Shown here piece after piece: positions 1 to 64,000 of a stretch of DNA of 64,000 nucleotides. This DNA comes from Eubacteriaceae bacterium. GTDB taxonomy: Bacteria; Bacillota; Clostridia; Eubacteriales; Anaerofustaceae. The notes under the pieces are model-generated. The model ran no database searches. It was not told where the DNA came from and saw only the letters and a program-made list of their open reading frames with translations. A program made the position numbers and the translations under genes. Every line of letters starts with the position of its first letter. Position 1 is the first letter of the stretch. The stretch is taken from the NCBI GenBank assembly GCA_009782875.1, contig WRIE01000001.1, forward strand, positions 124,001-188,000. The letters run 5' to 3'.

Positions 1-349
1 CCAGGTCAACATCACTGATATTGGCGGAACCATGCGGCTCGGAGCCTATCCCTGCTATTTGAAAGAAGGCAGCTTGGCAGCCCGCCTTTACAGCCAAAGG
101 GAAATATCAGAGCGCCATAGGCACCGCTACGAAATAAACAATGCTTACCGCCCGCATTTTGAGCAAGCCGGTTTAGTTGTATGCGGCACTTCCCCCGATG
201 GCTCGCTGGTTGAAATGATTGAGCTTGAGGGCCACCCTTTCTACATAGCTACCCAGTCCCATCCAGAGTTCAAATCCCGTCCCACCAGGCCCCATCCGTT
301 ATTCCTCGGCTTAGTTAAAGCTGCCTATGAAAATAAAGTGGCGAAATAA
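1..349 (+). CDS. pyrG: CTP synthase, C-terminal part (partial at window edge)
   Basis: This is the glutamine amidotransferase end of CTP synthase, which makes CTP from UTP, ATP and glutamine in the cytoplasm. The reading frame is open from base 2 through the left edge; the stop is TAA at 347-349. Visible family motifs are the GGTMRLG strand, the ERHRHRYE(I)N segment, and the [12 protein letters not shown] segment, which carries the His-x-Glu pair of the class I glutaminase triad. The nucleophile Cys and the synthetase domain lie outside the window. A strong intrinsic terminator follows 4 bases after the stop, so this gene ends its transcript. Confidence 0.95.
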
Positions 350-353
350 AACC

Positions 354-386
354 AAGCTGGGCTTATCGAACAAAGCCCAGCTTTTC
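354..386 (+). terminator. Intrinsic terminator of pyrG
   Basis: A perfect 11-bp stem (AAGCTGGGCTT, paired with AAGCCCAGCTT at 373-383) with an 8-base loop is followed by a short T tract, directly after the pyrG stop codon. Confidence 0.9.
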
Positions 387-1481
387 TAGCCTAAGCATTT
401 AGGCAAAACCTGCGTTGCTATGGCCAAATGGCGCTCAAGAAACAACAGCTGTTTGCAAAGCGAATAGCTGTTTTAATTGCAGGGCAGGGAGGCTTATTCC
501 TGACTGCCCGCTTTTCCTTCGCTGGCTCTGCCATAAAAGGCAGCCTATCTTCCGATGCGGCAAAGAAGGGGCAAGCACAGTTGGAATCGTGGTGGCTGGC
601 AAGTTTGGCTGCACAATTGCAGCAAACAAAAGCTAGGCGCTTTGGATGTTTAAGCAAAATTGGCAATGCGACCCTGCAATCCAGCTGTCAGGCGCAGGTG
701 TTAAAAACGTGGATTTTCTCGCGGTATTGGCAAATATCGACAAGATAAGCATGATACGATTTCATTTGTAAAAAGCTTGTCGTCTGCCATCTAGCCACAA
801 GAGCCAAGAATCTTTGCTGTTTTGACGGGCTACCATCTTGATAGCCGTTTTGCATACAAAGACGGGACATGTAAAATACTGTTAGAAAAAACTTTGGTTT
901 TATGGCTTGTTTTGATTGCTTTGCTGGTATTGAGTCTGCAACAATCGAGCTTTCGCGCCTTTCTGGGCGGGCAGCAAGCCATTGGAAAGATTTAGAGCGA
1001 AAAGTGTGTGGAAACTTGGTATTTTCTCACCAGAAGCAATAAGTGATATTGAACGGCGATACGCTGCCTGATGGGCTGCAATTAAGAAGTTTTGCAATCC
1101 TGCTGATCCCGGTAACAGCCTATATGCCAGACATATCCGGAGGATGGGACGGAAACAACGGCTTTGGCCAGGATAGCTGTGCCAATACTTGCGGGCGTTG
1201 CGCATACAATAATATTTCCTTAATATCGATGCCCCCTTTGAGCCAATCTACGACTTGGCAACCGCCTTTTTCCAGTTGATGCTTCTTTGCATACTTCCGC
1301 TTTGAATAATGGCATGGCCCAGAGCCTGGGTTCTTCCACAAATAAATATTTGGAATTTCCATAACAACTACGGTTTCACCAGCAATTATAGGTTAGCGGG
1401 GCAACGGGGGCATTCCAGTATTTTTCAACATAGCCCAACCGCCAAAAAGAAATACAACATTTGAAATATGCGCAAGAAAGG
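387..1481. other. 1.1-kb stretch with no recognisable gene
   Basis: Only short overlapping frames occur on both strands, without ribosome binding sites or recognisable motifs. The longest minus-strand frame near 1120-1362 (80 codons) has a protein-like composition, but I cannot assign it. The stretch is probably decayed coding DNA upstream of the ABC exporter. Confidence 0.5.
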
Positions 1482-1496
1482 ATGTTTGTTCTTTAA

Positions 1497-3227
1497 ATGA
1501 AACAAATTTTACGAATAGCCAAAGAAGCAAAACGCTATGCAGGTTTGCTCGCTTTAGCAATGGCAAGCACTTTAATGCTGACGGCAATCAACTTGGCAGG
1601 ACCAAGGTTCATGAGCCAGATGACTGCTTTGGTTAGCAAAGGGGATAGCGAGGCTCTCTTGGCGACAAGGCGTATTGCCATTATACTTTTTTTTCTGTAT
1701 ATGTTTAAAATCCTCTTTAGGTTCCTTTCTAACTATATGGCGCATACAGCGGCATGGAAACTTGTCGAGGAGCTTCGCCAGCAAGTATATGACCATATCC
1801 AGTCATTTTCACTCGAGTATTACAGGGAACACCAAACTGGGGATTTAATGAGCAGGGTGGTCAATGACACAGGGACTTTCGAGCTGCTGTTCGCCCACAT
1901 CATACCTGACATTGTGACCCACTCCGTGACAGTCGTCGGGGTTTGCTCCTTGCTTTTATCTATCAACGTGAGTCTTGCGTTGATTACGATTGTGCCCATC
2001 CCATTCATTGCAGCCTGCAGCATCTACTTTTCTGGCAAAACACGCCCTTTGCAAAGAAACACCCAACGCTCTTTGGCAAGCATTAATGCCAAGTTGCAGG
2101 ACAACTTCTCGGGCATAGTAGAAATCCAGGCTTTTGGCCAACAAACAAAAGAATCAGGGCATGTGGGTGAGCGTTTGAGCCTGTTTACGACAAATATGCT
2201 AAAAGCTTTAAAGTATGGCGCGGTTTTCAATCCAACGATAGAGTTCTTGACATCCCTTGGCTCTGTCGCTGTTGTCGGGCTGGGAGGATACTTGGCTTAC
2301 CTTGGCCAGATAGATGTAGCCCAAATCGTTGGGTTCATGCTATATTTGTCTTTGTTCTACACCCCTGTGGCCGGCGCAGCCCGCCTTTTAGAGGATTACA
2401 ACCAAGCGCTGGCTGGCACAGAGAGGGTAATGGAGATTCTTGACACCCCTATCGGCATCAAAGACAAGGAAGGCTCTTATGAGCTAGGCGCAACCACTGG
2501 CAAGATTGAGTTCGATAAAGTGTGTTTCTCATATAATAGCGAATCAACCGTCCTTGATGGCGTGTCTTTCACAGCAAACCCAGGCCAGTTCATCGCGCTT
2601 GTCGGACCCACTGGCGTAGGCAAAACTACTACTGTGCAGTTAATTTCTAGATTCTATGAGCCAACCTCAGGCACAGTCAAAATCGATGGACATGATATCA
2701 ACAATGTCAAGCTTGCCAGCTTGCGCTCGCAAATCTCGCTGGTATTGCAAGACACATTCCTTTTTAACGGGACAATTGCCGAAAACATTTCATATGCGAA
2801 CAATGATGCCCAAGAAGAAGATATCGTCAAGGCGGCAAAAATTGCCCGTATCCACGATGACGTTATGTCGATGCCCGATGGGTATGGCACACAGATAGGG
2901 GAGAGGGGCGCAAAACTTTCAGGCGGGCAAAAACAGCGCATAGCCATCGCAAGGGCTGTTTTGCGGGATACCCCGATATTGATTTTAGACGAAGCCACAG
3001 CATCAGTAGATACCCAGACAGAGAGGGAAATCCAAAGCGCAATAAATGACTTGGCAGGCACTAGGACAATAATCGCCATCGCGCATAGGTTGTCGACAAT
3101 CAAGCACGCTGACAAAATCCTCGTGTTTGAAGAGGGCAAAATCGTGGAGGAAGGCATCCACGAGGAGCTTATAGCCCAAGGCAACTTGTATTCCAGGCTA
3201 AATTCTGTATCCCAGGAGACATTATAG
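1497..3227 (+). CDS. ABC exporter, fused membrane and ATPase domains (MsbA/LmrA type)
   Basis: A half-transporter of 576 residues, the usual length. The N-terminal half (about 1-310) is an ABC type-1 transmembrane domain with six hydrophobic segments. The C-terminal half (about 335-576) is the nucleotide-binding domain, with Walker A GPTGVGKTT, Q-loop LVLQDTF, signature LSGGQKQR, Walker B ILILDEATAS and the H-loop in IAIAHRLST. It probably works as a homodimer in the cytoplasmic membrane; the substrate (lipid, peptide or drug) cannot be told. The start is ATG 1497, immediately after a four-codon frame (ATG 1482 to TAA 1496) that has the better-placed GAAAGGA ribosome site, so translation may be coupled to that mini-cistron. 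The panE gene starts 2 bases downstream of its stop. Confidence 0.93.
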   Translation: MKQILRIAKEAKRYAGLLALAMASTLMLTAINLAGPRFMSQMTALVSKGDSEALLATRRIAIILFFLYMFKILFRFLSNYMAHTAAWKLVEELRQQVYDHIQSFSLEYYREHQTGDLMSRVVNDTGTFELLFAHIIPDIVTHSVTVVGVCSLLLSINVSLALITIVPIPFIAACSIYFSGKTRPLQRNTQRSLASINAKLQDNFSGIVEIQAFGQQTKESGHVGERLSLFTTNMLKALKYGAVFNPTIEFLTSLGSVAVVGLGGYLAYLGQIDVAQIVGFMLYLSLFYTPVAGAARLLEDYNQALAGTERVMEILDTPIGIKDKEGSYELGATTGKIEFDKVCFSYNSESTVLDGVSFTANPGQFIALVGPTGVGKTTTVQLISRFYEPTSGTVKIDGHDINNVKLASLRSQISLVLQDTFLFNGTIAENISYANNDAQEEDIVKAAKIARIHDDVMSMPDGYGTQIGERGAKLSGGQKQRIAIARAVLRDTPILILDEATASVDTQTEREIQSAINDLAGTRTIIAIAHRLSTIKHADKILVFEEGKIVEEGIHEELIAQGNLYSRLNSVSQETL

Positions 3228-3229
3228 CT

Positions 3230-4147
3230 ATGGAGCCGCTAGAATATAAGAGTGTGGCAATTATAGGTTTTGGGGCTCTTGGATGCATGTTTGCAGACAA
3301 GATCGAATCTGCAAAACCCGGCAGTGTTGTTTTTGTAGCTGGCGAAGACCGCGTCGAGCGATACCTGCGTGAAGGTGTCTATTGCAACGGCATAAAAAAA
3401 GAGTTCTCATTTGAGTCGCCAAAAGAAGCGCTAGAGCCTGCTGACGTGGTAATCATCGCAGTCAAAAGCTCTGGCCTTGAGGACGCGATAAACTTGGCGT
3501 CTCTGAAAACGGGCAAGGGCACTGTGGTCGTCTCCCTTATGAACGGGGTTTCCAGCGAAGCTAAGATAAACAAGCAGCTTGGGGATGTGTGTGTAATGTG
3601 TGTAGCCGGAGGGATGGATGCGACAAAGCTGGGCAACAAGCTGGAATACAGGACAAGCGGGACTTTGCAGCTTGGCGAGCTTGGCGGCGCCCCGACGCTG
3701 AGGCTCTTGGCGTTGGAGGCGTTTTTTAGCAGCTCAGGGATCAACTGTGTTATCCGCAGCGATATTGTTTATGCTATGTACTCCAAGTTGATGTTTAATT
3801 GCGGGGTCAATCCATCCAGCATGGTGAATGAAGCCACATACGCAGATATGAAAAAAGCAGGAAAGGCGAGGGAAATGATGCTTGAAGCTATGGAAGAAGC
3901 CAGGAGCGTAGCAATAGCAGAAGGCATACCGATTTCTAGGGGCGAAGTGGAATATTGGCTTGGAGTCCTTGAAAGCCTTGATGGCAAAGGAAGGACTTCA
4001 ATGGCCCAGGACCGGATAATGAAACGAAAGAGCGAGAACGACTTGTTTTCTGGCGCTATCCTGGAGCTGGGAAAGAAACATGGGATACCAACGCCGACCA
4101 GCGCAATGCTATATAATAAGATTATTGAAATTGAAGCTGGTTATTGA
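3230..4147 (+). CDS. panE: 2-dehydropantoate 2-reductase family protein
   Basis: A 305-residue protein of the ketopantoate reductase (PanE/ApbA) family, which reduces ketopantoate to pantoate with NADPH on the way to coenzyme A. The N-terminal Rossmann motif GFGALGCMFAD lies at about residues 13-23. The NADPH-domain strand DVVIIAVKS (about 72-80), the SLMNGVSSE segment and the C-terminal helical domain with the conserved Lys/Asn region (YSKLMFNCGVNP, about 184-195) are all present. It starts 2 bases after the ABC exporter stop, with CAGGAG upstream, so the two are co-transcribed; the functional link is unclear. PanE-like paralogues often act on other 2-oxoacids, so pantothenate synthesis is likely but not certain. 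A decayed copy of its 5' end lies at 6580-6835. Confidence 0.9.
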   Translation: MEPLEYKSVAIIGFGALGCMFADKIESAKPGSVVFVAGEDRVERYLREGVYCNGIKKEFSFESPKEALEPADVVIIAVKSSGLEDAINLASLKTGKGTVVVSLMNGVSSEAKINKQLGDVCVMCVAGGMDATKLGNKLEYRTSGTLQLGELGGAPTLRLLALEAFFSSSGINCVIRSDIVYAMYSKLMFNCGVNPSSMVNEATYADMKKAGKAREMMLEAMEEARSVAIAEGIPISRGEVEYWLGVLESLDGKGRTSMAQDRIMKRKSENDLFSGAILELGKKHGIPTPTSAMLYNKIIEIEAGY

Positions 4148-4279
4148 CTTGTTGGTTAGGGCTTCGCAGGCTGTTTTAGGCTTGGTTTAGTTTCAATTAT
4201 TAGGCATATTTTAGCCTTTGCGATAGTTGCGCATTTTTGCTTTCTGGTTATTCCTAAAACATTTCTATATATAAAACCA

Positions 4280-4315
4280 AGCCCTCCAACGGCAATACAC
4301 TGTCTCTGGAGGGCT
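4280..4315 (+). terminator. Probable terminator after panE
   Basis: A 9-bp perfect stem (AGCCCTCCA / TGGAGGGCT) with an 18-base loop lies about 130 bases after the panE stop. The T tract is weak (ATTTA), so termination may be inefficient. Confidence 0.6.
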
Positions 4316-4374
4316 ATTTAAATTTCAAAAAGCAGACAGGTGATAACAAAGGAGGCCTGCTATACCTAAAACCA

Positions 4375-5010
4375 CTCCTCTAGCCTGCCTCGAAATCCAT
4401 ACAAGCCAGAAAAACCTTGTCGGGATCGTGCGCAATTCCAACAGAGAGAACGGCAAAGCCAAGCACGACCAGCTCGGCCGAATAACCGGTGTCGGGCTGG
4501 ACTAGCTCAAGCTGATACAGGCAGTCCTCCAAAGGGGTGTGCTCGTGAAATCAGAGCTGGAGATCCTGTCCTCAAGGGAATAAGGTGCTTGCAAAGCGCT
4601 CCTTGATCTCGCAAAAGATATCGGGCTTGACAAATTGATATACTCGCGCGCCAGCGAACCTTGAGCTAGATTCTCGCTTGCGATGGCCATTTGGTGCTTG
4701 GCCTGCTAAGCAGAGCAAGCTTTCGCTGTCCAACTACGCCAAGCACAGCGCACTTTGGAGCATTGTGGAGTTGGCGGGGGTGCATCGATGTTAATGAATT
4801 CTGCTACGAGCCAATGGACAAGCTTTTTGCCAGGCAAGGCAAGATACAAAAGCAGCTTGCTCGAAAACACCTTTCAGATGGCTGCCTTGTTTTCTATGAT
4901 ATTTCAAGCAGCTATCTTGAGGGCGAGTGCGCTTGGAGCGAAATAGCAGCCATAAGCTTTGTTTGCGCAAAGGGGGGGATGCCTGGGCTACTTGGACCAG
5001 CGAGCTAATA
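4375..5010 (+). pseudogene. IS1634-family transposase remnant
   Basis: Pieces of an IS1634-type transposase can be read on the plus strand in several frames. An N-terminal piece reads NLVGIVRNSNRENGKAKHDQ (about 4410-4470). A middle piece (about 4575-4760) reads as the Leu-rich region with LGLDKLIYSR-like and SLAMAI segments. A C-terminal piece (about 4800-4930) reads ARKHLSDGCLVFYDISSSYL followed by EGE, matching the family's YDvTSSYFEG catalytic region. Several stops and frameshifts separate the pieces and the last third is missing. It is a dead element; I found no terminal inverted repeats. Confidence 0.7.
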
Positions 5011-5159
5011 ATTTGGTCATGCACCTGCTGATAGTTTTCTTATGGCGAAAAACCGTGCACTTTTGTATTGCCCACCACGACACCAAGATGATAACCACTG
5101 CGACTAGTCCTTTGTAAAGTGAAATATCAGACTAAAAAGCAACTCAGTTATTGGGAAAT

Positions 5160-5590
5160 AAAGACATCTACACTCCTCTATCTTTGAAGTGGCAGTCTGG
5201 ATACATGCTTTTTAGCTTTATCTTGCATCTTCTGATTGACTCCAATACCAGTTTTGTTCCGGTCAATATACCAATGCTTGAAGATGTTCCTGTAGTCCGC
5301 CCAAAACAGTTATTCTCAAGCCACCCAAGCATTGCCTAGCCATCACAGACAGCTCGCACTCAGCAATATTCAGCCAGCTTGCATGGACTGGCGTGTAATG
5401 GTATTCAAACCTGTGGCTGAGCCTGAATGCCACGCCAGGGTCATAAACATTATAAAATGAGCTCGGGTTATGGGTATTGAGGTTGTCAGGCACAGCGATA
5501 ATTTTTTTGGCATCCGGGCACATCTCGTCGCTGATTATGCCAGTAAAGATATGCCGGATTATCTCTGGCGGGCTGGAGGTGATGCGGTAA
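5160..5590 (-). pseudogene. IS630-family transposase, C-terminal fragment
   Basis: The minus strand encodes the DDE_3 end of an IS630 transposase: PDNLNTHNPSSFYNVYDP (D of the triad), YHYTPVHASWLNIAECELSV (E of the triad) and MARQCL. After a stop near 5265 the tail continues in another frame (KIKLKSMYPDCHFKD). The N-terminal half is missing: the frame runs directly out of a histidine-kinase N-terminus, so the fragment replaced the rest of that kinase gene. It is non-functional. Confidence 0.8.
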
Positions 5591-5715
5591 ACTAAAGCGG
5601 TGACGCCATATGAAGCGGTGAACACTGCGCTTAGAACGGCAAAAACCGTGAGCAAGCCCAAGACAGGGTCGTGCTGCTCTCCGGCGCCGCAGTGAATCCT
5701 GCGTTCTTCGCTCAC
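5580..5715 (-). pseudogene. Histidine kinase N-terminal fragment, cut by IS630 remnant
   Basis: The frame starts at ATG 5715, overlapping the stop of the response-regulator pseudogene by 4 bases, the usual regulator-kinase coupling. It encodes a short basic N-terminus and one hydrophobic segment (LGLLTVFAVLSAVFTASYGV) typical of a membrane sensor kinase. It then runs into IS630 transposase sequence in the same frame. Sensor, dimerisation and ATPase domains are missing. Confidence 0.6.
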
Positions 5716-6407
5716 GCCGTCACCTCAAGCCTGTAGCCCAGCCCGCGCACTTGTAGTGAACTTGAAGCTGGAGATTTCGACTGGAAAGCGTTCGCGCAAG
5801 CGGCTGATATGCTCGTCAAGCGTGCGTTCGTTTCCATCAAAGTGCAGCCCCACACATCCTCGATCAATTGGTCACGTAAGAAGGTCTTTCCAGGGAAGCC
5901 CGCCAGTTTGAACAACAGATCAAACTCTTTCTTAGGGGTATCTTCTTTAGCTCTGCTGACCTGACCATGAGCGAGCAGCTGTTTTTGTCAACCACTACGT
6001 TGCCAACCTGTACGACCTGGGATGCCTCGATCTTATAGAGGCGCAACAGCGCCCGGACACGCATCAGCAATTTGTCGCCCTCGAAAGGCTTTGTTAGATA
6101 ATCATCCGCTCCAGCTTCGTAGCCTTCGGCTTTGGACAGAAGCTCCACTCTTGCTGTGAGCACAAAAACGGGCAGGTTTTCGTAGTATTGCCTCAAGTTG
6201 CCGGCATAGCTCATAGCCAACCATGTTTGGCATCATCAAGTCGATGACAGCGAGGTTGGGGCTTTCCTCCATCATTTGCTGCAAAGCGCCGCGCCCATAT
6301 TTCGCTTTGCAATACTCAAATCCGGTGTTCCGGAGAAGGGCGCACACCAGCTCGCGGATGTTGGGGTCGTCGTCAACAACCATTATTTTACTCATACCAT
6401 TTATCAT
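5712..6407 (-). pseudogene. OmpR-family response regulator, frameshifted
   Basis: A receiver domain plus winged-helix DNA-binding domain can be assembled from three frames. Frame one gives IMVVDDDPNIRELV, the phospho-acceptor region VIDLMMP and YELCRQL. Frame two (from about 6205) gives FVLTAR, the [11 protein letters not shown] switch region, then [20 protein letters not shown]. Frame three (from about 5935) gives [12 protein letters not shown] and the wing VRGLGYRLE. At least two frameshifts break the gene. It formed a pair with the truncated kinase immediately downstream, so the whole two-component system is dead. Confidence 0.85.
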
Positions 6408-6579
6408 TCTTGATTATTCAAGATTATTCAAGCCTTGATCTCTATATCATTTTGCGGATATGTTGTTGCTAAACCAACTGCTCCCAAGTATATAACCTAT
6501 TTTTAAACGGAGTTTAACATCCATGAGGAAATGCCAACATTTAACGAACATTCTATAACCGCTTTTATTGTGGCCATCA

Positions 6580-6835
6580 TAGCTGCAGGATTACAAGAGT
6601 GTGGCTATGATGATTTCGGGGCTCTTGGCAACATGTTTGCAGGCAATACTGCGTTGTCCCTTTTATAGATGGCCAAGTCTGTGTAAAGCGATACTGGCGT
6701 TGAGGTGTTTATCGCAGGCGGCATATAAAAGAGTTCCGCTTTTGAGCCGCCAAGGGAAGCGCTCGAGCCTGCTGGCACGGCAATCATCTTAGTCCAGGCG
6801 CTGGCCTTGAGGACACAATGCCTCTTGGTTTGGGC
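6580..6835 (+). pseudogene. Decayed duplicate of the panE 5' end
   Basis: The DNA from about 6580 to 6835 aligns along its length with bases about 3233-3500 of the intact panE. Shared runs include GGGGCTCTTGG, the start of the Rossmann loop; AAAAGAGTTC followed by TTTGAGCCGCCAA-GAAGCGCT; and GAGCCTGCTGGCACGG. Internal deletions, stop codons and frame changes abolish coding. Only the 5' third of the gene is represented. It therefore records a partial duplication, with the copies now 3 kb apart and separated by IS debris. Confidence 0.8.
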
Positions 6836-7304
6836 TAATAGCGCAAGTCTTCCAGGACAAAGAAGTCTTGCGACTTTACAGCTAACCTAAATCGTGTTAT
6901 AATAAGCCCAACAAGCAAAATGAAATATATTTGTATTTAATCAATTTCTATTGATGTATTTGAACATTTCTATAGATCGCAAAGCAAGTTATTTTGTTGC
7001 CTGATGGAGCCAAACTGTTATAGCTTTAGACTTGCATTTGCATAAGCTGCGCAGCAATGTTTAAACCGCTATGGATTAATTAAGGATTCTACCTAGATCA
7101 TTGGCTTGCCTGAAAGCGGGATAGCATTATGATCAGACAGTTTTTAGCTAAACAATGCGGTTCGCACAAAACCACGCTTTTGCCCGGGAGATGTGGCTTG
7201 ACAAAGAATAAGCTTGGTCCGCAATCCCTTTAAAAATACTAAAGCGGACACAGAACCGGCAAAGCGGATGTGTTGTGTAGATATAACCTTAAGTTGGTAG
7301 TCAA
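6836..7304. other. Intergenic region upstream of URO-D gene 1
   Basis: This stretch is AT-rich, with no open frame of note on either strand. It contains repeated ATTTCTAT(T/A)GAT words near 6948 and 6966, of unknown meaning, before the promoter at 7305. Confidence 0.4.
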
Positions 7305-7334
7305 TTGACATCTTTGTAGACATCGCAGTACACT
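7305..7334 (+). promoter_or_regulatory. Sigma-70-type promoter of URO-D gene 1
   Basis: TTGACA at 7305-7310 and TACACT at 7329-7334, with an 18-base spacer, about 50 bases upstream of the start codon. Confidence 0.6.
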
Positions 7335-7385
7335 TCTTTGAAATGCCAACACATTTTCAACCCAAAAACAAGGAGGAAGAAAGAA

Positions 7386-8543
7386 ATGGCAGAAGACAAA
7401 CAAGCTAAAACGAAAGAAAATTTTTTCAACGCTATCAACCACATCGAGCCAGACTATGTTCCAAAAGCTATAAATGGCAGCAATGCAATCCTTGATTTTG
7501 CAGGCATGACTTTTACCGAAGCTGAATATGACCCAGAGAAAACAGAGCAAGTCTTTAGAAACCTGTTTGAAAACATCCCATTGGATGTTGGTAATATCGG
7601 CTTTAACGCTAGCCCAAAGACTTATGTGGCTCTTAACAACAGGACTGAGACCTTCTTGGCTCCAGACGGAGTCACCTTGCAGCATTTGCAAAAACCGCCA
7701 ATGAAAGCTGACGAATATCCCGAGTTGATTGCTGGCGTTGACAAGTTCGTAAAAGAAACCCTGCTTCCTAGAAAATATCCAGAACTGTTTGATGGGGGCA
7801 AAGAAGGCGCTAAGGACAAAATAAAGACAATTGTCGATGAGTCTGCTTCTAGAATTCAAGGGCACTACACCCAAATCCAACAAAAGATGTATGCCGAGTA
7901 CGGATTCTTCCCATACCCGACCACTATCACACCCAGGTTCTGCACCCCAATCGACATCGTTTTTGACCGCATGCGAGGGTTTGTTGGGACAATAGCTGAC
8001 CTTAGAAGGCGCCCGGCAGAGGTGCACGCCGCTCTTGACGCAATCTTTGCTTTGAGGGGAACCGATTATTCGGATATTCAAGTGACAGGGCTTTTCACTT
8101 CTTACATGTCCCATATTCCATGCTATCTCAACCCGAAGCAGTATGACGAATTTTTCTGGCCATACTTTAAATTACAGGTCACAAACCTTGGCAACTCCGG
8201 CAACAAACTATGGATTTTCATTGAAGGGCATTGGCTGCCATTCATAGAAAGTTTCCTTGATTTGCCAAAAGACTCCCTTTACAATTTAGTGGACGACGAT
8301 GACATTTTAGATCTTGTCAAAGTAGCTGGACATCACCAGTCATTTATTGGCGGGATAGTCATGCAGAATGCGAAGCTCTACCCGTTGCAGAAAAACATTG
8401 ACTACGCCAAGAAGGTTATTGACGAATGCGCCCCAGGCGGAGGCTTTGTGTTTGGAAACAACAAGTCTGCGGTTTGCAAAGGCGATATAAACCAAAACGT
8501 GGTCGACCTTTATAAATTTGCGGATGATTACGGCAGAAAATAA
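7386..8543 (+). CDS. Uroporphyrinogen-decarboxylase-fold protein, copy 1
   Basis: A 385-residue protein of the URO-D superfamily (TIM barrel). Besides true uroporphyrinogen decarboxylase, the superfamily holds the methylcobamide:thiol methyltransferases (MtaA/MtbA/CmuA types). Overall length and segments such as the N-terminal NFFNAINHIEPDYVPKAI, LNPKQYDEFFWPYFK and the glycine-rich end GGGFVFGNNKS suit the superfamily. I do not see the HxCxnC zinc-binding pattern of MtaA, nor the N-terminal decarboxylase signature, so the reaction is unknown; corrinoid-linked methyl transfer is only a guess. The start is ATG 7386, because AAGGAGGA sits at 7370-7377; the frame is open 16 codons further upstream without a ribosome site. 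A tiny gene follows 11 bases after the stop. Confidence 0.8.
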   Translation: MAEDKQAKTKENFFNAINHIEPDYVPKAINGSNAILDFAGMTFTEAEYDPEKTEQVFRNLFENIPLDVGNIGFNASPKTYVALNNRTETFLAPDGVTLQHLQKPPMKADEYPELIAGVDKFVKETLLPRKYPELFDGGKEGAKDKIKTIVDESASRIQGHYTQIQQKMYAEYGFFPYPTTITPRFCTPIDIVFDRMRGFVGTIADLRRRPAEVHAALDAIFALRGTDYSDIQVTGLFTSYMSHIPCYLNPKQYDEFFWPYFKLQVTNLGNSGNKLWIFIEGHWLPFIESFLDLPKDSLYNLVDDDDILDLVKVAGHHQSFIGGIVMQNAKLYPLQKNIDYAKKVIDECAPGGGFVFGNNKSAVCKGDINQNVVDLYKFADDYGRK

Positions 8544-8554
8544 GGAGGATCAAA

Positions 8555-8674
8555 GTGGATTTTACAATTGATGAAGCAATTGAAGAGCTAATTGAGGATA
8601 AAGATTGGGCTCTTGATGAGCCATTAAGATCAAATTTGCTAAAGGATTTTGCTTGGACACTTTTCGGATATTAA
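8555..8674 (+). CDS. Small acidic protein next to URO-D gene 1 (39 aa)
   Basis: A GTG-started frame of 39 codons with a textbook ribosome site (AAGGAGGAT at 8542-8550, whose first bases belong to the URO-D stop TAA). The protein begins VDFTIDEAIEELIEDKDWAL and ends LLKDFAWTLFGY; it is acidic and probably helical. It ends before a terminator at 8738, so it closes a two-gene operon. The same arrangement, with a similar DxAIEEL start, follows URO-D gene 2 at 18095. I know no family for it. Confidence 0.65.
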   Translation: MDFTIDEAIEELIEDKDWALDEPLRSNLLKDFAWTLFGY

Positions 8675-8737
8675 AAACATAGACAAGCGATGCTACATAT
8701 CGCTGCCCAGGACTGTCAGCTAGCTCTATACTATAAA

Positions 8738-8781
8738 GTGCCTCAAATCTTCTCTAAAGATAGTTTAAGGCACTTTTTTTC
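8738..8781 (+). terminator. Terminator of the URO-D 1 operon
   Basis: The stem AGTGCCT(C)AAA, paired with TTTAAGGCACT, is followed by seven T residues and CTTTG. Confidence 0.85.
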
Positions 8782-9139
8782 TTTGTCGCATACAATGGCG
8801 AGCCACCACCTTGCCGGGGCAGGAGAGCCATAAGACTTGGAACTATAACAATATAACACATGTATAAATTCAAGTAAAATTTTGAAAAATGATGTGGATC
8901 CCACCAATCCGCACTAGAGGCGCAGTGAACGCATTTGCTGCCTACCCATATTTGCTGTCTAAAAGCCTGTATTGAGGCGTTTGGATCTACCATCTGTCTT
9001 GATCACTATCTTTGTGATTTATTGAGTATTTTACCGTGCTAAAGTCAAAATCTGGAGTTCCTGATAGAGAAGGTATTATCCGTCTGACAACTCTGTTATA
9101 AGTAGAGAGCTATTTCGACAAATCTGTTGCTAGAATATA
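8782..9139. other. Intergenic stretch, nothing recognised
   Basis: There is no frame with a ribosome site and no recognised motif. The right end probably belongs to the decayed ABC ATPase that follows. Confidence 0.4.
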
Positions 9140-9385
9140 CAAAGGCATGAAACAAATGATAATGCTCATTATTTCATTTTAAATAAACCGAGATTGCTTA
9201 TTCTTGATGAACCAATTAATGGTCTTGATTTTCAAAGTGTACAAAAATTGAAAACATGCCTAATGAAACTCCGAAACGATGGTTTGTCCATAATCATGAC
9301 GAGTCACGAAAAGTAGTTTCTTGATGAGATTTGTGATTGTCAATACATCATAGAAGACAGGAATATCACCACTTGCAGAATCTCG
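9140..9385 (+). pseudogene. ABC-transporter ATPase fragment
   Basis: Plus-strand fragments of a bacitracin/lantibiotic-type ABC ATPase. A weak signature-like GMKQ (about 9147) is followed, in another frame from 9182, by NKPRLLILDEPINGLDF (Walker B and D-loop) and LSIIMTSHEK (H-loop). An in-frame TAG follows and then a recognisable continuation FLDEICDCQYIIEDRNI. Walker A and everything N-terminal are missing. Base composition is more AT-rich than the neighbours, suggesting a different origin. Confidence 0.75.
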
Positions 9386-9568
9386 GTGCGTTGGAGAACG
9401 CTGAATTCGATATTGCATTGAGTTGTCTCCGAGAGTTGCTCAAAAGTGTCCTCAAATTCGCTCTCGATGAACTATCTTATTCTGTTTTTTGTCTAACCTG
9501 AAAAGAGCCATATCTGTGATGCCTGTGGAAACGGCATGCCCATATTTTTATATTGTGGCTGTCTCAAC

Positions 9569-10513
9569 TTACTCTTCGTATTTGATGCCCATCTCACGGA
9601 GCATGATCTCAGCCTCGGCCCGTTTTTCGAGGCCGACTCCAAACATGCCCATGGCTTGCAGGAGCCCGATCTCCAAATCCCGCACAACCACAGCAAGGCC
9701 GCGCATCTTTTCCTGCTCCACACCCCGCTCTATGCCCTGCTCGTGGGCAGTGTGCATCTCCGATTCCCTCCTTGCCTGCTCCATCTCCTGCCAAGTAGCC
9801 AATTCCCTCTCATCCTCTGTCAAGTTGGCGAAGTCGACCCGCGATTTCGCTTTTTTGATATATTCGGGGGCTCCAACGGGGATATCCCCCCCCGTTGAAT
9901 AGTATGCTCCAAAACTCGTGGTTCTCCACATCAAACCCTCAGTGCTTCCCAATCTCAAACAAGGATAGCGCATAATAGTCTTTTTCCACGCCTGTATCCC
10001 GCTTCTTGTCGTAAAAAACCAATTCATGGAATGGGGACGGGTCATGGAAGAACTCCAAGCCCGTGATGGCAAGCAGATGCACCGGCTTCAAGCTGGAGTT
10101 AAGCAGCGGCTTGCCCCTTGCGTTGGCCCTCATCCTGCCCGCCGCTGCATAGTTTTGCCTGTAGGTCTCCGCCATGTAAAAGAAAGCCCTGGGCAGGAAG
10201 TATGCGTCGGCATACATTTGCAGCTCCACAACCAAGTCTGCCATCTCCACCGCGACCGAGACATCCTGGTGCACGGCCCTCATCTTGTTGGCAGGCCTGC
10301 GCCCTCTTTCGTGCCCTCCAATGCAGCCTTGTAGGCGTTGATCGAGTAGGGCGCCACAATGTTTATCTCGCCTAAATCAGCCTCTATGCCGAAAAAGTCC
10401 CTTATGAAGCCTTGGGTTATGTCCTTGGGCTCCTCGCTGGCGAGCATCTTCTTGAACAAAAGGTCATTGGTCGGAGCCAGCGTCACTGTCCCATAGTTGT
10501 TGTCCATAAACAC
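9569..10513 (-). pseudogene. Rpn-family (PD-(D/E)XK) nuclease, frameshifted
   Basis: The family is the recombination-promoting nuclease / putative transposase group (Rpn, PDDEXK_2). The N-terminal piece (from ATG 10513) reads LAPTNDLLFKKMLASEE and IRDFFGIEADLGEINIV, the classic start. The middle piece in another frame (about 9940-10290) reads VELQMYADAYFLPRAFFYMAE, which includes the nuclease E-x-Q strand, and HLLAITGLEFF. The C-terminal piece in a third frame (about 9569-9900) reads EYIKKAKSRVDFANLTEDER and a helical Arg/Glu-rich tail. At least two frameshifts inactivate it. A second decayed member lies at 15614-16190. Confidence 0.85.
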
Positions 10514-10914
10514 AATTATACCTTTCCTGCTAGCCCATTTGCTTCCATCGCCGGCTGCCTGTGGATAAAAAAACTTCCTCTTTTTGCTATGAGCGCAGCA
10601 GGGCGCATGCCCATTGTTTCACTCTATTTATTTCACAAGCCCCCTTTCAAGACCAAGCTTTACAGGCTCAAAAAGCCCATCGGCTTTAATGCCCGCATAC
10701 ATCCCTTAGATCTAGATATAAAGCATGTTGTCACCGGTTATAACCCATATAGCCTTTGCTGCCTTTAAGAAAAGGTTTTGAGCGTCTGTCCCTTTCAGGA
10801 TTTCTGCCTTTGTGCTTGCAGGCGCTTCAGCAAGCTTCATCGCCAGCCTAGCATGCTTTGCCACTTATATTTGCAACAATACATATTGCTTTAACGCCAT
10901 TGGTTCCTGCCATC
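10514..10914. other. Intergenic region, nothing recognised
   Basis: A 400-base stretch between the Rpn pseudogene and the end of the binding-protein-like gene. I see no supported gene, repeat or clear terminator. Confidence 0.4.
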
Positions 10915-12060
10915 TCACCTTGTATTGGACAAACCTTCGATTATCTGGTTGTAGCCATCCATTTTCAATCCTTGGACTACTGAGTAAATCTCTTGGGGGA
11001 TTCCTTCGATGTGGATTTCTCCCAATTCTGTAAGGAATTTGTCTGTGTTTGCGCTCACCAATCCCATTCTAAAACCGTATTTTTCAAATGCTATCTCTTG
11101 AATCCGCTGGTTTTTCTCTAAAGCGTCAACGAAAATTGTGCCTTTGTCATTGAAAGAAATGATGCAGTGGCTGTTCCAAATGGTAGGCTCTGGATACAAT
11201 ACAACTATCCTGCCAGCAACTTTATTGTACTCTGAAGGATTGGAGATCGCCCAATCTATCAAGCTCTTTTCGTAGTCGACGATAACCGGGTATGCCCCCA
11301 TTCCCATCATCAGGTATTTATTGAACAAATCAATAGGGGCTGTTCCCATAAACCCGCTTTTGATGTAGTATTTTTGGAGCCTTTCAATGGTTTGCTCAGT
11401 AATTTTGCCGCTCTGGTTCGTCGAATCCATTATTGCGGCGAGCAAACCATAGTAAGTTGCGCCTGGGCTCGATTTTTCCGGGTCTACAGACGCTATATTG
11501 ATAGCATTTGGATTTGAGTATACAGGGGAGCCGGCATTTGCTATGTCCCGCCATTTCACCTCATCATCAATAAGGCTCAAAAGTTTTTCCATGCCAGTGA
11601 CATAGTAGGTCTCTCCCCGTTTAGACACGATCCCTTGCGAGACGAGCAAGTCGGCAACTTCCTTCCAGCTATACATGACAATAGGGGTCTTGAGGGCAAT
11701 AAACCCTTTTTGCCTTTTATATACCTGGTTGTTTGCCTGTGTGTATTGCTCGTAGAAACGCTCGTCTGAAAAGAATACCGCATCGTAGCTGTTGGCAGCG
11801 TCATCGGCAAGCGCTTGGTCGCTGATTCTGCCATTGCTCCAACTGATATGCTCGACCTTGATGCCATACTCCTGCTCAAGGATCAAGTTTATCTCCTCAT
11901 CGGCAAGGAAGTTTTCTTTTCCTCCCCCTGTAGCGCAAACGACAGTTGCCAGCTGTGGCGCTTTCGGGCTGAATATTCCTCCAAAGATGAAGATTCCGCC
12001 AATAGCCAAAACCAGAAATATCCCGACTCCATAAATAAAATTTTTATGTTTTTTCATCAT
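10915..12060 (-). CDS. Membrane-anchored solute-binding-like protein
   Basis: A 381-residue protein with a basic N-terminus (MMKKHK), one transmembrane anchor or uncleaved signal (about residues 8-28, YGVGIFLVLAIGGIFIFGGI) and an extracytoplasmic domain resembling periplasmic-binding-protein type 2 folds. Motifs include the beta-strand APQLATVVCATGG, VYKRQKGFIALKTPIVMYSW and INIASVDPEKSSPGATYYGL. No lipobox Cys is present. It shares the general layout of the binding half of the VWA protein encoded upstream and is the third gene of that operon. The start is the ATG pair at 12055-12060; upstream the frame stays open to 12135, but that DNA is the conserved leader. No ABC transporter partner is adjacent, so it may be a sensor or surface protein rather than an uptake component. 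Confidence 0.7.
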   Translation of the reverse strand: MMKKHKNFIYGVGIFLVLAIGGIFIFGGIFSPKAPQLATVVCATGGGKENFLADEEINLILEQEYGIKVEHISWSNGRISDQALADDAANSYDAVFFSDERFYEQYTQANNQVYKRQKGFIALKTPIVMYSWKEVADLLVSQGIVSKRGETYYVTGMEKLLSLIDDEVKWRDIANAGSPVYSNPNAINIASVDPEKSSPGATYYGLLAAIMDSTNQSGKITEQTIERLQKYYIKSGFMGTAPIDLFNKYLMMGMGAYPVIVDYEKSLIDWAISNPSEYNKVAGRIVVLYPEPTIWNSHCIISFNDKGTIFVDALEKNQRIQEIAFEKYGFRMGLVSANTDKFLTELGEIHIEGIPQEIYSVVQGLKMDGYNQIIEGLSNTR

Positions 12061-12332
12061 TCCTACGCGAGGGCTCCCCTTCCGCATGCGGGCTAGGCGG
12101 GGGAGGAATCGCGCCTCCTTATATAGCCTTCTCAAAGCTAATAGTGTGTACGTTCTTGATGGTGTTGCTGCCTTTGTTTAGTTAATTGCCATCTAAGCCC
12201 CGAAGCCCAGAGTAGCCGCTAGCCTTCGTTTCAAAACAAACAACCCTTTGCCTTCCGGTATTAGGGCAGGGGATAGTTGGGCGTTCCTTGGCTCTTGTTT
12301 CACAAGCAATGCAGCCAGCTAAGCTTTGTTGG
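12061..12332 (-). repeat. Paralogous intergenic leader, copy A
   Basis: On the minus strand this spacer matches the spacer at 12919-13277 along most of its length. Shared words include CTAGCGGCTACT, AGGAGGCGCGATTCCTCCCC and CCTCGCGTA, placed immediately before the ATGATGAAAA start. The end forms a hairpin: CGCGA-(5-6)-CCCC, an internal GC-rich stem, GGGG-(5-6)-TCGCG. The outer architecture resembles the right-end hairpins of IS200/IS605 elements. The reading frames of the two copies differ although the DNA is conserved, so it is not being kept as protein. Confidence 0.65.
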
Positions 12333-12918
12333 CTACCTGTTTAAAGTTTGCTGGAACTCGTTTTCGCGGAGCAGCTCCATTGTGACCAGCATATCAATCT
12401 CAACTGACATAGACTCGTCTTCGAATAAGTCTTTTAGCGTCCTGTTGAGCTCTTTATTAAATACGTTAAAAAACTCAATATACTTTCCGTTATTAGCAAA
12501 ATTGTATTTGCTTGCTTCCAAGTAATGCTCTGCCACACTAATGAGGGATGGCAGATAGTCCCGGATGAACCTTCGGAATGATTCGGGCTTGCCTAGGCCG
12601 CTGTTTAGAAACTCAAGTGTTTTGTCCAAGCTTTCCTTTATTGAAACAAGCTCGCTTTTGATGGAGTCCTCTTCCACTTTCAGAATAATTGACTTAAGGG
12701 TTTCTGTTTGGCTCTTAAGCATGCCAATCATCCATTCAGGGTTGATCCAATTCTCATCAGCGAGTTTCTTCTTGTTTTTATCAAGCATTCCAAGGTAGGC
12801 ATAAAATACGATAAACGATATCAACCCGGGAACCAAGCTTATAGGGCTTCTTGCAAAGAGCCAAACTATTGTGGATAATAAAGCGCCAATCATCGCGCTT
12901 GCTATAGAGTTTTTCATC
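12333..12918 (-). CDS. XpaC-like (5-bromo-4-chloroindolyl phosphate hydrolysis family) protein
   Basis: A 195-residue protein with a two-pass hydrophobic N-terminus (about 5-45, ALLSTIVWLF and LVPGLISFIVFYAYLG). A long helical cytoplasmic part follows, with the family segment FRRFIRDYLPSLISVAEHYL (about 120-140). XpaC homologues in Firmicutes usually sit beside TelA-type toxic-anion-resistance proteins and VWA proteins. Here the VWA gene is upstream and TelA is absent from the window. The start is the ATG pair at 12913-12918, just after leader copy B. The frame is open to 13139, but leader conservation across different frames argues against an earlier start. Molecular function is not established. 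Confidence 0.7.
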
Positions 12919-13277
12919 ATTCTTACGCGAGGATACCCCTTCCTCAAGCGGTAGCCAAGGCTACCGCTTGTCGGGGGAGGAATCGCGCCTCCTATGTTGC
13001 CTTCCTCAAAGCCAATAGAGTATTGCCGGTTTTTTATTAATTCTATTTTCTTAACACTGTAACTGCTTTCGTTGAGTTCGTTGCCGCTTAAACCCTGCAA
13101 TTCAAAGTAGCCGCTAGCTCTACTGCCAAAACAAGCCACTCGCTCCCTTCTGCTTTCACTTTGTCGAACAAGCGGCAGCGATGCACAAAATATGGCGCTT
13201 TGTTGGCTTACCCCACGCCTTTTTTAAGGTTCGCTTTGTGCAAGCTGCGGTAGGTGTAAGTGGTGGGTTATTGACTT
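12919..13277 (-). repeat. Paralogous intergenic leader, copy B
   Basis: This spacer, between the VWA gene and the XpaC-like gene, matches copy A (12061-12332) on the minus strand. It has an internal 11-bp hairpin (AAGCGGTAGCC / GGCTACCGCTT, 12947-12970) flanked by CCCC/GGGG and CGCGA/TCGCG arms. Similarity also covers the upstream part (TTTGTTGGCT(T)ACC on the plus strand near 13212 and 12323), so nearly the whole spacer is duplicated. Confidence 0.65.
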
Positions 13278-14858
13278 TTAGTTGTATCCCCTTACTTCCT
13301 GAAATGCCTTTTTCAAGTCTTCCCGCCCATCAAAAACTTTTCCCGTTGAATAGGCAGCTATTGGTTCCAGTTGCGATGCGTTGGCTTCGCCGAACATGAT
13401 AGAGAGGATAGGTATTTTGCCATAGCTTTCTTTATAGAATTGCTCCAGCGACATTTGGGAGTCCCAATCCGAGGAAGCTTCGCCATCGGTCATATTGACA
13501 ATTGAGACAGAGTAGCTGTCTGCGCCATCTTGAGAAATATCAATCTCGTTTAGCGCCAGCAGCAAGCCTGCGTGCATGTAAGTGCCCCCATTGGGGCTAT
13601 AGCTTTCTAGGGCCGCCAGCAACTCCAATGACTGGGACCCGTCTCCCGACGCTACAACTTTGGCATCGCTGGCAAACACAATTATTGTGATTTTGTCGTT
13701 TTGTGTAAACTGCAGGAAATCTTTTGAAGCTTCTTCTGGATCCAAAATGTAGGACATGGCGTCCATTAATTGCATATGGCCGCTTCGAGCCATGCTCCCC
13801 GAAAAATCCAGGCAAAAAACCGTATGGGAAGGCTTTCTGAAAAGCTCCTGGTAAATATTCAATGACTCTGTGATAAAGCCTGCAGACGGGAACACAATAG
13901 CGCTTATATGCTCTTGCCCCCTTATTCCCCAGCTTTCCTTGAAAATGCTGGAATTCTCCGGTGAAATGAGCCCGCCAATGTCTGTGCGCATCCCTAAATC
14001 GGCGAGAAGCTTTTTGCCGTCTTGGCTGGTGACAAAGGATTTGAAAGCCAAAAACTCTTGGAGCTTGCTATTGTTCCCCTGGTCGATATAGGCTAATGGA
14101 TTGTCGCCTATGGCGACCCCGTCGCTTGGATAAAGCAGGAACATCGGCTCTTTACCTTGGGCTTCCAACTCCCTGTTCAAGCGAACCAGGTTTCCTTCTG
14201 ATGAAACCATGCAATCAAATGCGCCCTCCTTTATAAGGGCATTTAAATAATCGTCGCTGCCTGAAGACCGCTCGACACCCATAAACAGTGAAGCCAACTC
14301 GCTATATAGCTGGTCGTTGGACAAGTGCTCTAGAGTCAACACATTCGGGTTTCCAGATAGCGCAGACAAGAGCCCGATGTATGCCGCAAGCCCGCTGTTT
14401 GTCTGGGATACGCTTGGCATGATGAATGAAAGCTTCCCTTGCTTGATGGCGCCAATTATGTCGCCGATCCCAACTTCTCCCATGAAACCGAGCTGCCGGG
14501 CTTTTGAAATTCTGACGCCAAACACGACAGGGCTGGCGCAAGTGAACGCCGTGTTGCTTAACCGCTGCCCCCCAGAAAGCATGTCCAGCGGAATCGAGTT
14601 TGAAAGCCAAACTGCGTCATAAGGGCACTCATTGCTTTGGAGGATATTCTTGATTGTTGTGATGCCTTCGTAGTCCACTTGGATTTGCTTGCCGTTATTT
14701 TCCCGGACATACTGGTTTATCACTGCCTCGAATGGCATGAGGTCATTGCTCATTAGGATGCGCAGTTGGCTAGAGCCAACTGTTTTTCTTTTGCTGCATG
14801 CAGATGTAAACGCCAATGCCAGCGCTAGCAGCAATATTACCAACTTTTTTGTTTTCAT
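13278..14858 (-). CDS. Lipoprotein with solute-binding and von Willebrand A domains
   Basis: A 526-residue secreted lipoprotein. The signal peptide ends in the lipobox LAFTSAC (Cys about residue 21). Residues about 30-320 form a substrate-binding-protein domain (RILMSNDLMPFEAVINQYV; LSFIMPSVSQTNSGLAAYIG). Residues about 340-526 are a VWA domain with the MIDAS motif DFSGSM, the later Thr in NGGTYMHAGL and the strand Asp in IVNMTDGE. The start is ATG 14858, with GGGAGA upstream. Fusions of this kind occur in Firmicutes next to XpaC/TelA genes. It is the first gene of a three-gene minus-strand operon. It probably binds a ligand or metal at the cell surface; no transporter partner is visible. Confidence 0.85.
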   Translation of the reverse strand: MKTKKLVILLLALALAFTSACSKRKTVGSSQLRILMSNDLMPFEAVINQYVRENNGKQIQVDYEGITTIKNILQSNECPYDAVWLSNSIPLDMLSGGQRLSNTAFTCASPVVFGVRISKARQLGFMGEVGIGDIIGAIKQGKLSFIMPSVSQTNSGLAAYIGLLSALSGNPNVLTLEHLSNDQLYSELASLFMGVERSSGSDDYLNALIKEGAFDCMVSSEGNLVRLNRELEAQGKEPMFLLYPSDGVAIGDNPLAYIDQGNNSKLQEFLAFKSFVTSQDGKKLLADLGMRTDIGGLISPENSSIFKESWGIRGQEHISAIVFPSAGFITESLNIYQELFRKPSHTVFCLDFSGSMARSGHMQLMDAMSYILDPEEASKDFLQFTQNDKITIIVFASDAKVVASGDGSQSLELLAALESYSPNGGTYMHAGLLLALNEIDISQDGADSYSVSIVNMTDGEASSDWDSQMSLEQFYKESYGKIPILSIMFGEANASQLEPIAAYSTGKVFDGREDLKKAFQEVRGYN

Positions 14859-15613
14859 AAAATTTCTCCCATACTGGGCAACTGGTTTGGCTGGTATCGA
14901 AACAAGCCCGTACAAGCCAGCTATTACTATTTTGCCTCACAGCTGTTGCGAATTCAATAGCAAAACAAGAAAACTGGCATAACAATAGGCTGGTTGGCTT
15001 GCCAATGTCTGATGTCATGATATTTGGCACGCAAAGCGCCAAGTAGGTAATAGACAGTAAAACGGTGATGAATGCGGTCAATTGCCAGCCGCTATTCAAT
15101 TCAAGATTCAGCCCCACGCTAAGAGTGGGAGAATAGCGTAAGCCGTAAACGATCCTTCGAATAATACGTCTTCCTCTGGTAAACTGGGAATGTTTATCAA
15201 AGAAAAGAGGGAGACATTTCGCAGCTTAAGTTTATCACACACAAGGGACACTGCACAAATAAAGTCACAACCCATATATGCAGATGGGCAAAAATAATAG
15301 CGCCATCCAGCTTGATATATGACATTTTTTTACGTCGCGTTTCCAAACTGGGTATCTACCTACTATATTGTGTTCATATCGAAATGCCAAAGCAAAGTGA
15401 TATATGGGCGTTGAGAAAGGATGCCAAAAATGCACTGCACAAACTTTGGGAAATGAAGGGTGTCGAAATCGTGGAATTTCGGGCTTGAGCAATTCAGGAA
15501 GGAACTGTCTCGTATCTAGGGTACAGTTTGCTTCGCTTGATTTATTTTTCGAAAAAAGCCTTGCTAACAAGGGAGAAAATCCCTATTACAAGACTTTGTC
15601 TGCTTTTATTCAA
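14859..15613. other. Region upstream of the VWA operon, no supported gene
   Basis: It must hold the promoter of the minus-strand operon, but I could not single out a convincing one. A minus-strand frame (14770-15117) contains a hydrophobic stretch (LTAFITVLLSITYLALCVP) that could be a remnant of a membrane protein; it is interrupted and lacks a ribosome site. Confidence 0.4.
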
Positions 15614-16190
15614 TTAATCATTGCCGAGCAATGCGCGCAAACGTGATATTTCGGCATCTTTGTCAGCGATTTCAGCATCTTTGCCTGCAACAACACCCTG
15701 CCACTTTTTACGTTCCTCGCGAGCTTCCTTACGCGCTTCCTCGCACGCTTCTTCCTGCCACACTTCTTTCGCAATGTCGATATTGAATTCTGTAAACAGC
15801 ATACTTTCCACCTCCGATTCGTTTTGCTCCAGAAACTCCGCCAATATGCCTTGGCTAATACACCATTACACGCTCCACAAAAGCTGTGTAGCCGTAAAGC
15901 CAGGAGCTCCCCGTTGCCGCCTGGGTTAATTTTACGACCCTGGCGGTCAGGTCCAAACTTCCGAATTTTCCTGGCGGCTTTTGCCCTCTGCCATAAAAGC
16001 GCCGGATAGCTTCAGCATCTGCTCAGGCGGAAATGGCTTCACGCCATTGTAGAGGACTATGAGCTCGGGCGTTGGCACCTTGATCAGCGGATCTTCTCAT
16101 ATACCTGCGCGATATACATCAGAAACCGGAGCGGCATATTATCATTTAGAGTGGACTGGTGCTCAACCAGCACAACAAACTTGAGGAGCT
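15614..16190 (-). pseudogene. Second Rpn-family nuclease, decayed
   Basis: The upstream part reads FVVLVEHQSTLNDNMPLR, then FLMYIAQVYEKI (about 16100-16185), the hallmark of Rpn/PDDEXK nucleases. A broken middle part has KVPTPELIVLYNG-like sequence. The 76-residue C-terminal frame 15614-15844 reads LFTEFNIDIAKEVWQEEACE and ends in a coiled-coil tail of repeated Lys-Asp-Ala-Glu-Ile. Stops and frame changes lie between the parts, and the N-terminus is missing or unrecognisable. Confidence 0.75.
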
Positions 16191-16817
16191 TGTGGATGAA
16201 AAAGATGTACAGCTCTCTTTCTTCGACGAAGACACAGGCACAGAGGTTGTCTTACCGGAGGAGCCTGGAGTGAGCTACATATTGCGAAAAAAAACCTTGC
16301 CAGGGAAGCTTCGGGGAGAAGACAAGAGATGCCGCTGGCCTCCAAGACAGAGGCTTTGCTTGAGGAAAAAGCCGTCCCGAAGCGCAAAAGCCGGCGACAC
16401 CAATTTGGCAAAAAAGGAGGCGAAAGTATTTGTGGCAGTGCGCCAAGAAGGCGTTCTATGCCTCAACATATTCAGGCCAAGGAGAGATGAGGGAGATCGC
16501 CTCATCGATGCCAGGCACACTTTTTCGCTGATGGCAGTCTCGCTGTTTTCTGTGACAAGGTTGCATGCGAATTTGTGCCCGCCAAACTCGATGCGCACCG
16601 CAAATTTATGTTAGTATTTTGCTGGCAGCCTGCCCTGTGGAAGGCGGCTTTCCCAAGGGGAGCTGCAACTGTTTGATAACCGCTTTGAGGGCGGCGTGGG
16701 CAAGGGGCTGCAAAGTAGTCCTTGCCCACGCTGTGCCCATATAGACCACAGGAGCTTGGAGGCGCAGGGGCATGGAGACGACAATCCATCCGGGCGTAGG
16801 TTATTGTATTGTTCTTA
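16191..16817 (+). other. Unassigned stretch, possible IS66 transposase remnant
   Basis: A plus-strand frame from about 16159 reads LEELVDEKDVQLSFFDED and then an RKK-TLPGKL segment, weakly like the N-terminal linker of IS66 TnpC transposases. No zinc-finger or catalytic region follows. I would not call a gene here. Confidence 0.25.
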
Positions 16818-16841
16818 TTAAAATTCGAATTTGAATTTTAA
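16818..16841 (+). promoter_or_regulatory. Palindromic operator-like site upstream of URO-D gene 2
   Basis: Two perfect 9-base arms, TTAAAATTC and GAATTTTAA, are separated by GAATTT. The site lies 23 bases upstream of the -10 element TATACT (16864-16869), so it overlaps or abuts the -35 region. This placement suits a dimeric transcription factor. Confidence 0.6.
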
Positions 16842-16860
16842 TCGACCTATTCGTTAGCTG

Positions 16861-16869
16861 TGGTATACT
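16861..16869 (+). promoter_or_regulatory. Extended -10 promoter element of URO-D gene 2
   Basis: TGGTATACT is an extended -10 (TGnTATAnT). No good -35 is present at 17 bases, which fits an extended -10 or activator-dependent promoter next to the palindrome. Confidence 0.5.
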
Positions 16870-16908
16870 TAGGTTAAGAAATAAAAAAAATGTAGGAGGA
16901 TAGAAAAA

Positions 16909-18093
16909 ATGGGCACATCCAGCACTGGTGTTGGCTTTCACAAGCAATTAGTTGACGATGCCGTAAGGTTTAAAGCCCCCGCTAGGGTTCCATTCATTCC
17001 CCACTTCTATCTTTGGTCGGCGCTTGACCAGGGATATAAGATTTCTGATGTCTGCACTGACTTTGAGCTTAACATCAAAGTCCAAAGAAATTTCCATGAG
17101 AAGTACAAATTCGATGTTTTCAAATCCCAATCCGGTCTTCTGTGCAATCCACTTGCGATACTGGAAGGCATAGGAACAGGCTTCAATGTCTTCAATGACG
17201 ATGCCGAGTCGATCGAAATTGACGACTTCCAAATTATGTTTGGGCATGATTATGATGCGTTCCTTGCTGATTGGAGGCGTTTTCTATGGGAGGTTATGCT
17301 CCCGAGAAAGTTCCCTGAATGGAACAATCTCAAAGTCTCAGACCTGGCTAGGCACATAGGCACATACAGGGAGTTTACCAGCCATCTAGCGACATTAAGC
17401 GAAATAGCGACAAAAGAGCTTGCTCTGCCGAAGATGAATGCCGTCGCGCCAGCATTCTTGCCGGTGGAGTGTTTTTATATGTACTGGATGGGTTTGCAAG
17501 GAGCGTCCAAGGAAGTGCGCCGCAACCCTGGCAAGTTCCAAGATGCTGTAGCGCTGCTTGACAAAGAGATCATAGACCCCTTTGTTGAGCTGGTAAAGCA
17601 AGGCGTTGATGTGAGCGAGTCGGCATTTGTGACATCAGTTACATTCCTTGCCCAGAATTTTATGAACTCCAAACAGTTTGGCCAATATTACTGGCCTACC
17701 GTCAAGAAAATTCTCGATGCAGTAACCGGACAAGACCAAATTATGCACATTTTCGCCGAAGGCATGATCATCCGACTTGCTGACTTTTTTAGGGATGTCG
17801 AAAAAGGGCATCTAGCGATCCAGATTGAGCAGGACAGCCCGTATGATTTTGTCAAGGCTCTTCCAAACGTCGCTTGCATCGGTGGAGTCACAACACACTA
17901 TCTCGGCCACACGCCAGCTGATGAATGCGTGGCGTATGTGAAGCGATTAATTGACGACTTGGGCACAAGCGGCGGATTCTTGCTTGCGCCTGACAAGATG
18001 ATGTCCTATAGGAGAGACGCCAAAGGCGAGAATCTAAAGGCTGTATGCGACTTTGTCGCTGAATACTGGCTTGCCAGCGCACAGGAGGTGTAA
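16909..18093 (+). CDS. Uroporphyrinogen-decarboxylase-fold protein, copy 2
   Basis: A 394-residue protein of the URO-D superfamily, distantly related to the copy at 7386. Shared features are the EVMLPRKFPEW segment (ETLLPRKYPEL in copy 1), the QFGQYYWPTVKKI segment (QYDEFFWPYFKLQ in copy 1), an IFAEG strand (IFIEG in copy 1) and a glycine-rich end GTSGGFLLAPD. The canonical decarboxylase and MtaA zinc motifs are not evident, so activity is unassigned; a corrinoid- or tetrapyrrole-related reaction is possible. TAGGAGGA lies at 16893-16900. A 49-codon gene starts 2 bases after the stop, and a YdcZ-type transporter follows; the three form one operon ending at the terminator at 19323. Confidence 0.8.
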   Translation: MGTSSTGVGFHKQLVDDAVRFKAPARVPFIPHFYLWSALDQGYKISDVCTDFELNIKVQRNFHEKYKFDVFKSQSGLLCNPLAILEGIGTGFNVFNDDAESIEIDDFQIMFGHDYDAFLADWRRFLWEVMLPRKFPEWNNLKVSDLARHIGTYREFTSHLATLSEIATKELALPKMNAVAPAFLPVECFYMYWMGLQGASKEVRRNPGKFQDAVALLDKEIIDPFVELVKQGVDVSESAFVTSVTFLAQNFMNSKQFGQYYWPTVKKILDAVTGQDQIMHIFAEGMIIRLADFFRDVEKGHLAIQIEQDSPYDFVKALPNVACIGGVTTHYLGHTPADECVAYVKRLIDDLGTSGGFLLAPDKMMSYRRDAKGENLKAVCDFVAEYWLASAQEV

Positions 18094-18094
18094 A

Positions 18095-18244
18095 ATGGGC
18101 AGCAATGTAAATATGGACCAATCGCTTAGCGACTATGACAAGGCTATTGAGGAGCTCTCCAAGCTTCTTGATTTTCTGCCTGACGACCCAGCCGCAAGAA
18201 AGCTATGGCTGGATGGAATGGCTGACCGTTACATAAAGCTTTGA
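18095..18244 (+). CDS. Small acidic protein next to URO-D gene 2 (49 aa)
   Basis: ATG 18095 is 2 bases after the URO-D 2 stop, with AGGAGGTG just upstream inside the end of that gene. The product contains DYDKAIEELSKLLDFL, PDDPAARKLWLDGM and ends ADRYIKL; it is acidic and probably two helices. The DxAIEEL segment resembles the start of the small protein after URO-D 1 (8555). The conserved pairing suggests a partner or subunit of the URO-D-fold enzyme. I know no named family. Confidence 0.7.
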   Translation: MGSNVNMDQSLSDYDKAIEELSKLLDFLPDDPAARKLWLDGMADRYIKL

Positions 18245-18252
18245 TGGAAACC

Positions 18253-18290
18253 CGGCTTCCTTTTTAGGCGAAAGCCAAGAGAGGAAGCCG
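18253..18290 (+). other. Intra-operon hairpin
   Basis: The stem CGGCTTCCT / AGGAAGCCG, with an inner GGCGAAAGCC hairpin, lies between the small gene and the transporter. There is no T tract, so it is more likely an mRNA-stability or processing element than a terminator. Confidence 0.5.
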
Positions 18291-18306
18291 TAATCGGGAG
18301 GAATTT

Positions 18307-19275
18307 ATGACTGTTCTATACTTGTTGTGGGCGCTCTCCGCAGGATGCGGCTCTGGATTCCAAAGTGGCATAAACGGTAGCCTTGGTAAAAAAGTTGGCA
18401 TTTGGGAAGCCAATGCCATCAACATGAGCGTAGGCTCCCTGATCTTGCTTGTGATTGTGATAGTATTCGCGCCAGGGGAGCTGGCAGGAATGTTTGCCGC
18501 CCCTCTTGCAATATGGCTAATCAATGCCCTTCTGCCCACATGCTCTTTGACTGGCAACATATTTTGCGCCCCGCGGCTTGGCACTGGCACTACCGCCATT
18601 TGCCAGGCAGTCGGCAGCTTCACGATGGGTTTGATCCTCGATGCGGTGGGGTTGTTTGGCGTTGTGCGGGTATCAATAAACCCGATGCGTGTCATTGGTA
18701 TCGGGTGCATGATTGTAGGGCTGTTTTTTGTGCATATACTATACCACAGAAACAGGTTGGCAAAAGAAGCGCAAGAGGCTGTTTCTGATGGCGGAGGGGC
18801 AGCTGTGGCAGCTGCAGCGCCAGCCGCAACGGACAGCAGGGCGGCATTTATGGCCCTTATGATTCCTGTGGGGGCGCTTGGCGCCCTTGTCTCTTTGGGG
18901 CAAACAGCCCTTAGGTCATACACAGGGGCATGGGGAGCCAACTTTTGGTCCTTCTTTTTGTCTGCCCTCACAGGCATTGTGATGTCTTTTGTCATGAACA
19001 AAGGCAAGGGCTACAAAGAGTTTAAAAGCTTGAAACCCTACCAGCTGATTGGCGGGTTGTTTGGCATATACGGGATTTTTATGGCAGTAACTGTTCTGCC
19101 TATCCTAGGGACAGCGGCTATGTTGGTGGCGCGGCAATCCGGCACCATTTTAATAACAATGGTGATCGACCATTTTGGCTTGATGAGCATGCCAAAGTAC
19201 AAGTTTAATAGCATCCGCGCTACTGGACTTGGATTTATGATCTTGGGCATAGTGTTTGTCTCTGGGCTGATCTGA
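18307..19275 (+). CDS. YdcZ (DUF606)-type DMT-superfamily transporter, two-domain
   Basis: A 322-residue inner-membrane protein with about ten hydrophobic segments in two homologous halves, each of the YdcZ/DUF606 type. The first half starts ALSAGCGSGFQSGINGSLGK and runs to about residue 150. An Ala-rich polar linker (about 155-180) joins it to the second half, with GQTALRSYTGAWGANFWSF and MLVARQSGTILITMVIDHFG. Single-half members work as pairs, so this is a fused version. The substrate is unknown. GGGAGGAATTT precedes the start. It closes the URO-D 2 operon, so it may import or export that enzyme's substrate or product. Confidence 0.75.
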   Translation: MTVLYLLWALSAGCGSGFQSGINGSLGKKVGIWEANAINMSVGSLILLVIVIVFAPGELAGMFAAPLAIWLINALLPTCSLTGNIFCAPRLGTGTTAICQAVGSFTMGLILDAVGLFGVVRVSINPMRVIGIGCMIVGLFFVHILYHRNRLAKEAQEAVSDGGGAAVAAAAPAATDSRAAFMALMIPVGALGALVSLGQTALRSYTGAWGANFWSFFLSALTGIVMSFVMNKGKGYKEFKSLKPYQLIGGLFGIYGIFMAVTVLPILGTAAMLVARQSGTILITMVIDHFGLMSMPKYKFNSIRATGLGFMILGIVFVSGLI

Positions 19276-19322
19276 CTCATTGCCTAATAAATGCCTAGCT
19301 AGCGTGGTTCTTTGCCAAATGG

Positions 19323-19384
19323 AAGAAGCGTAATTTGCCTCGATTACACATGTTTCTGGCAGGCAAAAATACGCTTCTTTTTAG
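19323..19384 (+). terminator. Strong terminator between convergent genes
   Basis: A long stem, AAGAAGCGTA plus ATTTGCCT, pairs with AGGCAAAA plus TACGCTTCTT; T residues follow. The complement also carries a T tract, so it may serve the short-chain dehydrogenase transcript from the other side. Confidence 0.85.
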
Positions 19385-19421
19385 TATATGAGCTAATGGA
19401 TACCAAGCAAAGCCTAAGCTG

Positions 19422-20120
19422 CTACCCGGTTATCCTGATCTCCACTTCCCCTTGGGCCACCTTCTCGAATGTCAGCTCGATATACCGCTCTGGTGCCATC
19501 ATATAGGAGCTGCCTCCAGGATTGCGTTTGGCTCTGCCTTCCATGTTGAGCTCTGACTGCACTGCGGGCGGGATAAACTCTAAAACCTCGATTCCAAGTG
19601 GAGCTAGCTGGATTCTTTGGCCGATTGAAAAGGCGTGCAATGCAGCTTTCGTCGCCGCATACACAGGCATCCCCGATGCGCGCTCCACCATAAAGCCCAA
19701 ACCTGAGGATACATTGATTATCGCAGCATTCTCTGCTTTTGAAAGCATGTCCACAAACAAAGCTGACAAAAGAACCGGAGCTTCTAAATTCGTGATTATC
19801 TCGCTTTCTCCACGGTCAAAATCCTCCATGCCTTTTGTGAGGTCGATATCGCGCTGTATCCCTGCGTTATTCACAAGAACATTCATTTGGGCAAAGTTGC
19901 TTTTGACGAATTCAAACAGCTCCTCGCGACCAGCCCTGTTTGTAACATCGCATTTGAATGTGAGCAGTCCAGGAAGCTTGGTTGCAGCTTCGTCAAGCCG
20001 TTCTTGCCGTCGGCCGCAGATTAGGACAGAATTCCCCCGGTTTATCAAGTATTGGGCCATTGAGAACCCGATTCCAGTCGCACCGCCGGTTATAAGGACA
20101 GAATTTCCACTTAATTGCAT
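19422..20120 (-). CDS. Short-chain dehydrogenase/reductase (DltE-like)
   Basis: A 232-residue classical SDR. It has the cofactor motif TGGATGIG (about residues 11-18), the CDVT acidic turn, NNAG (about 88-91), the Ser strand INVSSGLG and the catalytic YAATK (about 155-159). It resembles DltE-like oxidoreductases in length and in the VNNAGIQRDIDL segment. An NAD(P)-dependent oxidoreductase in the cytoplasm; substrate unknown. The ribosome site AGAGGAGAAT lies before ATG 20120. It is monocistronic and convergent with the URO-D 2 operon. Confidence 0.88.
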   Translation of the reverse strand: MQLSGNSVLITGGATGIGFSMAQYLINRGNSVLICGRRQERLDEAATKLPGLLTFKCDVTNRAGREELFEFVKSNFAQMNVLVNNAGIQRDIDLTKGMEDFDRGESEIITNLEAPVLLSALFVDMLSKAENAAIINVSSGLGFMVERASGMPVYAATKAALHAFSIGQRIQLAPLGIEVLEFIPPAVQSELNMEGRAKRNPGGSSYMMAPERYIELTFEKVAQGEVEIRITG

Positions 20121-20562
20121 TTTTATTCTCCTCTTTACAATATTGGCTAGAGATGCCGTTTATATTTTAATGTGCACAATCACCTGCTGACAAGCAGTTT
20201 TTGAATAATTTATAAGTTTGCGCTATCAGCTGTATGTCCGGGCACGTGCAACGATTTTTTTAGGCAGCGCCACTGCTTGGCGGGCGGCAATCCCACGTAA
20301 AGCTAGCGGCAGCTCCATAACAACTGCCAGCATTTTCGAAGTTTTTCAAATAGTCCTCTGGCTGTTAAAAAGGAGTAGATACCGATATTTAGGCGGTTGC
20401 GGTTTCAACTAATCCTGGTCTGGTATTGTTCTTAAAGCCGCTGTATAATTAGCATAAAGTTGCTTAAAAACTTGGCAGTCAATGGTGGTGTCAATTGGAA
20501 CGCCCAAACGATTGATGGCAGAATAAAACTTGTCCAACAGCGGCGAAAAGGGAGCTAAAATT
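20121..20562. other. Divergent intergenic region
   Basis: This region lies between the SDR (minus) and the membrane-protein gene (plus) and must contain their promoters. I see no further supported gene. Confidence 0.4.
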
Positions 20563-21600
20563 ATGAAAAGTGGTGTGCCATATCCATGGTATTGGAGAGT
20601 CCGTTTTTATTCGATATCCCTATATTGTATTGAACTGCTGGTTATGGCGTTTTTTATTAGATGGCATCTTTCTTTTTTTGCGATTATTTTGGCAATCGCC
20701 TACTTTAAATTTTCAGATTGTATGCCGGCGTTCGACAGTAAAAGCACTATCGCTATGGACAATATCGGAATCATCTGTTGTGTGGCATTTGCAGGATTTG
20801 TGTTTATTGTTTTGTTGAGTGCTTCTCTGTCATTTTTGCTCGCTGTCGCCCTGTCTTTTATTCTTCCGGCAGTAACGATAGTATGCCTGCTTGCCGACAG
20901 GGGTTATCACCAGCAAGCGATAAGAGAGAGGATAGAAGAGGAGATTGCAGCTATTAGCTATAAATATGGGCAAGATGCAATAGCCCATAAAATGTGGAAC
21001 TTAAAATATGGCCATTTGACAATGAAAGAACTGCCGGTGGCAGTTCTAAGAAATTTCACGGATCTTGAACACCATCGAAAATACATTGAGCAGATAAACG
21101 ACCAAAATATTTTAGCCGATTATGCCATTGGGCGAAATGGTTTTGTCAAAAACCGCAATGACGTTTTCCCCGAAGATACAAATGCTCTTCAGGATGCTGT
21201 TGATAAAATCACGGAAAAAGCCCTTCTTTTGCAAATCGCGGAGAAATGCGGCAATTGGGAAATCAGAGCTTATGTATACGGTCTATTGAGAGACCGAATA
21301 AACTATCTTCGTGCAATTATTTCACAGCCTATACCAAACGATATTGAGGAAGCGGCAAAAGCATTGTACCCATCATATAGCGGCGAATCACTTGGTTATA
21401 GTAGAACTGCAGGGATGGATGTAGTTTACTCAAAAAAAAGACAAAATGTGCTGTGGGCACAGGAGGAACTAGATTTATTGGAGAAGAGTGGGAATCTTAC
21501 TGCCGACGAGGAATCAAACTTAGAGATGTTAAATAGGATCAACGTAAGCGGTTGGATAGGGTTTGGCTTTCGGAATGAAAGTCTTGAGGACAGTCATTGA
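20563..21600 (+). CDS. Uncharacterised membrane protein with cytoplasmic helical domain
   Basis: A 345-residue protein from ATG 20563 (AAAAGGGAG upstream; an earlier TTG at 20530 is open but has no ribosome site). Residues about 12-110 contain three to four hydrophobic segments (LYCIELLVMAFFI, LSFFAIILAIAYF, IGIICCVAFAGFVFIVLLS, FLLAVALSFILPAV). The rest is soluble and helix-rich (ERIEEEIAAISYKYGQDAIA; ITEKALLLQIAEKCGNWEIR). That part looks like a HEAT-like or structural helical region, but I recognise no family. Its base composition is more AT-rich than the flanking genes. It is monocistronic and convergent with the transporter array. Confidence 0.65.
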   Translation: MKSGVPYPWYWRVRFYSISLYCIELLVMAFFIRWHLSFFAIILAIAYFKFSDCMPAFDSKSTIAMDNIGIICCVAFAGFVFIVLLSASLSFLLAVALSFILPAVTIVCLLADRGYHQQAIRERIEEEIAAISYKYGQDAIAHKMWNLKYGHLTMKELPVAVLRNFTDLEHHRKYIEQINDQNILADYAIGRNGFVKNRNDVFPEDTNALQDAVDKITEKALLLQIAEKCGNWEIRAYVYGLLRDRINYLRAIISQPIPNDIEEAAKALYPSYSGESLGYSRTAGMDVVYSKKRQNVLWAQEELDLLEKSGNLTADEESNLEMLNRINVSGWIGFGFRNESLEDSH

Positions 21601-21880
21601 CCAATAAACTTGAGTTTCATGCTTGACCACTTTATTATATACTGTGGATTGCCTTGCATTGTACTAAGCCCTGCGCAGTTGCTTTTTTCTTTCTTCCACT
21701 TTGACAATGCAGCAAGCGCTCTTTCTAACTTTTGCTGTGCCTATTATTTCTTTCGGACTAAACCCTGCCAATCACTAGCCGCAGATACTAGGCAGCGGCG
21801 CATGGAGATGTTCTTGCAGTGCGCTTCTATGGGCTTTCGGATCCCTGGGCTTGGATTTGTCGAGAAGGTTTGTTTGGATG

Positions 21881-23263
21881 TTATGCCATCTCGCTCTCTT
21901 TTTGCCGGTTTGCCCTGGCATAAAACTCCGCCTGTTCATCGTCTATCTTGTAGAACAAGAGGTTGATTAAAAAGCTCAACCCAAACCCCAAGACAGGCAT
22001 TCCCCCATATATGAGCATAAAATTACTGGTAAAAAAAGCATTTGCCTCCATTCCAGGGAAATAGCCAATCATTCCAAGGCCAAGCAGCGCCACAGTGCCG
22101 CCTATGAACATGGAGATTTTCACTGGTATATTAGTCAGTGACTGGACCAGATCCCGGTTGTCTACGCCAGTTTTATAGTACCCGTATTCTGCGCAGTCGA
22201 TGATATAGCTCGATAAAAACCCCGAATTGATTGAGCTGAAAAAGGAAGTGGCGGTTTTGATTCCCATAAACGTGTAGATGCTTGACGCGCCAAACAAAAC
22301 CATAGCAACCCCTGTGAAAGCGCACAGCAGCTCGCTAAGCAAAAGCGCTTTGAGCCTTCCCAGCTTGAGGCCAATTTGAGGGCCTATGGCTACCGTAGCC
22401 AGGTGCGCAACCATTGACACGGTTTGGGCGCTGGCATATAGCAGCAAGTTCGGGTCATTGCGTATGTAGATGTAGTAGTACATCGTTATCTGGAGTGGTC
22501 CTTCGGAAGCTATCAATGAGAATGTGTTGGCCAGTATAAAAGCTATTAGCTGGGGGTTTGAGGCCATGCTTTCCAACATTGCGCCAAGGCTTGCTTTTTT
22601 CATGTCATTCTGCTGGGCGCGCTCTTGCTCAAATGGGGCATGGAGGTAAATTAGCGTGTTTGTCACACCAAAGAAAAAGCAGCCGTAAACCGCAGACATG
22701 ACTAGATATTGGTATTTCATCCCAACCAGATGGCCAACCAGCAATAGGAACGGGGTAGTGGTGGCAGACGTGAATACCGAGCACACAGCAGAAACCCTGC
22801 CAGAGGCGATAACCATTTTGTTGCGCTTGTCCATGTCTCCCCCTCCAACATGCATCAATGCCCCATGTCGGGCAGTCAGGATAAACGCATTGGGCACCTT
22901 GACAAAGAGATGGCCGATTATGACAGCCCCATAGCGCGCGGCAAGGGGCATATTAAAGGGGAGGAAAGTGATGATATAGGAGAAGTAGTAAAGTGGCCGA
23001 GCCATTTTTAGCCACGGCACATACTTGCCCCCAGGCATATTCGATTTCTCGATAACCGGGCCGACAACAAGGCTTGCCAGAAAATCGATTATCTTCGCCA
23101 CAAAAAGCATTGCAGCTACATCTGGCACCGGCAAGAGCAAATAGTCAGTGAGGAAGAGATTGATGAAACTTCCCGGTTGCATGGCAAGGCTGTGAAAGGA
23201 GGCATGGGACGCATACGTAATAATCTGCTTTCTTTCACTTTGTTTTGATTCTTTTGTGTCCAT
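21881..23263 (-). CDS. GPH-family (MFS_2) transporter, array copy 5
   Basis: A 460-residue, about 12-helix membrane transporter of the glycoside-pentoside-hexuronide:cation symporter group. Hallmarks are the N-terminal SERKQIITYASHASFHSLA, GGKYVPWLKMARPLYYFSYI (loop 2-3), the long central loop after NTLIYLHAPFEQERA and IIDCAEYGYYKTGVDNRDLV (GPH motif near helix 10). GGAGGCGAT precedes ATG 23263. It is the last gene of five tandem paralogues. The array starts 131 bases after the NifK-like gene and has no evident terminator inside, so it may share the riboswitch-controlled transcript. Substrate unknown. Confidence 0.85.
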   Translation of the reverse strand: MDTKESKQSERKQIITYASHASFHSLAMQPGSFINLFLTDYLLLPVPDVAAMLFVAKIIDFLASLVVGPVIEKSNMPGGKYVPWLKMARPLYYFSYIITFLPFNMPLAARYGAVIIGHLFVKVPNAFILTARHGALMHVGGGDMDKRNKMVIASGRVSAVCSVFTSATTTPFLLLVGHLVGMKYQYLVMSAVYGCFFFGVTNTLIYLHAPFEQERAQQNDMKKASLGAMLESMASNPQLIAFILANTFSLIASEGPLQITMYYYIYIRNDPNLLLYASAQTVSMVAHLATVAIGPQIGLKLGRLKALLLSELLCAFTGVAMVLFGASSIYTFMGIKTATSFFSSINSGFLSSYIIDCAEYGYYKTGVDNRDLVQSLTNIPVKISMFIGGTVALLGLGMIGYFPGMEANAFFTSNFMLIYGGMPVLGFGLSFLINLLFYKIDDEQAEFYARANRQKESEMA

Positions 23264-23361
23264 ATCGCCTCCATAGCAATTGTATTTTTTTAACTAATAT
23301 TCTTGCCTCGTTTAGCGGGGAGGGAAAAACAAAGGCCCTGTCCGAGTATCACCAAAATGCG

Positions 23362-24744
23362 TTATGCCGTTTCACTCTCTTTTTGCCGGTTTTCCCTGGC
23401 ATATAACTCTGCCTGCCCATCATCTATCTTGTAGAACAATCTATTGATAAAAAAGCTGGCTCCAAGACATAAAACAGGTATTCCCCCATAGACGCGCATG
23501 AAATTCCTGGTAAAAGCAGCGTTTGCCTCCATTCCAGGGAAGTAGCCAATCATTCCAAGGCAAAGCAGCGCTACAGTGCCGCTTGCCAACATGGAAGTTT
23601 TGATCGGTATATTAGACAGGGACTGGATTATGTCCCGATTGTCAATGCCAGTTTTATAGTACCCATATTCTGCGCAGTCGATGATATAGCTCGATGCAAA
23701 CCACGAATTTATTGACCTGAAAAAGGAAGTGGCGATGCTGATTGCCATAAATACGTATATGCTTGACGCGCCAAAGAACACCATTGCTATCCCAGTGAAA
23801 ACACACAACAGCTCGCTGTACAAAAGCGCTCTTAATCTTCCCAGCTTCAAACCTATTTGCGGGCCTATAGCCACTGTTGCCAGGTGCACAACCATCGACA
23901 CAGTTTGGGTGCTGGCGTACAAGAGCAAGTTGGGGTCATTGCGTATGTAGATATAGTAGTATATTGTGATCTGGCGGGGCGCGCCGAAACCTATATATGC
24001 GAATGTCTGGGACAGAATAAAAGCCATTAGCTGGGGGTTTGAGGCTATGCTTTTCAACATTGCGCCAAGGCTGGTTTTTTTCCTTTCTCTCTGCCCGGCA
24101 CGCTCTTGCTCGAAGGGGACAAGAAGGGTAATCAGCGTATTTGTAGCGCCAAAGAAAAAGCAGCCGTAAACCGCAGCCATGACTAGATATTGGTATTTCA
24201 TCCCAACCAAATGGCCAAGCAGCAAAAGAAATGGGGTTGTGGTTGCAGATGCCACTACCATGCACACAGCTGAAAGCCTGGCAGAGGCGATAGCCATTTT
24301 GTTGCGCTTTTCCATGTCTGCCCCGCCTACACGCATCAAAGCGCCATATTGGGCAGTCAAAGTAAACGCGTTAGGCACCCTGACTAATAAATGGCCGATT
24401 ATGACAAGGCCGTAACGCGCGGCAAGCGGCATATTGAAAGGGAGGAAAGTGATGATATAGGAAGAGTAGTATAGGGGCCTGGCAATTTTTAGCCACGGCA
24501 CGTATTTTCCCCCCGGCAAGCTAGATTTCTCGATAACTGGGCCTACAATAAAGCTTGCCAGAAAATCGATAGTTTTCGCCACAAAAAGCATTGCAGCCGC
24601 GTCCGCTACTGGTATGCACAAATAGTCAGTCAGGAAAAGGCTAACAAAATTTCCCGGTTGCATGGCAAGATCGATAAAGAAGCCATGCAAGGCATACGTA
24701 ATAATTTGCTTTCTTTCACTTTGCGCCAAATCTTTTGTTCCCAT
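23362..24744 (-). CDS. GPH-family (MFS_2) transporter, array copy 4
   Basis: A 460-residue paralogue of copy 5 with the same landmarks: SERKQIITYALHGFFIDLA, GGKYVPWLKIARPLYYSSYI, NTLITLLVPFEQERAGQRER and IIDCAEYGYYKTGIDNRDII. The start ATG 24744 follows GGAGGCATT. The protein is intact. Differences from its neighbours cluster in the central cytoplasmic loop and the first helix, compatible with drift or altered specificity. Confidence 0.85.
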   Translation of the reverse strand: MGTKDLAQSERKQIITYALHGFFIDLAMQPGNFVSLFLTDYLCIPVADAAAMLFVAKTIDFLASFIVGPVIEKSSLPGGKYVPWLKIARPLYYSSYIITFLPFNMPLAARYGLVIIGHLLVRVPNAFTLTAQYGALMRVGGADMEKRNKMAIASARLSAVCMVVASATTTPFLLLLGHLVGMKYQYLVMAAVYGCFFFGATNTLITLLVPFEQERAGQRERKKTSLGAMLKSIASNPQLMAFILSQTFAYIGFGAPRQITIYYYIYIRNDPNLLLYASTQTVSMVVHLATVAIGPQIGLKLGRLRALLYSELLCVFTGIAMVFFGASSIYVFMAISIATSFFRSINSWFASSYIIDCAEYGYYKTGIDNRDIIQSLSNIPIKTSMLASGTVALLCLGMIGYFPGMEANAAFTRNFMRVYGGIPVLCLGASFFINRLFYKIDDGQAELYARENRQKESETA

Positions 24745-24780
24745 AATGCCTCCAAAGCCATAGGGCCAAGCTAAAAAATC

Positions 24781-26164
24781 TTACGCTGTCCCACTCTCTT
24801 TTTGCCGGTTTTCCCTGGCATAAAACTCTGCTAGCCCGTCGTCTATTTTGTAGAATAGCTTGTTGATTGAAAAGCTGATCCCATAACACAAAACAGGTAT
24901 CCCTCCATAGATGCTCATGAAATTCCTGGTAAATACAGCGCTCGCCTCCAAACCTGGCGATTATCCGATCAAGGCAAGGCCGAGCAGCGCCACAGTGCTG
25001 CTTGCGAACATTGAGATTTTCAACGGTATATTTGGCTGCGACTGGACCATGTCCCGGGTATCGACGCCTGTCTTGTAGTACCCGTACTCCGCGAAGTCGA
25101 TGATATAGCAAATATAAACCCTGAATTGATTGACTTGAAAAAGGAAGCGGCAATATTGATTGCCATAAATGCATAGATGCTTGATGCCCCAAAAAAGACC
25201 ATGGCGATGCTCGATAGAACACTTAGCAGCTCGCTATACAAAAGCGATTTTAGCCTTCCCAGCTTCAAGCCTATTTGCGGGCCGATGGCAAATGTGGCAA
25301 GGTTCGCAACCATTGACACGGTTTGGGCGCTAACGTACAACAGCAAGTTTGGGTCATTGCGTATGTAGATGTAATAGTATAGCGTGATCTGGCCAGGGGC
25401 GCCGGCTGCGATAAACTTGAATGTGTGGGAAAGCATACAAGCCAAAAGATATCGGTTGGAAGCCATGTTTCCCAACATTGCGCCATGGCTTGTTTTTTTC
25501 TTTTCTTTCTGCCCGGCGCGCTCTTGCTCAAATGGGGCATGGAGGTAAACCAGCGTGTTTGTCGCGCCAAAGAAAAAGAAACCGTAAATCGCGGCCATGA
25601 TTAGATATTGGTATTTACCCCGTTTACCCCGACCAAATGGCTGATGAGCAAAAGGAAAGGGGTTGCGGATGTCACCACCTGGCTCACTGCGGTAGGCCTG
25701 CTATAGGCGATTGTCATTTTGTTGCGCTTGTCCATATCCGCCCCGCCTGCAAACATCAGCGCACCATACTGGGCAGTCAGGATAAACGCGTTGGGCACCC
25801 TGGCAAAGAGATGGCCGACTACAACAAAAACATAGCGGGCGGCAAGAGGTATATTGAAAGGCAGGAAAGTGATGATATAGGAAGAGCAGTAAAGGGGCCG
25901 TGCAATTTTTAGCCACGGCACATACTTGCCCCCCGGCATGTCCGATTTCTCTATAACAGGGCCTACAAAAAGGGTTGTGGAAAAATCGATGAGTTTTGCT
26001 GTAAAAAGCATTGCAGCCACATCTGTCACCGGTATCAACAAATAGTCGGTGAGGTAAAGATTGATGAAACTCCCCGGCTGCATGGCAAAACTGGTAAAGA
26101 TGCCATGGAGGGCATACATCAAAATTTGCTTTCTATCACTTTGTGCCAAGTCTTTTGTTTTCAT
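24781..26164 (-). pseudogene. GPH-family (MFS_2) transporter, array copy 3, inactivated
   Basis: Copy 3 starts normally (ATG 26164, MKTKDLAQSDRKQILMYALH) and matches its neighbours to the end at 24781, but carries at least three lesions. A near-perfect 9-base tandem duplication (TTTACCCCG twice on the plus strand, about 25613-25632) shifts the frame after LLLISHLVG. A one-base loss near 25110 shifts it again inside the CAEYGYYKTG region. An in-frame stop (TAA) lies at about 24963. Two long open pieces remain (25601-26164 and 25020-25598), which could be mistaken for two genes. Confidence 0.9.
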
Positions 26165-26200
26165 AATTCCTCCATAGCAATGGAGCCAAGCAATAAGATT

Positions 26201-27583
26201 TTATGCCATCTCACTTTCTTTTTGCCTGTTTTGCCTGGCATAAAACTCCGCTTCGGCATCGTCTATCTTGTAGAACAGCCTGTTGATTGAAAAGCTGATC
26301 CCGTAGCACAAAACAGGCACCCCCCCATAGATGAGCATGAAATTCCTCGTAAAAACAGCGTTTGCCTCCATTCCGGGGAAGTATCCAATCAAGCCTATGC
26401 CAAGCAGCGCCACTGCGCCGCTTGCGAACTGGGCGATTTTCACCGGTATGTTAGTCAGCGACTGGATTATATCCCGGCTATCGACGCCTGTCTTATAGAA
26501 TCCGTATTCTGCGCAGTCGATGATATAGCCCGTTAAATACCCTGAATTGACTGACTTTATAAAACTTGTTGCAATGCTGATACCCATAAAGGCGTAGATG
26601 CTTGACGCCCCAAAAAAGACCATGGCCAAACTTGTGAAAACACACAACAGCTCGCTATATAAAAGCGATTTTAGCCTTCCCAGCTTTAGGCCTATTTGCG
26701 GGCCAATGGCTACTGTAGCCAAGTGCACAACCATTGACAACGTTTGGGAACTGGCGAATAGCAACAAGTTGGGGTCATTGCGTATGTAGATGTAGTAATA
26801 CAGCGTGATCTGGCCCGGCGCGCCGGCAGCTATCAGTGAAAATGTGTGGGACAATAAACAAGCCACAAGCTGGGGGTTTGAAGCCATGCTTTTCAGCAAT
26901 GCCCCATGGCTTGTTTTTTTCCTTTCACCTTGCCCGGCGCGCTTTTGCTCAAATGGTTCATGGAGGTAAATCAGCGTGTTTGTAGCGCCAAAGAAAAAGA
27001 AGCCATAAATCGCGGCCATGACTAGATATTGGTATTCTGCCCCGACCAAATGGCCAATGAGCAGAAGGAAAGGGGCTGTGGTTGCGGATGTCACCACCTG
27101 GCTTACAGCGGAAAATCTTCCTGCGGTGATTACCATCTTGTTGCGCTTGTCCATATCAGCCCCGCCTGAATGCATCAATGCCGCATATTGGCAAGCCAGG
27201 ATAAACGCGTTAGGCACCTTGACAAAGAGATGGCTGGTTATGACAAGGGCATAGCGCATGGAAAGGGGCATATCAAAAGGCAGGAAAACAATGATATAGG
27301 AAAGATAGTAAAGGGGCTTTGCGATTTTTAGCCATGGCACGTACTTGCCCCCCGGCAATTTCGATTTCTCGATAACCGGGCCTACAAAAAAGCTCGCCAG
27401 AAAATCGAGGGCTTTCGCCACAAGAAGCATTCCTGCCACATCTGCCACCGGTATCAGCAAATAGTCAGTGAGGTAAAGGCTGATGAAATTTCCTGGCTGC
27501 AAAGCAAAATTTATAAAAGCGCTATGGGGGGCATACACAATAATTTGCTTTCTGTCGTCTTTGTTTGAGTGGTCGGTTCCCAT
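26201..27583 (-). CDS. GPH-family (MFS_2) transporter, array copy 2
   Basis: A 460-residue intact paralogue: DDRKQIIVYAPHSAFINFA, GGKYVPWLKIAKPLYYLSYI, NTLIYLHEPFEQKRAGQGER and IIDCAEYGFYKTGVDSRDII. ATG 27583 follows TGGAGGCGTT; an open extension upstream to 27646 lacks a ribosome site. Copies 2 and 3 are closest to each other over the central region, suggesting a recent duplication. Confidence 0.85.
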   Translation of the reverse strand: MGTDHSNKDDRKQIIVYAPHSAFINFALQPGNFISLYLTDYLLIPVADVAGMLLVAKALDFLASFFVGPVIEKSKLPGGKYVPWLKIAKPLYYLSYIIVFLPFDMPLSMRYALVITSHLFVKVPNAFILACQYAALMHSGGADMDKRNKMVITAGRFSAVSQVVTSATTAPFLLLIGHLVGAEYQYLVMAAIYGFFFFGATNTLIYLHEPFEQKRAGQGERKKTSHGALLKSMASNPQLVACLLSHTFSLIAAGAPGQITLYYYIYIRNDPNLLLFASSQTLSMVVHLATVAIGPQIGLKLGRLKSLLYSELLCVFTSLAMVFFGASSIYAFMGISIATSFIKSVNSGYLTGYIIDCAEYGFYKTGVDSRDIIQSLTNIPVKIAQFASGAVALLGIGLIGYFPGMEANAVFTRNFMLIYGGVPVLCYGISFSINRLFYKIDDAEAEFYARQNRQKESEMA

Positions 27584-27674
27584 AACGCCTCCATAGACTT
27601 TGGATGGTTTTTTTGTGCTTATATTCCTTTTTTTGTATAATTTCATATATTTGCGCTAGCAGCCTGGCAATAAA

Positions 27675-29054
27675 CTAAGCCATTCCAGCTTCTTTTCTCC
27701 GGTTTTCCCTGGCATAAAACTCCGCTTGCCCATCGTCTATTTTGTAGAACATTATATTGATCAAAAAGCTGATCCCATAACCTATAGCAGGCAATCCCCC
27801 ATAGATAACCATAAAATCCCGGCTAAAAGCGGCGCTGGCCTCCATTCCTGGGAAATAGCCAATCAAGCCAAGGCCAAGCAGGGCCACAGTGCTGCCTGTG
27901 AACTGGGCAATTTTCAGTGGTATATTTGTCAGCGACTGGACTATAGCCCGGGCATCAATGCCGGTCTTATAATACCCGTACTCTGCGCAGTCGAGGATAT
28001 AGCTCGTTGCAAACCCCGAAATGAATGACCTGAAAAAGGTAGAGGCGATGTTTATTCCCATAAACGCGTAGATGCTGGACGCGCCGAAGAAAATCATAGC
28101 GACGCTAGTGAAAACACATAGCAGCTCGCCAAGCAAAAGCGCTTTTAGCCTTCCCAGCTTCAAGCCTATTTGCGGGCCGATTGCCACTGTAGCCAGGTAC
28201 ACAAGCATAGACACAGTTTGGGCACTGGCATATAGCAGCAAGTTGGGGTCATTGCGTATGTATATGTAATAGTAAAGCGTGATCTGGCCCGGGGCGCCGT
28301 AAGCTGTCAATGAGAAAGTGTGGGAGAATAAAAAAGCTATAAGCTGGGGGTTTGAAACCATGCTTTTTAGCATAACCCGAAGGCTTGCCTTTTGCTTTTC
28401 GTCCTGCAAGGCTCTCTTTTGCTCAAATGGGGCATGGAGGTTAACTAGCGTGTTTGTCGCGCCAAAGAAAAAGCAGCCGTAAATCGCAGCCATAAACAAA
28501 AACTGGTATTTTATCCTAACCAAATGACCAGCCAGCAAAAGGAATGGGGTTGTGGTTGCAGATGAGAATACCGCGCACGCAGCGGTCATCCGGGAAGAGG
28601 CGATTGCCATTTTGTTGCGTTTGCCCATATCTGTCCCGCCAACAAGCATCAATGCCCCGTATTGGGAAGTCAGGATAAACGCATTGGGGATCTTGACAAG
28701 GAGATGGCCGATTACAACAACAACGTAGCGAGCAGCAAGGGGCATATTGAAAGGGAGAAAAGTGACAAGGTATGAAGAGTAGTAAAGGGGCCTTGCCATT
28801 TTTAGCCACGGTATATACTTTCCCCCCGGCAAGCTCGATTTCTCGATAGCCGGTCCTACAAAAAAGCTTGCAAGAAAATCGATGGCTTTCGCTGCAAGAA
28901 GCATCGCAGCAACATCAGCCACCGGTATGAGCAAATGGTCAGTGAGGAAAAGATTTATGAAGTTTCCCGGAACCATGGCAAGATTGATAAAGAAGCCATG
29001 GAGGGCATACAAAATAATTTGTTTTCTTTCGCTTTGGACTGCATCTGTTCCCAT
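27675..29054 (-). CDS. GPH-family (MFS_2) transporter, array copy 1
   Basis: A 459-residue intact paralogue and the first of the array: SERKQIILYALHGFFINLA, GGKYIPWLKMARPLYYSSYL, NTLVNLHAPFEQKRALQDEK and ILDCAEYGYYKTGIDARAIV. ATG 29054 follows GGAGAGGTT; the frame extends open to 29144 without a better start. It lies 131 bases downstream of the NifK-like stop. That gap shows no convincing terminator, which is compatible with read-through. Confidence 0.85.
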   Translation of the reverse strand: MGTDAVQSERKQIILYALHGFFINLAMVPGNFINLFLTDHLLIPVADVAAMLLAAKAIDFLASFFVGPAIEKSSLPGGKYIPWLKMARPLYYSSYLVTFLPFNMPLAARYVVVVIGHLLVKIPNAFILTSQYGALMLVGGTDMGKRNKMAIASSRMTAACAVFSSATTTPFLLLAGHLVRIKYQFLFMAAIYGCFFFGATNTLVNLHAPFEQKRALQDEKQKASLRVMLKSMVSNPQLIAFLFSHTFSLTAYGAPGQITLYYYIYIRNDPNLLLYASAQTVSMLVYLATVAIGPQIGLKLGRLKALLLGELLCVFTSVAMIFFGASSIYAFMGINIASTFFRSFISGFATSYILDCAEYGYYKTGIDARAIVQSLTNIPLKIAQFTGSTVALLGLGLIGYFPGMEASAAFSRDFMVIYGGLPAIGYGISFLINIMFYKIDDGQAEFYARENRRKEAGMA

Positions 29055-29185
29055 AACCTCTCCATAGCCATTGGATTTTTTTTCTGCCAGTATTCCTGCC
29101 TGATTTCGAGGCGGCAGCCTGTATACAAGCCTTGCCGACGCCAAGGTAGAGTTATGAAGCCGGCTAGGCTTGCAAAAGAAATAGG

Positions 29186-30481
29186 CTAAAACAACAAACC
29201 GTTAAGCACCTGCTCCACTATCAGCATCGAGCCTGCCACCCCCAGATGGGTCTTGTCGATGACATCCACATAACCCATGCTCGGAAGCGCGTTCTCAACA
29301 CCGACAAAACGAAAACCGGCGCCGACCAGTCGCGATATCGTCGCCCCTGAAGCAAAAACCAGCTCGCTTTCGCCATCTGACATTATGTCCCGGCCAAGCA
29401 GCCCGGACAACCCATGTGCAGCCAGCAGCTCTTCAGTTTTGTGGCGCATGCCATCCATCTCGGGGCAAAAAACGCAGGCTGCCTGTGGCAACATGCCGAA
29501 ATAGCCTATGAAAAACTTGAAATAGGCATAAATTTCAGAGTATGTGCCTTCTACAGCGACCCTGGCTCCCCTGGGAAGCCCCACAGACGACGCCAATCGC
29601 CAGACATGCATATAGGCTGCAGCCCTTGCCCGCCCGCAGTCTTCCAAAGCGGGTCCAGGATCTGCGCCAAGCCTGGCGCAGATGTCGACGACAAAATCTT
29701 CAGTCGGGCCAAAACCGATTGGAGGGCCGTCGCATAGCATATACGCAGTCCCCAGCGTATCCTCCAAATACTTCGCGGCTCTAATCCCGTACTCATGCCT
29801 CACAACGATATTTAACGCGGCAGCGCCAATATCCATGATTTCCTCTATTGATGAGCCGGCGCAAAGGGCGCAGTTGACTTTGATTCCGCAAAGGCCAAGC
29901 AGGCGTTTCAACTCAGCCAGGTCCCCTTTGAAGTATTTCTGGAAAAGGGACAGGCCAAGCAAATTCACGGTTTTATCAACAACGGGTTTTTTTTGCGGGT
30001 TTAGCGTCTCAAGCAAAGCCAGCGCTCCGGTTTCAAATCCGGCGCAAATGTCAGTTGAGTAGCCGGGTGTCTCTAGGAGGACAGCATCGATATCGCTAAA
30101 AACGTTGTTTACTATGCCTTCCAAATCATCCCCGATAAGCGCAGCCCCTGGCGTGTTTACAATAGCAAGCAATTTATGGTTGGGCAGTTTTTCTTTGATG
30201 TATTCAAGGCCTTCGACAAGCTTGTCCCTGCCGCCATATATGTAGTCCCCGCTGTCAAGGAAAGTGCTGGGGATGCGGGATTGTCCGAAGAAAAACCTTT
30301 CATTGAAGTTCAACGGGTCAAACTGCTTTTGGCGCAGAATCTGCCTCTCGCTGATCCCGGAGTGGTAATACCTGCAGCCAGTGGGGCCATTGAGGAGCAC
30401 TACACTGCCTGCAACTCCTTCAAGGGCGAAGAGCGCCCCTGAGATGCCGTCAGGAGTAATACTGGTTAAATAATCGTTCAT
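29186..30481 (-). CDS. NifK/BchB-like nitrogenase-superfamily subunit
   Basis: A 431-residue protein of the oxidoreductase component 1 superfamily (NifD/NifK/BchN/BchB/CfbD). Near the N-terminus, ISGALFALEG-AGSVVLLNGPTGC aligns with the P-cluster region of NifK, but only Cys36 (GPTGC) is kept. The upstream Cys is Gly, and the third position (IVNTPGAALIGDDL, about 107-120) has no Cys. A later Cys cluster occurs in LCGIKVNCALCAG. GDDLEGI matches the conserved IGDDL turn. The gene starts 32 bases inside the fused NifH-NifD gene, so translation is coupled and the two probably form a heterocomplex. It lacks the residues expected for a full eight-iron P-cluster, pointing to a BchNB/CfbD-like four-iron site shared with its partner. 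Confidence 0.85.
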   Translation of the reverse strand: MNDYLTSITPDGISGALFALEGVAGSVVLLNGPTGCRYYHSGISERQILRQKQFDPLNFNERFFFGQSRIPSTFLDSGDYIYGGRDKLVEGLEYIKEKLPNHKLLAIVNTPGAALIGDDLEGIVNNVFSDIDAVLLETPGYSTDICAGFETGALALLETLNPQKKPVVDKTVNLLGLSLFQKYFKGDLAELKRLLGLCGIKVNCALCAGSSIEEIMDIGAAALNIVVRHEYGIRAAKYLEDTLGTAYMLCDGPPIGFGPTEDFVVDICARLGADPGPALEDCGRARAAAYMHVWRLASSVGLPRGARVAVEGTYSEIYAYFKFFIGYFGMLPQAACVFCPEMDGMRHKTEELLAAHGLSGLLGRDIMSDGESELVFASGATISRLVGAGFRFVGVENALPSMGYVDVIDKTHLGVAGSMLIVEQVLNGLLF

Positions 30482-32669
30482 CGTTCTCCCACTCTCCTCT
30501 CAAGCCCAGAGCCAAAAGGCCTGCCCAGCGCTCTATATAATCAAGGCCTGCAAAGAAGCCGGTGTCATGGACCATTTGCAGCGCGTCAACCACAGCCACT
30601 TCGCTGGGCGCGTTTGATGTGTAATTGCTAAGCAGGATATCAGGCTTGAGCAGAGCAATATCGGCCTCCCGTTTGCTGATATCGTAATCCTCTTCGATAA
30701 AGAACCCATCGGATATCTTTGTCCTGAATCCCTCGTCGCTTGATGACTTGATTATGCATAGCTTCGCTATCTCGATCCCCGAGTCGACAGCCGCGCCGAG
30801 GAGCCAGTCGAGGTCATGGCTGTATGTGACAACCATCAACCGCTTGCCTTCCAAAGAAGCCCTCAGCCTGCTGGTCGCTTTCTCATAGCGTTCCTTGTTT
30901 AGGGCGACAATCGACTCTGCCACATCTTGTTTCCCGTAGATGCCGCCAATCTCTCTTAGCCAATCCACTGTGTCGCCAAAACCTATCGGAAGTTTTCGGC
31001 CGAAGAATTTGGCCCCGAACTCAGTTTCAAAAAAGCCTTTTAGCTGTCTAGTGGAATAGTCGTCATTTGCCAGCAAGTTCAGCGCAGCCTTGTTGAAGCC
31101 TGCAAGGCTCTCATAATCTGTTTCGCATAAAAAGCGGCAGTTCACCTTCACACCCATTGCCAAAAGATAGCCTTCCACAGCCTCAAACAATTCCGGGGTG
31201 TTTCTATAGCTTGGCCGTTCGAAAAGAATGTTGACTAGGTTCTCCTCCGGCTGGACTCGTGTGTCGATAACTTGCCTTGCAAGCTCGATGTAGCTCATCA
31301 TAGTGCCCTGGGAGTAATCCCCGGTCATATTGCCGTCTGCCTTCAAGGTGAATATCGGCGTGCCGGCATTGCCTAAAGCCCTGGCTTGGTCAATGTCATC
31401 CCCGATAATCCCTGAGGGGCATGCGCTCGCAATGATGATAGCCTTTGGTTTTCCTGCCATAACCTCGGCAACCTTTTGCTCAAGCTTCTCCATTCCCCCA
31501 AAAACCATTTCCGGCTCTCCCATGTCGGTAGCCACTAAGTTGGGGGATACAGATGAAGGCAACAGGGAGCCCCTCTCGAAGAGCCGCCTCCTGCCTGTGC
31601 CGCCCATCCCGTTGTAGGAGATATACACGCAGCTTTTGGGGGCATGCGCAATCACTACTGCATCCCTTATCTGGGTCGCCACATACAATGCGCCATTAAA
31701 AGCGCAACTGGACAACGCTTCCCCGTTTGCGACACTTTTTGACAAGTAGCGCTTGGAGGATGAGAAGTCTAAAAAACTGTTTTTGGCCTGGGCCTCGATA
31801 CAGGCAGGCAAGTTGGCGCTAGTGGCAATATCACCCGCAATCCCTGAAGCCTCCGCCTTTTCAGAGAATGTGGCGCCCAATACGATATGCTCCAAGTCCT
31901 CATCAGAAAGGGGCCGGGCTTCATGCTTCTGTACCCCGTTTATGACTGCTTTGGCAAGCAGGTCAAAAATGATAGCCTCGGGGCACTTAGGGCTGGACTC
32001 TGCAAGTGTCATGTTTTTCGCTTCTGCTTCCATAAATGCGCTAGACCGGGGTATGTCTGCGATTACTGGCAGCCCTACAGCCGAGCAAAACGCCTGTACC
32101 CGGTCTGCCTCATCATCAATTCCCCGGCGGTTTAGGATGACACCGCCCACACGAGCCTGGCTGCCATCATAGTTGCGTATTCCCCGCAAGATATTGTTTG
32201 CGGCGTAAAGGGCCATAAACTCCCCTGATGTGACGATAAAAATCGTGTCAGCATACTCCCGGCGGATTGGCACTGCGAAGCCGCCGCAGACAACATCGCC
32301 AAGGACATCATACATTGTGGCGTCATACCTTCCTTTAAGCTGGAAAGTCGACAGGAGCTCAAACAAGCTGATGATGCCCCGCCCGGCGCAACCTACCCCC
32401 GGCTGGGGGCCGCCCGCCTCTATGCATCCCACGCCTGCGAAACCTGTAGCTAAAATAGCGTTTAAGTTGTAATCTGGCGGGTTTGTGTTTCTCATATAGT
32501 CAAGGGCTGTATCAAGCCTCCTTCCACCAAGCAGCAGCCGTGTGGAGTCGTGCTTGGGATCGCACCCGATTTGGAGCACACTGCTGCCGTTCATTGACAT
32601 TGCGGCAGAAAGATTGGCAGCCACAGTGGATTTGCCGATTCCGCCCTTGCCATAAATTGCTATTTCCAT
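30450..32669 (-). CDS. NifH-NifD-like fusion protein (nitrogenase-like reductase)
   Basis: A 739-residue fusion. Residues 1 to about 245 are a NifH/BchL/CfbC-type reductase: P-loop GKGGIGKST (7-15), CDPKHDST (36-43), Cys94 in PGVGCAGRG and Cys128 in DVVCGGFAVPIR, the two ligands of the dimer-bridging 4Fe-4S cluster. After a linker (about 250-310), residues about 310-739 are a NifD/BchN-like half. It has three cysteines at the P-cluster positions: Cys322 (SSCAFNGAL), Cys347 (HAPKSC) and Cys417 (SACPSGIIGDD). Such proteins use ATP-driven electron transfer to reduce a difficult substrate. NifH and NifD are normally separate, so the fusion is unusual. The start is ATG 32669 (GAGAGG upstream); an upstream TTG at 32687 is the alternative. 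No NifB/NifEN genes are in the window, so nitrogen fixation is unlikely. Confidence 0.88.
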   Translation of the reverse strand: MEIAIYGKGGIGKSTVAANLSAAMSMNGSSVLQIGCDPKHDSTRLLLGGRRLDTALDYMRNTNPPDYNLNAILATGFAGVGCIEAGGPQPGVGCAGRGIISLFELLSTFQLKGRYDATMYDVLGDVVCGGFAVPIRREYADTIFIVTSGEFMALYAANNILRGIRNYDGSQARVGGVILNRRGIDDEADRVQAFCSAVGLPVIADIPRSSAFMEAEAKNMTLAESSPKCPEAIIFDLLAKAVINGVQKHEARPLSDEDLEHIVLGATFSEKAEASGIAGDIATSANLPACIEAQAKNSFLDFSSSKRYLSKSVANGEALSSCAFNGALYVATQIRDAVVIAHAPKSCVYISYNGMGGTGRRRLFERGSLLPSSVSPNLVATDMGEPEMVFGGMEKLEQKVAEVMAGKPKAIIIASACPSGIIGDDIDQARALGNAGTPIFTLKADGNMTGDYSQGTMMSYIELARQVIDTRVQPEENLVNILFERPSYRNTPELFEAVEGYLLAMGVKVNCRFLCETDYESLAGFNKAALNLLANDDYSTRQLKGFFETEFGAKFFGRKLPIGFGDTVDWLREIGGIYGKQDVAESIVALNKERYEKATSRLRASLEGKRLMVVTYSHDLDWLLGAAVDSGIEIAKLCIIKSSSDEGFRTKISDGFFIEEDYDISKREADIALLKPDILLSNYTSNAPSEVAVVDALQMVHDTGFFAGLDYIERWAGLLALGLRGEWENDERLFNQYYS

Positions 32670-32687
32670 AATAAATAAACCTCTCAA

Positions 32688-34610
32688 TCAAGCAGAGCGC
32701 ACAGAACCGGAAACGATCTGCACCAAATGCTCTGCGTTCAAGTCCTCTATCCGGTAGTAGTCAGCGCACATGGCCTCGGCAATCTTCTCTGCCAAACCAA
32801 GGCGTATAAAATCATTTTCAGTATCCACAACCACGCTTTTGATGCCCCTAATGGCGATCTGGTTGGCAAGCGCGTAGACTTCCTCCATAGGTTTCGCTGT
32901 TTTATCAGATGAGTTTGCGCGCCCGTCAGTGACAAGCACCAATACGGGCAGGATGTCTTTGTCTTTTAGGCGCTCCACCAGTATCGTGTCCAGCGCCAAT
33001 TCCAAGCCCTTGGCCATCGGTGTGCGGCCGCCTGTGGGCAATTCAGCCAAGCGTTTTTGGGCAAGCTCCACGCTGCGGGTGATGCTGAGCAGAGTCTCGG
33101 CGGAATCGTGGCGGAAAGCTATCATCCCCACTTTGTCCCTTTTTTGGTAAGAGTCATTCAGCAGGGAGCAAATAGCCCCTTTTACAGCCCTCATCCGCTG
33201 GTTGGCCCCCATGGAGCCGCTGGCGTCCACAGCGAAGATGATTGTATTGCCAGTGCGTTTCTCGCGGATCTTTTCCCTGAAATCAGAGTTTCTCACTGCG
33301 ATGGCCATGCCATTTTTCTCCCGGGTCTTTTGATGCACAGCCGCTGCCCTGATAGTGGCGTCAAAGGCCAAGTCAGTGGTTTTCCCTTTAGGGAACGCAG
33401 CCCGCACATACCTTCCTTGGCCTGATGTGGTTTTAAGCACATTGCGCCTGCCGCTGCCCTTGTTGATAGAGCGCACAACAGATTCGCTTATCCAAGGGAA
33501 CACATCAAAAGTCTCGCCGATTTCTTGCACATCTTCATCATCGACAGGTGGCGGGGGAGGCAAATCTGGCGGCAGCGGCTGGTTGTCAATCTCTTCTGCG
33601 TCATCTTGGCTGTCCTCGTCGTCCTGGTCATCTACTTGCTCATCCTCTTCGGGCATTTCCTCAGGCGGAGGGGGAGGCGGGTCTTCTGGCCCTTCCTGGT
33701 CTTCGAGCTCTTTGGGCTCCTCCATCTCTTCCATCGGCGGATCCTCTTCTTGTACATAATGGGCATTGTCCCGCACCCTGTGTGGCAGGGCATAAAGCGC
33801 CGCTGTCTGTATGTCCTCGGTGTTCAGCATAATGCGCCCGTCAAGGGCTGCGATAGCCTTCGCTGCCTCTATGATGCAGATCTCCGCCCTGTGGCCTGCG
33901 CAGTTGGAGCGGGCGGACAATGAGGAGGCGAGTTTCATTGCATTCTCGCTAGCCTCGATTTTCTCAAGGTTTTTTGCCGCAATCGCAATCCGGCTTGCCA
34001 GTTTTTCCTGGTCAGCCTCCCATCGCTTCATAAAAGCGGCGCTGTCCCGCTCATAACTGATGCGCCTCTTGATTATCTCTGCCCGGTCATTGGGGTTTTG
34101 CTCCCCCCTAATTTCCACATACAACCCGAAACGGTCTAAAAACTGCGGGCGCAGTTTGCCTTCCTCCGGGTTCATGCTTCCCACCAGCACGAAATTTGAC
34201 CGGTAGGAATATGAAATGCCCTCCCTTTCAACGTTGGCTTTGCCGGAAGCTGCGCTTTCCAAGAGGCTGTTGATTATAAAGTCGCTAAGAAGGTTCACTT
34301 CATCGATATACAGGATGTTGCCATCTGCAGCCGCCAGGATCCCCGGCTCGAAACTTCTTGTGCCTTCCCGGATAGCGGCTTTCAAGTCGATGGAGCCGAT
34401 AAGCCTATCCTCTGTGATATTCAATGGCAGCTCAACGATCTTCATACCGCCCATTAAATCAGCCAATCCCCTGGCGACAGTGGATTTGGCTGTGCCTTTC
34501 TGGCCGCTCAGCAAAACACCGCCGATCCTTGGATTGATCGCATTCCACAATAGGGCGTTTTTCATCTCGTCTTGGCCGAGAATAGCGGTAAACGGAAATA
34601 CTTGCCTCAT
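32688..34610 (-). CDS. chlD: ChlD/BchD-type chelatase subunit (AAA+ plus VWA)
   Basis: A 640-residue protein. The N-terminal AAA+ domain (about 1-285) has Walker A GQKGTAKST (36-44), Walker B ILYIDEVNLL (99-108) and the ChlI-like FEPGILAAADGN insert. A Pro/Glu/Asp-rich linker (about 290-365) leads to a C-terminal VWA domain with MIDAS DASGSM (about 462-467), TGGRTPMAKGL and LVTDGRANSS. In Mg-chelatase and cobaltochelatase this subunit couples ATPase motor rings to the large chelatase subunit. Its ATG overlaps the stop of the CobN-like gene 2 (ATGA), so it is translationally coupled. Unlike many ChlD proteins, its Walker motifs look intact. Partners are the ChlI-like protein at 53087 and the two CobN-like subunits. 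Confidence 0.9.
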   Translation of the reverse strand: MRQVFPFTAILGQDEMKNALLWNAINPRIGGVLLSGQKGTAKSTVARGLADLMGGMKIVELPLNITEDRLIGSIDLKAAIREGTRSFEPGILAAADGNILYIDEVNLLSDFIINSLLESAASGKANVEREGISYSYRSNFVLVGSMNPEEGKLRPQFLDRFGLYVEIRGEQNPNDRAEIIKRRISYERDSAAFMKRWEADQEKLASRIAIAAKNLEKIEASENAMKLASSLSARSNCAGHRAEICIIEAAKAIAALDGRIMLNTEDIQTAALYALPHRVRDNAHYVQEEDPPMEEMEEPKELEDQEGPEDPPPPPPEEMPEEDEQVDDQDDEDSQDDAEEIDNQPLPPDLPPPPPVDDEDVQEIGETFDVFPWISESVVRSINKGSGRRNVLKTTSGQGRYVRAAFPKGKTTDLAFDATIRAAAVHQKTREKNGMAIAVRNSDFREKIREKRTGNTIIFAVDASGSMGANQRMRAVKGAICSLLNDSYQKRDKVGMIAFRHDSAETLLSITRSVELAQKRLAELPTGGRTPMAKGLELALDTILVERLKDKDILPVLVLVTDGRANSSDKTAKPMEEVYALANQIAIRGIKSVVVDTENDFIRLGLAEKIAEAMCADYYRIEDLNAEHLVQIVSGSVRSA

Positions 34611-37600
34611 TGTATAACCTCCGTTTTGCCTAAAAATTCGTCTATTTCCTTCAAATTGCGTTTCCAGACATCAACTTTGTCATCAGCGATGATTTCAATC
34701 CCGCCGCCTTGGATTTCGCCACCTACTAAGAACAACCCATCTTCCATGTCTCCTTCGATCTGCAGGTAAGCGTCTTTCAGGGCTTTGAGGACCGCAGGGT
34801 CGCCATCCCATTTGCCCCGCTCGCCCAGCTCGATGAAACGGCGGGACACCTCTTCCAAGGCGAACCTGTTCTCTTTGGAAAACCACTCCCGGACATGCTC
34901 ATCAAGGACGTATTCTTCCACAAGCCTGTCTATGGCGCTGTCTCCAACAACCCCAGACAAAACCTGCAGGGTGAACACATTGTGCACAAAACCCATGATA
35001 GCCGCTGCCCCGTCGTAGCCCTCCTCGAGGATATTCTTCTTCCAGATTGGGTTGAACAGCGTCTCCGCCATGTTTTCAGCTATCTTTTCTTCCAGCCCCA
35101 TGACTGCGATGCGCCCTGCCTTTTCAGTGGAGCCTTGGTATGCCTTCGCATTTTTGCCCCCATAGGCTTTGGCTATAAGCCCAAACCCTCCTGTGACACC
35201 AGCTGAGAAGCCTGCATTCAGGACGTTGTACCTTTTCGTCATGGTCAAGTCGTAGGTCACATCAGTGTTTTTGGCGCTGGCGACAAACTCGGCCACTGAG
35301 CGCTGCCCGTCCAGCCCCCTGCCGTAAGCGTGGGCGGATGCTTCAATGAAGTAGCGTATCAAGTCGTTCTCGCTATTCCATGCGCTCGCTTTTAATGCTA
35401 GATCGATATTGGCCCCGTATGAGCCAGGAGCGTCGCCAAAAATACGCACAGCTGCGCGCCGTTCGGCATCTTCCACTCCCGCAGCGCTTAGTTCGCCAAG
35501 AAGGGCCAGGCTGTGTTTCCTGACATAGTTAGTGTCTTCCCCTTCCTCCAGGTTCGCAGCCAACATGGCAGCGTCATCCAACAAAGCGACGATTTCCGGC
35601 CATGAATCCCGCAGGATTCCAGAGATGCGCACAGTGACGTCAATCCGTGGGCGGCCGAGCTCATGGAGCGGAATGGCTTCCAGTCCAGTGACCTTGCCTG
35701 AGCTGTCCCAGATAGGCTTTATGCCCATCAAACTCATCATCTGCGACATTTGCTCCCCTTTGGAGACAGTCACATCTGTGGAGATCATATTCATAGCAAT
35801 CTGCTCTGGAAAAACCCCTTCTTCTTCCAGGTATTTATCAACCAGCGCATTGGCAAGCTGCTCGCCTATGCTGTAGGCGGTTTGGGTTGGTATGCGCGCT
35901 GAGTCAGATGTGAACATGTTGCGCCCTGTAGGGATGAATTCCCTGCCGTTGTTGTCCGGCGCGCCAAAAATCCCCGGTGGTATGTAGCCTCCGGACAAGC
36001 CGGAGAAGAGGCTGTCCATTTCTTGGCTGGCAAGGGTCAACTTGGCCTTTATATCCCTAATGTCTGCGTCCGGCAAGGGACCTGCCTCTTTTGCGGACAG
36101 TTCATCGATATAAGCGGCAACGCCATCCGCATCGGGGGCGCGTCCAAAAACATGCCGCTTGGAGATAGCCGGGCTAGACGCAGCGCTGGCCAGCAATTGG
36201 CTTACAAGCGAAATTCCCGCAGCCGGATCTTCCTCAGCATCAAACATGGCAAGCAATTCGGGCAGCGCAGACAACTCTTTTTTGATGCTGCCAAAAATCG
36301 CGTCTGCCTGTGCTGTCCCGGTCTCGGAAGCTTGCCTGTGTTCCTCAATCAACCTAGAAAGCTGTTTATACTCATCCCTGGCTCCGCTGGCGATTGAAGG
36401 CATATGGTCGACAATAGCCCCAAATGCCCGCCGTTTGGCCACGACAGCCTCTCCGGGCACTGCGCTGTTGTAGATATATAGGTTCGGCAGGCTCCCAAGG
36501 GCTATCACAGGCCAACAGTCCTCAGAAAGAGCGCTGGATTTGCCGGGCAAGAAGTCCATGGATCCGTGTGTACCCACATTCACAATGGCATCAGCCTTTA
36601 TGCCGTGCTGGATATGCCAAAATGTCGCTAAATACTGGTGCGGGGGAGGGCAGAGGGGGTCTTGGAGTATCTTGCAGACCTCTCCAGTGCACTTGGCCCC
36701 ATAGCAGCCACGTTTCGGCTCCACAAACAGGCTGATGTTGCCAAACTCTAATCCAGTGATGATGAGGCTATCGCCTTCAACCATCCCTTCCCCTGGCGGA
36801 GGGCCATACAACTCCTCTATCTTTGCGCGGTTTGCGCCAGACAGCTGGGAGTACCAAACATCGTACTCTTCAAGGCCCATTTTGTGCAGAGCCCCTCCAG
36901 AGGCGATAATGTCCTCTACACTAGTCCATCTGAAGTCGCTGATAGCTTTTGTATCCAAGATGAGGTTCTTAAGGGCTCCTCCGTTTTCAGGGATATTTTC
37001 AAGTGTGTAGCCCTCATCCTGCATGCGCCTCATAATCTGGACAACACTTTCAAAGCTGTCCAGCTGGTAAGCCGCGCCAATTGTTGCCTCAACACCTGAG
37101 CAAGGGGCGTTGTGCATAATTAATGCGATGCGTTTGTCTGAATTGGCCTTTTTTCTTAAGCCCACCCATTTGGCCGCCCTTTCGGCGAAATTGCTTATGC
37201 CGCCCTTGATGGGGACGGGTTTATCCTGGGCATCCTTCGCGCCTATAAAAACCGGTTCTATCATCCCCTGTATTTCTGGGGTCATATAGCTCCAAGCCAT
37301 CTCGGCTGATATTGGGTGGGCTTCTTTTTGCCAATTGTCCACAGTGCAAAAGTACGATGCTATAGGCTTTATCACGGGCATATCCAGCTTCCCGTAAAAG
37401 CTTGCCGCTGCCTCAAATGAGCTTTCTGGCGAGGTTGTTGCAGCTGCGAAATGCATCCGGTTGACAAAAGCATCGATTACTGGCGCCCCCTGCTCGCAGA
37501 AAAGATCCTCGAATATTGCCTCAAAACTGCGGTCGGCATCGGTATTTTCTGTAAAGCCGCATATGAGGCTGATGCCATGGCCCAGAAGCTCTGTGGCCAA

Positions 37601-38170
37601 ACTCGCCTCAATGGCAGACTCTTCACGCTCCCAGGAGCTCCTATGGCACAGCAGCCCTATCGCGGGCAAGCTTGTATCCTCGCCATCGGCTTTCCTCCAC
37701 TCCTTGTAGGCGCTGTAATTGGCAAACACCTCATGGGAGACGGGGGAGAAGATCCCGTCATGGGGCAGAATTTTTGGCGGAGGCGGCGCCGGCGCGCCAA
37801 AGTAGGCGCTGGCGATGTAGGCTACCATGTTTTGGATATTTTCCCTAATCCCGTTTGACATGTATTTATATACTTGGCTAATAATGGCGCCATCAGCTGT
37901 TGCAACCCCCAAAACTGCCGTCTCCCCGTCAAGCGGGATAATCCTCGCTTCGGGATATTCGCCTTTTATCCGTAGGTAAGCTGCCTTGCGCGCTTCATTT
38001 GCCTGGTTGTCGCTCAACAGCAGGCAGGCATCCGGCCAGCTCTCCAAGATATCGAAAATCTTGCCGTTTTCCACATCCCGCAGCGGGACGGCAACCCCCC
38101 CTGCCTCGGCGAAGATATCTCCAAGATACTGGGAAGCGCCTGCCAACACCATCCTAAATTGTCCTTGCAT
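34607..38170 (-). CDS. cobN: CobN/BchH-type chelatase large subunit, paralogue 2
   Basis: An 1187-residue soluble protein of the CobN/BchH/ChlH family, which binds a tetrapyrrole and inserts a divalent metal (Co in CobN, Mg in BchH). Family landmarks are AIVNVGTHGSMDFLPGK (about 528-544), the following ALSEDCWPVIALGSLPNLYI, the GRPRIDVTVRISGILRD segment and GAPGSYG-type turns near the C-terminus (GDAPGSYGANID). It is divergent from paralogue 1: the first 130 residues differ strongly, and it has a Cys-rich stretch PKRGCYGAKCTGEVCKI (about 485-501) just before the active-site motif, which paralogue 1 lacks. That stretch could bind metal or a cluster. GGAGGCAAAA precedes ATG 38170, 12 bases after the paralogue 1 stop. 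Confidence 0.88.
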   Translation of the reverse strand: MQGQFRMVLAGASQYLGDIFAEAGGVAVPLRDVENGKIFDILESWPDACLLLSDNQANEARKAAYLRIKGEYPEARIIPLDGETAVLGVATADGAIISQVYKYMSNGIRENIQNMVAYIASAYFGAPAPPPPKILPHDGIFSPVSHEVFANYSAYKEWRKADGEDTSLPAIGLLCHRSSWEREESAIEASLATELLGHGISLICGFTENTDADRSFEAIFEDLFCEQGAPVIDAFVNRMHFAAATTSPESSFEAAASFYGKLDMPVIKPIASYFCTVDNWQKEAHPISAEMAWSYMTPEIQGMIEPVFIGAKDAQDKPVPIKGGISNFAERAAKWVGLRKKANSDKRIALIMHNAPCSGVEATIGAAYQLDSFESVVQIMRRMQDEGYTLENIPENGGALKNLILDTKAISDFRWTSVEDIIASGGALHKMGLEEYDVWYSQLSGANRAKIEELYGPPPGEGMVEGDSLIITGLEFGNISLFVEPKRGCYGAKCTGEVCKILQDPLCPPPHQYLATFWHIQHGIKADAIVNVGTHGSMDFLPGKSSALSEDCWPVIALGSLPNLYIYNSAVPGEAVVAKRRAFGAIVDHMPSIASGARDEYKQLSRLIEEHRQASETGTAQADAIFGSIKKELSALPELLAMFDAEEDPAAGISLVSQLLASAASSPAISKRHVFGRAPDADGVAAYIDELSAKEAGPLPDADIRDIKAKLTLASQEMDSLFSGLSGGYIPPGIFGAPDNNGREFIPTGRNMFTSDSARIPTQTAYSIGEQLANALVDKYLEEEGVFPEQIAMNMISTDVTVSKGEQMSQMMSLMGIKPIWDSSGKVTGLEAIPLHELGRPRIDVTVRISGILRDSWPEIVALLDDAAMLAANLEEGEDTNYVRKHSLALLGELSAAGVEDAERRAAVRIFGDAPGSYGANIDLALKASAWNSENDLIRYFIEASAHAYGRGLDGQRSVAEFVASAKNTDVTYDLTMTKRYNVLNAGFSAGVTGGFGLIAKAYGGKNAKAYQGSTEKAGRIAVMGLEEKIAENMAETLFNPIWKKNILEEGYDGAAAIMGFVHNVFTLQVLSGVVGDSAIDRLVEEYVLDEHVREWFSKENRFALEEVSRRFIELGERGKWDGDPAVLKALKDAYLQIEGDMEDGLFLVGGEIQGGGIEIIADDKVDVWKRNLKEIDEFLGKTEVIQ

Positions 38171-38181
38171 TTTTGCCTCCT

Positions 38182-41100
38182 CTAGAGCGCTTCTTCTATC
38201 GCGCCTTCCGCCTCAATATATATTTCTCTCAGCTTTTCAAGCATATCCTCGTCGGCTTCCCACATGCCTCTCTGGGCAGCCTCAAGGAGCCGCTCAACAA
38301 TGGCATGGACAGCCCAAGGGTTGACCTCTTTCATCCACTCCCTGTTCTCGTCGTCTAAGACATACCTTTGGGTGATCGCGTCATACATCCACTTGTCTAT
38401 GTTGTCGGCAGTGGCAGACCAGCCAAATACAAACTCTACCATGTGGGATATTTCCTGCGCCCCCTTGTACCCATGTTGTTTCAAGCCCTCGATCCACTTA
38501 GGGTTGTTGATCCTGCCCCGCATTACCCGGGCAGTGTCCTCAGTGAGGTTGTATGTCTCGATATGGTCCACATCCCCTGTCTGTGTCGAGTAACTTGCCG
38601 GCAGGGAACCGCTGGAAGCCTTCACTGCTGCGATAAGCCCCCCGTGGTAGATGTAGTAGTCGTCATCGTCTATCATGTCGGACTCGACAGATGCGATATT
38701 CTTGATTGTCACTGTTGTCTTTGAAAGGCGTGTGGCAAATTGGTCTTGGTACTTGTCCCCATGGAGTTTTCGGGTATAGGCATGCCCGCTCCAAGTTATG
38801 TAGATATTGCCTAAATCATTGCTGTCATTCCACTTCTTGCTTTGCACCAGAGTGTCCACCCCGGCCCCATATGTCCCCGGCGGGCACCCAAACACCCGCG
38901 CTGAGGCGCGCTCGTAGGCTTGCTCCCGGCTCATGCCTTCAGCTGCCATCTGGGCGATCTCCTCATCGATATGTTTTCTGACGTAATTCATGTTATGGGG
39001 CTCGTCTGATGCCGCTGCCAAGTTCACAGCGTCCTCAATGCGCTCTATCAAGTTGGGGAAAGTGTCCCTGAAAAGCCCGCTGATCCGAAGCACCGCATCG
39101 ATCCTGGGACGCCCAAGCTCCTCGATGGGAATCGTCTCCATGCCTATGACCCTGTCGGTGTTGCCCAGCCAGACCGGCCTTATGCCCATCAGGTTCAAGG
39201 CTTCCGCCAAATCTTCGCCCATGGTTTTCATCGTGTCGCCTGCGTATACGACAATAGCCACCGATTCCGGGTATTTTCCAGAGTCGGCCAGCTCCCTGTC
39301 AATGACTTGCCTAGCCAGCTCGCTGCCTACCCGGTAGGCTGTCCTTGAGGGGATAGCGCCTGGGTCCACAGAGTAGAAATTCCTGCCTGTGGGCAAAACC
39401 GAAGCTTTGCCGCGGCTTGGGCTTCCGGATGGCCCAGGCGGGATGAACTCGCCTTTGACGCCTTTTACAAAGTTGCCGATCTCGTCTGTTATGCGTTTCA
39501 AGTTGGGCGCTAGAAAGCCGCAAATGAACGAGGCCAGCTCCTTTTGCATAGGGCTATCAAACAAGTCCACACACCCGGGGAGATAGCCGTTTTCTGCGAT
39601 TTTATTAATAAACGCCTGGCCTTCCCCGTCTATGTCCTCTAGAAGCATCCTGTTTGTCTTGCCCAGGTCGCCTTCCAAAAGGCTTGCCGGGTTGGCAAGG
39701 ATAAACTCCAAGTCATAACCGTGGATCTCGCATATGGATTCCCGCAGCGAAGGGACATCCCCGTTTCGCACCCGGGAAATAAGCCTGCAAAGGTTGCTGA
39801 AGCGCTCGCCCTCTTGCACTTGGCCGAGGATATGCAGCCCGTCCTTGATTTCAAACGCCTTGATATTGGAAATCCACAGATGCATCGCCTCGACGAAAGC
39901 GTCCATAGACTCGCTGTCCATGCCAGGCTTTTCTGTAATAGCCAAATCCTGGTCCAGCTTTAATTCAACGGCCAGCTCCCATATCTGCTCGTAGATGATA
40001 GGCAGCCTGGCTGGCGCGCTTTGGCGGGTCTTGTAATAGTTGTCAATCAAGTCGTCCATTTCCGACAACTCCTCGTAAACGCCGCTAGGAACAAACGATG
40101 GGATCATATGGCCAATGAGGGTGGCATATGAGCGCCTCTTCGCTTGCATGCCTTCCCCCATAATCGAAATGTTATACACATACAAATGCGGCATAGTGCC
40201 AATCGCCAAATCCGGGTAGCAGCTTTCAGACAGCGCGATTTCCTTGCCGGGCAGCCACTCTATAGTTCCGTGGGTCCCCACATGTACGATGACATCCGCT
40301 TTAAACACACGCTCTATCCAATGGTAATAGGCGATATATTGGTGGGGGCAGACAAAATCTGTGGAATGGTATGCCTCCTCCGCTTTTTCCTCAAAAGCTC
40401 GGGGCGGCTGCAGCCCAATAAAGATATTTCCGTTTATGATGCCCGGTATTGGGATCTTGCCGCCTACAGCCATGAACTCCCCTGGCGGCTCTCCCCAATC
40501 CTCGACCATCTTGGCTTGGACTGTGTCGCTGAATTCGTCAAACCAGCTTTTATAAAGGTTGGCTGGAACAAAATCAACCGCCCTTTCCAGCACTTCCTCT
40601 TCAGGCAGCCATCTGCCGTCGTTGGATAGGCCGTTTATGATTTTGTCAATTATATCGGCGCCGTCTTCAAAATTGTAATCAACCGAAATGCCTTCATCTT
40701 TTAGCGCGTTAACCATGTTATAGACGGAAACCGGCGTGTCAAGGCCATATGCGCAGCCTATTGTGTCGTTTCTGGGCGGGATGTTGTGGAAAATGATTGC
40801 GACTTTTTTCTCGCTGGCAGGGGTGTCGCGCAGCTTTGCCCAATTGACGGCAAGTTTGCACAATTTGGCGACCCGCTCCATAATGGGCACAAAAATTACC
40901 CGCTCCCCATATTGCGTCTCTTCAACTTCCCGGGTGCAACATGGGAATGAGGTCATCTGCCCGTCAAACTCAGGCTGGTAGACATTGCTCGAGAGCATCA
41001 TGGAATCAAGCCCCGCTAGGCTCTCGCGCCATTGGCCATAGGTGTAGTAGGTCGTCATAGCCTGTATCACCGGAACCCCCAGGGGCTCAAAAATGCTGCC

Positions 41101-41919
41101 TTCAATAGTTGTCGAGCCGTCTCCGGGGGAGGAGAGCACCGTCACAGACATCCCTGTTGTGTTTACCAAGGTGTTGATTATCGGCTTTCCATCTTCCATA
41201 AAGAAGCGCTCCAATGCCTGGGCCAATGGGTACTCTTCTGTGTTTTCCGGAGGGATCACATTGCTGACCAGGACAATAGGGAAGGCCCCCGCATCAATGA
41301 GCCCTTCATAAATGGCATCTGTTGTGGACATGTCCTCCCCGCGCAGCTTGTGCTCGTGGACCAGCACGCCAACTTTCAACTTTCCGGAAGCCTTGGCCGC
41401 ATCCAAGTACCTGTCTGGATCGGCGACAGGCCCTTCAGGTGTATACAAGCACTGCCACTTGCCGAAGAATGGCTCTGGGGCATCATATCTTCTATTGCAA
41501 AACTCGTTGGCGGAGTATAGGATCATAGACATATAGTTGTCAACCCCGCTTGCCCGTATGTACCTGTCTATTTGCGAATACTGGGCAATGCCCATCGAGA
41601 GCGTATCAAAGATAGCCTCTATCTCGCCTTCCATGCCCGAGCGGGCGAATATGGGCTTTTTGCCTCCAAAGCGCTCCATGTACTCTTTGAAAGCCCGAAA
41701 ATGCGTGACACCGCTATGGAAATCCATATAGGTGAGGCTGGCGCCCTCTGAATATTCGAAAAGTTCTGCTAGCAATCCATCGTCGTTGTCGATTTTTGCG
41801 CATTCGTAGCTTTTAATTTTAAATTGCCCGGGATAGGCTTCCTCCAAGTTTGCAGCCACTTGGCCATAAAAAGCGCTGTCCGAGCTGTGCTGGTTGATAA
41901 AAACTATGTTGCAGCTCAT
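38182..41919 (-). CDS. cobN: CobN/BchH-type chelatase large subunit, paralogue 1
   Basis: A 1245-residue protein of the CobN/BchH family, the usual length. Landmarks are VIVHVGTHGTIEWLPGK (about 543-559), ALSESCYPDLAIGTMPHLYV, LPTGRNFYSVDPGAIPSRTA, GRPRIDAVLRISGLFRDTFP and FGCPPGTYGAGVDTLVQSKKW, all strongly conserved in cobaltochelatase-type large subunits. It is closer to classical CobN than paralogue 2. Its ATG overlaps the stop of the ABC ATPase gene (ATGA), with AGGAGGTG upstream. In the aerobic B12 pathway CobN acts with CobS/CobT; many organisms use ChlI/ChlD instead, as here. The presence of two large subunits implies two substrates, or a hetero-assembly. Confidence 0.9.
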   Translation of the reverse strand: MSCNIVFINQHSSDSAFYGQVAANLEEAYPGQFKIKSYECAKIDNDDGLLAELFEYSEGASLTYMDFHSGVTHFRAFKEYMERFGGKKPIFARSGMEGEIEAIFDTLSMGIAQYSQIDRYIRASGVDNYMSMILYSANEFCNRRYDAPEPFFGKWQCLYTPEGPVADPDRYLDAAKASGKLKVGVLVHEHKLRGEDMSTTDAIYEGLIDAGAFPIVLVSNVIPPENTEEYPLAQALERFFMEDGKPIINTLVNTTGMSVTVLSSPGDGSTTIEGSIFEPLGVPVIQAMTTYYTYGQWRESLAGLDSMMLSSNVYQPEFDGQMTSFPCCTREVEETQYGERVIFVPIMERVAKLCKLAVNWAKLRDTPASEKKVAIIFHNIPPRNDTIGCAYGLDTPVSVYNMVNALKDEGISVDYNFEDGADIIDKIINGLSNDGRWLPEEEVLERAVDFVPANLYKSWFDEFSDTVQAKMVEDWGEPPGEFMAVGGKIPIPGIINGNIFIGLQPPRAFEEKAEEAYHSTDFVCPHQYIAYYHWIERVFKADVIVHVGTHGTIEWLPGKEIALSESCYPDLAIGTMPHLYVYNISIMGEGMQAKRRSYATLIGHMIPSFVPSGVYEELSEMDDLIDNYYKTRQSAPARLPIIYEQIWELAVELKLDQDLAITEKPGMDSESMDAFVEAMHLWISNIKAFEIKDGLHILGQVQEGERFSNLCRLISRVRNGDVPSLRESICEIHGYDLEFILANPASLLEGDLGKTNRMLLEDIDGEGQAFINKIAENGYLPGCVDLFDSPMQKELASFICGFLAPNLKRITDEIGNFVKGVKGEFIPPGPSGSPSRGKASVLPTGRNFYSVDPGAIPSRTAYRVGSELARQVIDRELADSGKYPESVAIVVYAGDTMKTMGEDLAEALNLMGIRPVWLGNTDRVIGMETIPIEELGRPRIDAVLRISGLFRDTFPNLIERIEDAVNLAAASDEPHNMNYVRKHIDEEIAQMAAEGMSREQAYERASARVFGCPPGTYGAGVDTLVQSKKWNDSNDLGNIYITWSGHAYTRKLHGDKYQDQFATRLSKTTVTIKNIASVESDMIDDDDYYIYHGGLIAAVKASSGSLPASYSTQTGDVDHIETYNLTEDTARVMRGRINNPKWIEGLKQHGYKGAQEISHMVEFVFGWSATADNIDKWMYDAITQRYVLDDENREWMKEVNPWAVHAIVERLLEAAQRGMWEADEDMLEKLREIYIEAEGAIEEAL

Positions 41920-43121
41920 GCAAACACCTCCTGTTTACTTTCTTTTAGGAGCCTAGCCAACTCTGTCGCATCGTCGCAATAGATAGGCTGGCAATCCCCT
42001 TGATATACGCTGTTTTTCTCGTCCCTCATGGAATAGACCTTCTTGCCGTCATCCATAGCCTTCTTAAGCAGCTGGGCATTGGCATCGTTCATAGCCCCGA
42101 TAGGAAAACCAGTGTCGATGATAATAGGGTGTTCATCCATCACCCCGCAAGCTTCTTTGAATGTGGCGGGGGAGATAGGCATAAAATCAGCCTCCAAAAC
42201 CAAGTGGTTGCAAAGCGCTTTTGCGACATGTGTGTCGATGTCGCTCAAGTGCAGGACACCGCAGTCCATGCCCATTCCTGCCCGGCTCAAAGCCCTCATC
42301 ACAGGGATTCCTGTGCCCGCTCCGGATACTACAAACATGTTGCTTGTGGCATGCCTGCCAAACTCCAGGCTTCCAAGGAGGTCGTCATACCTGGCTTGTG
42401 ATATATTGTACAAATCTTGTATCACCCCTTGGTGGATAATACTTTCCGGGGGGCCGCTCGCCACGACTTTGCCGTCTTTGACCAGCAGCACTGTCTGGCA
42501 GCCTTTGATCGCAAGGTCTATGTCATGCAGAGCCATAATGACTGTAATGCCCTTTTCCCGGCAGAGCTTTGCCAAGATCTCCACCACATCGACCCTGTGG
42601 CTGATATCCAGATGGCTTGTGGGCTCATCCAAAACTATCAGCTCCGGCTCTTGGGCAAGCGCCCGGGCGATCATGACCTTCTGTTTCTCGCCGTCGCTTA
42701 ATTCCCCGTAGTAGCGCTGGGCCAAATGGAAGGCTTTTACGCTTTCAAGCGCTTGCTTCACGATGAGTTTGTCATTGTCCCCGAGCTTGCCAAAGAAGCC
42801 GGTATACGGGTGCCTGCCCATTGCGGCTATCTCAAAAGCCGTCATAAGGCCGGGCTGGAGCTTTTCTGTCAATACCACAGCCATCCGCTTTGCAAGCTTG
42901 GCCTTGGGGACAGCCATAATATCATTTCCGTCAAGGTACACAGTCCCTTCGACAGGGCTGAGCATGCTTGACAAAGTGCGCAGTATCGTTGATTTGCCTG
43001 CCCCGTTGGGGCCAAGCAGGCAAATCATCCCTCCGCGCATAGCATTGATGTCGATGCCTTCGACAACAGTGTGTTTGTTATATCCAACTTTGAGCGATTG
43101 TGTTTGTAAAACTGCACTCAT
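41916..43121 (-). CDS. ABC importer ATPase (FecE/BtuD type) with C-terminal extension
   Basis: A 401-residue protein. Residues about 1-255 are a siderophore/B12-type importer ATPase: Walker A GPNGAGKST, Q-loop, signature LSDGEKQKVMIARAL, Walker B LIVLDEPTSHLD and H-loop MALHDIDLA. Residues about 260-401 are an extra domain (MFVVSGAGTGIPVMRALSRA; GVLHLSDIDTHVAKALC; IIIDTGFPIGAMNDANAQLL) with alternating strands and helices, seen in some archaeal and clostridial ATPases of this type but of unknown role. The start is ATG 43121 (TAAGGAGGAA upstream); the frame continues open to 43352 only because it runs through a decayed permease. It is the only ATPase for all binding proteins and permeases in the cluster. 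Confidence 0.88.
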   Translation of the reverse strand: MSAVLQTQSLKVGYNKHTVVEGIDINAMRGGMICLLGPNGAGKSTILRTLSSMLSPVEGTVYLDGNDIMAVPKAKLAKRMAVVLTEKLQPGLMTAFEIAAMGRHPYTGFFGKLGDNDKLIVKQALESVKAFHLAQRYYGELSDGEKQKVMIARALAQEPELIVLDEPTSHLDISHRVDVVEILAKLCREKGITVIMALHDIDLAIKGCQTVLLVKDGKVVASGPPESIIHQGVIQDLYNISQARYDDLLGSLEFGRHATSNMFVVSGAGTGIPVMRALSRAGMGMDCGVLHLSDIDTHVAKALCNHLVLEADFMPISPATFKEACGVMDEHPIIIDTGFPIGAMNDANAQLLKKAMDDGKKVYSMRDEKNSVYQGDCQPIYCDDATELARLLKESKQEVFA

Positions 43122-43124
43122 AGC

Positions 43125-43380
43125 GTTCTGTTCCTCCTTAAGAGCATGTATGCCATCAGAACAAGGGCAGTGATGGCGCCGATTGGCAACTCGTCGTAGA
43201 GCCTGGGCAGCAAAGCCGCAAGGGCACAGGAGAAGTGATAAAACGATTACAACGCCTTTAACTGCGGCTTTTCCAGGTGAAACCAATCTCTCGAAGCTGC
43301 CCATGGCACACTTGGTGCATATTGTGAAAGCGAAGCGGATCCTGGCTTGCAAACGCGGCCAGGACGCTTCAGGCTGAAGA
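43125..43380 (-). pseudogene. FecCD-type permease remnant fused into the binding-protein end
   Basis: Fragments of the permease are recognisable by alignment to the intact copies at 47433 and 48573. The TMWTMGSFGGFTWEK region appears as TICTKCAMGSFERL around 43290-43320, and the C-terminal RELPIASITALVGAPLMVYMLL region is reflected at DNA level around 43140-43200 (plus strand AGCATGTATGCCATCAGAAC). Large internal deletions remove most of the gene. The 5' side is joined to the truncated end of the binding-protein gene at about 43385. Confidence 0.75.
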
Positions 43381-44356
43381 GCACTTGGGCGTCCTCCACT
43401 ATTGGCGCCATTTCAGCCAAGGCTTTATAGCTTGGCACGTAGTTTTTGTTTGAGGAATACATCCAAATGTCAGCATCAGCCAAAATCGTGTAAAATTCCT
43501 CCAGGCTTATCTGGGAGCTGCTTGCCCCTTCAAAATACAGGTATTCCCCCCCAGCGGCCCGCACTTGGCGGGCAACAAAAGAGTCAGTGCCTGGCGAATA
43601 CACAACGCCGTTGTAAACCATCGCCCAAACAACTTTTGGCTTTTCCTTGCCAGCGACCAATGCCTCCATTTGGGCCAAACGCCCGGCCTGTTCGTCCACA
43701 TAGCTTAGCGCCTCCTCTTCGTAGCCAAAGAAAGAAGCCAGGAACTTCGTCCATTCCATCCTGCCCTCATGTGATTCTTCCATGTACTCATTGTCTACAG
43801 CGACTGGAATCCCCAGCTGTGTCAACATGTTGATAACATCTGTCTGGCCAGATGGCCCTGTATAGACAAAGGCTACCTCCGGGTTGATTTCCTGTATCAA
43901 TTCGTAATCCGGGGTGTTGGCGCTGCCGATGTATTTGACTTTCCCTGAAGCAAGCGCCTGCTCTATATTGGCGACATTGCCCCATGTGCCTGCATCAGAA
44001 GTCACGCCTCCCACATAATCCATCAGGCCTTCATAGTGGGCAACCATCCCCACCTGGGTAATAGAGAAGAACACCGCACGCTCTACAGGGGTAAATAGCA
44101 GCGTTGCGCTTCCATGGCCCTCTGGCGGCTCATTTCCCCTGGGCACCAACAGGAATTCTTGGCCTTCCGCGTCAATGACGAGTTTTGCGCCATCCTCCAA
44201 ATATTCCACAGAAAAGCTGGAGGTGTGCTCGACCCTCATGTAAGTCGACTCCCGTTCGCTGGGTGTTTGTGTTTGGCTTTGAGGCTTGGCGCATGATGCA
44301 GCCAGAGCCACGATAATTAAAAGTATTGTTATTGCCGATGCTTTTCTTTTCTTCAT
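43247..44356 (-). CDS. Siderophore/B12-type binding lipoprotein, C-terminus replaced
   Basis: A substrate-binding protein (PF01497-like fold) with lipobox ALAASC (Cys about residue 23) and the same layout as its paralogues: FSVEYLEDGAKLVIDAEG, LLVPRGN, AVFFSITQVGMVAHYEGLMD, EINPEVAFVYTGPSGQTDVI and MYSSNKNYVPSYKAL. After about residue 320 (IVEDAQVLFSL) it leaves homology and reads out-of-frame permease-remnant DNA to a stop at 43247. The roughly 45 C-terminal residues present in the paralogues (NRNVWQFD ... FHPDVFEG) are lost. It is probably non-functional or impaired. The start is ATG 44356 (GAGGTGG upstream). Confidence 0.75.
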   Translation of the reverse strand: MKKRKASAITILLIIVALAASCAKPQSQTQTPSERESTYMRVEHTSSFSVEYLEDGAKLVIDAEGQEFLLVPRGNEPPEGHGSATLLFTPVERAVFFSITQVGMVAHYEGLMDYVGGVTSDAGTWGNVANIEQALASGKVKYIGSANTPDYELIQEINPEVAFVYTGPSGQTDVINMLTQLGIPVAVDNEYMEESHEGRMEWTKFLASFFGYEEEALSYVDEQAGRLAQMEALVAGKEKPKVVWAMVYNGVVYSPGTDSFVARQVRAAGGEYLYFEGASSSQISLEEFYTILADADIWMYSSNKNYVPSYKALAEMAPIVEDAQVLFSLKRPGRVCKPGSASLSQYAPSVPWAASRDWFHLEKPQLKAL

Positions 44357-44439
44357 TTTGATTTCCACCTCTAAAACAAAGTTCTTTCTTGTCGGTCATG
44401 GAACAATGCGCTTGCTGGCGCAATGCTCCTTTTCAAGGA

Positions 44440-44865
44440 GCATGAAGGAACGTAGTAGCGAGCGGCCAAGGACGCTTCTGGCTGAAGAACACTGACATCC
44501 TGCCATCATCCTGATGGCCAGCAGCGCCATAGCGCCCTTGGCCTTCTTTGGGATGCAAGGGCCACAGCAATCACCACTACACTGGCGCCAGCCAGGGAGC
44601 TTAAAAACATAAACAGAGATGTCTATCTGCTATATCCTTCATGTAGCCCGCCAAGCAGGGCGATGTTTGCAAACATAGCCGATCAGGAGCTGGTTTCCAG
44701 TATATAGGGCTCCTAGGCAAGCGGATATACATTTGGGCCGCTGGCAGCCTCGCAAAGGGCTATATTGAGTAAAACATGAATATGGGCGCTGCTATGGGTA
44801 TTGCGAAGAACACCCTGTAGAGCCCTTGTGCTCTCTATAGCCGAAATACATAGCTGCCCTTTATT
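44440..44865 (-). pseudogene. FecCD-type permease remnant
   Basis: The DNA matches the N-terminal and middle parts of the intact permease genes. Around 44470-44600, plus-strand words such as CTGAAGAACA...CTGCCATCATCC...GGGATGCAAGGGCCACAGCAATCA follow the 48573 gene; around 44640-44820, GCCAAGCAGGGCGATG...GAGCTGG and GGGCTATATTGAG are conserved. Stops and indels occur throughout and no long frame survives. It follows the binding-protein pseudogene at 44890-45971, in the usual binding protein-permease order. Confidence 0.8.
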
Positions 44866-44889
44866 CCGCCTCCTCCGCTACCGGATGGC

Positions 44890-45971
44890 AGTGGAGGATT
44901 TCATACCCTTTATACACATCCGGATGGAAGATGGCAGCCAAGTCGATGTATGTCTGACTCATTTATTTTCATCCAGTAATATTCGTCAAACTGCCATACG
45001 TTGCGGTTGACCACCACTGGGGTGTCAACTGCCACTGGGGCAAGCTCAAGGAGAGCATTGTAGCTTGGCATATAATTCACGTTTGACGGGTAGATCCAAA
45101 TATCTGCCTCAGCCAAAGTTGTGTAGAATTCCTCCAGGCTGATCTGGGCGCTGCCTGCCCCTGGGATGTAGGAAAATATATAGCCCCCCCCTGCCGAGCG
45201 CACAGCATTGGCCACATATGGCTCGTAGCCCGGCACGTACACAATGCCGGCGCGGACCAGGCTTGTCCAGGCCAGCAACCAGCGCCTCCATCTGGGCCAA
45301 GCGCTCAAGCTGGCCTTCCACATAGCTGACAGCCTCCTCTTCGTAGCCGAAAAAAACTGCCAGGAACTTCGTCCATTCCATCCTGCCCATTCGGGTTTCT
45401 TCCATATACTCGTTGTCCACAGCCACAGGGATCCCCAGTTGGACCAGCATGTTGACGAGGTCTGTCTGGCCTGAAGGCCCTGTGTAGACAAAGGCGATCT
45501 CCGTGTCGATTTCCTGCACCAGCTCATAGTCGGGCGAGTTTTGATTGCCTACGTATTTAATTTTTCCCGATGCCATATATTCTTCGATGTTTTTGAGGCC
45601 CCCCAAGTGCCTGCATCGGCAGACACCCCGGCAAAATAATCCAAAATGCCGTCATAATGGGATATCATGCCCACTTGGGTGGTTGAGAACGAAACCGCCC
45701 TTTCAACAGGGGTGTAGAGCAATATAGCATCCTCATATCCTTCAGGCGCCGCTTCTCCCCTGGGCACCAGCAAGAATTTTTGGTCGTCCGCATCAGTGGG
45801 CAGTTTTGCGCCATCCTCCAAATATTCGAGGGAAAAGGCGTTTGAATGCTCGACTTTCATAAAGTTGCTGCTGGCTTCCCCCGGGCCGGCGCCAGTGTCC
45901 ACTGCAGCTATGCAAGAAGACAGCAACAGTATGAGTGCAGTTAAAAAGGCAAATATGGTCTTTTTAAGCAT
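44890..45971 (-). pseudogene. Siderophore/B12-type binding lipoprotein, frameshifted
   Basis: It starts at ATG 45971 with a good lipoprotein signal (LTALILLLSSC). It is intact to about residue 122 (GVSADAGTWG), where a frameshift near 45603 moves to a second frame (LKNIEEYMASGKIKYVG ... ALVAGLDKP). A second shift near 45255 moves to a third frame (AGIVYVPGYEPYVANAVR ... NRNVWQFDEYYW). A last change near 44950 loses the C-terminal VFEG tail frame. Overall similarity to its paralogues is high, so decay is recent. Confidence 0.88.
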
Positions 45972-46089
45972 GTTGGGCCCCACAGTATCCTGCTGGATTT
46001 CTGTATCCCTCTTGGCCACTGCCGCCTAGCGCGCAAGGCGCACAGGCCAAGGCAGCTGCTTTATATCTGGCCATGCCATCAATGTCCTT

Positions 46090-46250
46090 TCTTCATTTTT
46101 TCATTTTGCCAAAGGTTGGCTCGAAATTATTTCGCAACCATGCCCGGATTAATACAAGCCCGGGCGCTGCATGTCCACACTATCAGCAATACTCGCTAAA
46201 CAGCTTAACATTGCGGTTTGCCCAAACTTGGGCGTTTTGGGCTATTCTAT
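46090..46250 (-). pseudogene. Remnant of a binding-protein 3' end
   Basis: The spacer contains ATTGCGGTTTGCCC (46205-46218), which matches the codons for the NRNVWQFD region near the 3' end of the binding-protein genes (plus-strand ATTGCGGTT / ATTGCCGTTTGCC). The same word recurs near 50912 and 51862, in other spacers. These are scars of further deleted copies. Confidence 0.5.
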
Positions 46251-46252
46251 AT

Positions 46253-47383
46253 CTACTCCGCAATTGGGTTGTAGTGGCGGAAGCTATACCCCTCAAACAC
46301 ATCCGGATGGAAGATGGCAGCCAATTCGATGACCTGGATATCCGCCTCATTTGTGTAGTTGTAGTAAAACACGTCAAATTGCCACACGTTGCGGTCCAGC
46401 ACTACTGGGGCGTCCGCCACGATTGGGGCAAGATCAAGCAGGGCTTTGTAGTTCGGCACATAGTTCTTGTTTGAGGAGTACATCCAGATGTTAGCGCCAA
46501 CCAAGACCGAGTAAAATTCCTCCACACTGATCTGGGCGCTTCCAGCCCCCTCAATATGTGAAAACAGGTAGTCGCCCCCTGCCGCGCGCACAGCATTGGC
46601 TACATATGACTCGTTGCCTGGCACGTACACAATGCCGTTGTATACCATCCCCCAGGCGACTTTTGGCTTGTCCCTGCCGGCGAGGAGCGCCTCCATCTGG
46701 GTTAGGCGCTCAACCTGCTGGTCCACATAGATGGCCGCATCCTCTTCGTAGTCGAAGAAAGCGGCCAGGAACTTTGTCCACTCCATCCTGCCTAAATGGG
46801 TTTCCTCCATGTATGCATTGGCCACAGCCATGGGGATCCCCAGCTGGTTCATCATATCGATGATGTCTGTCTGGGGCGAGGAGCCTGTATTGACAAAGAC
46901 CAGCTCAGGGTTGATTTCCTGTATCAATTCGTAATCTGGGGGAGTGCCGCCGATGAACTTGATTTTCCCGGAGCCCATGTACTCTTCGATGTTTGCCAGA
47001 TCCCCCCATGAGCCAGCTTCCCAAGACACGCCGGCGAAATAGTCCAAAATACCGTCATAATGGGCTATCATGCCGATTTGTGTGGTCGAGAAGGAGATCG
47101 CCCTTTCAACGGGGGTGTATAGCAAGATTGCGTCTTCGTAGCCTTCAGGCGCTGTTGCGCCCCTGGGCACCAGCAGGAATTTCTGGTTTTCCCCATCAGT
47201 GACCAGCTTTGAGCCTTCCCCCAAATACTCTATGGAAAAGGCGCTTGAGTTCTCTACTTTCAAAAATGTATTTTCAGGCGCCTCCCCTGTTCCGCCTCCG
47301 CCGCCATTGTCCGCGTCTGGATTGCAAGAGGACAGCAGCAGCAAAAGCGCCGCCAACACAAGCCTTGCTTTGTATTTTTTCAT
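46253..47383 (-). CDS. Siderophore/B12-type substrate-binding lipoprotein
   Basis: A 376-residue lipoprotein, intact. The lipobox is LLLLSSC (Cys about residue 19), followed by a Gly-rich linker and then FSIEYLGEGSKLVTDGEN, LLVPRGATAPEGYEDAILL, ISFSTTQIGMIAHYDGILD, EINPELVFVNTGSSPQTDII, MYSSNKNYVPNYKALL and the end NRNVWQFDVFYYNYTNEADI ... FHPDVFEG. The fold is the class III helical-linker binding-protein type used for iron-siderophores, haem and cobalamin. It delivers its ligand to a FecCD-type permease. It lies directly after the permease at 47433, in the same direction. The ligand is unknown; riboswitch context favours a corrinoid or other tetrapyrrole. Confidence 0.85.
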   Translation of the reverse strand: MKKYKARLVLAALLLLLSSCNPDADNGGGGGTGEAPENTFLKVENSSAFSIEYLGEGSKLVTDGENQKFLLVPRGATAPEGYEDAILLYTPVERAISFSTTQIGMIAHYDGILDYFAGVSWEAGSWGDLANIEEYMGSGKIKFIGGTPPDYELIQEINPELVFVNTGSSPQTDIIDMMNQLGIPMAVANAYMEETHLGRMEWTKFLAAFFDYEEDAAIYVDQQVERLTQMEALLAGRDKPKVAWGMVYNGIVYVPGNESYVANAVRAAGGDYLFSHIEGAGSAQISVEEFYSVLVGANIWMYSSNKNYVPNYKALLDLAPIVADAPVVLDRNVWQFDVFYYNYTNEADIQVIELAAIFHPDVFEGYSFRHYNPIAE

Positions 47384-47432
47384 TTCATCAATTTCCCTAC
47401 TTCTGCCTGGCAATTATCAAATTTAAATGTGC

Positions 47433-48464
47433 TCACAACGCATTGTTTCTCTGCAAAAGCATGTATACCATCAGCGGCGCGCCGACAAGGGCTGTGATAG
47501 AGGCAATTGGCAGCTCCCTGGGGGCAAACAAAATCCGGGCAGCCAGGTCGCAAAGGCTAGTCATCAGAGCCCCGCCAACCGCTGCAGCGGGGATCAAGAT
47601 CTTGTTGTCCGCAGTCTTGAACAACATCCTGGCCAAGTGGGGGACAGACAGCCCGATAAAAGATATTGGCCCGGCAAAGGCAGTGAGGACTGCTGTCAGC
47701 ACACTAGAGATGATGACAACAGCCATCCTGAACCGCTTGATGCCCAAACCCATGCTTTGGGCATAGCCTTCGCCCAAAAGCATCGCATTCAAGGGCTTTG
47801 ACATGGCAAATGCGAATATCGCGAAGACAAATGTGACACCGGCTAAAATCATGACTTTTTCCCATGTGAAGCCCCCGAAGCTGCCCATAGTCCACATAGT
47901 GAAGTTGCGGAGCGTCTCCTGGTTGGCAAATACTGTCAAGATGCTCCTGACAGAGGAGCATAAATACCCTGCCATCATCCCAATGACCAAGAGTGTCACA
48001 ACGCTTTCGACCTTTTGGGATGCCAGGACCACAGCAATCATCACTACAAAGGCGCCTGCCAGGGATCCGAAAAACATAAACCAAGGCGTTTCCATGCTAT
48101 ATCCTGTCATGTATCCGCCAAGCATGACGATGCTTACAAACATGGTCGAGCCGGAGCTGATGCCCAGAACATAGGGCTCGACAATTGGGTTTGAGAAGAA
48201 AATCTGCACCAGGAGCCCTGCCAGCGCCAGGCACACGCCCCCCACAGCGGTTGCCATCGCCCTGGGAAAGCGGATTTTCATGATTATCGGTTCATAGGTT
48301 GCGACAGAGCCGCCTTTGCCGCGCAGGATGGACACAACCTCGGACAGGGGGATATTGACAGCGCCAAGGGCTATATTGAGCAAAAACACGAATATGACCG
48401 CTGCTATGAGTGTTGTGAACAACACCAAGCGTAGAACTCTTGTTTTTTCTTGAGCCGATTCCAT
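47433..48464 (-). CDS. FecCD/BtuC-type ABC permease
   Basis: A 343-residue, about ten-helix permease of the iron-siderophore/B12 import family. It has the FecCD landmarks GIKRFRMAVVIISSVLTAVL, FAGPISFIGLSVPHLARMLF (coupling helix to the ATPase) and ILIPAAAVGGALMTSLCDLAAR. The start is ATG 48464 (AAGGAGTAGCT upstream). It is about 80% identical by eye to the permease at 48573, so the two are recent duplicates. Its expected upstream binding-protein gene survives only as an end fragment at 48480-48550. Confidence 0.9.
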   Translation of the reverse strand: MESAQEKTRVLRLVLFTTLIAAVIFVFLLNIALGAVNIPLSEVVSILRGKGGSVATYEPIIMKIRFPRAMATAVGGVCLALAGLLVQIFFSNPIVEPYVLGISSGSTMFVSIVMLGGYMTGYSMETPWFMFFGSLAGAFVVMIAVVLASQKVESVVTLLVIGMMAGYLCSSVRSILTVFANQETLRNFTMWTMGSFGGFTWEKVMILAGVTFVFAIFAFAMSKPLNAMLLGEGYAQSMGLGIKRFRMAVVIISSVLTAVLTAFAGPISFIGLSVPHLARMLFKTADNKILIPAAAVGGALMTSLCDLAARILFAPRELPIASITALVGAPLMVYMLLQRNNAL

Positions 48465-48479
48465 AGCTACTCCTTGTCC

Positions 48480-48550
48480 GCCCCATCCACAAGCGGGATG
48501 CAAATGCGGATTTCATGGTTTTTAAACGGAAGATTGCAGCCAACTTTGGG
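48480..48550 (-). pseudogene. Scar of a binding-protein gene 3' end
   Basis: Plus-strand GCGGATTTCATGG, then GGAAGATTGCAGCCAAC, parallels the 3' end of the binding-protein genes (GCGGATTTTATGG and GGAAGATGGCAGCCAAG at 49632-49678). This shows that a binding-protein gene once preceded the permease at 47433. Confidence 0.65.
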
Positions 48551-48572
48551 CGATTTTGTCTGTAAACCGCGT

Positions 48573-49604
48573 TTACAGCGCATTGTTCCTACGTAGTAGC
48601 ATGTATACCATCAACGGGGCTCCCACAAGGGCAGTGATGGCATCAATTGGCAGCTCGTTGGGGGCAAACAAAGTCCGGGCAGCCAAGTCGCAAAGGCTTG
48701 TCATCAACGCCCCCCCGAGGACAACGGCGGGGATCAATACCCTGTTGTCCGCAGTCTTGAACAGTATCCTGGCCAAGTGGGGGACAGACAGCCCGACAAA
48801 CGATATTGGCCCGGCAAAGCCGGTGAGGACTGCTGTGAGCACGCTTGCGATGACTACAACTGCCATCCGGAACTGCTTTATGCCCAAGCCCATGCTTTGG
48901 GCGTAGCCTTCGCCTAGGAGCATGGCGTTCAATGGCTTTGAGAGGGCAAAAGCCAATAATGAGAAGACAAATGTGACGCTGCACAAAATCGCGACTTTTT
49001 CCCACGTGAAGCCACCAAAGCTGCCCATAGTCCACATAGTGAATGAACGGAGCGACTCCTGGTCTGCAAATGCGACTAGGATGCTTCTGACTGAAGAACA
49101 TAAATATCCTGCCATCATTCCGATGACCAAGAGCGTAACGACGCTTTGGACCTTTTGGGATGCCAGGACCACAGCAATCATCACAATAAAGGCGCCTGCC
49201 AAGGAGCCGAAAAACATAAACAATGGTGTTTCCATGCTATATCCCGAGAAGTAGCCGCCAAGCACGACAAGGCTTACAAACATGGTCGAGCCGGAGCTGA
49301 TTCCCAGCACATAGGGCTCGACGATGGGGTTTGCGAAGAAAATTTGCACCAATAGCCCTGCCAGCGCCAGGCACACGCCTCCTGTGGCGGCTGCTATCGC
49401 CCTGGGCAAGCGGATTTTCATGATTATCGACTCATGGGTCGCAATTGTGGCGCCTTTGCCGCGCATTATGCTGACAACCTCTGGGAGGGCTATATTGACA
49501 GATCCAAGGGCTATATTGAGCAAAAACACGAAAATGACCGCTACTGCGAGCGCTATGAACAGCACCCGGCGCATCGCCGAAATTCTTTCTTGCGCTGCTT
49601 CCAT
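48573..49604 (-). CDS. FecCD/BtuC-type ABC permease, second copy
   Basis: A 343-residue paralogue of the permease at 47433, with the same landmarks: GIKQFRMAVVVIASVLTAVL, FAGPISFVGLSVPHLARILF and VLIPAVVLGGALMTSLCDLAAR. ATG 49604 lies 2 bases after the stop of the binding-protein gene at 49607, so the pair is translationally coupled; this is the ancestral unit of the amplification. Differences from the other copy are mostly conservative, suggesting both are functional or only recently duplicated. Confidence 0.9.
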   Translation of the reverse strand: MEAAQERISAMRRVLFIALAVAVIFVFLLNIALGSVNIALPEVVSIMRGKGATIATHESIIMKIRLPRAIAAATGGVCLALAGLLVQIFFANPIVEPYVLGISSGSTMFVSLVVLGGYFSGYSMETPLFMFFGSLAGAFIVMIAVVLASQKVQSVVTLLVIGMMAGYLCSSVRSILVAFADQESLRSFTMWTMGSFGGFTWEKVAILCSVTFVFSLLAFALSKPLNAMLLGEGYAQSMGLGIKQFRMAVVVIASVLTAVLTGFAGPISFVGLSVPHLARILFKTADNRVLIPAVVLGGALMTSLCDLAARTLFAPNELPIDAITALVGAPLMVYMLLRRNNAL

Positions 49605-49606
49605 AG

Positions 49607-50743
49607 CTACTCACCAACCGGATTGTAATGGCGGATTTTATGGCCTTCAAACACATCCGGGTGGAAGATGGCAGCCAAGTCGACAACTTGCATGTCTGCT
49701 TGGTTTGTATTGACATAGTAAAACACATCAAACTGCCATACATTGCGCTCTACCACCACTGGGGCATCCGCTGCCACTGGCGCAAGCTCCAGGAGGGCCC
49801 TGTAGCTTGGCATATAATTCTTGTTTGACGAGTAGATCCAAATGTCTGCGCCAGCCAACACCGTGTAGAATTCCTCCAGGCTGATCTGGGTGCTGCCTAC
49901 ACCTGGGATATGCGAAAACAGGTAATCCCCGCCTGCGGCGCGCACAGCTCCAGCTACATATGACTCGTTGCCTGGCACGTAAACGATGCCGCTGCGGACC
50001 GTCCCCCACACTACTTTAGGCTTGTCGCGGCCAGCTACTAATGCCTCCATCTGGGCCAAGTTTTCAACCTGTTGGTCCACATAACTTGACGCTTCCTCTT
50101 CGTAGCCAAAGAAAGCAGCCAAAAATTTTGTCCATTCCAGCCTGCCCAAATGGGTTTCTTCCATGTATTCATTGTCCACAGCCACCGGGATACCCAGTTG
50201 AGCCAGCATGTTGATGAGGTCTGTCTGGGTGGTTGAAGTCCCTGTGAAAACAAAGGCGAGCTCTGGGTCGATTTCCTGTATCAATTCGTAATCCGGTGTA
50301 TTGCTGCCGATGTATCTAATCTTTCCGGATGCCAAATACTCTTCGATATTTGTGAATTCCCCCCAAGTGCCTGCATCGCCAGACACCCCGGCAAAATAAT
50401 CCAAGATTCCGTCATAATGGGCTATCATGCCTACTTGGGTGCTAGAGAAAGAAAGCGCCCTTTCAACAGGTGTGTACAGCACAATAGCGTCCTCGTAGCC
50501 TTCAGGCGCCGGCTCTCCCCTGGGCACCAGCAAGAATTTCTGGTTTTCCGCATCAGTGACCATTTTTGCGCCATCTTCCAAATATTCGATGGAAAAGGCG
50601 TTTGAATTCTCGACTTTCAAAAATTTCGACTTGTTTCCGGCTTCCTCTTGGCCGGTGCCATTTTCTGCGGCAGGTTTGCAAGATGCAAAAGCCAAGGCAG
50701 CCGCAATCGCCGCCAACACAAGCCTTGATTTATACTTTGCCAT
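49607..50743 (-). CDS. Siderophore/B12-type substrate-binding lipoprotein
   Basis: A 378-residue intact lipoprotein: signal and lipobox LAFASC (Cys about residue 20), FSIEYLEDGAKMVTDAEN, LLVPRGEPAPEGYEDAIVL, LSFSSTQVGMIAHYDGILD, EIDPELAFVFTGTSTTQTDL, YSSNKNYMPSYRALLELAP and the end FHPDVFEGHKIRHYNPVGE. ATG 50743 is preferred over ATG 50752, since the ribosome site AAAGGA would be only a base away from the latter. It is coupled to the permease at 48573. The paralogues differ mainly around residues 165-175 and 270-290, which may tune ligand choice. Confidence 0.85.
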   Translation of the reverse strand: MAKYKSRLVLAAIAAALAFASCKPAAENGTGQEEAGNKSKFLKVENSNAFSIEYLEDGAKMVTDAENQKFLLVPRGEPAPEGYEDAIVLYTPVERALSFSSTQVGMIAHYDGILDYFAGVSGDAGTWGEFTNIEEYLASGKIRYIGSNTPDYELIQEIDPELAFVFTGTSTTQTDLINMLAQLGIPVAVDNEYMEETHLGRLEWTKFLAAFFGYEEEASSYVDQQVENLAQMEALVAGRDKPKVVWGTVRSGIVYVPGNESYVAGAVRAAGGDYLFSHIPGVGSTQISLEEFYTVLAGADIWIYSSNKNYMPSYRALLELAPVAADAPVVVERNVWQFDVFYYVNTNQADMQVVDLAAIFHPDVFEGHKIRHYNPVGE

Positions 50744-50779
50744 GCCATCCATGTCCTTTCTTTATTTTGCCAAAATTGG

Positions 50780-51365
50780 TATTATAAAAAAATTATTAAA
50801 ACCTTATCTTGCAAACGGGTCCGGTAAAAATGCATCATACACGTCCACTTGCTTGTACGCTTCGCCGGGTATTTAGTATGGCAGCAGCATTGCTCGCCAA
50901 ACAGGCACTCATTGCGGTTTGCGAAAACCTGGCACTATCCTTGCCTTGTGGCGACAGGCAGCCCGGCTAACGATACAAACCCGGCAAAACCGGCAGCCCC
51001 CATAGCGGCTTATAGCCCGCAGAATGGAGGAGTGAAGGATTCCTGGCCGGCAAAAGCGACCAGGAATCGCTTCAGACTGAAGATAGTAAATATTCTGCCA
51101 TCATCCCGATGGCCAAGGGTACCACAATGCCTTGGCTTTTCCGGGATGCCAGAAACACTGCAACCATTGCTGCAAAGGCGACTGCCAGAAAAGCCGGTAA
51201 TCATAAACAATGGCGCCCCAATGCTATATCTTGCCTATATCCGCCAAGTATGGCGATATTTAGAAACATAACCGAGCTGGAGCTGGTCCCCCAGCATAAA
51301 GGCACGGCTATGGAGTTTGCGAAAAGAATCTGCGCCAAGCTGCCAGCGCTAGCCACACACCCGAA
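50780..51365 (-). pseudogene. Permease and binding-protein remnants
   Basis: The part at about 50930-51360 is a decayed permease. Plus-strand words AGCCCGGCTAACGATA...CCCGGCAAAACCGG, TATTCTGCCATCATCCCGATGGCCAAGG, GGGATGCCAGAAACACTGCAA and AACATAACCGAGCTGGAGCTG follow the 48573 gene in order. The part at 50780-50930 carries a binding-protein 3' scar (CATTGCGGTTTGCG). Nothing is translatable. It is the permease half of a dead unit whose binding-protein half is at 51370-51708. Confidence 0.8.
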
Positions 51366-51369
51366 ACTT

Positions 51370-51708
51370 CGAAAGGGGCAAAGCGGCCCCGGCTACATAT
51401 GACTCGTTGCCGGGCACATACACTACGCCGTTGTAGACTATCCCCCAAGCGACTTTAGGTTTTTCCCTGACGGCAACAAATGGCTGCTAGTGCCCAGGGG
51501 CGAGACTCGCCTGAAGGATACAACGACGCCACATTGCTCTATACCCCTGTTGAAAGGGCGATTTCATGCTCAATAACCCAATTGGGCATGATAGCCCATT
51601 GCTTGTATCTTGTGGCTGCTGGGTGCCGCCTCCGCCTCCCGCGCAAGACGCGAAGGCCAAGGCGGCAGCAAGCGCTGCAAACACAAGGGTTGTCTTATGT
51701 TTTGCCAC
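51370..51708 (-). pseudogene. Binding-protein gene remnant with an internal inversion
   Basis: The minus strand from ATG 51708 encodes a signal and lipobox (LAAALAFASC), then homology stops at about 51605. Bases about 51465-51603 carry the next part of the gene in the opposite orientation: read on the plus strand they give WLLVPRGET, and after a frameshift SPEGYNDATLLYTPVERAIS and ITQLGMIAH. Bases about 51370-51463 return to the minus orientation (KPKVAWGIVYNGVVYVPGNE). The gene has therefore suffered a deletion plus an inversion of about 140 bases. Confidence 0.8.
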
Positions 51709-51961
51709 TTCTCATATTTCCTTTCTTATTATGCTAAATAATGGTAATTATTAGCAACCTGCTGGCAGCTCTGGGTAAAAGATTGCAGCATGCCCTACCA
51801 CTTTCTTGTACGCTTTGTTTTTATATTGGTATAGCCGCCAAACATCAGCCACTAAATTGCGGTTTGCGAAAACTGGACGCTATCAGGCTGTAGATGTGGG
51901 CGCTATGGACAACATTTAGCTCATAGCCTATACTGTTTCTAGCGCAGCTTTCATCTCTAGG

Positions 51962-53094
51962 CTAATCTGCCAGCAGATGGTAGTGCCGGAATTCGTGGCC
52001 TTCAAACACATCCGGATGGAAGATTGCAGCTAATTCGACAACTTGCATGTCTGCCTCATTTGTGTAGTAATAGTAAAATTCGTCAAACTGCCATACATTG
52101 CCGTTTGCCACCACCGGGGCATCTGCTGCCACTGGGGCAAGCTCAAAAAGGGCTTTATAGCTTGGCAAATAATTCTTGTTTGATGGGTAGATCCAAATAT
52201 CCGCCTCAACCAAAGTCGCATAAAACTCCTCGATGGAAATCTGGGTGCTGCCTGCCCCTACAATGCCACTGAAGATATAGTCCCCTCCAGCGGCGCGCAC
52301 AGCCCCGGCTACATATGACTCGTTGCCCGGCACATATACAACGCCGTTGTAAACCATCCCCCAAGCGACTTTGGGCTTGCCCTTGCCAGCGATCAATGCC
52401 TCCATCTGGGCTAAATTCTCAAGCTGCCAGTCCACATAGCTTACCGCCTCATCTTCGTATCCAAAGAAAGCAGCTATGAACTTTGTCCATTCCATACGGC
52501 CTTGGTGGGTTGCTTCCATGTACTCATTGTCCACAGCCACCGGGATCCCGAGCTGGGTCAGCATGTTGATAAGGTCTGTCTGGGCTGAATTCCCTGTGTA
52601 GACAAAGGCTATTTCCGGGTTGATTTCCTGCACCAACTCGTAATCTGGGGTGCTGCTGCCTCCAAGGTATTTGATTTTTCCCGATGCTAAATACTCTTCG
52701 ATGTTTTTTACTTCCCCCCAAGTGCCAGCATCGCCAGTCACGCCTCCAAAATAATCCAAAAGGCCGTCATAATGGGCAACCATGCCCACTTGGGTAATTG
52801 AGAAAGAAACCGCCCTCTCAACAGGGTAGTAGAGCAATATAGTGTCCTCATAGCCTTCAGGCGCCGTCTCGCCCCTGGGCACCAGCAAGAATTTCTGGTT
52901 TTCCGCATCAGTCAGCAGCTTTGCGCCATCCTCCAAATATTCGAGGGAAAAGGCGCTAGCATACTCGACTTTCATAAATCTCTTGGAGCCTGCTCTCCCC
53001 CAGTGTTGGCGCCAGTGTCTGCGGCAGGCTTGCATGAAGACAACAACAGAACAAGCGCGATAAAACAGGCAAATGCTGCTCTATTGCTACGCAT
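51962..53094 (-). pseudogene. Binding lipoprotein with single frameshift at a G run
   Basis: ATG 53094 overlaps the end of the ChlI-like gene and starts a proper signal and lipobox (ALVLLLSSC). After about 35 residues (ANTGGEQAPRDL) the frame hits a stop. The mature domain continues intact in another frame from about 52990 (GSKRFMKVEYASAFSLEYL through FHPDVFEGHEFRHYHLLAD, stop at 51962). Inserting one G into the GGGGG run at about 52997-53001 would restore one frame of about 380 residues. The mature part has no other lesion. This is either a very recent mutation, a slippage switch or a sequencing error. It is the first binding-protein gene after the riboswitch-controlled chlI. Confidence 0.8.
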
Positions 53095-54127
53095 GTTGGG
53101 TCTCATCTTGCAAAATCGCGTCGACAATTGAAAAATCGAGCTTGCCTTCCTCAAAAGGCCTCCTGCGCATCCGGTGGGGAAGTGCCAGCACCGCTGCTTC
53201 CCGCAAATCCGCCTTTGTGATGTTAGTGCGCCCGCCAAGAGCCGCTAGCGTGGCTGCTGTTTTTACCATTGTGATATCAGCCCTGTGCCCGTCAACCTGA
53301 AGCTCGATGGCAATTCTCGCTGCTGTGTTGACTGTCTCGTTGTCAATCACTACCTCAGGCAGGATCGCAATCGCGTTCATCACCGATTCGCGCACTATCT
53401 GCTGTTGGGGCTCATAGGCGGCCGCAAAAGCGTCGGGGTCCCTCTCGTACTCCAAGCGCCTTTTGATAACTTCTGTGCGGTCATCCACTTCCCGTTCCCC
53501 GACAACGTCGGTGACCATCCCAAACCTGTCCAGCAGCTGGGGCCTCAAATCCCCTTCTTCCGGGTTCATTGTGCCCACAAGGGTTAAACGGGCTGGATGG
53601 CTTATGGAAACACCCTCCCTTTCAACTGTGTTGGTGCCCATAGCCACAGAGTCCAAAAGAACATCCACAACATGGTCGTCGAGAAGGTTCACCTCGTCGA
53701 CATAGAGGATGTTGCGGTTAGCCCTTGCCAAAATACCGGGCTCAAAGCTTTTTTCGCCCTTCTTGATTGCCTGCTCGATATCCAAAGAGCCTACAACCCT
53801 ATCCTCTGTGGCGCTGACGGGCAAGTCCACAACGCGCATGGGCGCGGTTATAACGCCAAACTCTTCGCCTGCCTCCGTTTTGGCCGCGCAATCATCGCAA
53901 AGAGAGCTGATGTCGTCGGGATCGCAGTTGAAGAGGCAATCCTCTACTTGCCTCCTCTCAAGCATCAGCTCCGCCAAAGCCCGCACAGCGGTAGACTTGG
54001 CAGTGCCCTTCTCTCCCCGGATCAAGACTCCCCCCAAAAGAGGGTTCACTAAATTCAAAATAAGCGCCTTTTTCATCATCTCTTGTCCCACAATTGCTGT
54101 GAAGGGGTAGATTTTTTTCTCTTTCAT
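53087..54127 (-). CDS. chlI: ChlI/BchI-type AAA+ chelatase subunit
   Basis: A 346-residue AAA+ ATPase of the Mg-chelatase I / CobS-like group, the usual length. It has Walker [10 protein letters not shown] (about 34-42), a Cys-containing insert [17 protein letters not shown] (about 62-78, typical of BchI-type proteins), [36 protein letters not shown] (Walker B), [16 protein letters not shown] and the sensor Arg region. It forms motor rings with the ChlD-like subunit (32688) to drive metal insertion by CobN/BchH. The start is ATG 54127 (AAAGGAG upstream); the frame is open further into the riboswitch leader. It is the first gene after riboswitch 2 and its terminator. Confidence 0.92.
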
Positions 54128-54151
54128 CGTATGTTTGCTCCTTTGCTTATG

Positions 54152-54186
54152 TAAAAAAATAGCCATGGCAAGAATCTGCCATAGCC
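54152..54186 (-). terminator. Riboswitch-linked terminator before chlI
   Basis: On the minus strand the stem GGCTATGGCA / TGCCATGGCT with a 6-base loop is followed by ATTTTTTT. It lies between riboswitch 2 and the chlI start, as expected for a transcription-terminating expression platform. Confidence 0.85.
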
Positions 54187-54244
54187 GGATTTCCATGAAA
54201 GTACCCAAAAGCCGCGCTAAAACAAGCAAGCCTTTGTTTGTGTT

Positions 54245-54420
54245 TGTAGGTCTTCTGGCTTGCGTGCTTCCGGGGTTTATCCCACGCCTATAGCCCAGCC
54301 TTCTCAGTTTCCCAATGACCGGTTTTCACCTAGGGCTATAGCCTTGCACGTTTACAGCGGCGGGTTCCGCGCAGGATTTTCACCTGCTTCCCTTGTCAAG
54401 CCGCTAAAAAGCGGCCACAA
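54245..54420 (-). ncRNA. Cobalamin riboswitch 2 (upstream of chlI)
   Basis: Read on the minus strand, the leader contains the B12-riboswitch core: GGGAAGCAGGTGAAAATCC, then GCGCGGAACCCGCCGCTG, and at its 3' end the B12 box CGCAAGCCAGAAGACC. The spacing and order match the cobalamin aptamer. A terminator hairpin follows at 54152-54186, so high cobalamin should stop transcription into chlI and the chelatase/nitrogenase-like genes. No clear separate promoter is visible, so it may act inside a longer transcript. Confidence 0.9.
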
Positions 54421-54439
54421 ACATTACGAATTCTATTGT

Positions 54440-55417
54440 TCAGCTGCTAAACACAGCCGTATTCAAGTAGCTGATCTGCTCTTTAAGCAGCCTGCTATGT
54501 GCCAGGCGGTCTATGCTCATAAACTCTAGAGTGAGATAGAGCGGGTTTATCCTCTCAATAATTTCGTTGATGCGCCGGGAAGGGAACGGCACGTGGTTGT
54601 CTATGTTGTAAATATGCCTCATCAGCGCAGAACGGCGCTCTTTGTAGCTTCCGGGGCCTGGGATCCAAGAAGCCATTAAATTCTGGGCATACTCCCCGCT
54701 AAGTGACAGGTGCAAGTGAATGCCCTTGATGATGGACAAATCCGGATATGTGTCTAAAACACTGTGGATATAGTCCACTCCCTCGTCCACCCCGCGAAGG
54801 GATATGTTGGTGTTCATCAAATGGCCAATATCCAGCATGATCCCGGTTTTTCTATACACAGTGGCGCCAATAAGCCTATAAGCCAAGTCAACATCCAGCA
54901 TATCCAGGCCTGGGTACCATAGGTTTTCATATAAAAACCAGACATCTTTTGGTATTGACTGGGCAAAACTGTCAACCAGCTTAGCCGTTTCAGCTGCCAC
55001 TTGTTTTGAATTGTAGTGGTAGCAGCGCAACATGGACTCGCTTAGCTGGCATTCGGAAACATGGTACACAAGATACTCCGGATTATACTTTGACGCGAAA
55101 TCCAGGTTGTCCTTGAATGCGGCTGTCAATGCGCCCTTTGTAGATCCACCATAAATTTCCTCGACTGTCTCGTTGTCGCCATATTCGCTATGGAGCCTTT
55201 TTATGTCTCCCAGCCACAAGTCCATCCACGAGGTAAAATAACGCAGATGCACCCCAACCACATCACCGGGCAAGGCAATGCCTTCCAGCTCGTTTACCCC
55301 TTGCATGAGCTCAACCCCGTCCAGGGAAAACTCATTGTAGAAATTTATCAAGTCAGCATTGCATGAGTACCTTCCTGCGTCAAAATCATTGGTGGTGAAA
55401 TTCATCATAAGTTTCAT
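54440..55417 (-). CDS. TIM-barrel (xylose-isomerase-like) protein
   Basis: A 325-residue protein that looks like the sugar-phosphate isomerase/epimerase (AP_endonuc_2) superfamily: LDGVELMQGVNEL near the N-terminus, EYLVYHVSEC, VWFLYENLWYPGLDML (Glu in the barrel), GIMLDIGHLMNTN (Asp and His, metal ligands), GIHLHLSLSG (His-x-His) and a final LTLEFM strand. These positions suit a divalent-metal-dependent TIM barrel. The reaction is unknown. It starts 5 bases after the permease stop and is the last gene of the cbiZ operon, so it is co-regulated by riboswitch 1. A role in corrinoid side-chain or lower-ligand metabolism is conceivable but unproven. Confidence 0.7.
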   Translation of the reverse strand: MKLMMNFTTNDFDAGRYSCNADLINFYNEFSLDGVELMQGVNELEGIALPGDVVGVHLRYFTSWMDLWLGDIKRLHSEYGDNETVEEIYGGSTKGALTAAFKDNLDFASKYNPEYLVYHVSECQLSESMLRCYHYNSKQVAAETAKLVDSFAQSIPKDVWFLYENLWYPGLDMLDVDLAYRLIGATVYRKTGIMLDIGHLMNTNISLRGVDEGVDYIHSVLDTYPDLSIIKGIHLHLSLSGEYAQNLMASWIPGPGSYKERRSALMRHIYNIDNHVPFPSRRINEIIERINPLYLTLEFMSIDRLAHSRLLKEQISYLNTAVFSS

Positions 55418-55422
55418 CAGTC

Positions 55423-56151
55423 TTATTCAGCTTTCTTGCATACATTGACCGCAACCGGAAACAAAACAAGGCACCATGCCGCCAAAACGGCAGGCACAAC
55501 CCAGCTGTTAGGCCCTGCAGCGCCTTGCCGCAGCCCGGTGACAGCCATTGACAAGGGCAAAAACTCAAAGAGTGCCCGAAGCAAAACCGGGAAACGGTCC
55601 AAGGGGAAAAGGGTACCGCATAAGAATGACATAGGCGTTATCACAAAGTTGCTCACCTTGGCCATATCCCCATGGGATTTGATCAACAATCCCACAATAA
55701 ACCCGATAATCGAAAACACTGCGCAGTTAAGGGCAAGAACCAGCAAAAAATAAGGGGACAGAACCAAACTGCGGTCAAACAGCAGGGAAACTGCTATGAT
55801 CAGCGTGGCGCAGTAAATGCCCCTTCCGATGCCCACAGCAACCTTTGCCATGGTATACGCCACAGGGGTGATAGGTGACATCATCTCCGCCTCAAATGTC
55901 TTGTCATATAGGCGTGAGATATTCAGCGAGCTTGCGATAATGCCAAAACTAACACTCATTGAGTTCATCGCCACAATCCCCGGTATCACAAAAGACACAT
56001 AGCTTTGGCCGGCGACTGAGACCTGCCCTCCGATGCCCCATCCAAATGCAAGCAAGTAAAGGGTCGGCCCAACTACTGCCGATATGGTATTGCTTGCAAT
56101 TTTGTTCAGGAAAACTATCCAGTCTTTCCATATTACAGCCTTGAATGTCAT
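55423..56151 (-). CDS. ABC-2-type permease
   Basis: A 242-residue membrane protein with six hydrophobic segments and the ABC-2 signature region: an N-terminal FKAVIWKDWIVFLNKIASN, GPTLYLLAFGWGIGG, FVIPGIVAMNSMSVSF and TPMSFLCGTLFPLDRFP (NodJ/DrrB-like). Together with the ATPase encoded just upstream (ATGA overlap) it forms an ABC-2 exporter. The substrate is unknown; placement in a cbiZ operon under a cobalamin riboswitch suggests a corrinoid-related compound, or protection from one. Confidence 0.85.
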   Translation of the reverse strand: MTFKAVIWKDWIVFLNKIASNTISAVVGPTLYLLAFGWGIGGQVSVAGQSYVSFVIPGIVAMNSMSVSFGIIASSLNISRLYDKTFEAEMMSPITPVAYTMAKVAVGIGRGIYCATLIIAVSLLFDRSLVLSPYFLLVLALNCAVFSIIGFIVGLLIKSHGDMAKVSNFVITPMSFLCGTLFPLDRFPVLLRALFEFLPLSMAVTGLRQGAAGPNSWVVPAVLAAWCLVLFPVAVNVCKKAE

Positions 56152-56990
56152 GATTCTGCTATCCTCCTGTTAGTAAGCGCAACGAACACATCCTCCAAGT
56201 TTGCCTCGCGGACCTGGAAACTGGCATTGAGCCATTCTGATGCCTTGACTGCCTCCTCACGGGCGTTAAAGAACTGGTATACCATTTCCCCGTCCTTGAA
56301 GTACTCCAATATATAATTTCCATGGCTGGCAATTAGCGCGCTAGGGCTGTCAAGCTGGACCATTTTGCCTTTGTCGATCAAGCCGACCCTAGAGCACAAC
56401 GCCTGGGCTTCTTCGAGATAATGGGTAGTGAGAAAAATCGTCAGCCCTTGGCTGTTCATATTGCGCAGCAAATCCCAGATATTTCGCCTTGCTGTCGCAT
56501 CCAATCCCACAGTGGGCTCGTCTAGAAACAAGACATCGGGACTATGCATCAGCGCCTTGATTATCATCAGCCTGCGACGCATGCCGCTGGAGTATGAGGA
56601 TGCTTTGTCGTCTGCCCTGTCAGAAAGCTCGGCAAACTCTAAAAGCTCGTCAATCTTGCTTTTGCGCAAAGATGTGTCCATGCCATACAAACGCCCGTGG
56701 TAATCCAAGTTTTGGCGTGCAGATATTTCGGCTTCCAAGTTCGTGTATTGGGGCACAACGCCAAACCGCTGCTTCGTTTTCGACAAGTCCCGGTTGATAG
56801 GCTCGCCGTCGATCAATATAGCCCCTGAGCTTACTGCTGTCAGGGCAGTTGTCATCCGGATGATAGTGGTTTTGCCTGCCCCATTCGGGCCGAGGAGCCC
56901 AAAAAATTCTCCGTCAGGGATGTCAAGGCTAATGCCGTCTACCGCAGCCAAATCCCCGTAAAATTTGCTGACATTTTGGTATTCGATCAT
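56148..56990 (-). CDS. ABC-2-type exporter ATPase
   Basis: A 280-residue ATPase: Walker A GPNGAGKTT (about 35-43), Q-loop VVPQYTN, signature YSSGMRRRLMIIKAL, Walker B VLFLDEPTVGLD and H-loop FLTTHYLEEA, with the C-terminal helix region of DrrA/NodI-type exporters. It pairs with the permease at 55423. Its ATG overlaps the cbiZ stop (ATGA), with GGAGGAGCA upstream inside cbiZ, so the two are tightly coupled. Confidence 0.9.
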   Translation of the reverse strand: MIEYQNVSKFYGDLAAVDGISLDIPDGEFFGLLGPNGAGKTTIIRMTTALTAVSSGAILIDGEPINRDLSKTKQRFGVVPQYTNLEAEISARQNLDYHGRLYGMDTSLRKSKIDELLEFAELSDRADDKASSYSSGMRRRLMIIKALMHSPDVLFLDEPTVGLDATARRNIWDLLRNMNSQGLTIFLTTHYLEEAQALCSRVGLIDKGKMVQLDSPSALIASHGNYILEYFKDGEMVYQFFNAREEAVKASEWLNASFQVREANLEDVFVALTNRRIAES

Positions 56991-58102
56991 TGCTCCTCCG
57001 TTTTGCCAAGCTTGTTGGAGACGAGTTTTGCCAGCCCCGCTTCCAAAGCTGATATTAGACTGTCTGCGTTGGCGGCCATATCTTCCCCAAGGCTATCCAT
57101 CCCCATTTCCCCCATCAGGAGATTTGCGTAACGATAAGCATTTCCAATTGTCACAAGCCCCCATTCAAACTCGTCAAGAAGGCGGGCATACAGCCCAACC
57201 CCGGAAGCGATAAGCCCTTGGGCAGCGATATCTTCAAGCTCTTGTGCAAAGCGGGCTTTCATAACCCCGCAAGGGCCTTGTATGCCAAGCCTATTCCAAA
57301 TTGATTCGGGCGTGACGCCAAACCTCGACACCCGGTTTAGCGCATTGCGCTGGGTTAAGGGGCTTAGCCCGGTCTGCAGCTTGAGGGCCTCCTTGACCGC
57401 GGGTTTCACTGTTTTTCCTATCAACTCTCCAAGTTTTCCATGCTTGCCCGCATCCACCAGGGTTATTACGCTCTCAGAGTTGCAGACAATAGTGGTGGAA
57501 TCGGTCCCGCTGCCTGTGGCAACCCCCCTGGAGTATTTGCTGGGCGCGTCCAGCTCTTGGAGCGCCGCCGTTTTTGCCTCGGTGCATGTCACAAGGGCGC
57601 GGGCAAGCGCTCCATCGGTCAGGTTCACGCTGATAAACATCATTATATTGATAGTGCCCGACGAGGGATCCACATGTTTTTTTGCCAGTTCGTCGTAAGT
57701 AGTCGGGTCTCCAACTCTTCCCCCATTAGTCTCGACTCCGCCAGTCACAACAGCTGTGACTGTGATGTCTTTATAGGAGTTGGTTTTGATAGAGACATTC
57801 TCCATTTGCGCGGCAGTGCCGATGCCTGCCGTTTTTTCTGGGTCGAGGCCCAGCTCCCTGCATAACACAACAATATGCTCTTCATATGTTGGGGCTTTTA
57901 GCTGTGAAGCCATGCCTGCCCCGCTAGTGCCGTCATTGTTGTATACTGCGCTCAAATCACCCCGGATCCCGCCATTGACGCGGGAAGTGGAAATTGTCTT
58001 TCTCTTTCCGGCAAAATTGACTACAATCGACTTTTGGTACCTATGTATCTCTTCGCCTGTCACAAGAGTCCCGATTAGCATTTTTTCTTCCTCTCCATGC
58101 AT
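56987..58102 (-). CDS. cbiZ: Adenosylcobinamide amidohydrolase
   Basis: CbiZ hydrolyses adenosylcobinamide or pseudocobalamin to adenosylcobyric acid, letting a cell remodel scavenged corrinoids. The protein (371 residues from ATG 58102) shows the family core: GKRKTISTSRVNGG near the N-terminus, VTGGVETNGGRVGDP, GTINIMMFISVNLTDGALAR, TEAKTAALQEL and GTDSTTIVCNSE. A C-terminal extension of about 120 residues follows (ESIWNRLGIQGPC ... YANLLMGEMGMD). Possible starts are ATG 58102 (AGAGG, 7 bases away) and ATG 58081 (GGAGAGG, 8 bases away). First gene after riboswitch 1. Confidence 0.9.
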   Translation of the reverse strand: MHGEEEKMLIGTLVTGEEIHRYQKSIVVNFAGKRKTISTSRVNGGIRGDLSAVYNNDGTSGAGMASQLKAPTYEEHIVVLCRELGLDPEKTAGIGTAAQMENVSIKTNSYKDITVTAVVTGGVETNGGRVGDPTTYDELAKKHVDPSSGTINIMMFISVNLTDGALARALVTCTEAKTAALQELDAPSKYSRGVATGSGTDSTTIVCNSESVITLVDAGKHGKLGELIGKTVKPAVKEALKLQTGLSPLTQRNALNRVSRFGVTPESIWNRLGIQGPCGVMKARFAQELEDIAAQGLIASGVGLYARLLDEFEWGLVTIGNAYRYANLLMGEMGMDSLGEDMAANADSLISALEAGLAKLVSNKLGKTEEQ

Positions 58103-58146
58103 GTATTTGCCTCTTTCTATTTGCAAGCTTGCATTGTTTGTGATAA

Positions 58147-58182
58147 ATAAAAAACCTCTTGATTAACGGCTTGTTCAAGAGG
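58147..58182 (-). terminator. Riboswitch-linked terminator before cbiZ
   Basis: On the minus strand the perfect 8-bp stem CCTCTTGA / TCAAGAGG is followed by TTTTTTAT. It is placed between the cobalamin aptamer and cbiZ, as for an OFF-type riboswitch. Confidence 0.88.
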
Positions 58183-58247
58183 ATAGGGCATTTTGCCTAA
58201 AAAACTTGCGCCTCCTCTATCACGCGTAGGGTGTTATGGCACAAAAA

Positions 58248-58420
58248 AACAGGCAGGTATTCTGGCTTAAGCGTCATCGTCCTCCAAGCCTTTCTGGCAA
58301 AACCAATGGCATTATTGGCGGATTCTTCTTTTTACAGTGGCGGGACCGCGCGGGATTTTCACCCGGCTTCCCTGAAGTGGGCGAAAGCGCCCACCCTGTT
58401 TTTTTTTATTCAATTGTTGC
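58248..58420 (-). ncRNA. Cobalamin riboswitch 1 (upstream of cbiZ)
   Basis: The minus strand reads AGGGAAGCCGGGTGAAAATC, then CGCGCGGTCCCGCCACTG and the B12 box TTAAGCCAGAATACCTGCC. This is the conserved cobalamin aptamer, including the GCCACTG element. A promoter lies at 58476-58504 and a terminator at 58147-58182. It should repress cbiZ and the exporter genes when cobalamin is plentiful. Confidence 0.93.
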
Positions 58421-58475
58421 CAAGACCGTTTGTTTCCAGCCGTATAGCCATATGTTGACAGTCCTGACACGAGGA

Positions 58476-58504
58476 AGTGTAACAGATTTTTTTGATACCG
58501 TCAA
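58476..58504 (-). promoter_or_regulatory. Promoter of the cbiZ operon
   Basis: On the minus strand TTGACG (58499-58504) and TACACT (58476-58481) are separated by 17 bases. Transcription would begin about 50 bases before the aptamer core. Confidence 0.7.
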
Positions 58505-59377
58505 GTACAATTATCTACCGTCTAGAACTAATCTCAACATTTCTCCCTATTTTTTATTTACTCAATGGTTTTACGCTGCTTGTCCAAAATCTCTTTGCGG
58601 ATCTTCTAAAAATCGCTAAGCCATGGCATGCATTGCCTATTTAGGATGTCTTCGTTTGCTACGACGCATCTAGATGCAAATATAAAGTTGCCCGTGATCC
58701 TATAGTACATCGATCTTTGGCTTTGCTGCAAGGTTTCCATCCAAAATTCATCTTCAGCTATGGAGGAGAGTCCCTGCTCCCCCCTCTACCGGGTCGCCCG
58801 CCTCATCCAGTGTGGAATTTGTGCCCGGCATGCCCATCTCCCGCAGAAGGGGTTGATTATGTTTTGAGTTGTTTTCTGTAGATGGCGCAAACCGCCAATT
58901 AGGTAGGCAATCAACCTGTTGCATATAGTTCCCGCTCCTGCGTCTGCTTTGTGCAAGCCTGTAATTCTTCCACGATATTTGAAATTGTTGGCGCCTGTCA
59001 ATATAGCGCAACTGTTTTGTCCTAGCCTTTGGCATTAATGGCGAATTGGAAAAAAAATAATGCTGCACATTTGTCTATCATAAGGGAACTGAAGATGCAA
59101 CAGAAGTGTCAATGATATTATAAAAACATACACATAAGTAATTTATATATGTATGTCAAAAATATTCTTTATATTGAAAATATATTTGGATAAATGTCAA
59201 TCACATAGATAAATATATAAATTAAGTTCATTAATGCCATTTATGTAATTGGCTATACATACAAAAATGGGTATATTTCAGTGGTTGTTTCGGCATCGAA
59301 GTAAAATATTAGTATTGAAATATATTCAAGCTAGTAAGAGAGATAAAAAATAATAATTGGAAAAAGTAACAATGTAA
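58505..59377. other. AT-rich intergenic region
   Basis: A minus-strand frame at 58754-59068 is protein-like at its end (GTNSTLDEAGDPVEGGAG), but I cannot assign it and it has no ribosome site. It may be a transposase scrap. The part from 59090 to 59377 is very AT-rich, with repeated ATATAT-containing words and no gene. Confidence 0.4.
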
Positions 59378-59406
59378 TTGAAATCAATGGGATTAATGTG
59401 TATAAT
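59378..59406 (+). promoter_or_regulatory. Promoter of the GLUG-repeat protein gene
   Basis: TTGAAA (59378-59383) and a consensus TATAAT (59401-59406) with a 17-base spacer. The start codon is about 300 bases downstream, so the transcript has a long untranslated leader. Confidence 0.75.
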
Positions 59407-59711
59407 TAGAAACAACTAAGCACTGTTTAACCTATTTATAATCTCATTATTATTGACTTTCGTGTTTTGGTCAGAAGCTTACGAAGCTGAAATTAGACTG
59501 CCAAATTGAAAGACAACCACAGCTTTTGGGAGCAATGAAACGAGTAGGTTAAACCTCTGTCAATAAATTGGAAAGGAGGCTTGGCTAGAAGCAATCAAAC
59601 AGAGGCTAAATTATTTGGAATTTCTACGAGCATTAAAAAAAGAACACATCTAGACTGCAAAGCAAAGTACAACATTCTTCAAAATGCATAGAACCAAGAA
59701 AGGATAAAACA

Positions 59712-61748
59712 ATGTTTAAAAAAACTGTAGCTGCAATAATGCTTGTGGTTTTGGTTTTGGCATGGACGCCAGTGCCCGCTTTTGGGGCAGGGGTTGTCCA
59801 AGTGGGCACGGCGCAAGAGCTTGCCCAAATTGCCAACCAGGTCAACAATGGGAATAATTATGCGAATACCACAATTGAGCTTACCCAGGATATTGATATT
59901 TCCGGCTATTCCAATTGGATGATAATCGGAAACAAAAAGAATAGGCCCTTTAGCGGCACATTCGATGGAGGCAACTATACAATTTCAGGTTTGACTACAA
60001 ACGCGAGATCCCTCCATGAAGGTGTCGGCTTTTTCGGCACATTGGTCAATGCGACAATTAAAAACGTCACAATCACAACCAGCAAGTCAGGCGTCTGGTA
60101 TGACGACGATGAGCTGGACAAGCAAGGTGTCAAATCCACAGAATATGTTGGAATACTGGCAGGCCAAGTGCTGGATTCTGCAGCCGGGCAGGCGACAGAG
60201 ATAACGAATGTCACCGTCAAGGGCACAGTGAACGCTGCCCGCCACGATGTGGGCTTGATGATAGGCAGGGTGCATTTGCTTAAGAAAAACTCCTCGCTTA
60301 TTATCGACAAGTGCACAGCCCAAGGAACACTCGCAAGCACAGGGGGGTTGTATGCGGGCGGATTAATCGGTCATGCCCATTTCAAGTCGAGCAGCGGGGA
60401 TATATCCATAAAGAACTCTAAAGCCAGTGTTGATATCACGTCCAAGAAAAGCTATTCAGGCGGGTTTGTCGGCAAACTTGACAATTATGAGAAGAGCGCA
60501 AAAGCGGTAATTGACAACTGTATCGCGACCGGGTCGGTAAACGGCTTGGGCAAGCACACTGGCGGGTTTGCCGGTTTTGTGAGGGGCTTTACAATCAAAA
60601 ACTGCATGTCTGATGCGGGGATTTCATTCTTCTCAAGCGACGAAGGGTTGGACGAAGACGAGTTGGACGATGACTTTGACGACAACGAAAATGATGAGGA
60701 TGAAGACGACGAGTCAAAAGACGAGAACTCGGTGGAGAGCCAGCGCTCAAATGTTGGCGGATTTGTCGGTCGCGTTGCTGGCAAGTCTACGTTGAAAGCC
60801 ACATTCATCAATTGTTATGCCACAGGAAATGTAAAAGGCGCCAAGAGAAATGTTGGCGGATTCATGGGTAGGGGCTCCTATGCGGCCATAGAGGCCTGCT
60901 GGGCAACAGGCCATGTTGAGGCGACAAGGGATTGCATCGGCGGCTTTGCAGGAAAACTGTATAAATGCGTTGTCGAGCGCAGCTATGCCACAGGCTTTGT
61001 CTCGACAAAAGGCAACAGGGTAGGCGGGTTTGTCGGGCTGGCCACTGGTTCAACAAACAAGATAACAAATTGTTACGCAGTAGGCGGGGTTGCAAGCACT
61101 GGAAGCGGCTCCAGCAGGATCGGCGCTTTTGGCGGCAAAGTCCGCAAAGCTCAAATTACAAATTGCTATGCCAGCGGCACAGTGGTGTTTGGCGGCAAGA
61201 AAGTCCAATATGCTGGCTCGTTCATCGGATGGTCCGGCAAAAACACCAAGTTGGCGGACTGCTATTTCGACAGCACCGCCACCGGAAACCTGCCGATGAT
61301 AGGCAGGCAAGACAGCAAAGCCACAGGTCTTGCGGTTGGGCTTCCAACTGAAAAGATGATTGAGTCTGCTTCTTATGCAAAATCGTGGAAATTCACCGGT
61401 TCTCCATGGTCGATTGTGGAAGGGGAGACCTACCCGTTCCTAGAGCACCAATGGAAAAACAAGTGGGGCAATGATTACTATATCGCTTCAATTTCAGACT
61501 CTACTGGAAAGTTGTATATGCTGCCGGAATGCGAGCTAAACAACGGCAATGCCACAATCCAGAATTCAAATGCCAAAAAGCTGTACTTCCCTTACGGGCC
61601 GACAAATATCAACTTGAAGGCAAATGAAAGCAAACCAGTGGTGTTGGGCATCAGGGCAGGGGTAAAATATACAATCGGCGCAATGTCTGAAAGCAACATT
61701 ATCGCTTTCAAGAAAGGAGGTGTAGTCGGACCGCCTATAGTATGGTAG
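59712..61748 (+). CDS. Secreted GLUG-repeat surface protein
   Basis: A 678-residue exported protein. The signal peptide (about 1-26) ends VPAFGAG. From about residue 75 to 520 there are GLUG-type repeats with the recurring pattern of a Cys/Asn-rich strand, ATG-V, and GGF-G (for example NCYATGNVKGAKRNVGGFMG, SYATGFVSTKGNRVGGFVG, CYASGTVVFGGKKVQYAGSF). These probably build a right-handed beta-solenoid. An Asp/Glu-rich insert (about 308-343) interrupts the repeats. The C-terminal 120 residues are a separate domain without an LPXTG motif or transmembrane anchor. It is likely an adhesin or matrix protein at the cell surface. AAAGGA precedes ATG 59712. Confidence 0.88.
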   Translation: MFKKTVAAIMLVVLVLAWTPVPAFGAGVVQVGTAQELAQIANQVNNGNNYANTTIELTQDIDISGYSNWMIIGNKKNRPFSGTFDGGNYTISGLTTNARSLHEGVGFFGTLVNATIKNVTITTSKSGVWYDDDELDKQGVKSTEYVGILAGQVLDSAAGQATEITNVTVKGTVNAARHDVGLMIGRVHLLKKNSSLIIDKCTAQGTLASTGGLYAGGLIGHAHFKSSSGDISIKNSKASVDITSKKSYSGGFVGKLDNYEKSAKAVIDNCIATGSVNGLGKHTGGFAGFVRGFTIKNCMSDAGISFFSSDEGLDEDELDDDFDDNENDEDEDDESKDENSVESQRSNVGGFVGRVAGKSTLKATFINCYATGNVKGAKRNVGGFMGRGSYAAIEACWATGHVEATRDCIGGFAGKLYKCVVERSYATGFVSTKGNRVGGFVGLATGSTNKITNCYAVGGVASTGSGSSRIGAFGGKVRKAQITNCYASGTVVFGGKKVQYAGSFIGWSGKNTKLADCYFDSTATGNLPMIGRQDSKATGLAVGLPTEKMIESASYAKSWKFTGSPWSIVEGETYPFLEHQWKNKWGNDYYIASISDSTGKLYMLPECELNNGNATIQNSNAKKLYFPYGPTNINLKANESKPVVLGIRAGVKYTIGAMSESNIIAFKKGGVVGPPIVW

Positions 61749-61774
61749 CAAAGCAAGGCTTGATTTAACGACTA

Positions 61775-61830
61775 GAGCCTTCTGGCGCGCTCTAAAGCCT
61801 CCAGAAGGCTCATTTTCATTGTTTTTTTAT
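61775..61830 (+). terminator. Terminator of the GLUG gene
   Basis: The perfect 11-bp stem GAGCCTTCTGG / CCAGAAGGCTC is followed by ATTTTCATTG and seven T residues. Confidence 0.85.
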
Positions 61831-62319
61831 TATTTTAAGCATAAACACTATCGCGACAAAGTAGAATACAAACCTAAACGGTTTAATTGCTGCGCTCCTT
61901 TCGGGCATCACTATAAATGAAATGCGCGAAACTTTGTGGATGAATCCGCGTCCGCCGAAACGGCGGTTGCGCTCGAAAACTTCGACTCTAAAAATGCTTG
62001 ATAATCTCGAATTGGTCTCTAGTTATGTCGCTTGGATATTTTTTTCTCATATAAAGGTATACAGCTTTTTTATTGTTATCATACCATTTATCGACATTAA
62101 TAGATATATTAATCAGCCTCTTAGGGTATACATGATTGATGCTACATTAGATATCTAAACATCCTCTAAAGGTTCCCATCTATATCCTAGCAATGAATGA
62201 TTCCTTTATTTCATCAATCAGGCTTTTTACTTTCCTTGCATATTCTAGCAGAACCAGCCAATTGTCATTGTGGACATCTCTTGCCTATACGCTCAAATTG
62301 TAAAACACCGCAACTTGCT
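61831..62319. other. Intergenic region, no supported gene
   Basis: Short frames on both strands have no ribosome site. The right end runs into the MFS fragment. Confidence 0.4.
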
Positions 62320-62681
62320 GTTATCCTGCAGCATATAGTTATATAGCCGCTGCTGCATCAAATATCGTATATCTGGCAAACGCATCGTTTCCGCTTGGAA
62401 TGATTGTGATTTATCTTGCTACAGGTATAGGCGGGTTTACATCCGTTGTGGCGCAATCAACATGGCAGTCAAACACGCCCGTTGAGGGCATGCCTGCCGG
62501 GCAAGGGCTATATTCATTTGCCATCACTGGCGGCTCATGCATATTCTCTGCTATTGTAGGTGTGGTTATGGGTACAAGCGGGGATTACGCCAGGGCATTT
62601 GCCATAGGTTTCATAATATCGGCCATTGGCTTTGTATGCGCAAATATTGGTTTTAAACTCAGCGCAGAGGAAACAGTGTAG
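62320..62681 (+). pseudogene. Major facilitator superfamily transporter, C-terminal fragment
   Basis: The open frame from about 62320 to the TAG at 62681 encodes the last three or four helices of an MFS permease (NIVYLANASFPLGMIVIYLA, TGIGGFTSVVAQSTWQSNTP, GLYSFAITGGSCIFSAIVGV, ARAFAIGFIISAIGFVCA). The N-terminal two thirds are absent upstream. The first ATG inside is at 62400, without a ribosome site. The IS1595 element starts 26 bases after it, so deletion by IS activity is plausible. Confidence 0.75.
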
Positions 62682-62706
62682 TAGATAATTATATATTAAA
62701 CTACAT

Positions 62707-63734
62707 GGGTATGCACTTGACGTAACCTAATCTTGTATTAGCAACAACTCATAAGGATGCGGCTTAGTGGACACTGCGCCTTGAACCAATCTATAGAACA
62801 ACCAGCCCCTGCTGTGAGAAGCCTTTCTATTAAAGCGAAAAGTAAATTCTTCTAGATATGTTTGCAGATTATTCTCGTCGATACTGCCTTGGTAAGTTCC
62901 TAGAATCCATCGATTTATCAAAGAAATGACAAGATGGACATGTGGCAGTTTCTCATCATCAGTTGTTGCCTTTGAAGCTTTGTAGATTTCGCTGCGATAA
63001 CCTTCATCGCCAATGCCTGAATAGCCAGCCCAATCATCCCTTATGAGAGTGCTTCCTTTGGAAATGTTCTCTTTGATAAAACCATGAAGCTCGGCCTTGG
63101 ATGCATTTTTTATATGTTTCGCCCGTATTTTTGAAAGCCTGTAATCACGCGCCGAAGGCTTGTCCGGGTTGCCGCCTGGAATCCTTTCAAGTTGCGCTGC
63201 TACGGCTACAAGTTGCTTCTTTTCAGTGCCGCGCCCTCTTTTGCCGCCTTCAAGCGTGCCGCCGATATACACTTCGCCAATTTCCACCATGCCGGATAGC
63301 GGCTCTCTGCCTGCCCTTGCCATTGCAATACGCAACTTATGGAGCATACTCCATGCACTGCGGTAACTTCGCAAGCCTAGGTTGTCTTGCAGGCTTTTCG
63401 CGCTGATCCCGTCTTTTTGGGTAGAGAATAGCCACATGGCGACGAGCCAGACTCGAACAGCAAGTTTGCTGTCCTGCATTACTGTTCCAGCCAACAAGCT
63501 GATCCTGTGTCTGCACTTGCGGCATATACAATAAGTGATTTCTTCATTTGTCCAATACTCACCATGGCCGCATTGAACACATGCATAGCCTTTCTCCCAT
63601 CGTATGTTTAACAAATACTTACGACATTCTATGTCTGTTGACAAGCTGTCGATAAACTCAATATAATTCTTAGGATAGTTGCTCATGGTATAGATATTGT
63701 ACGTTTTTTTCTAGGTTACGCCAAGTGCATACAC
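62707..63734. mobile_element. IS1595-family insertion sequence
   Basis: Terminal inverted repeats bound one transposase gene. The left end is GGGTATGCACTTGACGTAAC plus CTA (62707-62729), and the right end (63712-63734) is its reverse complement with two mismatches. Element length is about 1.03 kb. I see no clear target duplication, so it may have been fixed for a while or have lost its flanks. Confidence 0.85.
62727..63686 (-). CDS. IS1595-family transposase, first catalytic Asp replaced
   Basis: A 319-residue transposase with the IS1595 layout: an N-terminal zinc ribbon (CVQCGH at about 36-41 and CRKC at 55-58), a helix region, then the DDE domain. The first motif, normally VEVDExYxGG, reads VEIGEVYIGG, so the catalytic Asp is Gly137 (codon GGC at 63276-63278; GAC would be Asp). 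The second Asp lies in TLIRDDWAGY, and the final motif NLQTYLEEFTFRFNRK is present. The frame is full length, but activity is doubtful. Confidence 0.88.
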   Translation of the reverse strand: MSNYPKNYIEFIDSLSTDIECRKYLLNIRWEKGYACVQCGHGEYWTNEEITYCICRKCRHRISLLAGTVMQDSKLAVRVWLVAMWLFSTQKDGISAKSLQDNLGLRSYRSAWSMLHKLRIAMARAGREPLSGMVEIGEVYIGGTLEGGKRGRGTEKKQLVAVAAQLERIPGGNPDKPSARDYRLSKIRAKHIKNASKAELHGFIKENISKGSTLIRDDWAGYSGIGDEGYRSEIYKASKATTDDEKLPHVHLVISLINRWILGTYQGSIDENNLQTYLEEFTFRFNRKASHSRGWLFYRLVQGAVSTKPHPYELLLIQD

Positions 63735-63834
63735 AGGTTTAGCTATTTACTAAAGCAAAAAACGATAGAGCGCCAAATTTTTTCAGAAAATTTGGGTTGA
63801 AGCATCACTGCAAAGAGGCTACCGCGCCAACCAA

Positions 63835-63866
63835 CAAAAAAGGGCAGGTTGAACGACAACCTGCCC
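63835..63866 (-). terminator. Terminator for a gene beyond the right edge
   Basis: On the minus strand GGGCAGGTTG / CAACCTGCCC with a 5-base loop is followed by TTTTTTG. It would end a minus-strand gene located to the right of the window. Confidence 0.75.
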
Positions 63867-64000
63867 CCTAAAATCTTCCTCAGAATATGTGGTCCGCAAC
63901 TGCTATGGCATTTTGCTAGCATATTATGGCTATCAAAACCAATGCAATTCAGGCATATTGAAAACGAAATGCGTGCAATTAACGCTAGTTAGTAATGCTA

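Follow-up and report, generated by a model that had tools for sequence, protein, structure and literature searches.

The nitrogenase-like fusion gene and its locus

The window analysed in this study, the whole stretch of 64,000 nucleotides, comes from a Eubacteriaceae bacterium (assembly GCA_009782875.1, contig WRIE01000001.1, positions 124,001-188,000 of the forward strand) and carries on its minus strand a gene that joins a NifH-like and a NifD-like sequence in one chain, referred to here as HD (P0001, 739 aa, 30450..32669). The frame is uninterrupted from the ATG at 32669 to the stop at 30450, with a Shine-Dalgarno-like GAGAGG shortly 5' of the ATG and a possible alternative TTG start 18 nt upstream of it. 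Pfam places Fer4_NifH (PF00142, residues 1-263, E 4e-88) and Oxidored_nitro (PF00148, residues 322-693, E 3e-64) on the single chain, in the order NifH-type domain, disordered linker and NifD-type half, and the remaining two frames hold stops at the junction, which argues against a join of two frames. The unbroken frame, the two domains in one chain, a fused paralogue and fused homologues elsewhere bear out the preliminary description of a single-chain NifH-NifD-like fusion; the sequencing error that it had named as an alternative is ruled out by the independent fused homologues together with the intact frame. The predicted model of HD is of only moderate confidence (mean pLDDT 76).

The HD gene overlaps by 32 bp a gene for a NifK/BchB-like partner, K (P0002, 431 aa, 29186..30481, minus strand), assigned by PF00148 and by best sequence and fold matches to BchB. 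The HD/K pair comes last in a tight same-strand run, ABC ATPase-CobN-CobN-ChlD-HD-K, whose neighbouring genes either overlap or lie no more than 18 bp apart. The ChlD-like chelatase AAA+VWA subunit (32688..34610; TIGR02442 709 bits, cut-off 779) ends 18 bp before the HD ATG and is preceded by two class I chelatase large subunits, the second CobN/BchH-like (34607..38170; PF02514 905 bits) and the first a CobN (38182..41919; PF02514 1203 bits, TIGR02257 above cut-off). The ABC transporter ATPase (41916..43352; PF00005), of FecE/BtuD type by context, overlaps the first CobN gene by 4 bp, its real start being probably downstream of the listed TTG. Further upstream, also on the minus strand, lie tandemly arrayed genes for FecB-like binding proteins and FecCD permeases (43247..53035; PF01497, PF01032 and repeats), a ChlI-type chelatase AAA subunit (53087..54229) that scores below cut-off with both TIGR02442 (493 bits, cut-off 779) and TIGR02030 (425 bits, cut-off 467), and a CbiZ-like adenosylcobinamide amidohydrolase (56987..58126; PF01955 E 2e-55). 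Genes of the URO-D family are also within the window, and five tandem GPH/MFS_2 transporter genes (21881-29144, minus strand) lie directly downstream of K. Promoter and terminator scans gave matches no more numerous than in shuffled sequences.

Elsewhere in the genome, contig C11 carries an anaerobic corrin cluster comprised of CbiD, CbiL, CbiF, CbiG, HemA, CbiH, CbiJ (with a CysG N-terminal domain), CobA, CbiET and CbiA (locus L105, 6017-19911), and a role of the window CobN subunits in de novo B12 synthesis is unlikely since this cluster is present. Because the anaerobic corrin pathway inserts cobalt early, the window CobN subunits probably act outside de novo B12 synthesis, on another tetrapyrrole. 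A third CobN, 59% identical to the first CobN of the window, is found on contig C5 with a FecB-like protein (L081, 13909-19061); a URO-D family gene occurs further on at that locus, which has no nitrogenase-like gene.

Cluster ligands and structural relationships of HD and K

The NifH-type domain (residues 2-264, 31878..32666, minus strand) was delimited by Pfam, alignment and Foldseek. Its P-loop reads GKGGIGKS (residues 7-14), and alignment identifies its cluster cysteines as C94 (32388-32390) and C128 (32286-32288), exactly the positions previously given for a complete iron-protein half. A Foldseek search with the fused model returned nitrogenase Fe proteins as top matches (40-46% identical over about 268 columns); the matches listed were Fe proteins only, and the search is therefore uninformative on the D half. 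The domain is followed by a predicted disordered linker (residues 266-305, 31755..31874, minus strand). The linker is likely a flexible tether, because the model has pLDDT <50 at residues 266-305 and because the stretch between the H and D portions (residues 262-321) ranges in length between 43 and 98 aa in the homologues and does not align.

The NifD-type half (residues 310-739, 30453..31742, minus strand) was delimited by alignment to NifD, group IV D subunits and BchN. Its ligand cysteines, C322 (31704-31706), C347 (31629-31631) and C417 (31419-31421), fall exactly where they had been placed beforehand and, like the P-loop, C94 and C128, are invariant across 15 fused homologues. The ligand alignment set the fused D and K sequences beside NifD, NifK, BchN, BchB and sampled unfused group IV pairs. 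In this alignment the three D-half cysteines match P-cluster or [4Fe-4S] ligands of NifD and BchN, and K retains one of three P-cluster cysteines: among the members aligned, Cys36 (30374-30376) occupies the position of NifK Cys95 and BchB Asp36, and the remaining two positions have no conserved Cys. At the cofactor position of NifD Cys275, none of the 13 aligned fused D halves has a Cys; the unfused group IV pairs that were sampled have all six P-cluster cysteines and the C275 equivalent. Around the cofactor ligand NifD His442 the alignment is of low certainty.

The statement that all Fe-S ligands are kept thus stands for the H and D halves but fails for the enzyme as a whole, where K lacks two of three cysteines. 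The accompanying reading of a P-cluster-type site has to be given up for the same reason, the 3+1 ligand set implying a [4Fe-4S] cluster. Since four ligands are counted, the D-K interface is predicted to hold one [4Fe-4S] cluster with three cysteines from D and one from K.

By sequence searches of the PDB, the best match of the D half is MarD (E 4e-24), with NifD and MarD nearer than BchN. The best sequence matches of K are BchB. The ten best Foldseek matches of the K model are all BchB chains, by a narrow margin (TM about 0.75 for BchB vs 0.73 for Mar and nitrogenase beta subunits), and K, with 431 aa against 536 aa, is without the C-terminal extension seen in BchB. Additionally, the D half carries a family-specific cysteine, C511 (31137-31139, by alignment), that aligns near the NifD active-site wall; the C511-R512 pair is invariant in all fused D halves and has no counterpart in NifD, BchN or group IV D subunits.

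Recurrence of the fusion and inventory of nitrogenase-like genes

A second HD fusion with a K partner, 48% identical to the window HD, is encoded on contig C20 of the same genome, where it adjoins three URO-D family methyltransferase-like genes that follow it (L006, 11411-15730 and 16567-17988; L060). HD fusions were also found in 14 other assemblies: four of the same order (G013, G014, G015, G045), six at class level (G096, G289, G404, G438, G953, G1048), two at phylum level (G641, G746), one in an Oscillospiraceae MAG (L036) that was the sole relative from a contig-level scan, and one split over contig ends (G745). The D-half query was run against 391 class and 399 phylum genomes; all intact matches with at least 35% identity were fused (frames of 730-780 aa), and unfused matches reached at most 32% identity. 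The search for unfused homologues that had been proposed thus found close relatives fused, none of them separate, and only distant sequences unfused. Every intact locus that was read has K next to the fusion. In phylogenetic trees the fused D halves form one group (100/99), as do the fused K proteins (100/100), and the fused H domains all fall to the same side of a less well supported branch (68/85). A single fusion event is the simplest, albeit unproven, reading of these trees.

Fusions of this kind have been noted previously. Dos Santos et al. 2012 described single ORFs that combine H with D/E and have a K/N-like gene after them, with Firmicutes among the sources (PMC3464626); they gave the fusions one sentence with data not shown, filtered the fused proteins from their tree and reported neither ligands nor context (PMC3464626). 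By description, the window HD-K has the same architecture. The HD fusion as an architecture has thus been in print since 2012. In the literature searched, most subscription journals excepted, there was no account of the ligand tally, the clade recurrence, the lack of NifB and of free NifH or the chelatase operon, and no paper that links CobN to a fused gene of this nitrogenase-like kind.

In the host assembly, which is 92% complete, no NifB match was obtained at E 1e-3, and NifB was likewise undetected in four other fusion-bearing genomes (G013, G096, G404, G953), which makes the fused system independent of NifB. The only PF00148 proteins in the host genome are the two HD/K pairs, with no NifEN. 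As no free NifH was found in the search of this 92% complete assembly, the fusion must itself supply the H domains. A nitrogenase or Mar-type enzyme is rejected on the ligands (one of three cysteines in K and no cofactor Cys) and on the lack of a NifB match in the 92% complete assembly. Matches to NifH alone are accordingly a poor ground for calling nitrogen fixation, the NifH domains of this host belonging to no nitrogenase.

Comparison with characterized reductases and chelatases

HD-K shares several features with DPOR (BchL-BchN-BchB) and COR (BchX-BchY-BchZ): an ATP-driven H component with a P-loop and two cluster cysteines, a set of 3+1 ligands at the predicted [4Fe-4S] position (C322, C347 and C417 with Cys36 of K), a BchB-like K, and a chelatase H-subunit gene beside the reductase genes, as in bch clusters. 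On a phototroph plasmid, for instance, a magnesium chelatase H gene lies between bchB and bchL, a comparable pairing. COR has a four-Cys ligand set. DPOR and COR differ from HD-K in having no covalent H-D fusion and, in BchB, an Asp36 where K has Cys; furthermore, the D half of HD is nearer NifD and MarD. Scores against NCBIfam models are all below cut-off (BchL 194 bits, cut-off 345; BchX 187, cut-off 331; BchB 79, cut-off 490). CfbCD is likewise an Fe-S-only tetrapyrrole reductase, and the NifH half of HD scores 305 bits with CfbC (cut-off 402); however, CfbD is a single component-1 protein, whereas HD-K has distinct D and K.

Nitrogenase NifDK is set apart by its six P-cluster cysteines, three per subunit, compared with three of three in D and one of three in K for HD-K. 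Within group IV (MarHDK, IsrHDK), MarD is the closest solved D subunit to the D half of HD, yet Mar has six P-cluster cysteines and Cys270 (PMC12552129), and HD-K lacks both features. The cluster of Mar is of the [Fe8S9C] type, and the enzyme probably depends on the NifB-like MarB (PMC12552129). As for the chelatase genes, the class I chelatases HmuS and CobN share with the window the association of FecB/FecCD transport genes with genes of the CobN family. HmuS has a membrane anchor and works independently of ATP, whereas in the present case no strongly hydrophobic segment is seen and the AAA subunits ChlD and ChlI are present; an HmuS-like heme de-chelatase is disfavoured by the missing membrane anchor and the presence of the AAA subunits.

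Proposed mechanism and candidate substrates

HD-K could well belong to the DPOR/COR type of reductase, driven by ATP and using [4Fe-4S] clusters only, with its H domain on a tether and probably a metallo-tetrapyrrole as its substrate, a reading to which we give about an even chance. Support is stronger for the cluster type than for the substrate, which is the weakest step. In the proposed mechanism, two H domains would pair and share one [4Fe-4S] cluster, and ATP binding would dock the H dimer onto the DK interface with the second [4Fe-4S] cluster (three Cys of D, one of K). Single-electron transfers would then pass to an organic substrate beside the DK cluster, with no cofactor of the P-cluster or FeMo-co type. 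By analogy with the architecture of nitrogenase and DPOR, an (HD)2K2 tetramer would hold two H domains, i.e., one dimer for two docking sites, such that one docking site per tetramer would be served at once, unless H domains pair between tetramers. The long linker would let the H dimer dock and undock yet stay attached.

On the prevailing view the nitrogenase Fe protein dissociates in every ATP cycle, and the covalent tether had been expected at the outset to alter this cycle. That expectation survives for stoichiometry, which would be constrained to two H per (HD)2K2 with no free NifH found in the host genome, whereas docking and undocking would not necessarily be prevented by a disordered linker of 43-98 aa. 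With an Fe protein unable to leave and at most two H per predicted tetramer, the HD-K clade would provide a test of full release versus mere undocking.

From the gene run in the host genome, a metallo-tetrapyrrole substrate is suggested, in this organism most likely an imported corrinoid-like metallo-tetrapyrrole handled by the CobN/ChlD/ChlI chelatase. Stated in full, and more tentatively, the reading is that a distinct, scattered clade of self-contained, Fe-S-only HD-K enzymes marked by C511-R512 may reduce a metallo-tetrapyrrole by means of a tethered ATPase, and that here, in one operon with CobN/ChlD, the enzyme may modify or demetallate an imported corrinoid-like compound as part of a so far undescribed pathway. 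Should the tetrapyrrole reading be right, HD-K would be a further nitrogenase-like tetrapyrrole reductase beside DPOR, COR and CfbCD, found in Firmicutes with no known need for one.

The gene context at other fused loci differs among genomes and fails as proof of substrate. CobN/ChlD adjacency was seen at the window locus only among the fused loci read, and the closest relative (L036) has no CobN/ChlD next to the fusion on its short contig. Two class-level genomes (G096 and G1048; L052-L053, L093-L094) have genes for ECF transporter S components and for secreted DUF4430 proteins next to HD-K, and a same-order genome (G045; L055) has DUF4430 beside HD-K. DUF4430, a domain common to transcobalamin, occurs within 5 kb of HD-K in 3 of the 12 tested genomes where 0.26 would be expected (P = 0.002, for a domain picked after the fact). 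The other neighbours comprise CobW in G641, an oligopeptide transporter in G013, a PLP enzyme in G438 with a homologue in G289, and a collagenase with an MFS gene in G404; the collagenase, the PLP enzyme and the oligopeptide transporter are uninformative on the substrate.

Some of this context would also suit a reaction at the metal centre, in which HD-K would take the cobalt of imported corrinoids from Co(II) to Co(I), or remove an upper ligand, and thereby feed URO-D family corrinoid methyltransferase-like proteins. The URO-D family genes in the window and the three beside the C20 paralogue, the nearby CbiZ and FecCD transport genes, and the DUF4430 and ECF transporter genes near the pairs of relatives all agree with such a role. 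Known ATP-dependent corrinoid activators, however, are Ram/RACE proteins unrelated to HD-K, no URO-D gene was seen at a fused locus in any other genome, and corrinoid binding by HD-K is putative; this alternative is rather unlikely. Less likely again is a small-molecule reductase that cleaves C-S bonds in the manner of the methylthio-alkane and isethionate enzymes, the chelatase genes being chance neighbours or a separate module. The match of the D half to MarD, the lack of a conserved neighbourhood and the C5 cluster of CobN and binding protein without a reductase speak for it, but the P-cluster set is reduced to four of six cysteines, the C270/C275 ligand is absent from 13 of 13 fused D halves aligned, and the genome has no NifB match, whereas Mar is thought to rely on the NifB-like MarB. 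That the fusion reflects faulty assembly or sequencing, or a gene in decay, is exceedingly improbable: frameshifts occur in transporter copies nearby, but the paralogue and the other genomes share the fused frame, the invariant ligands and the downstream K gene.

Repeats and mobile elements in the window

The five GPH/MFS_2 copies are about 76-82% identical at the DNA level and spaced by about 1.4 kb, and the copy at 25020-26164 is split by a frameshift. Decayed copies are also seen in the FecB/FecCD array, with a frameshifted binding protein at 44910-46019 and permease remnants near 44.5 and 51.1 kb. An IS1595-type transposase gene (62727-63686, minus strand) lies near the window end.
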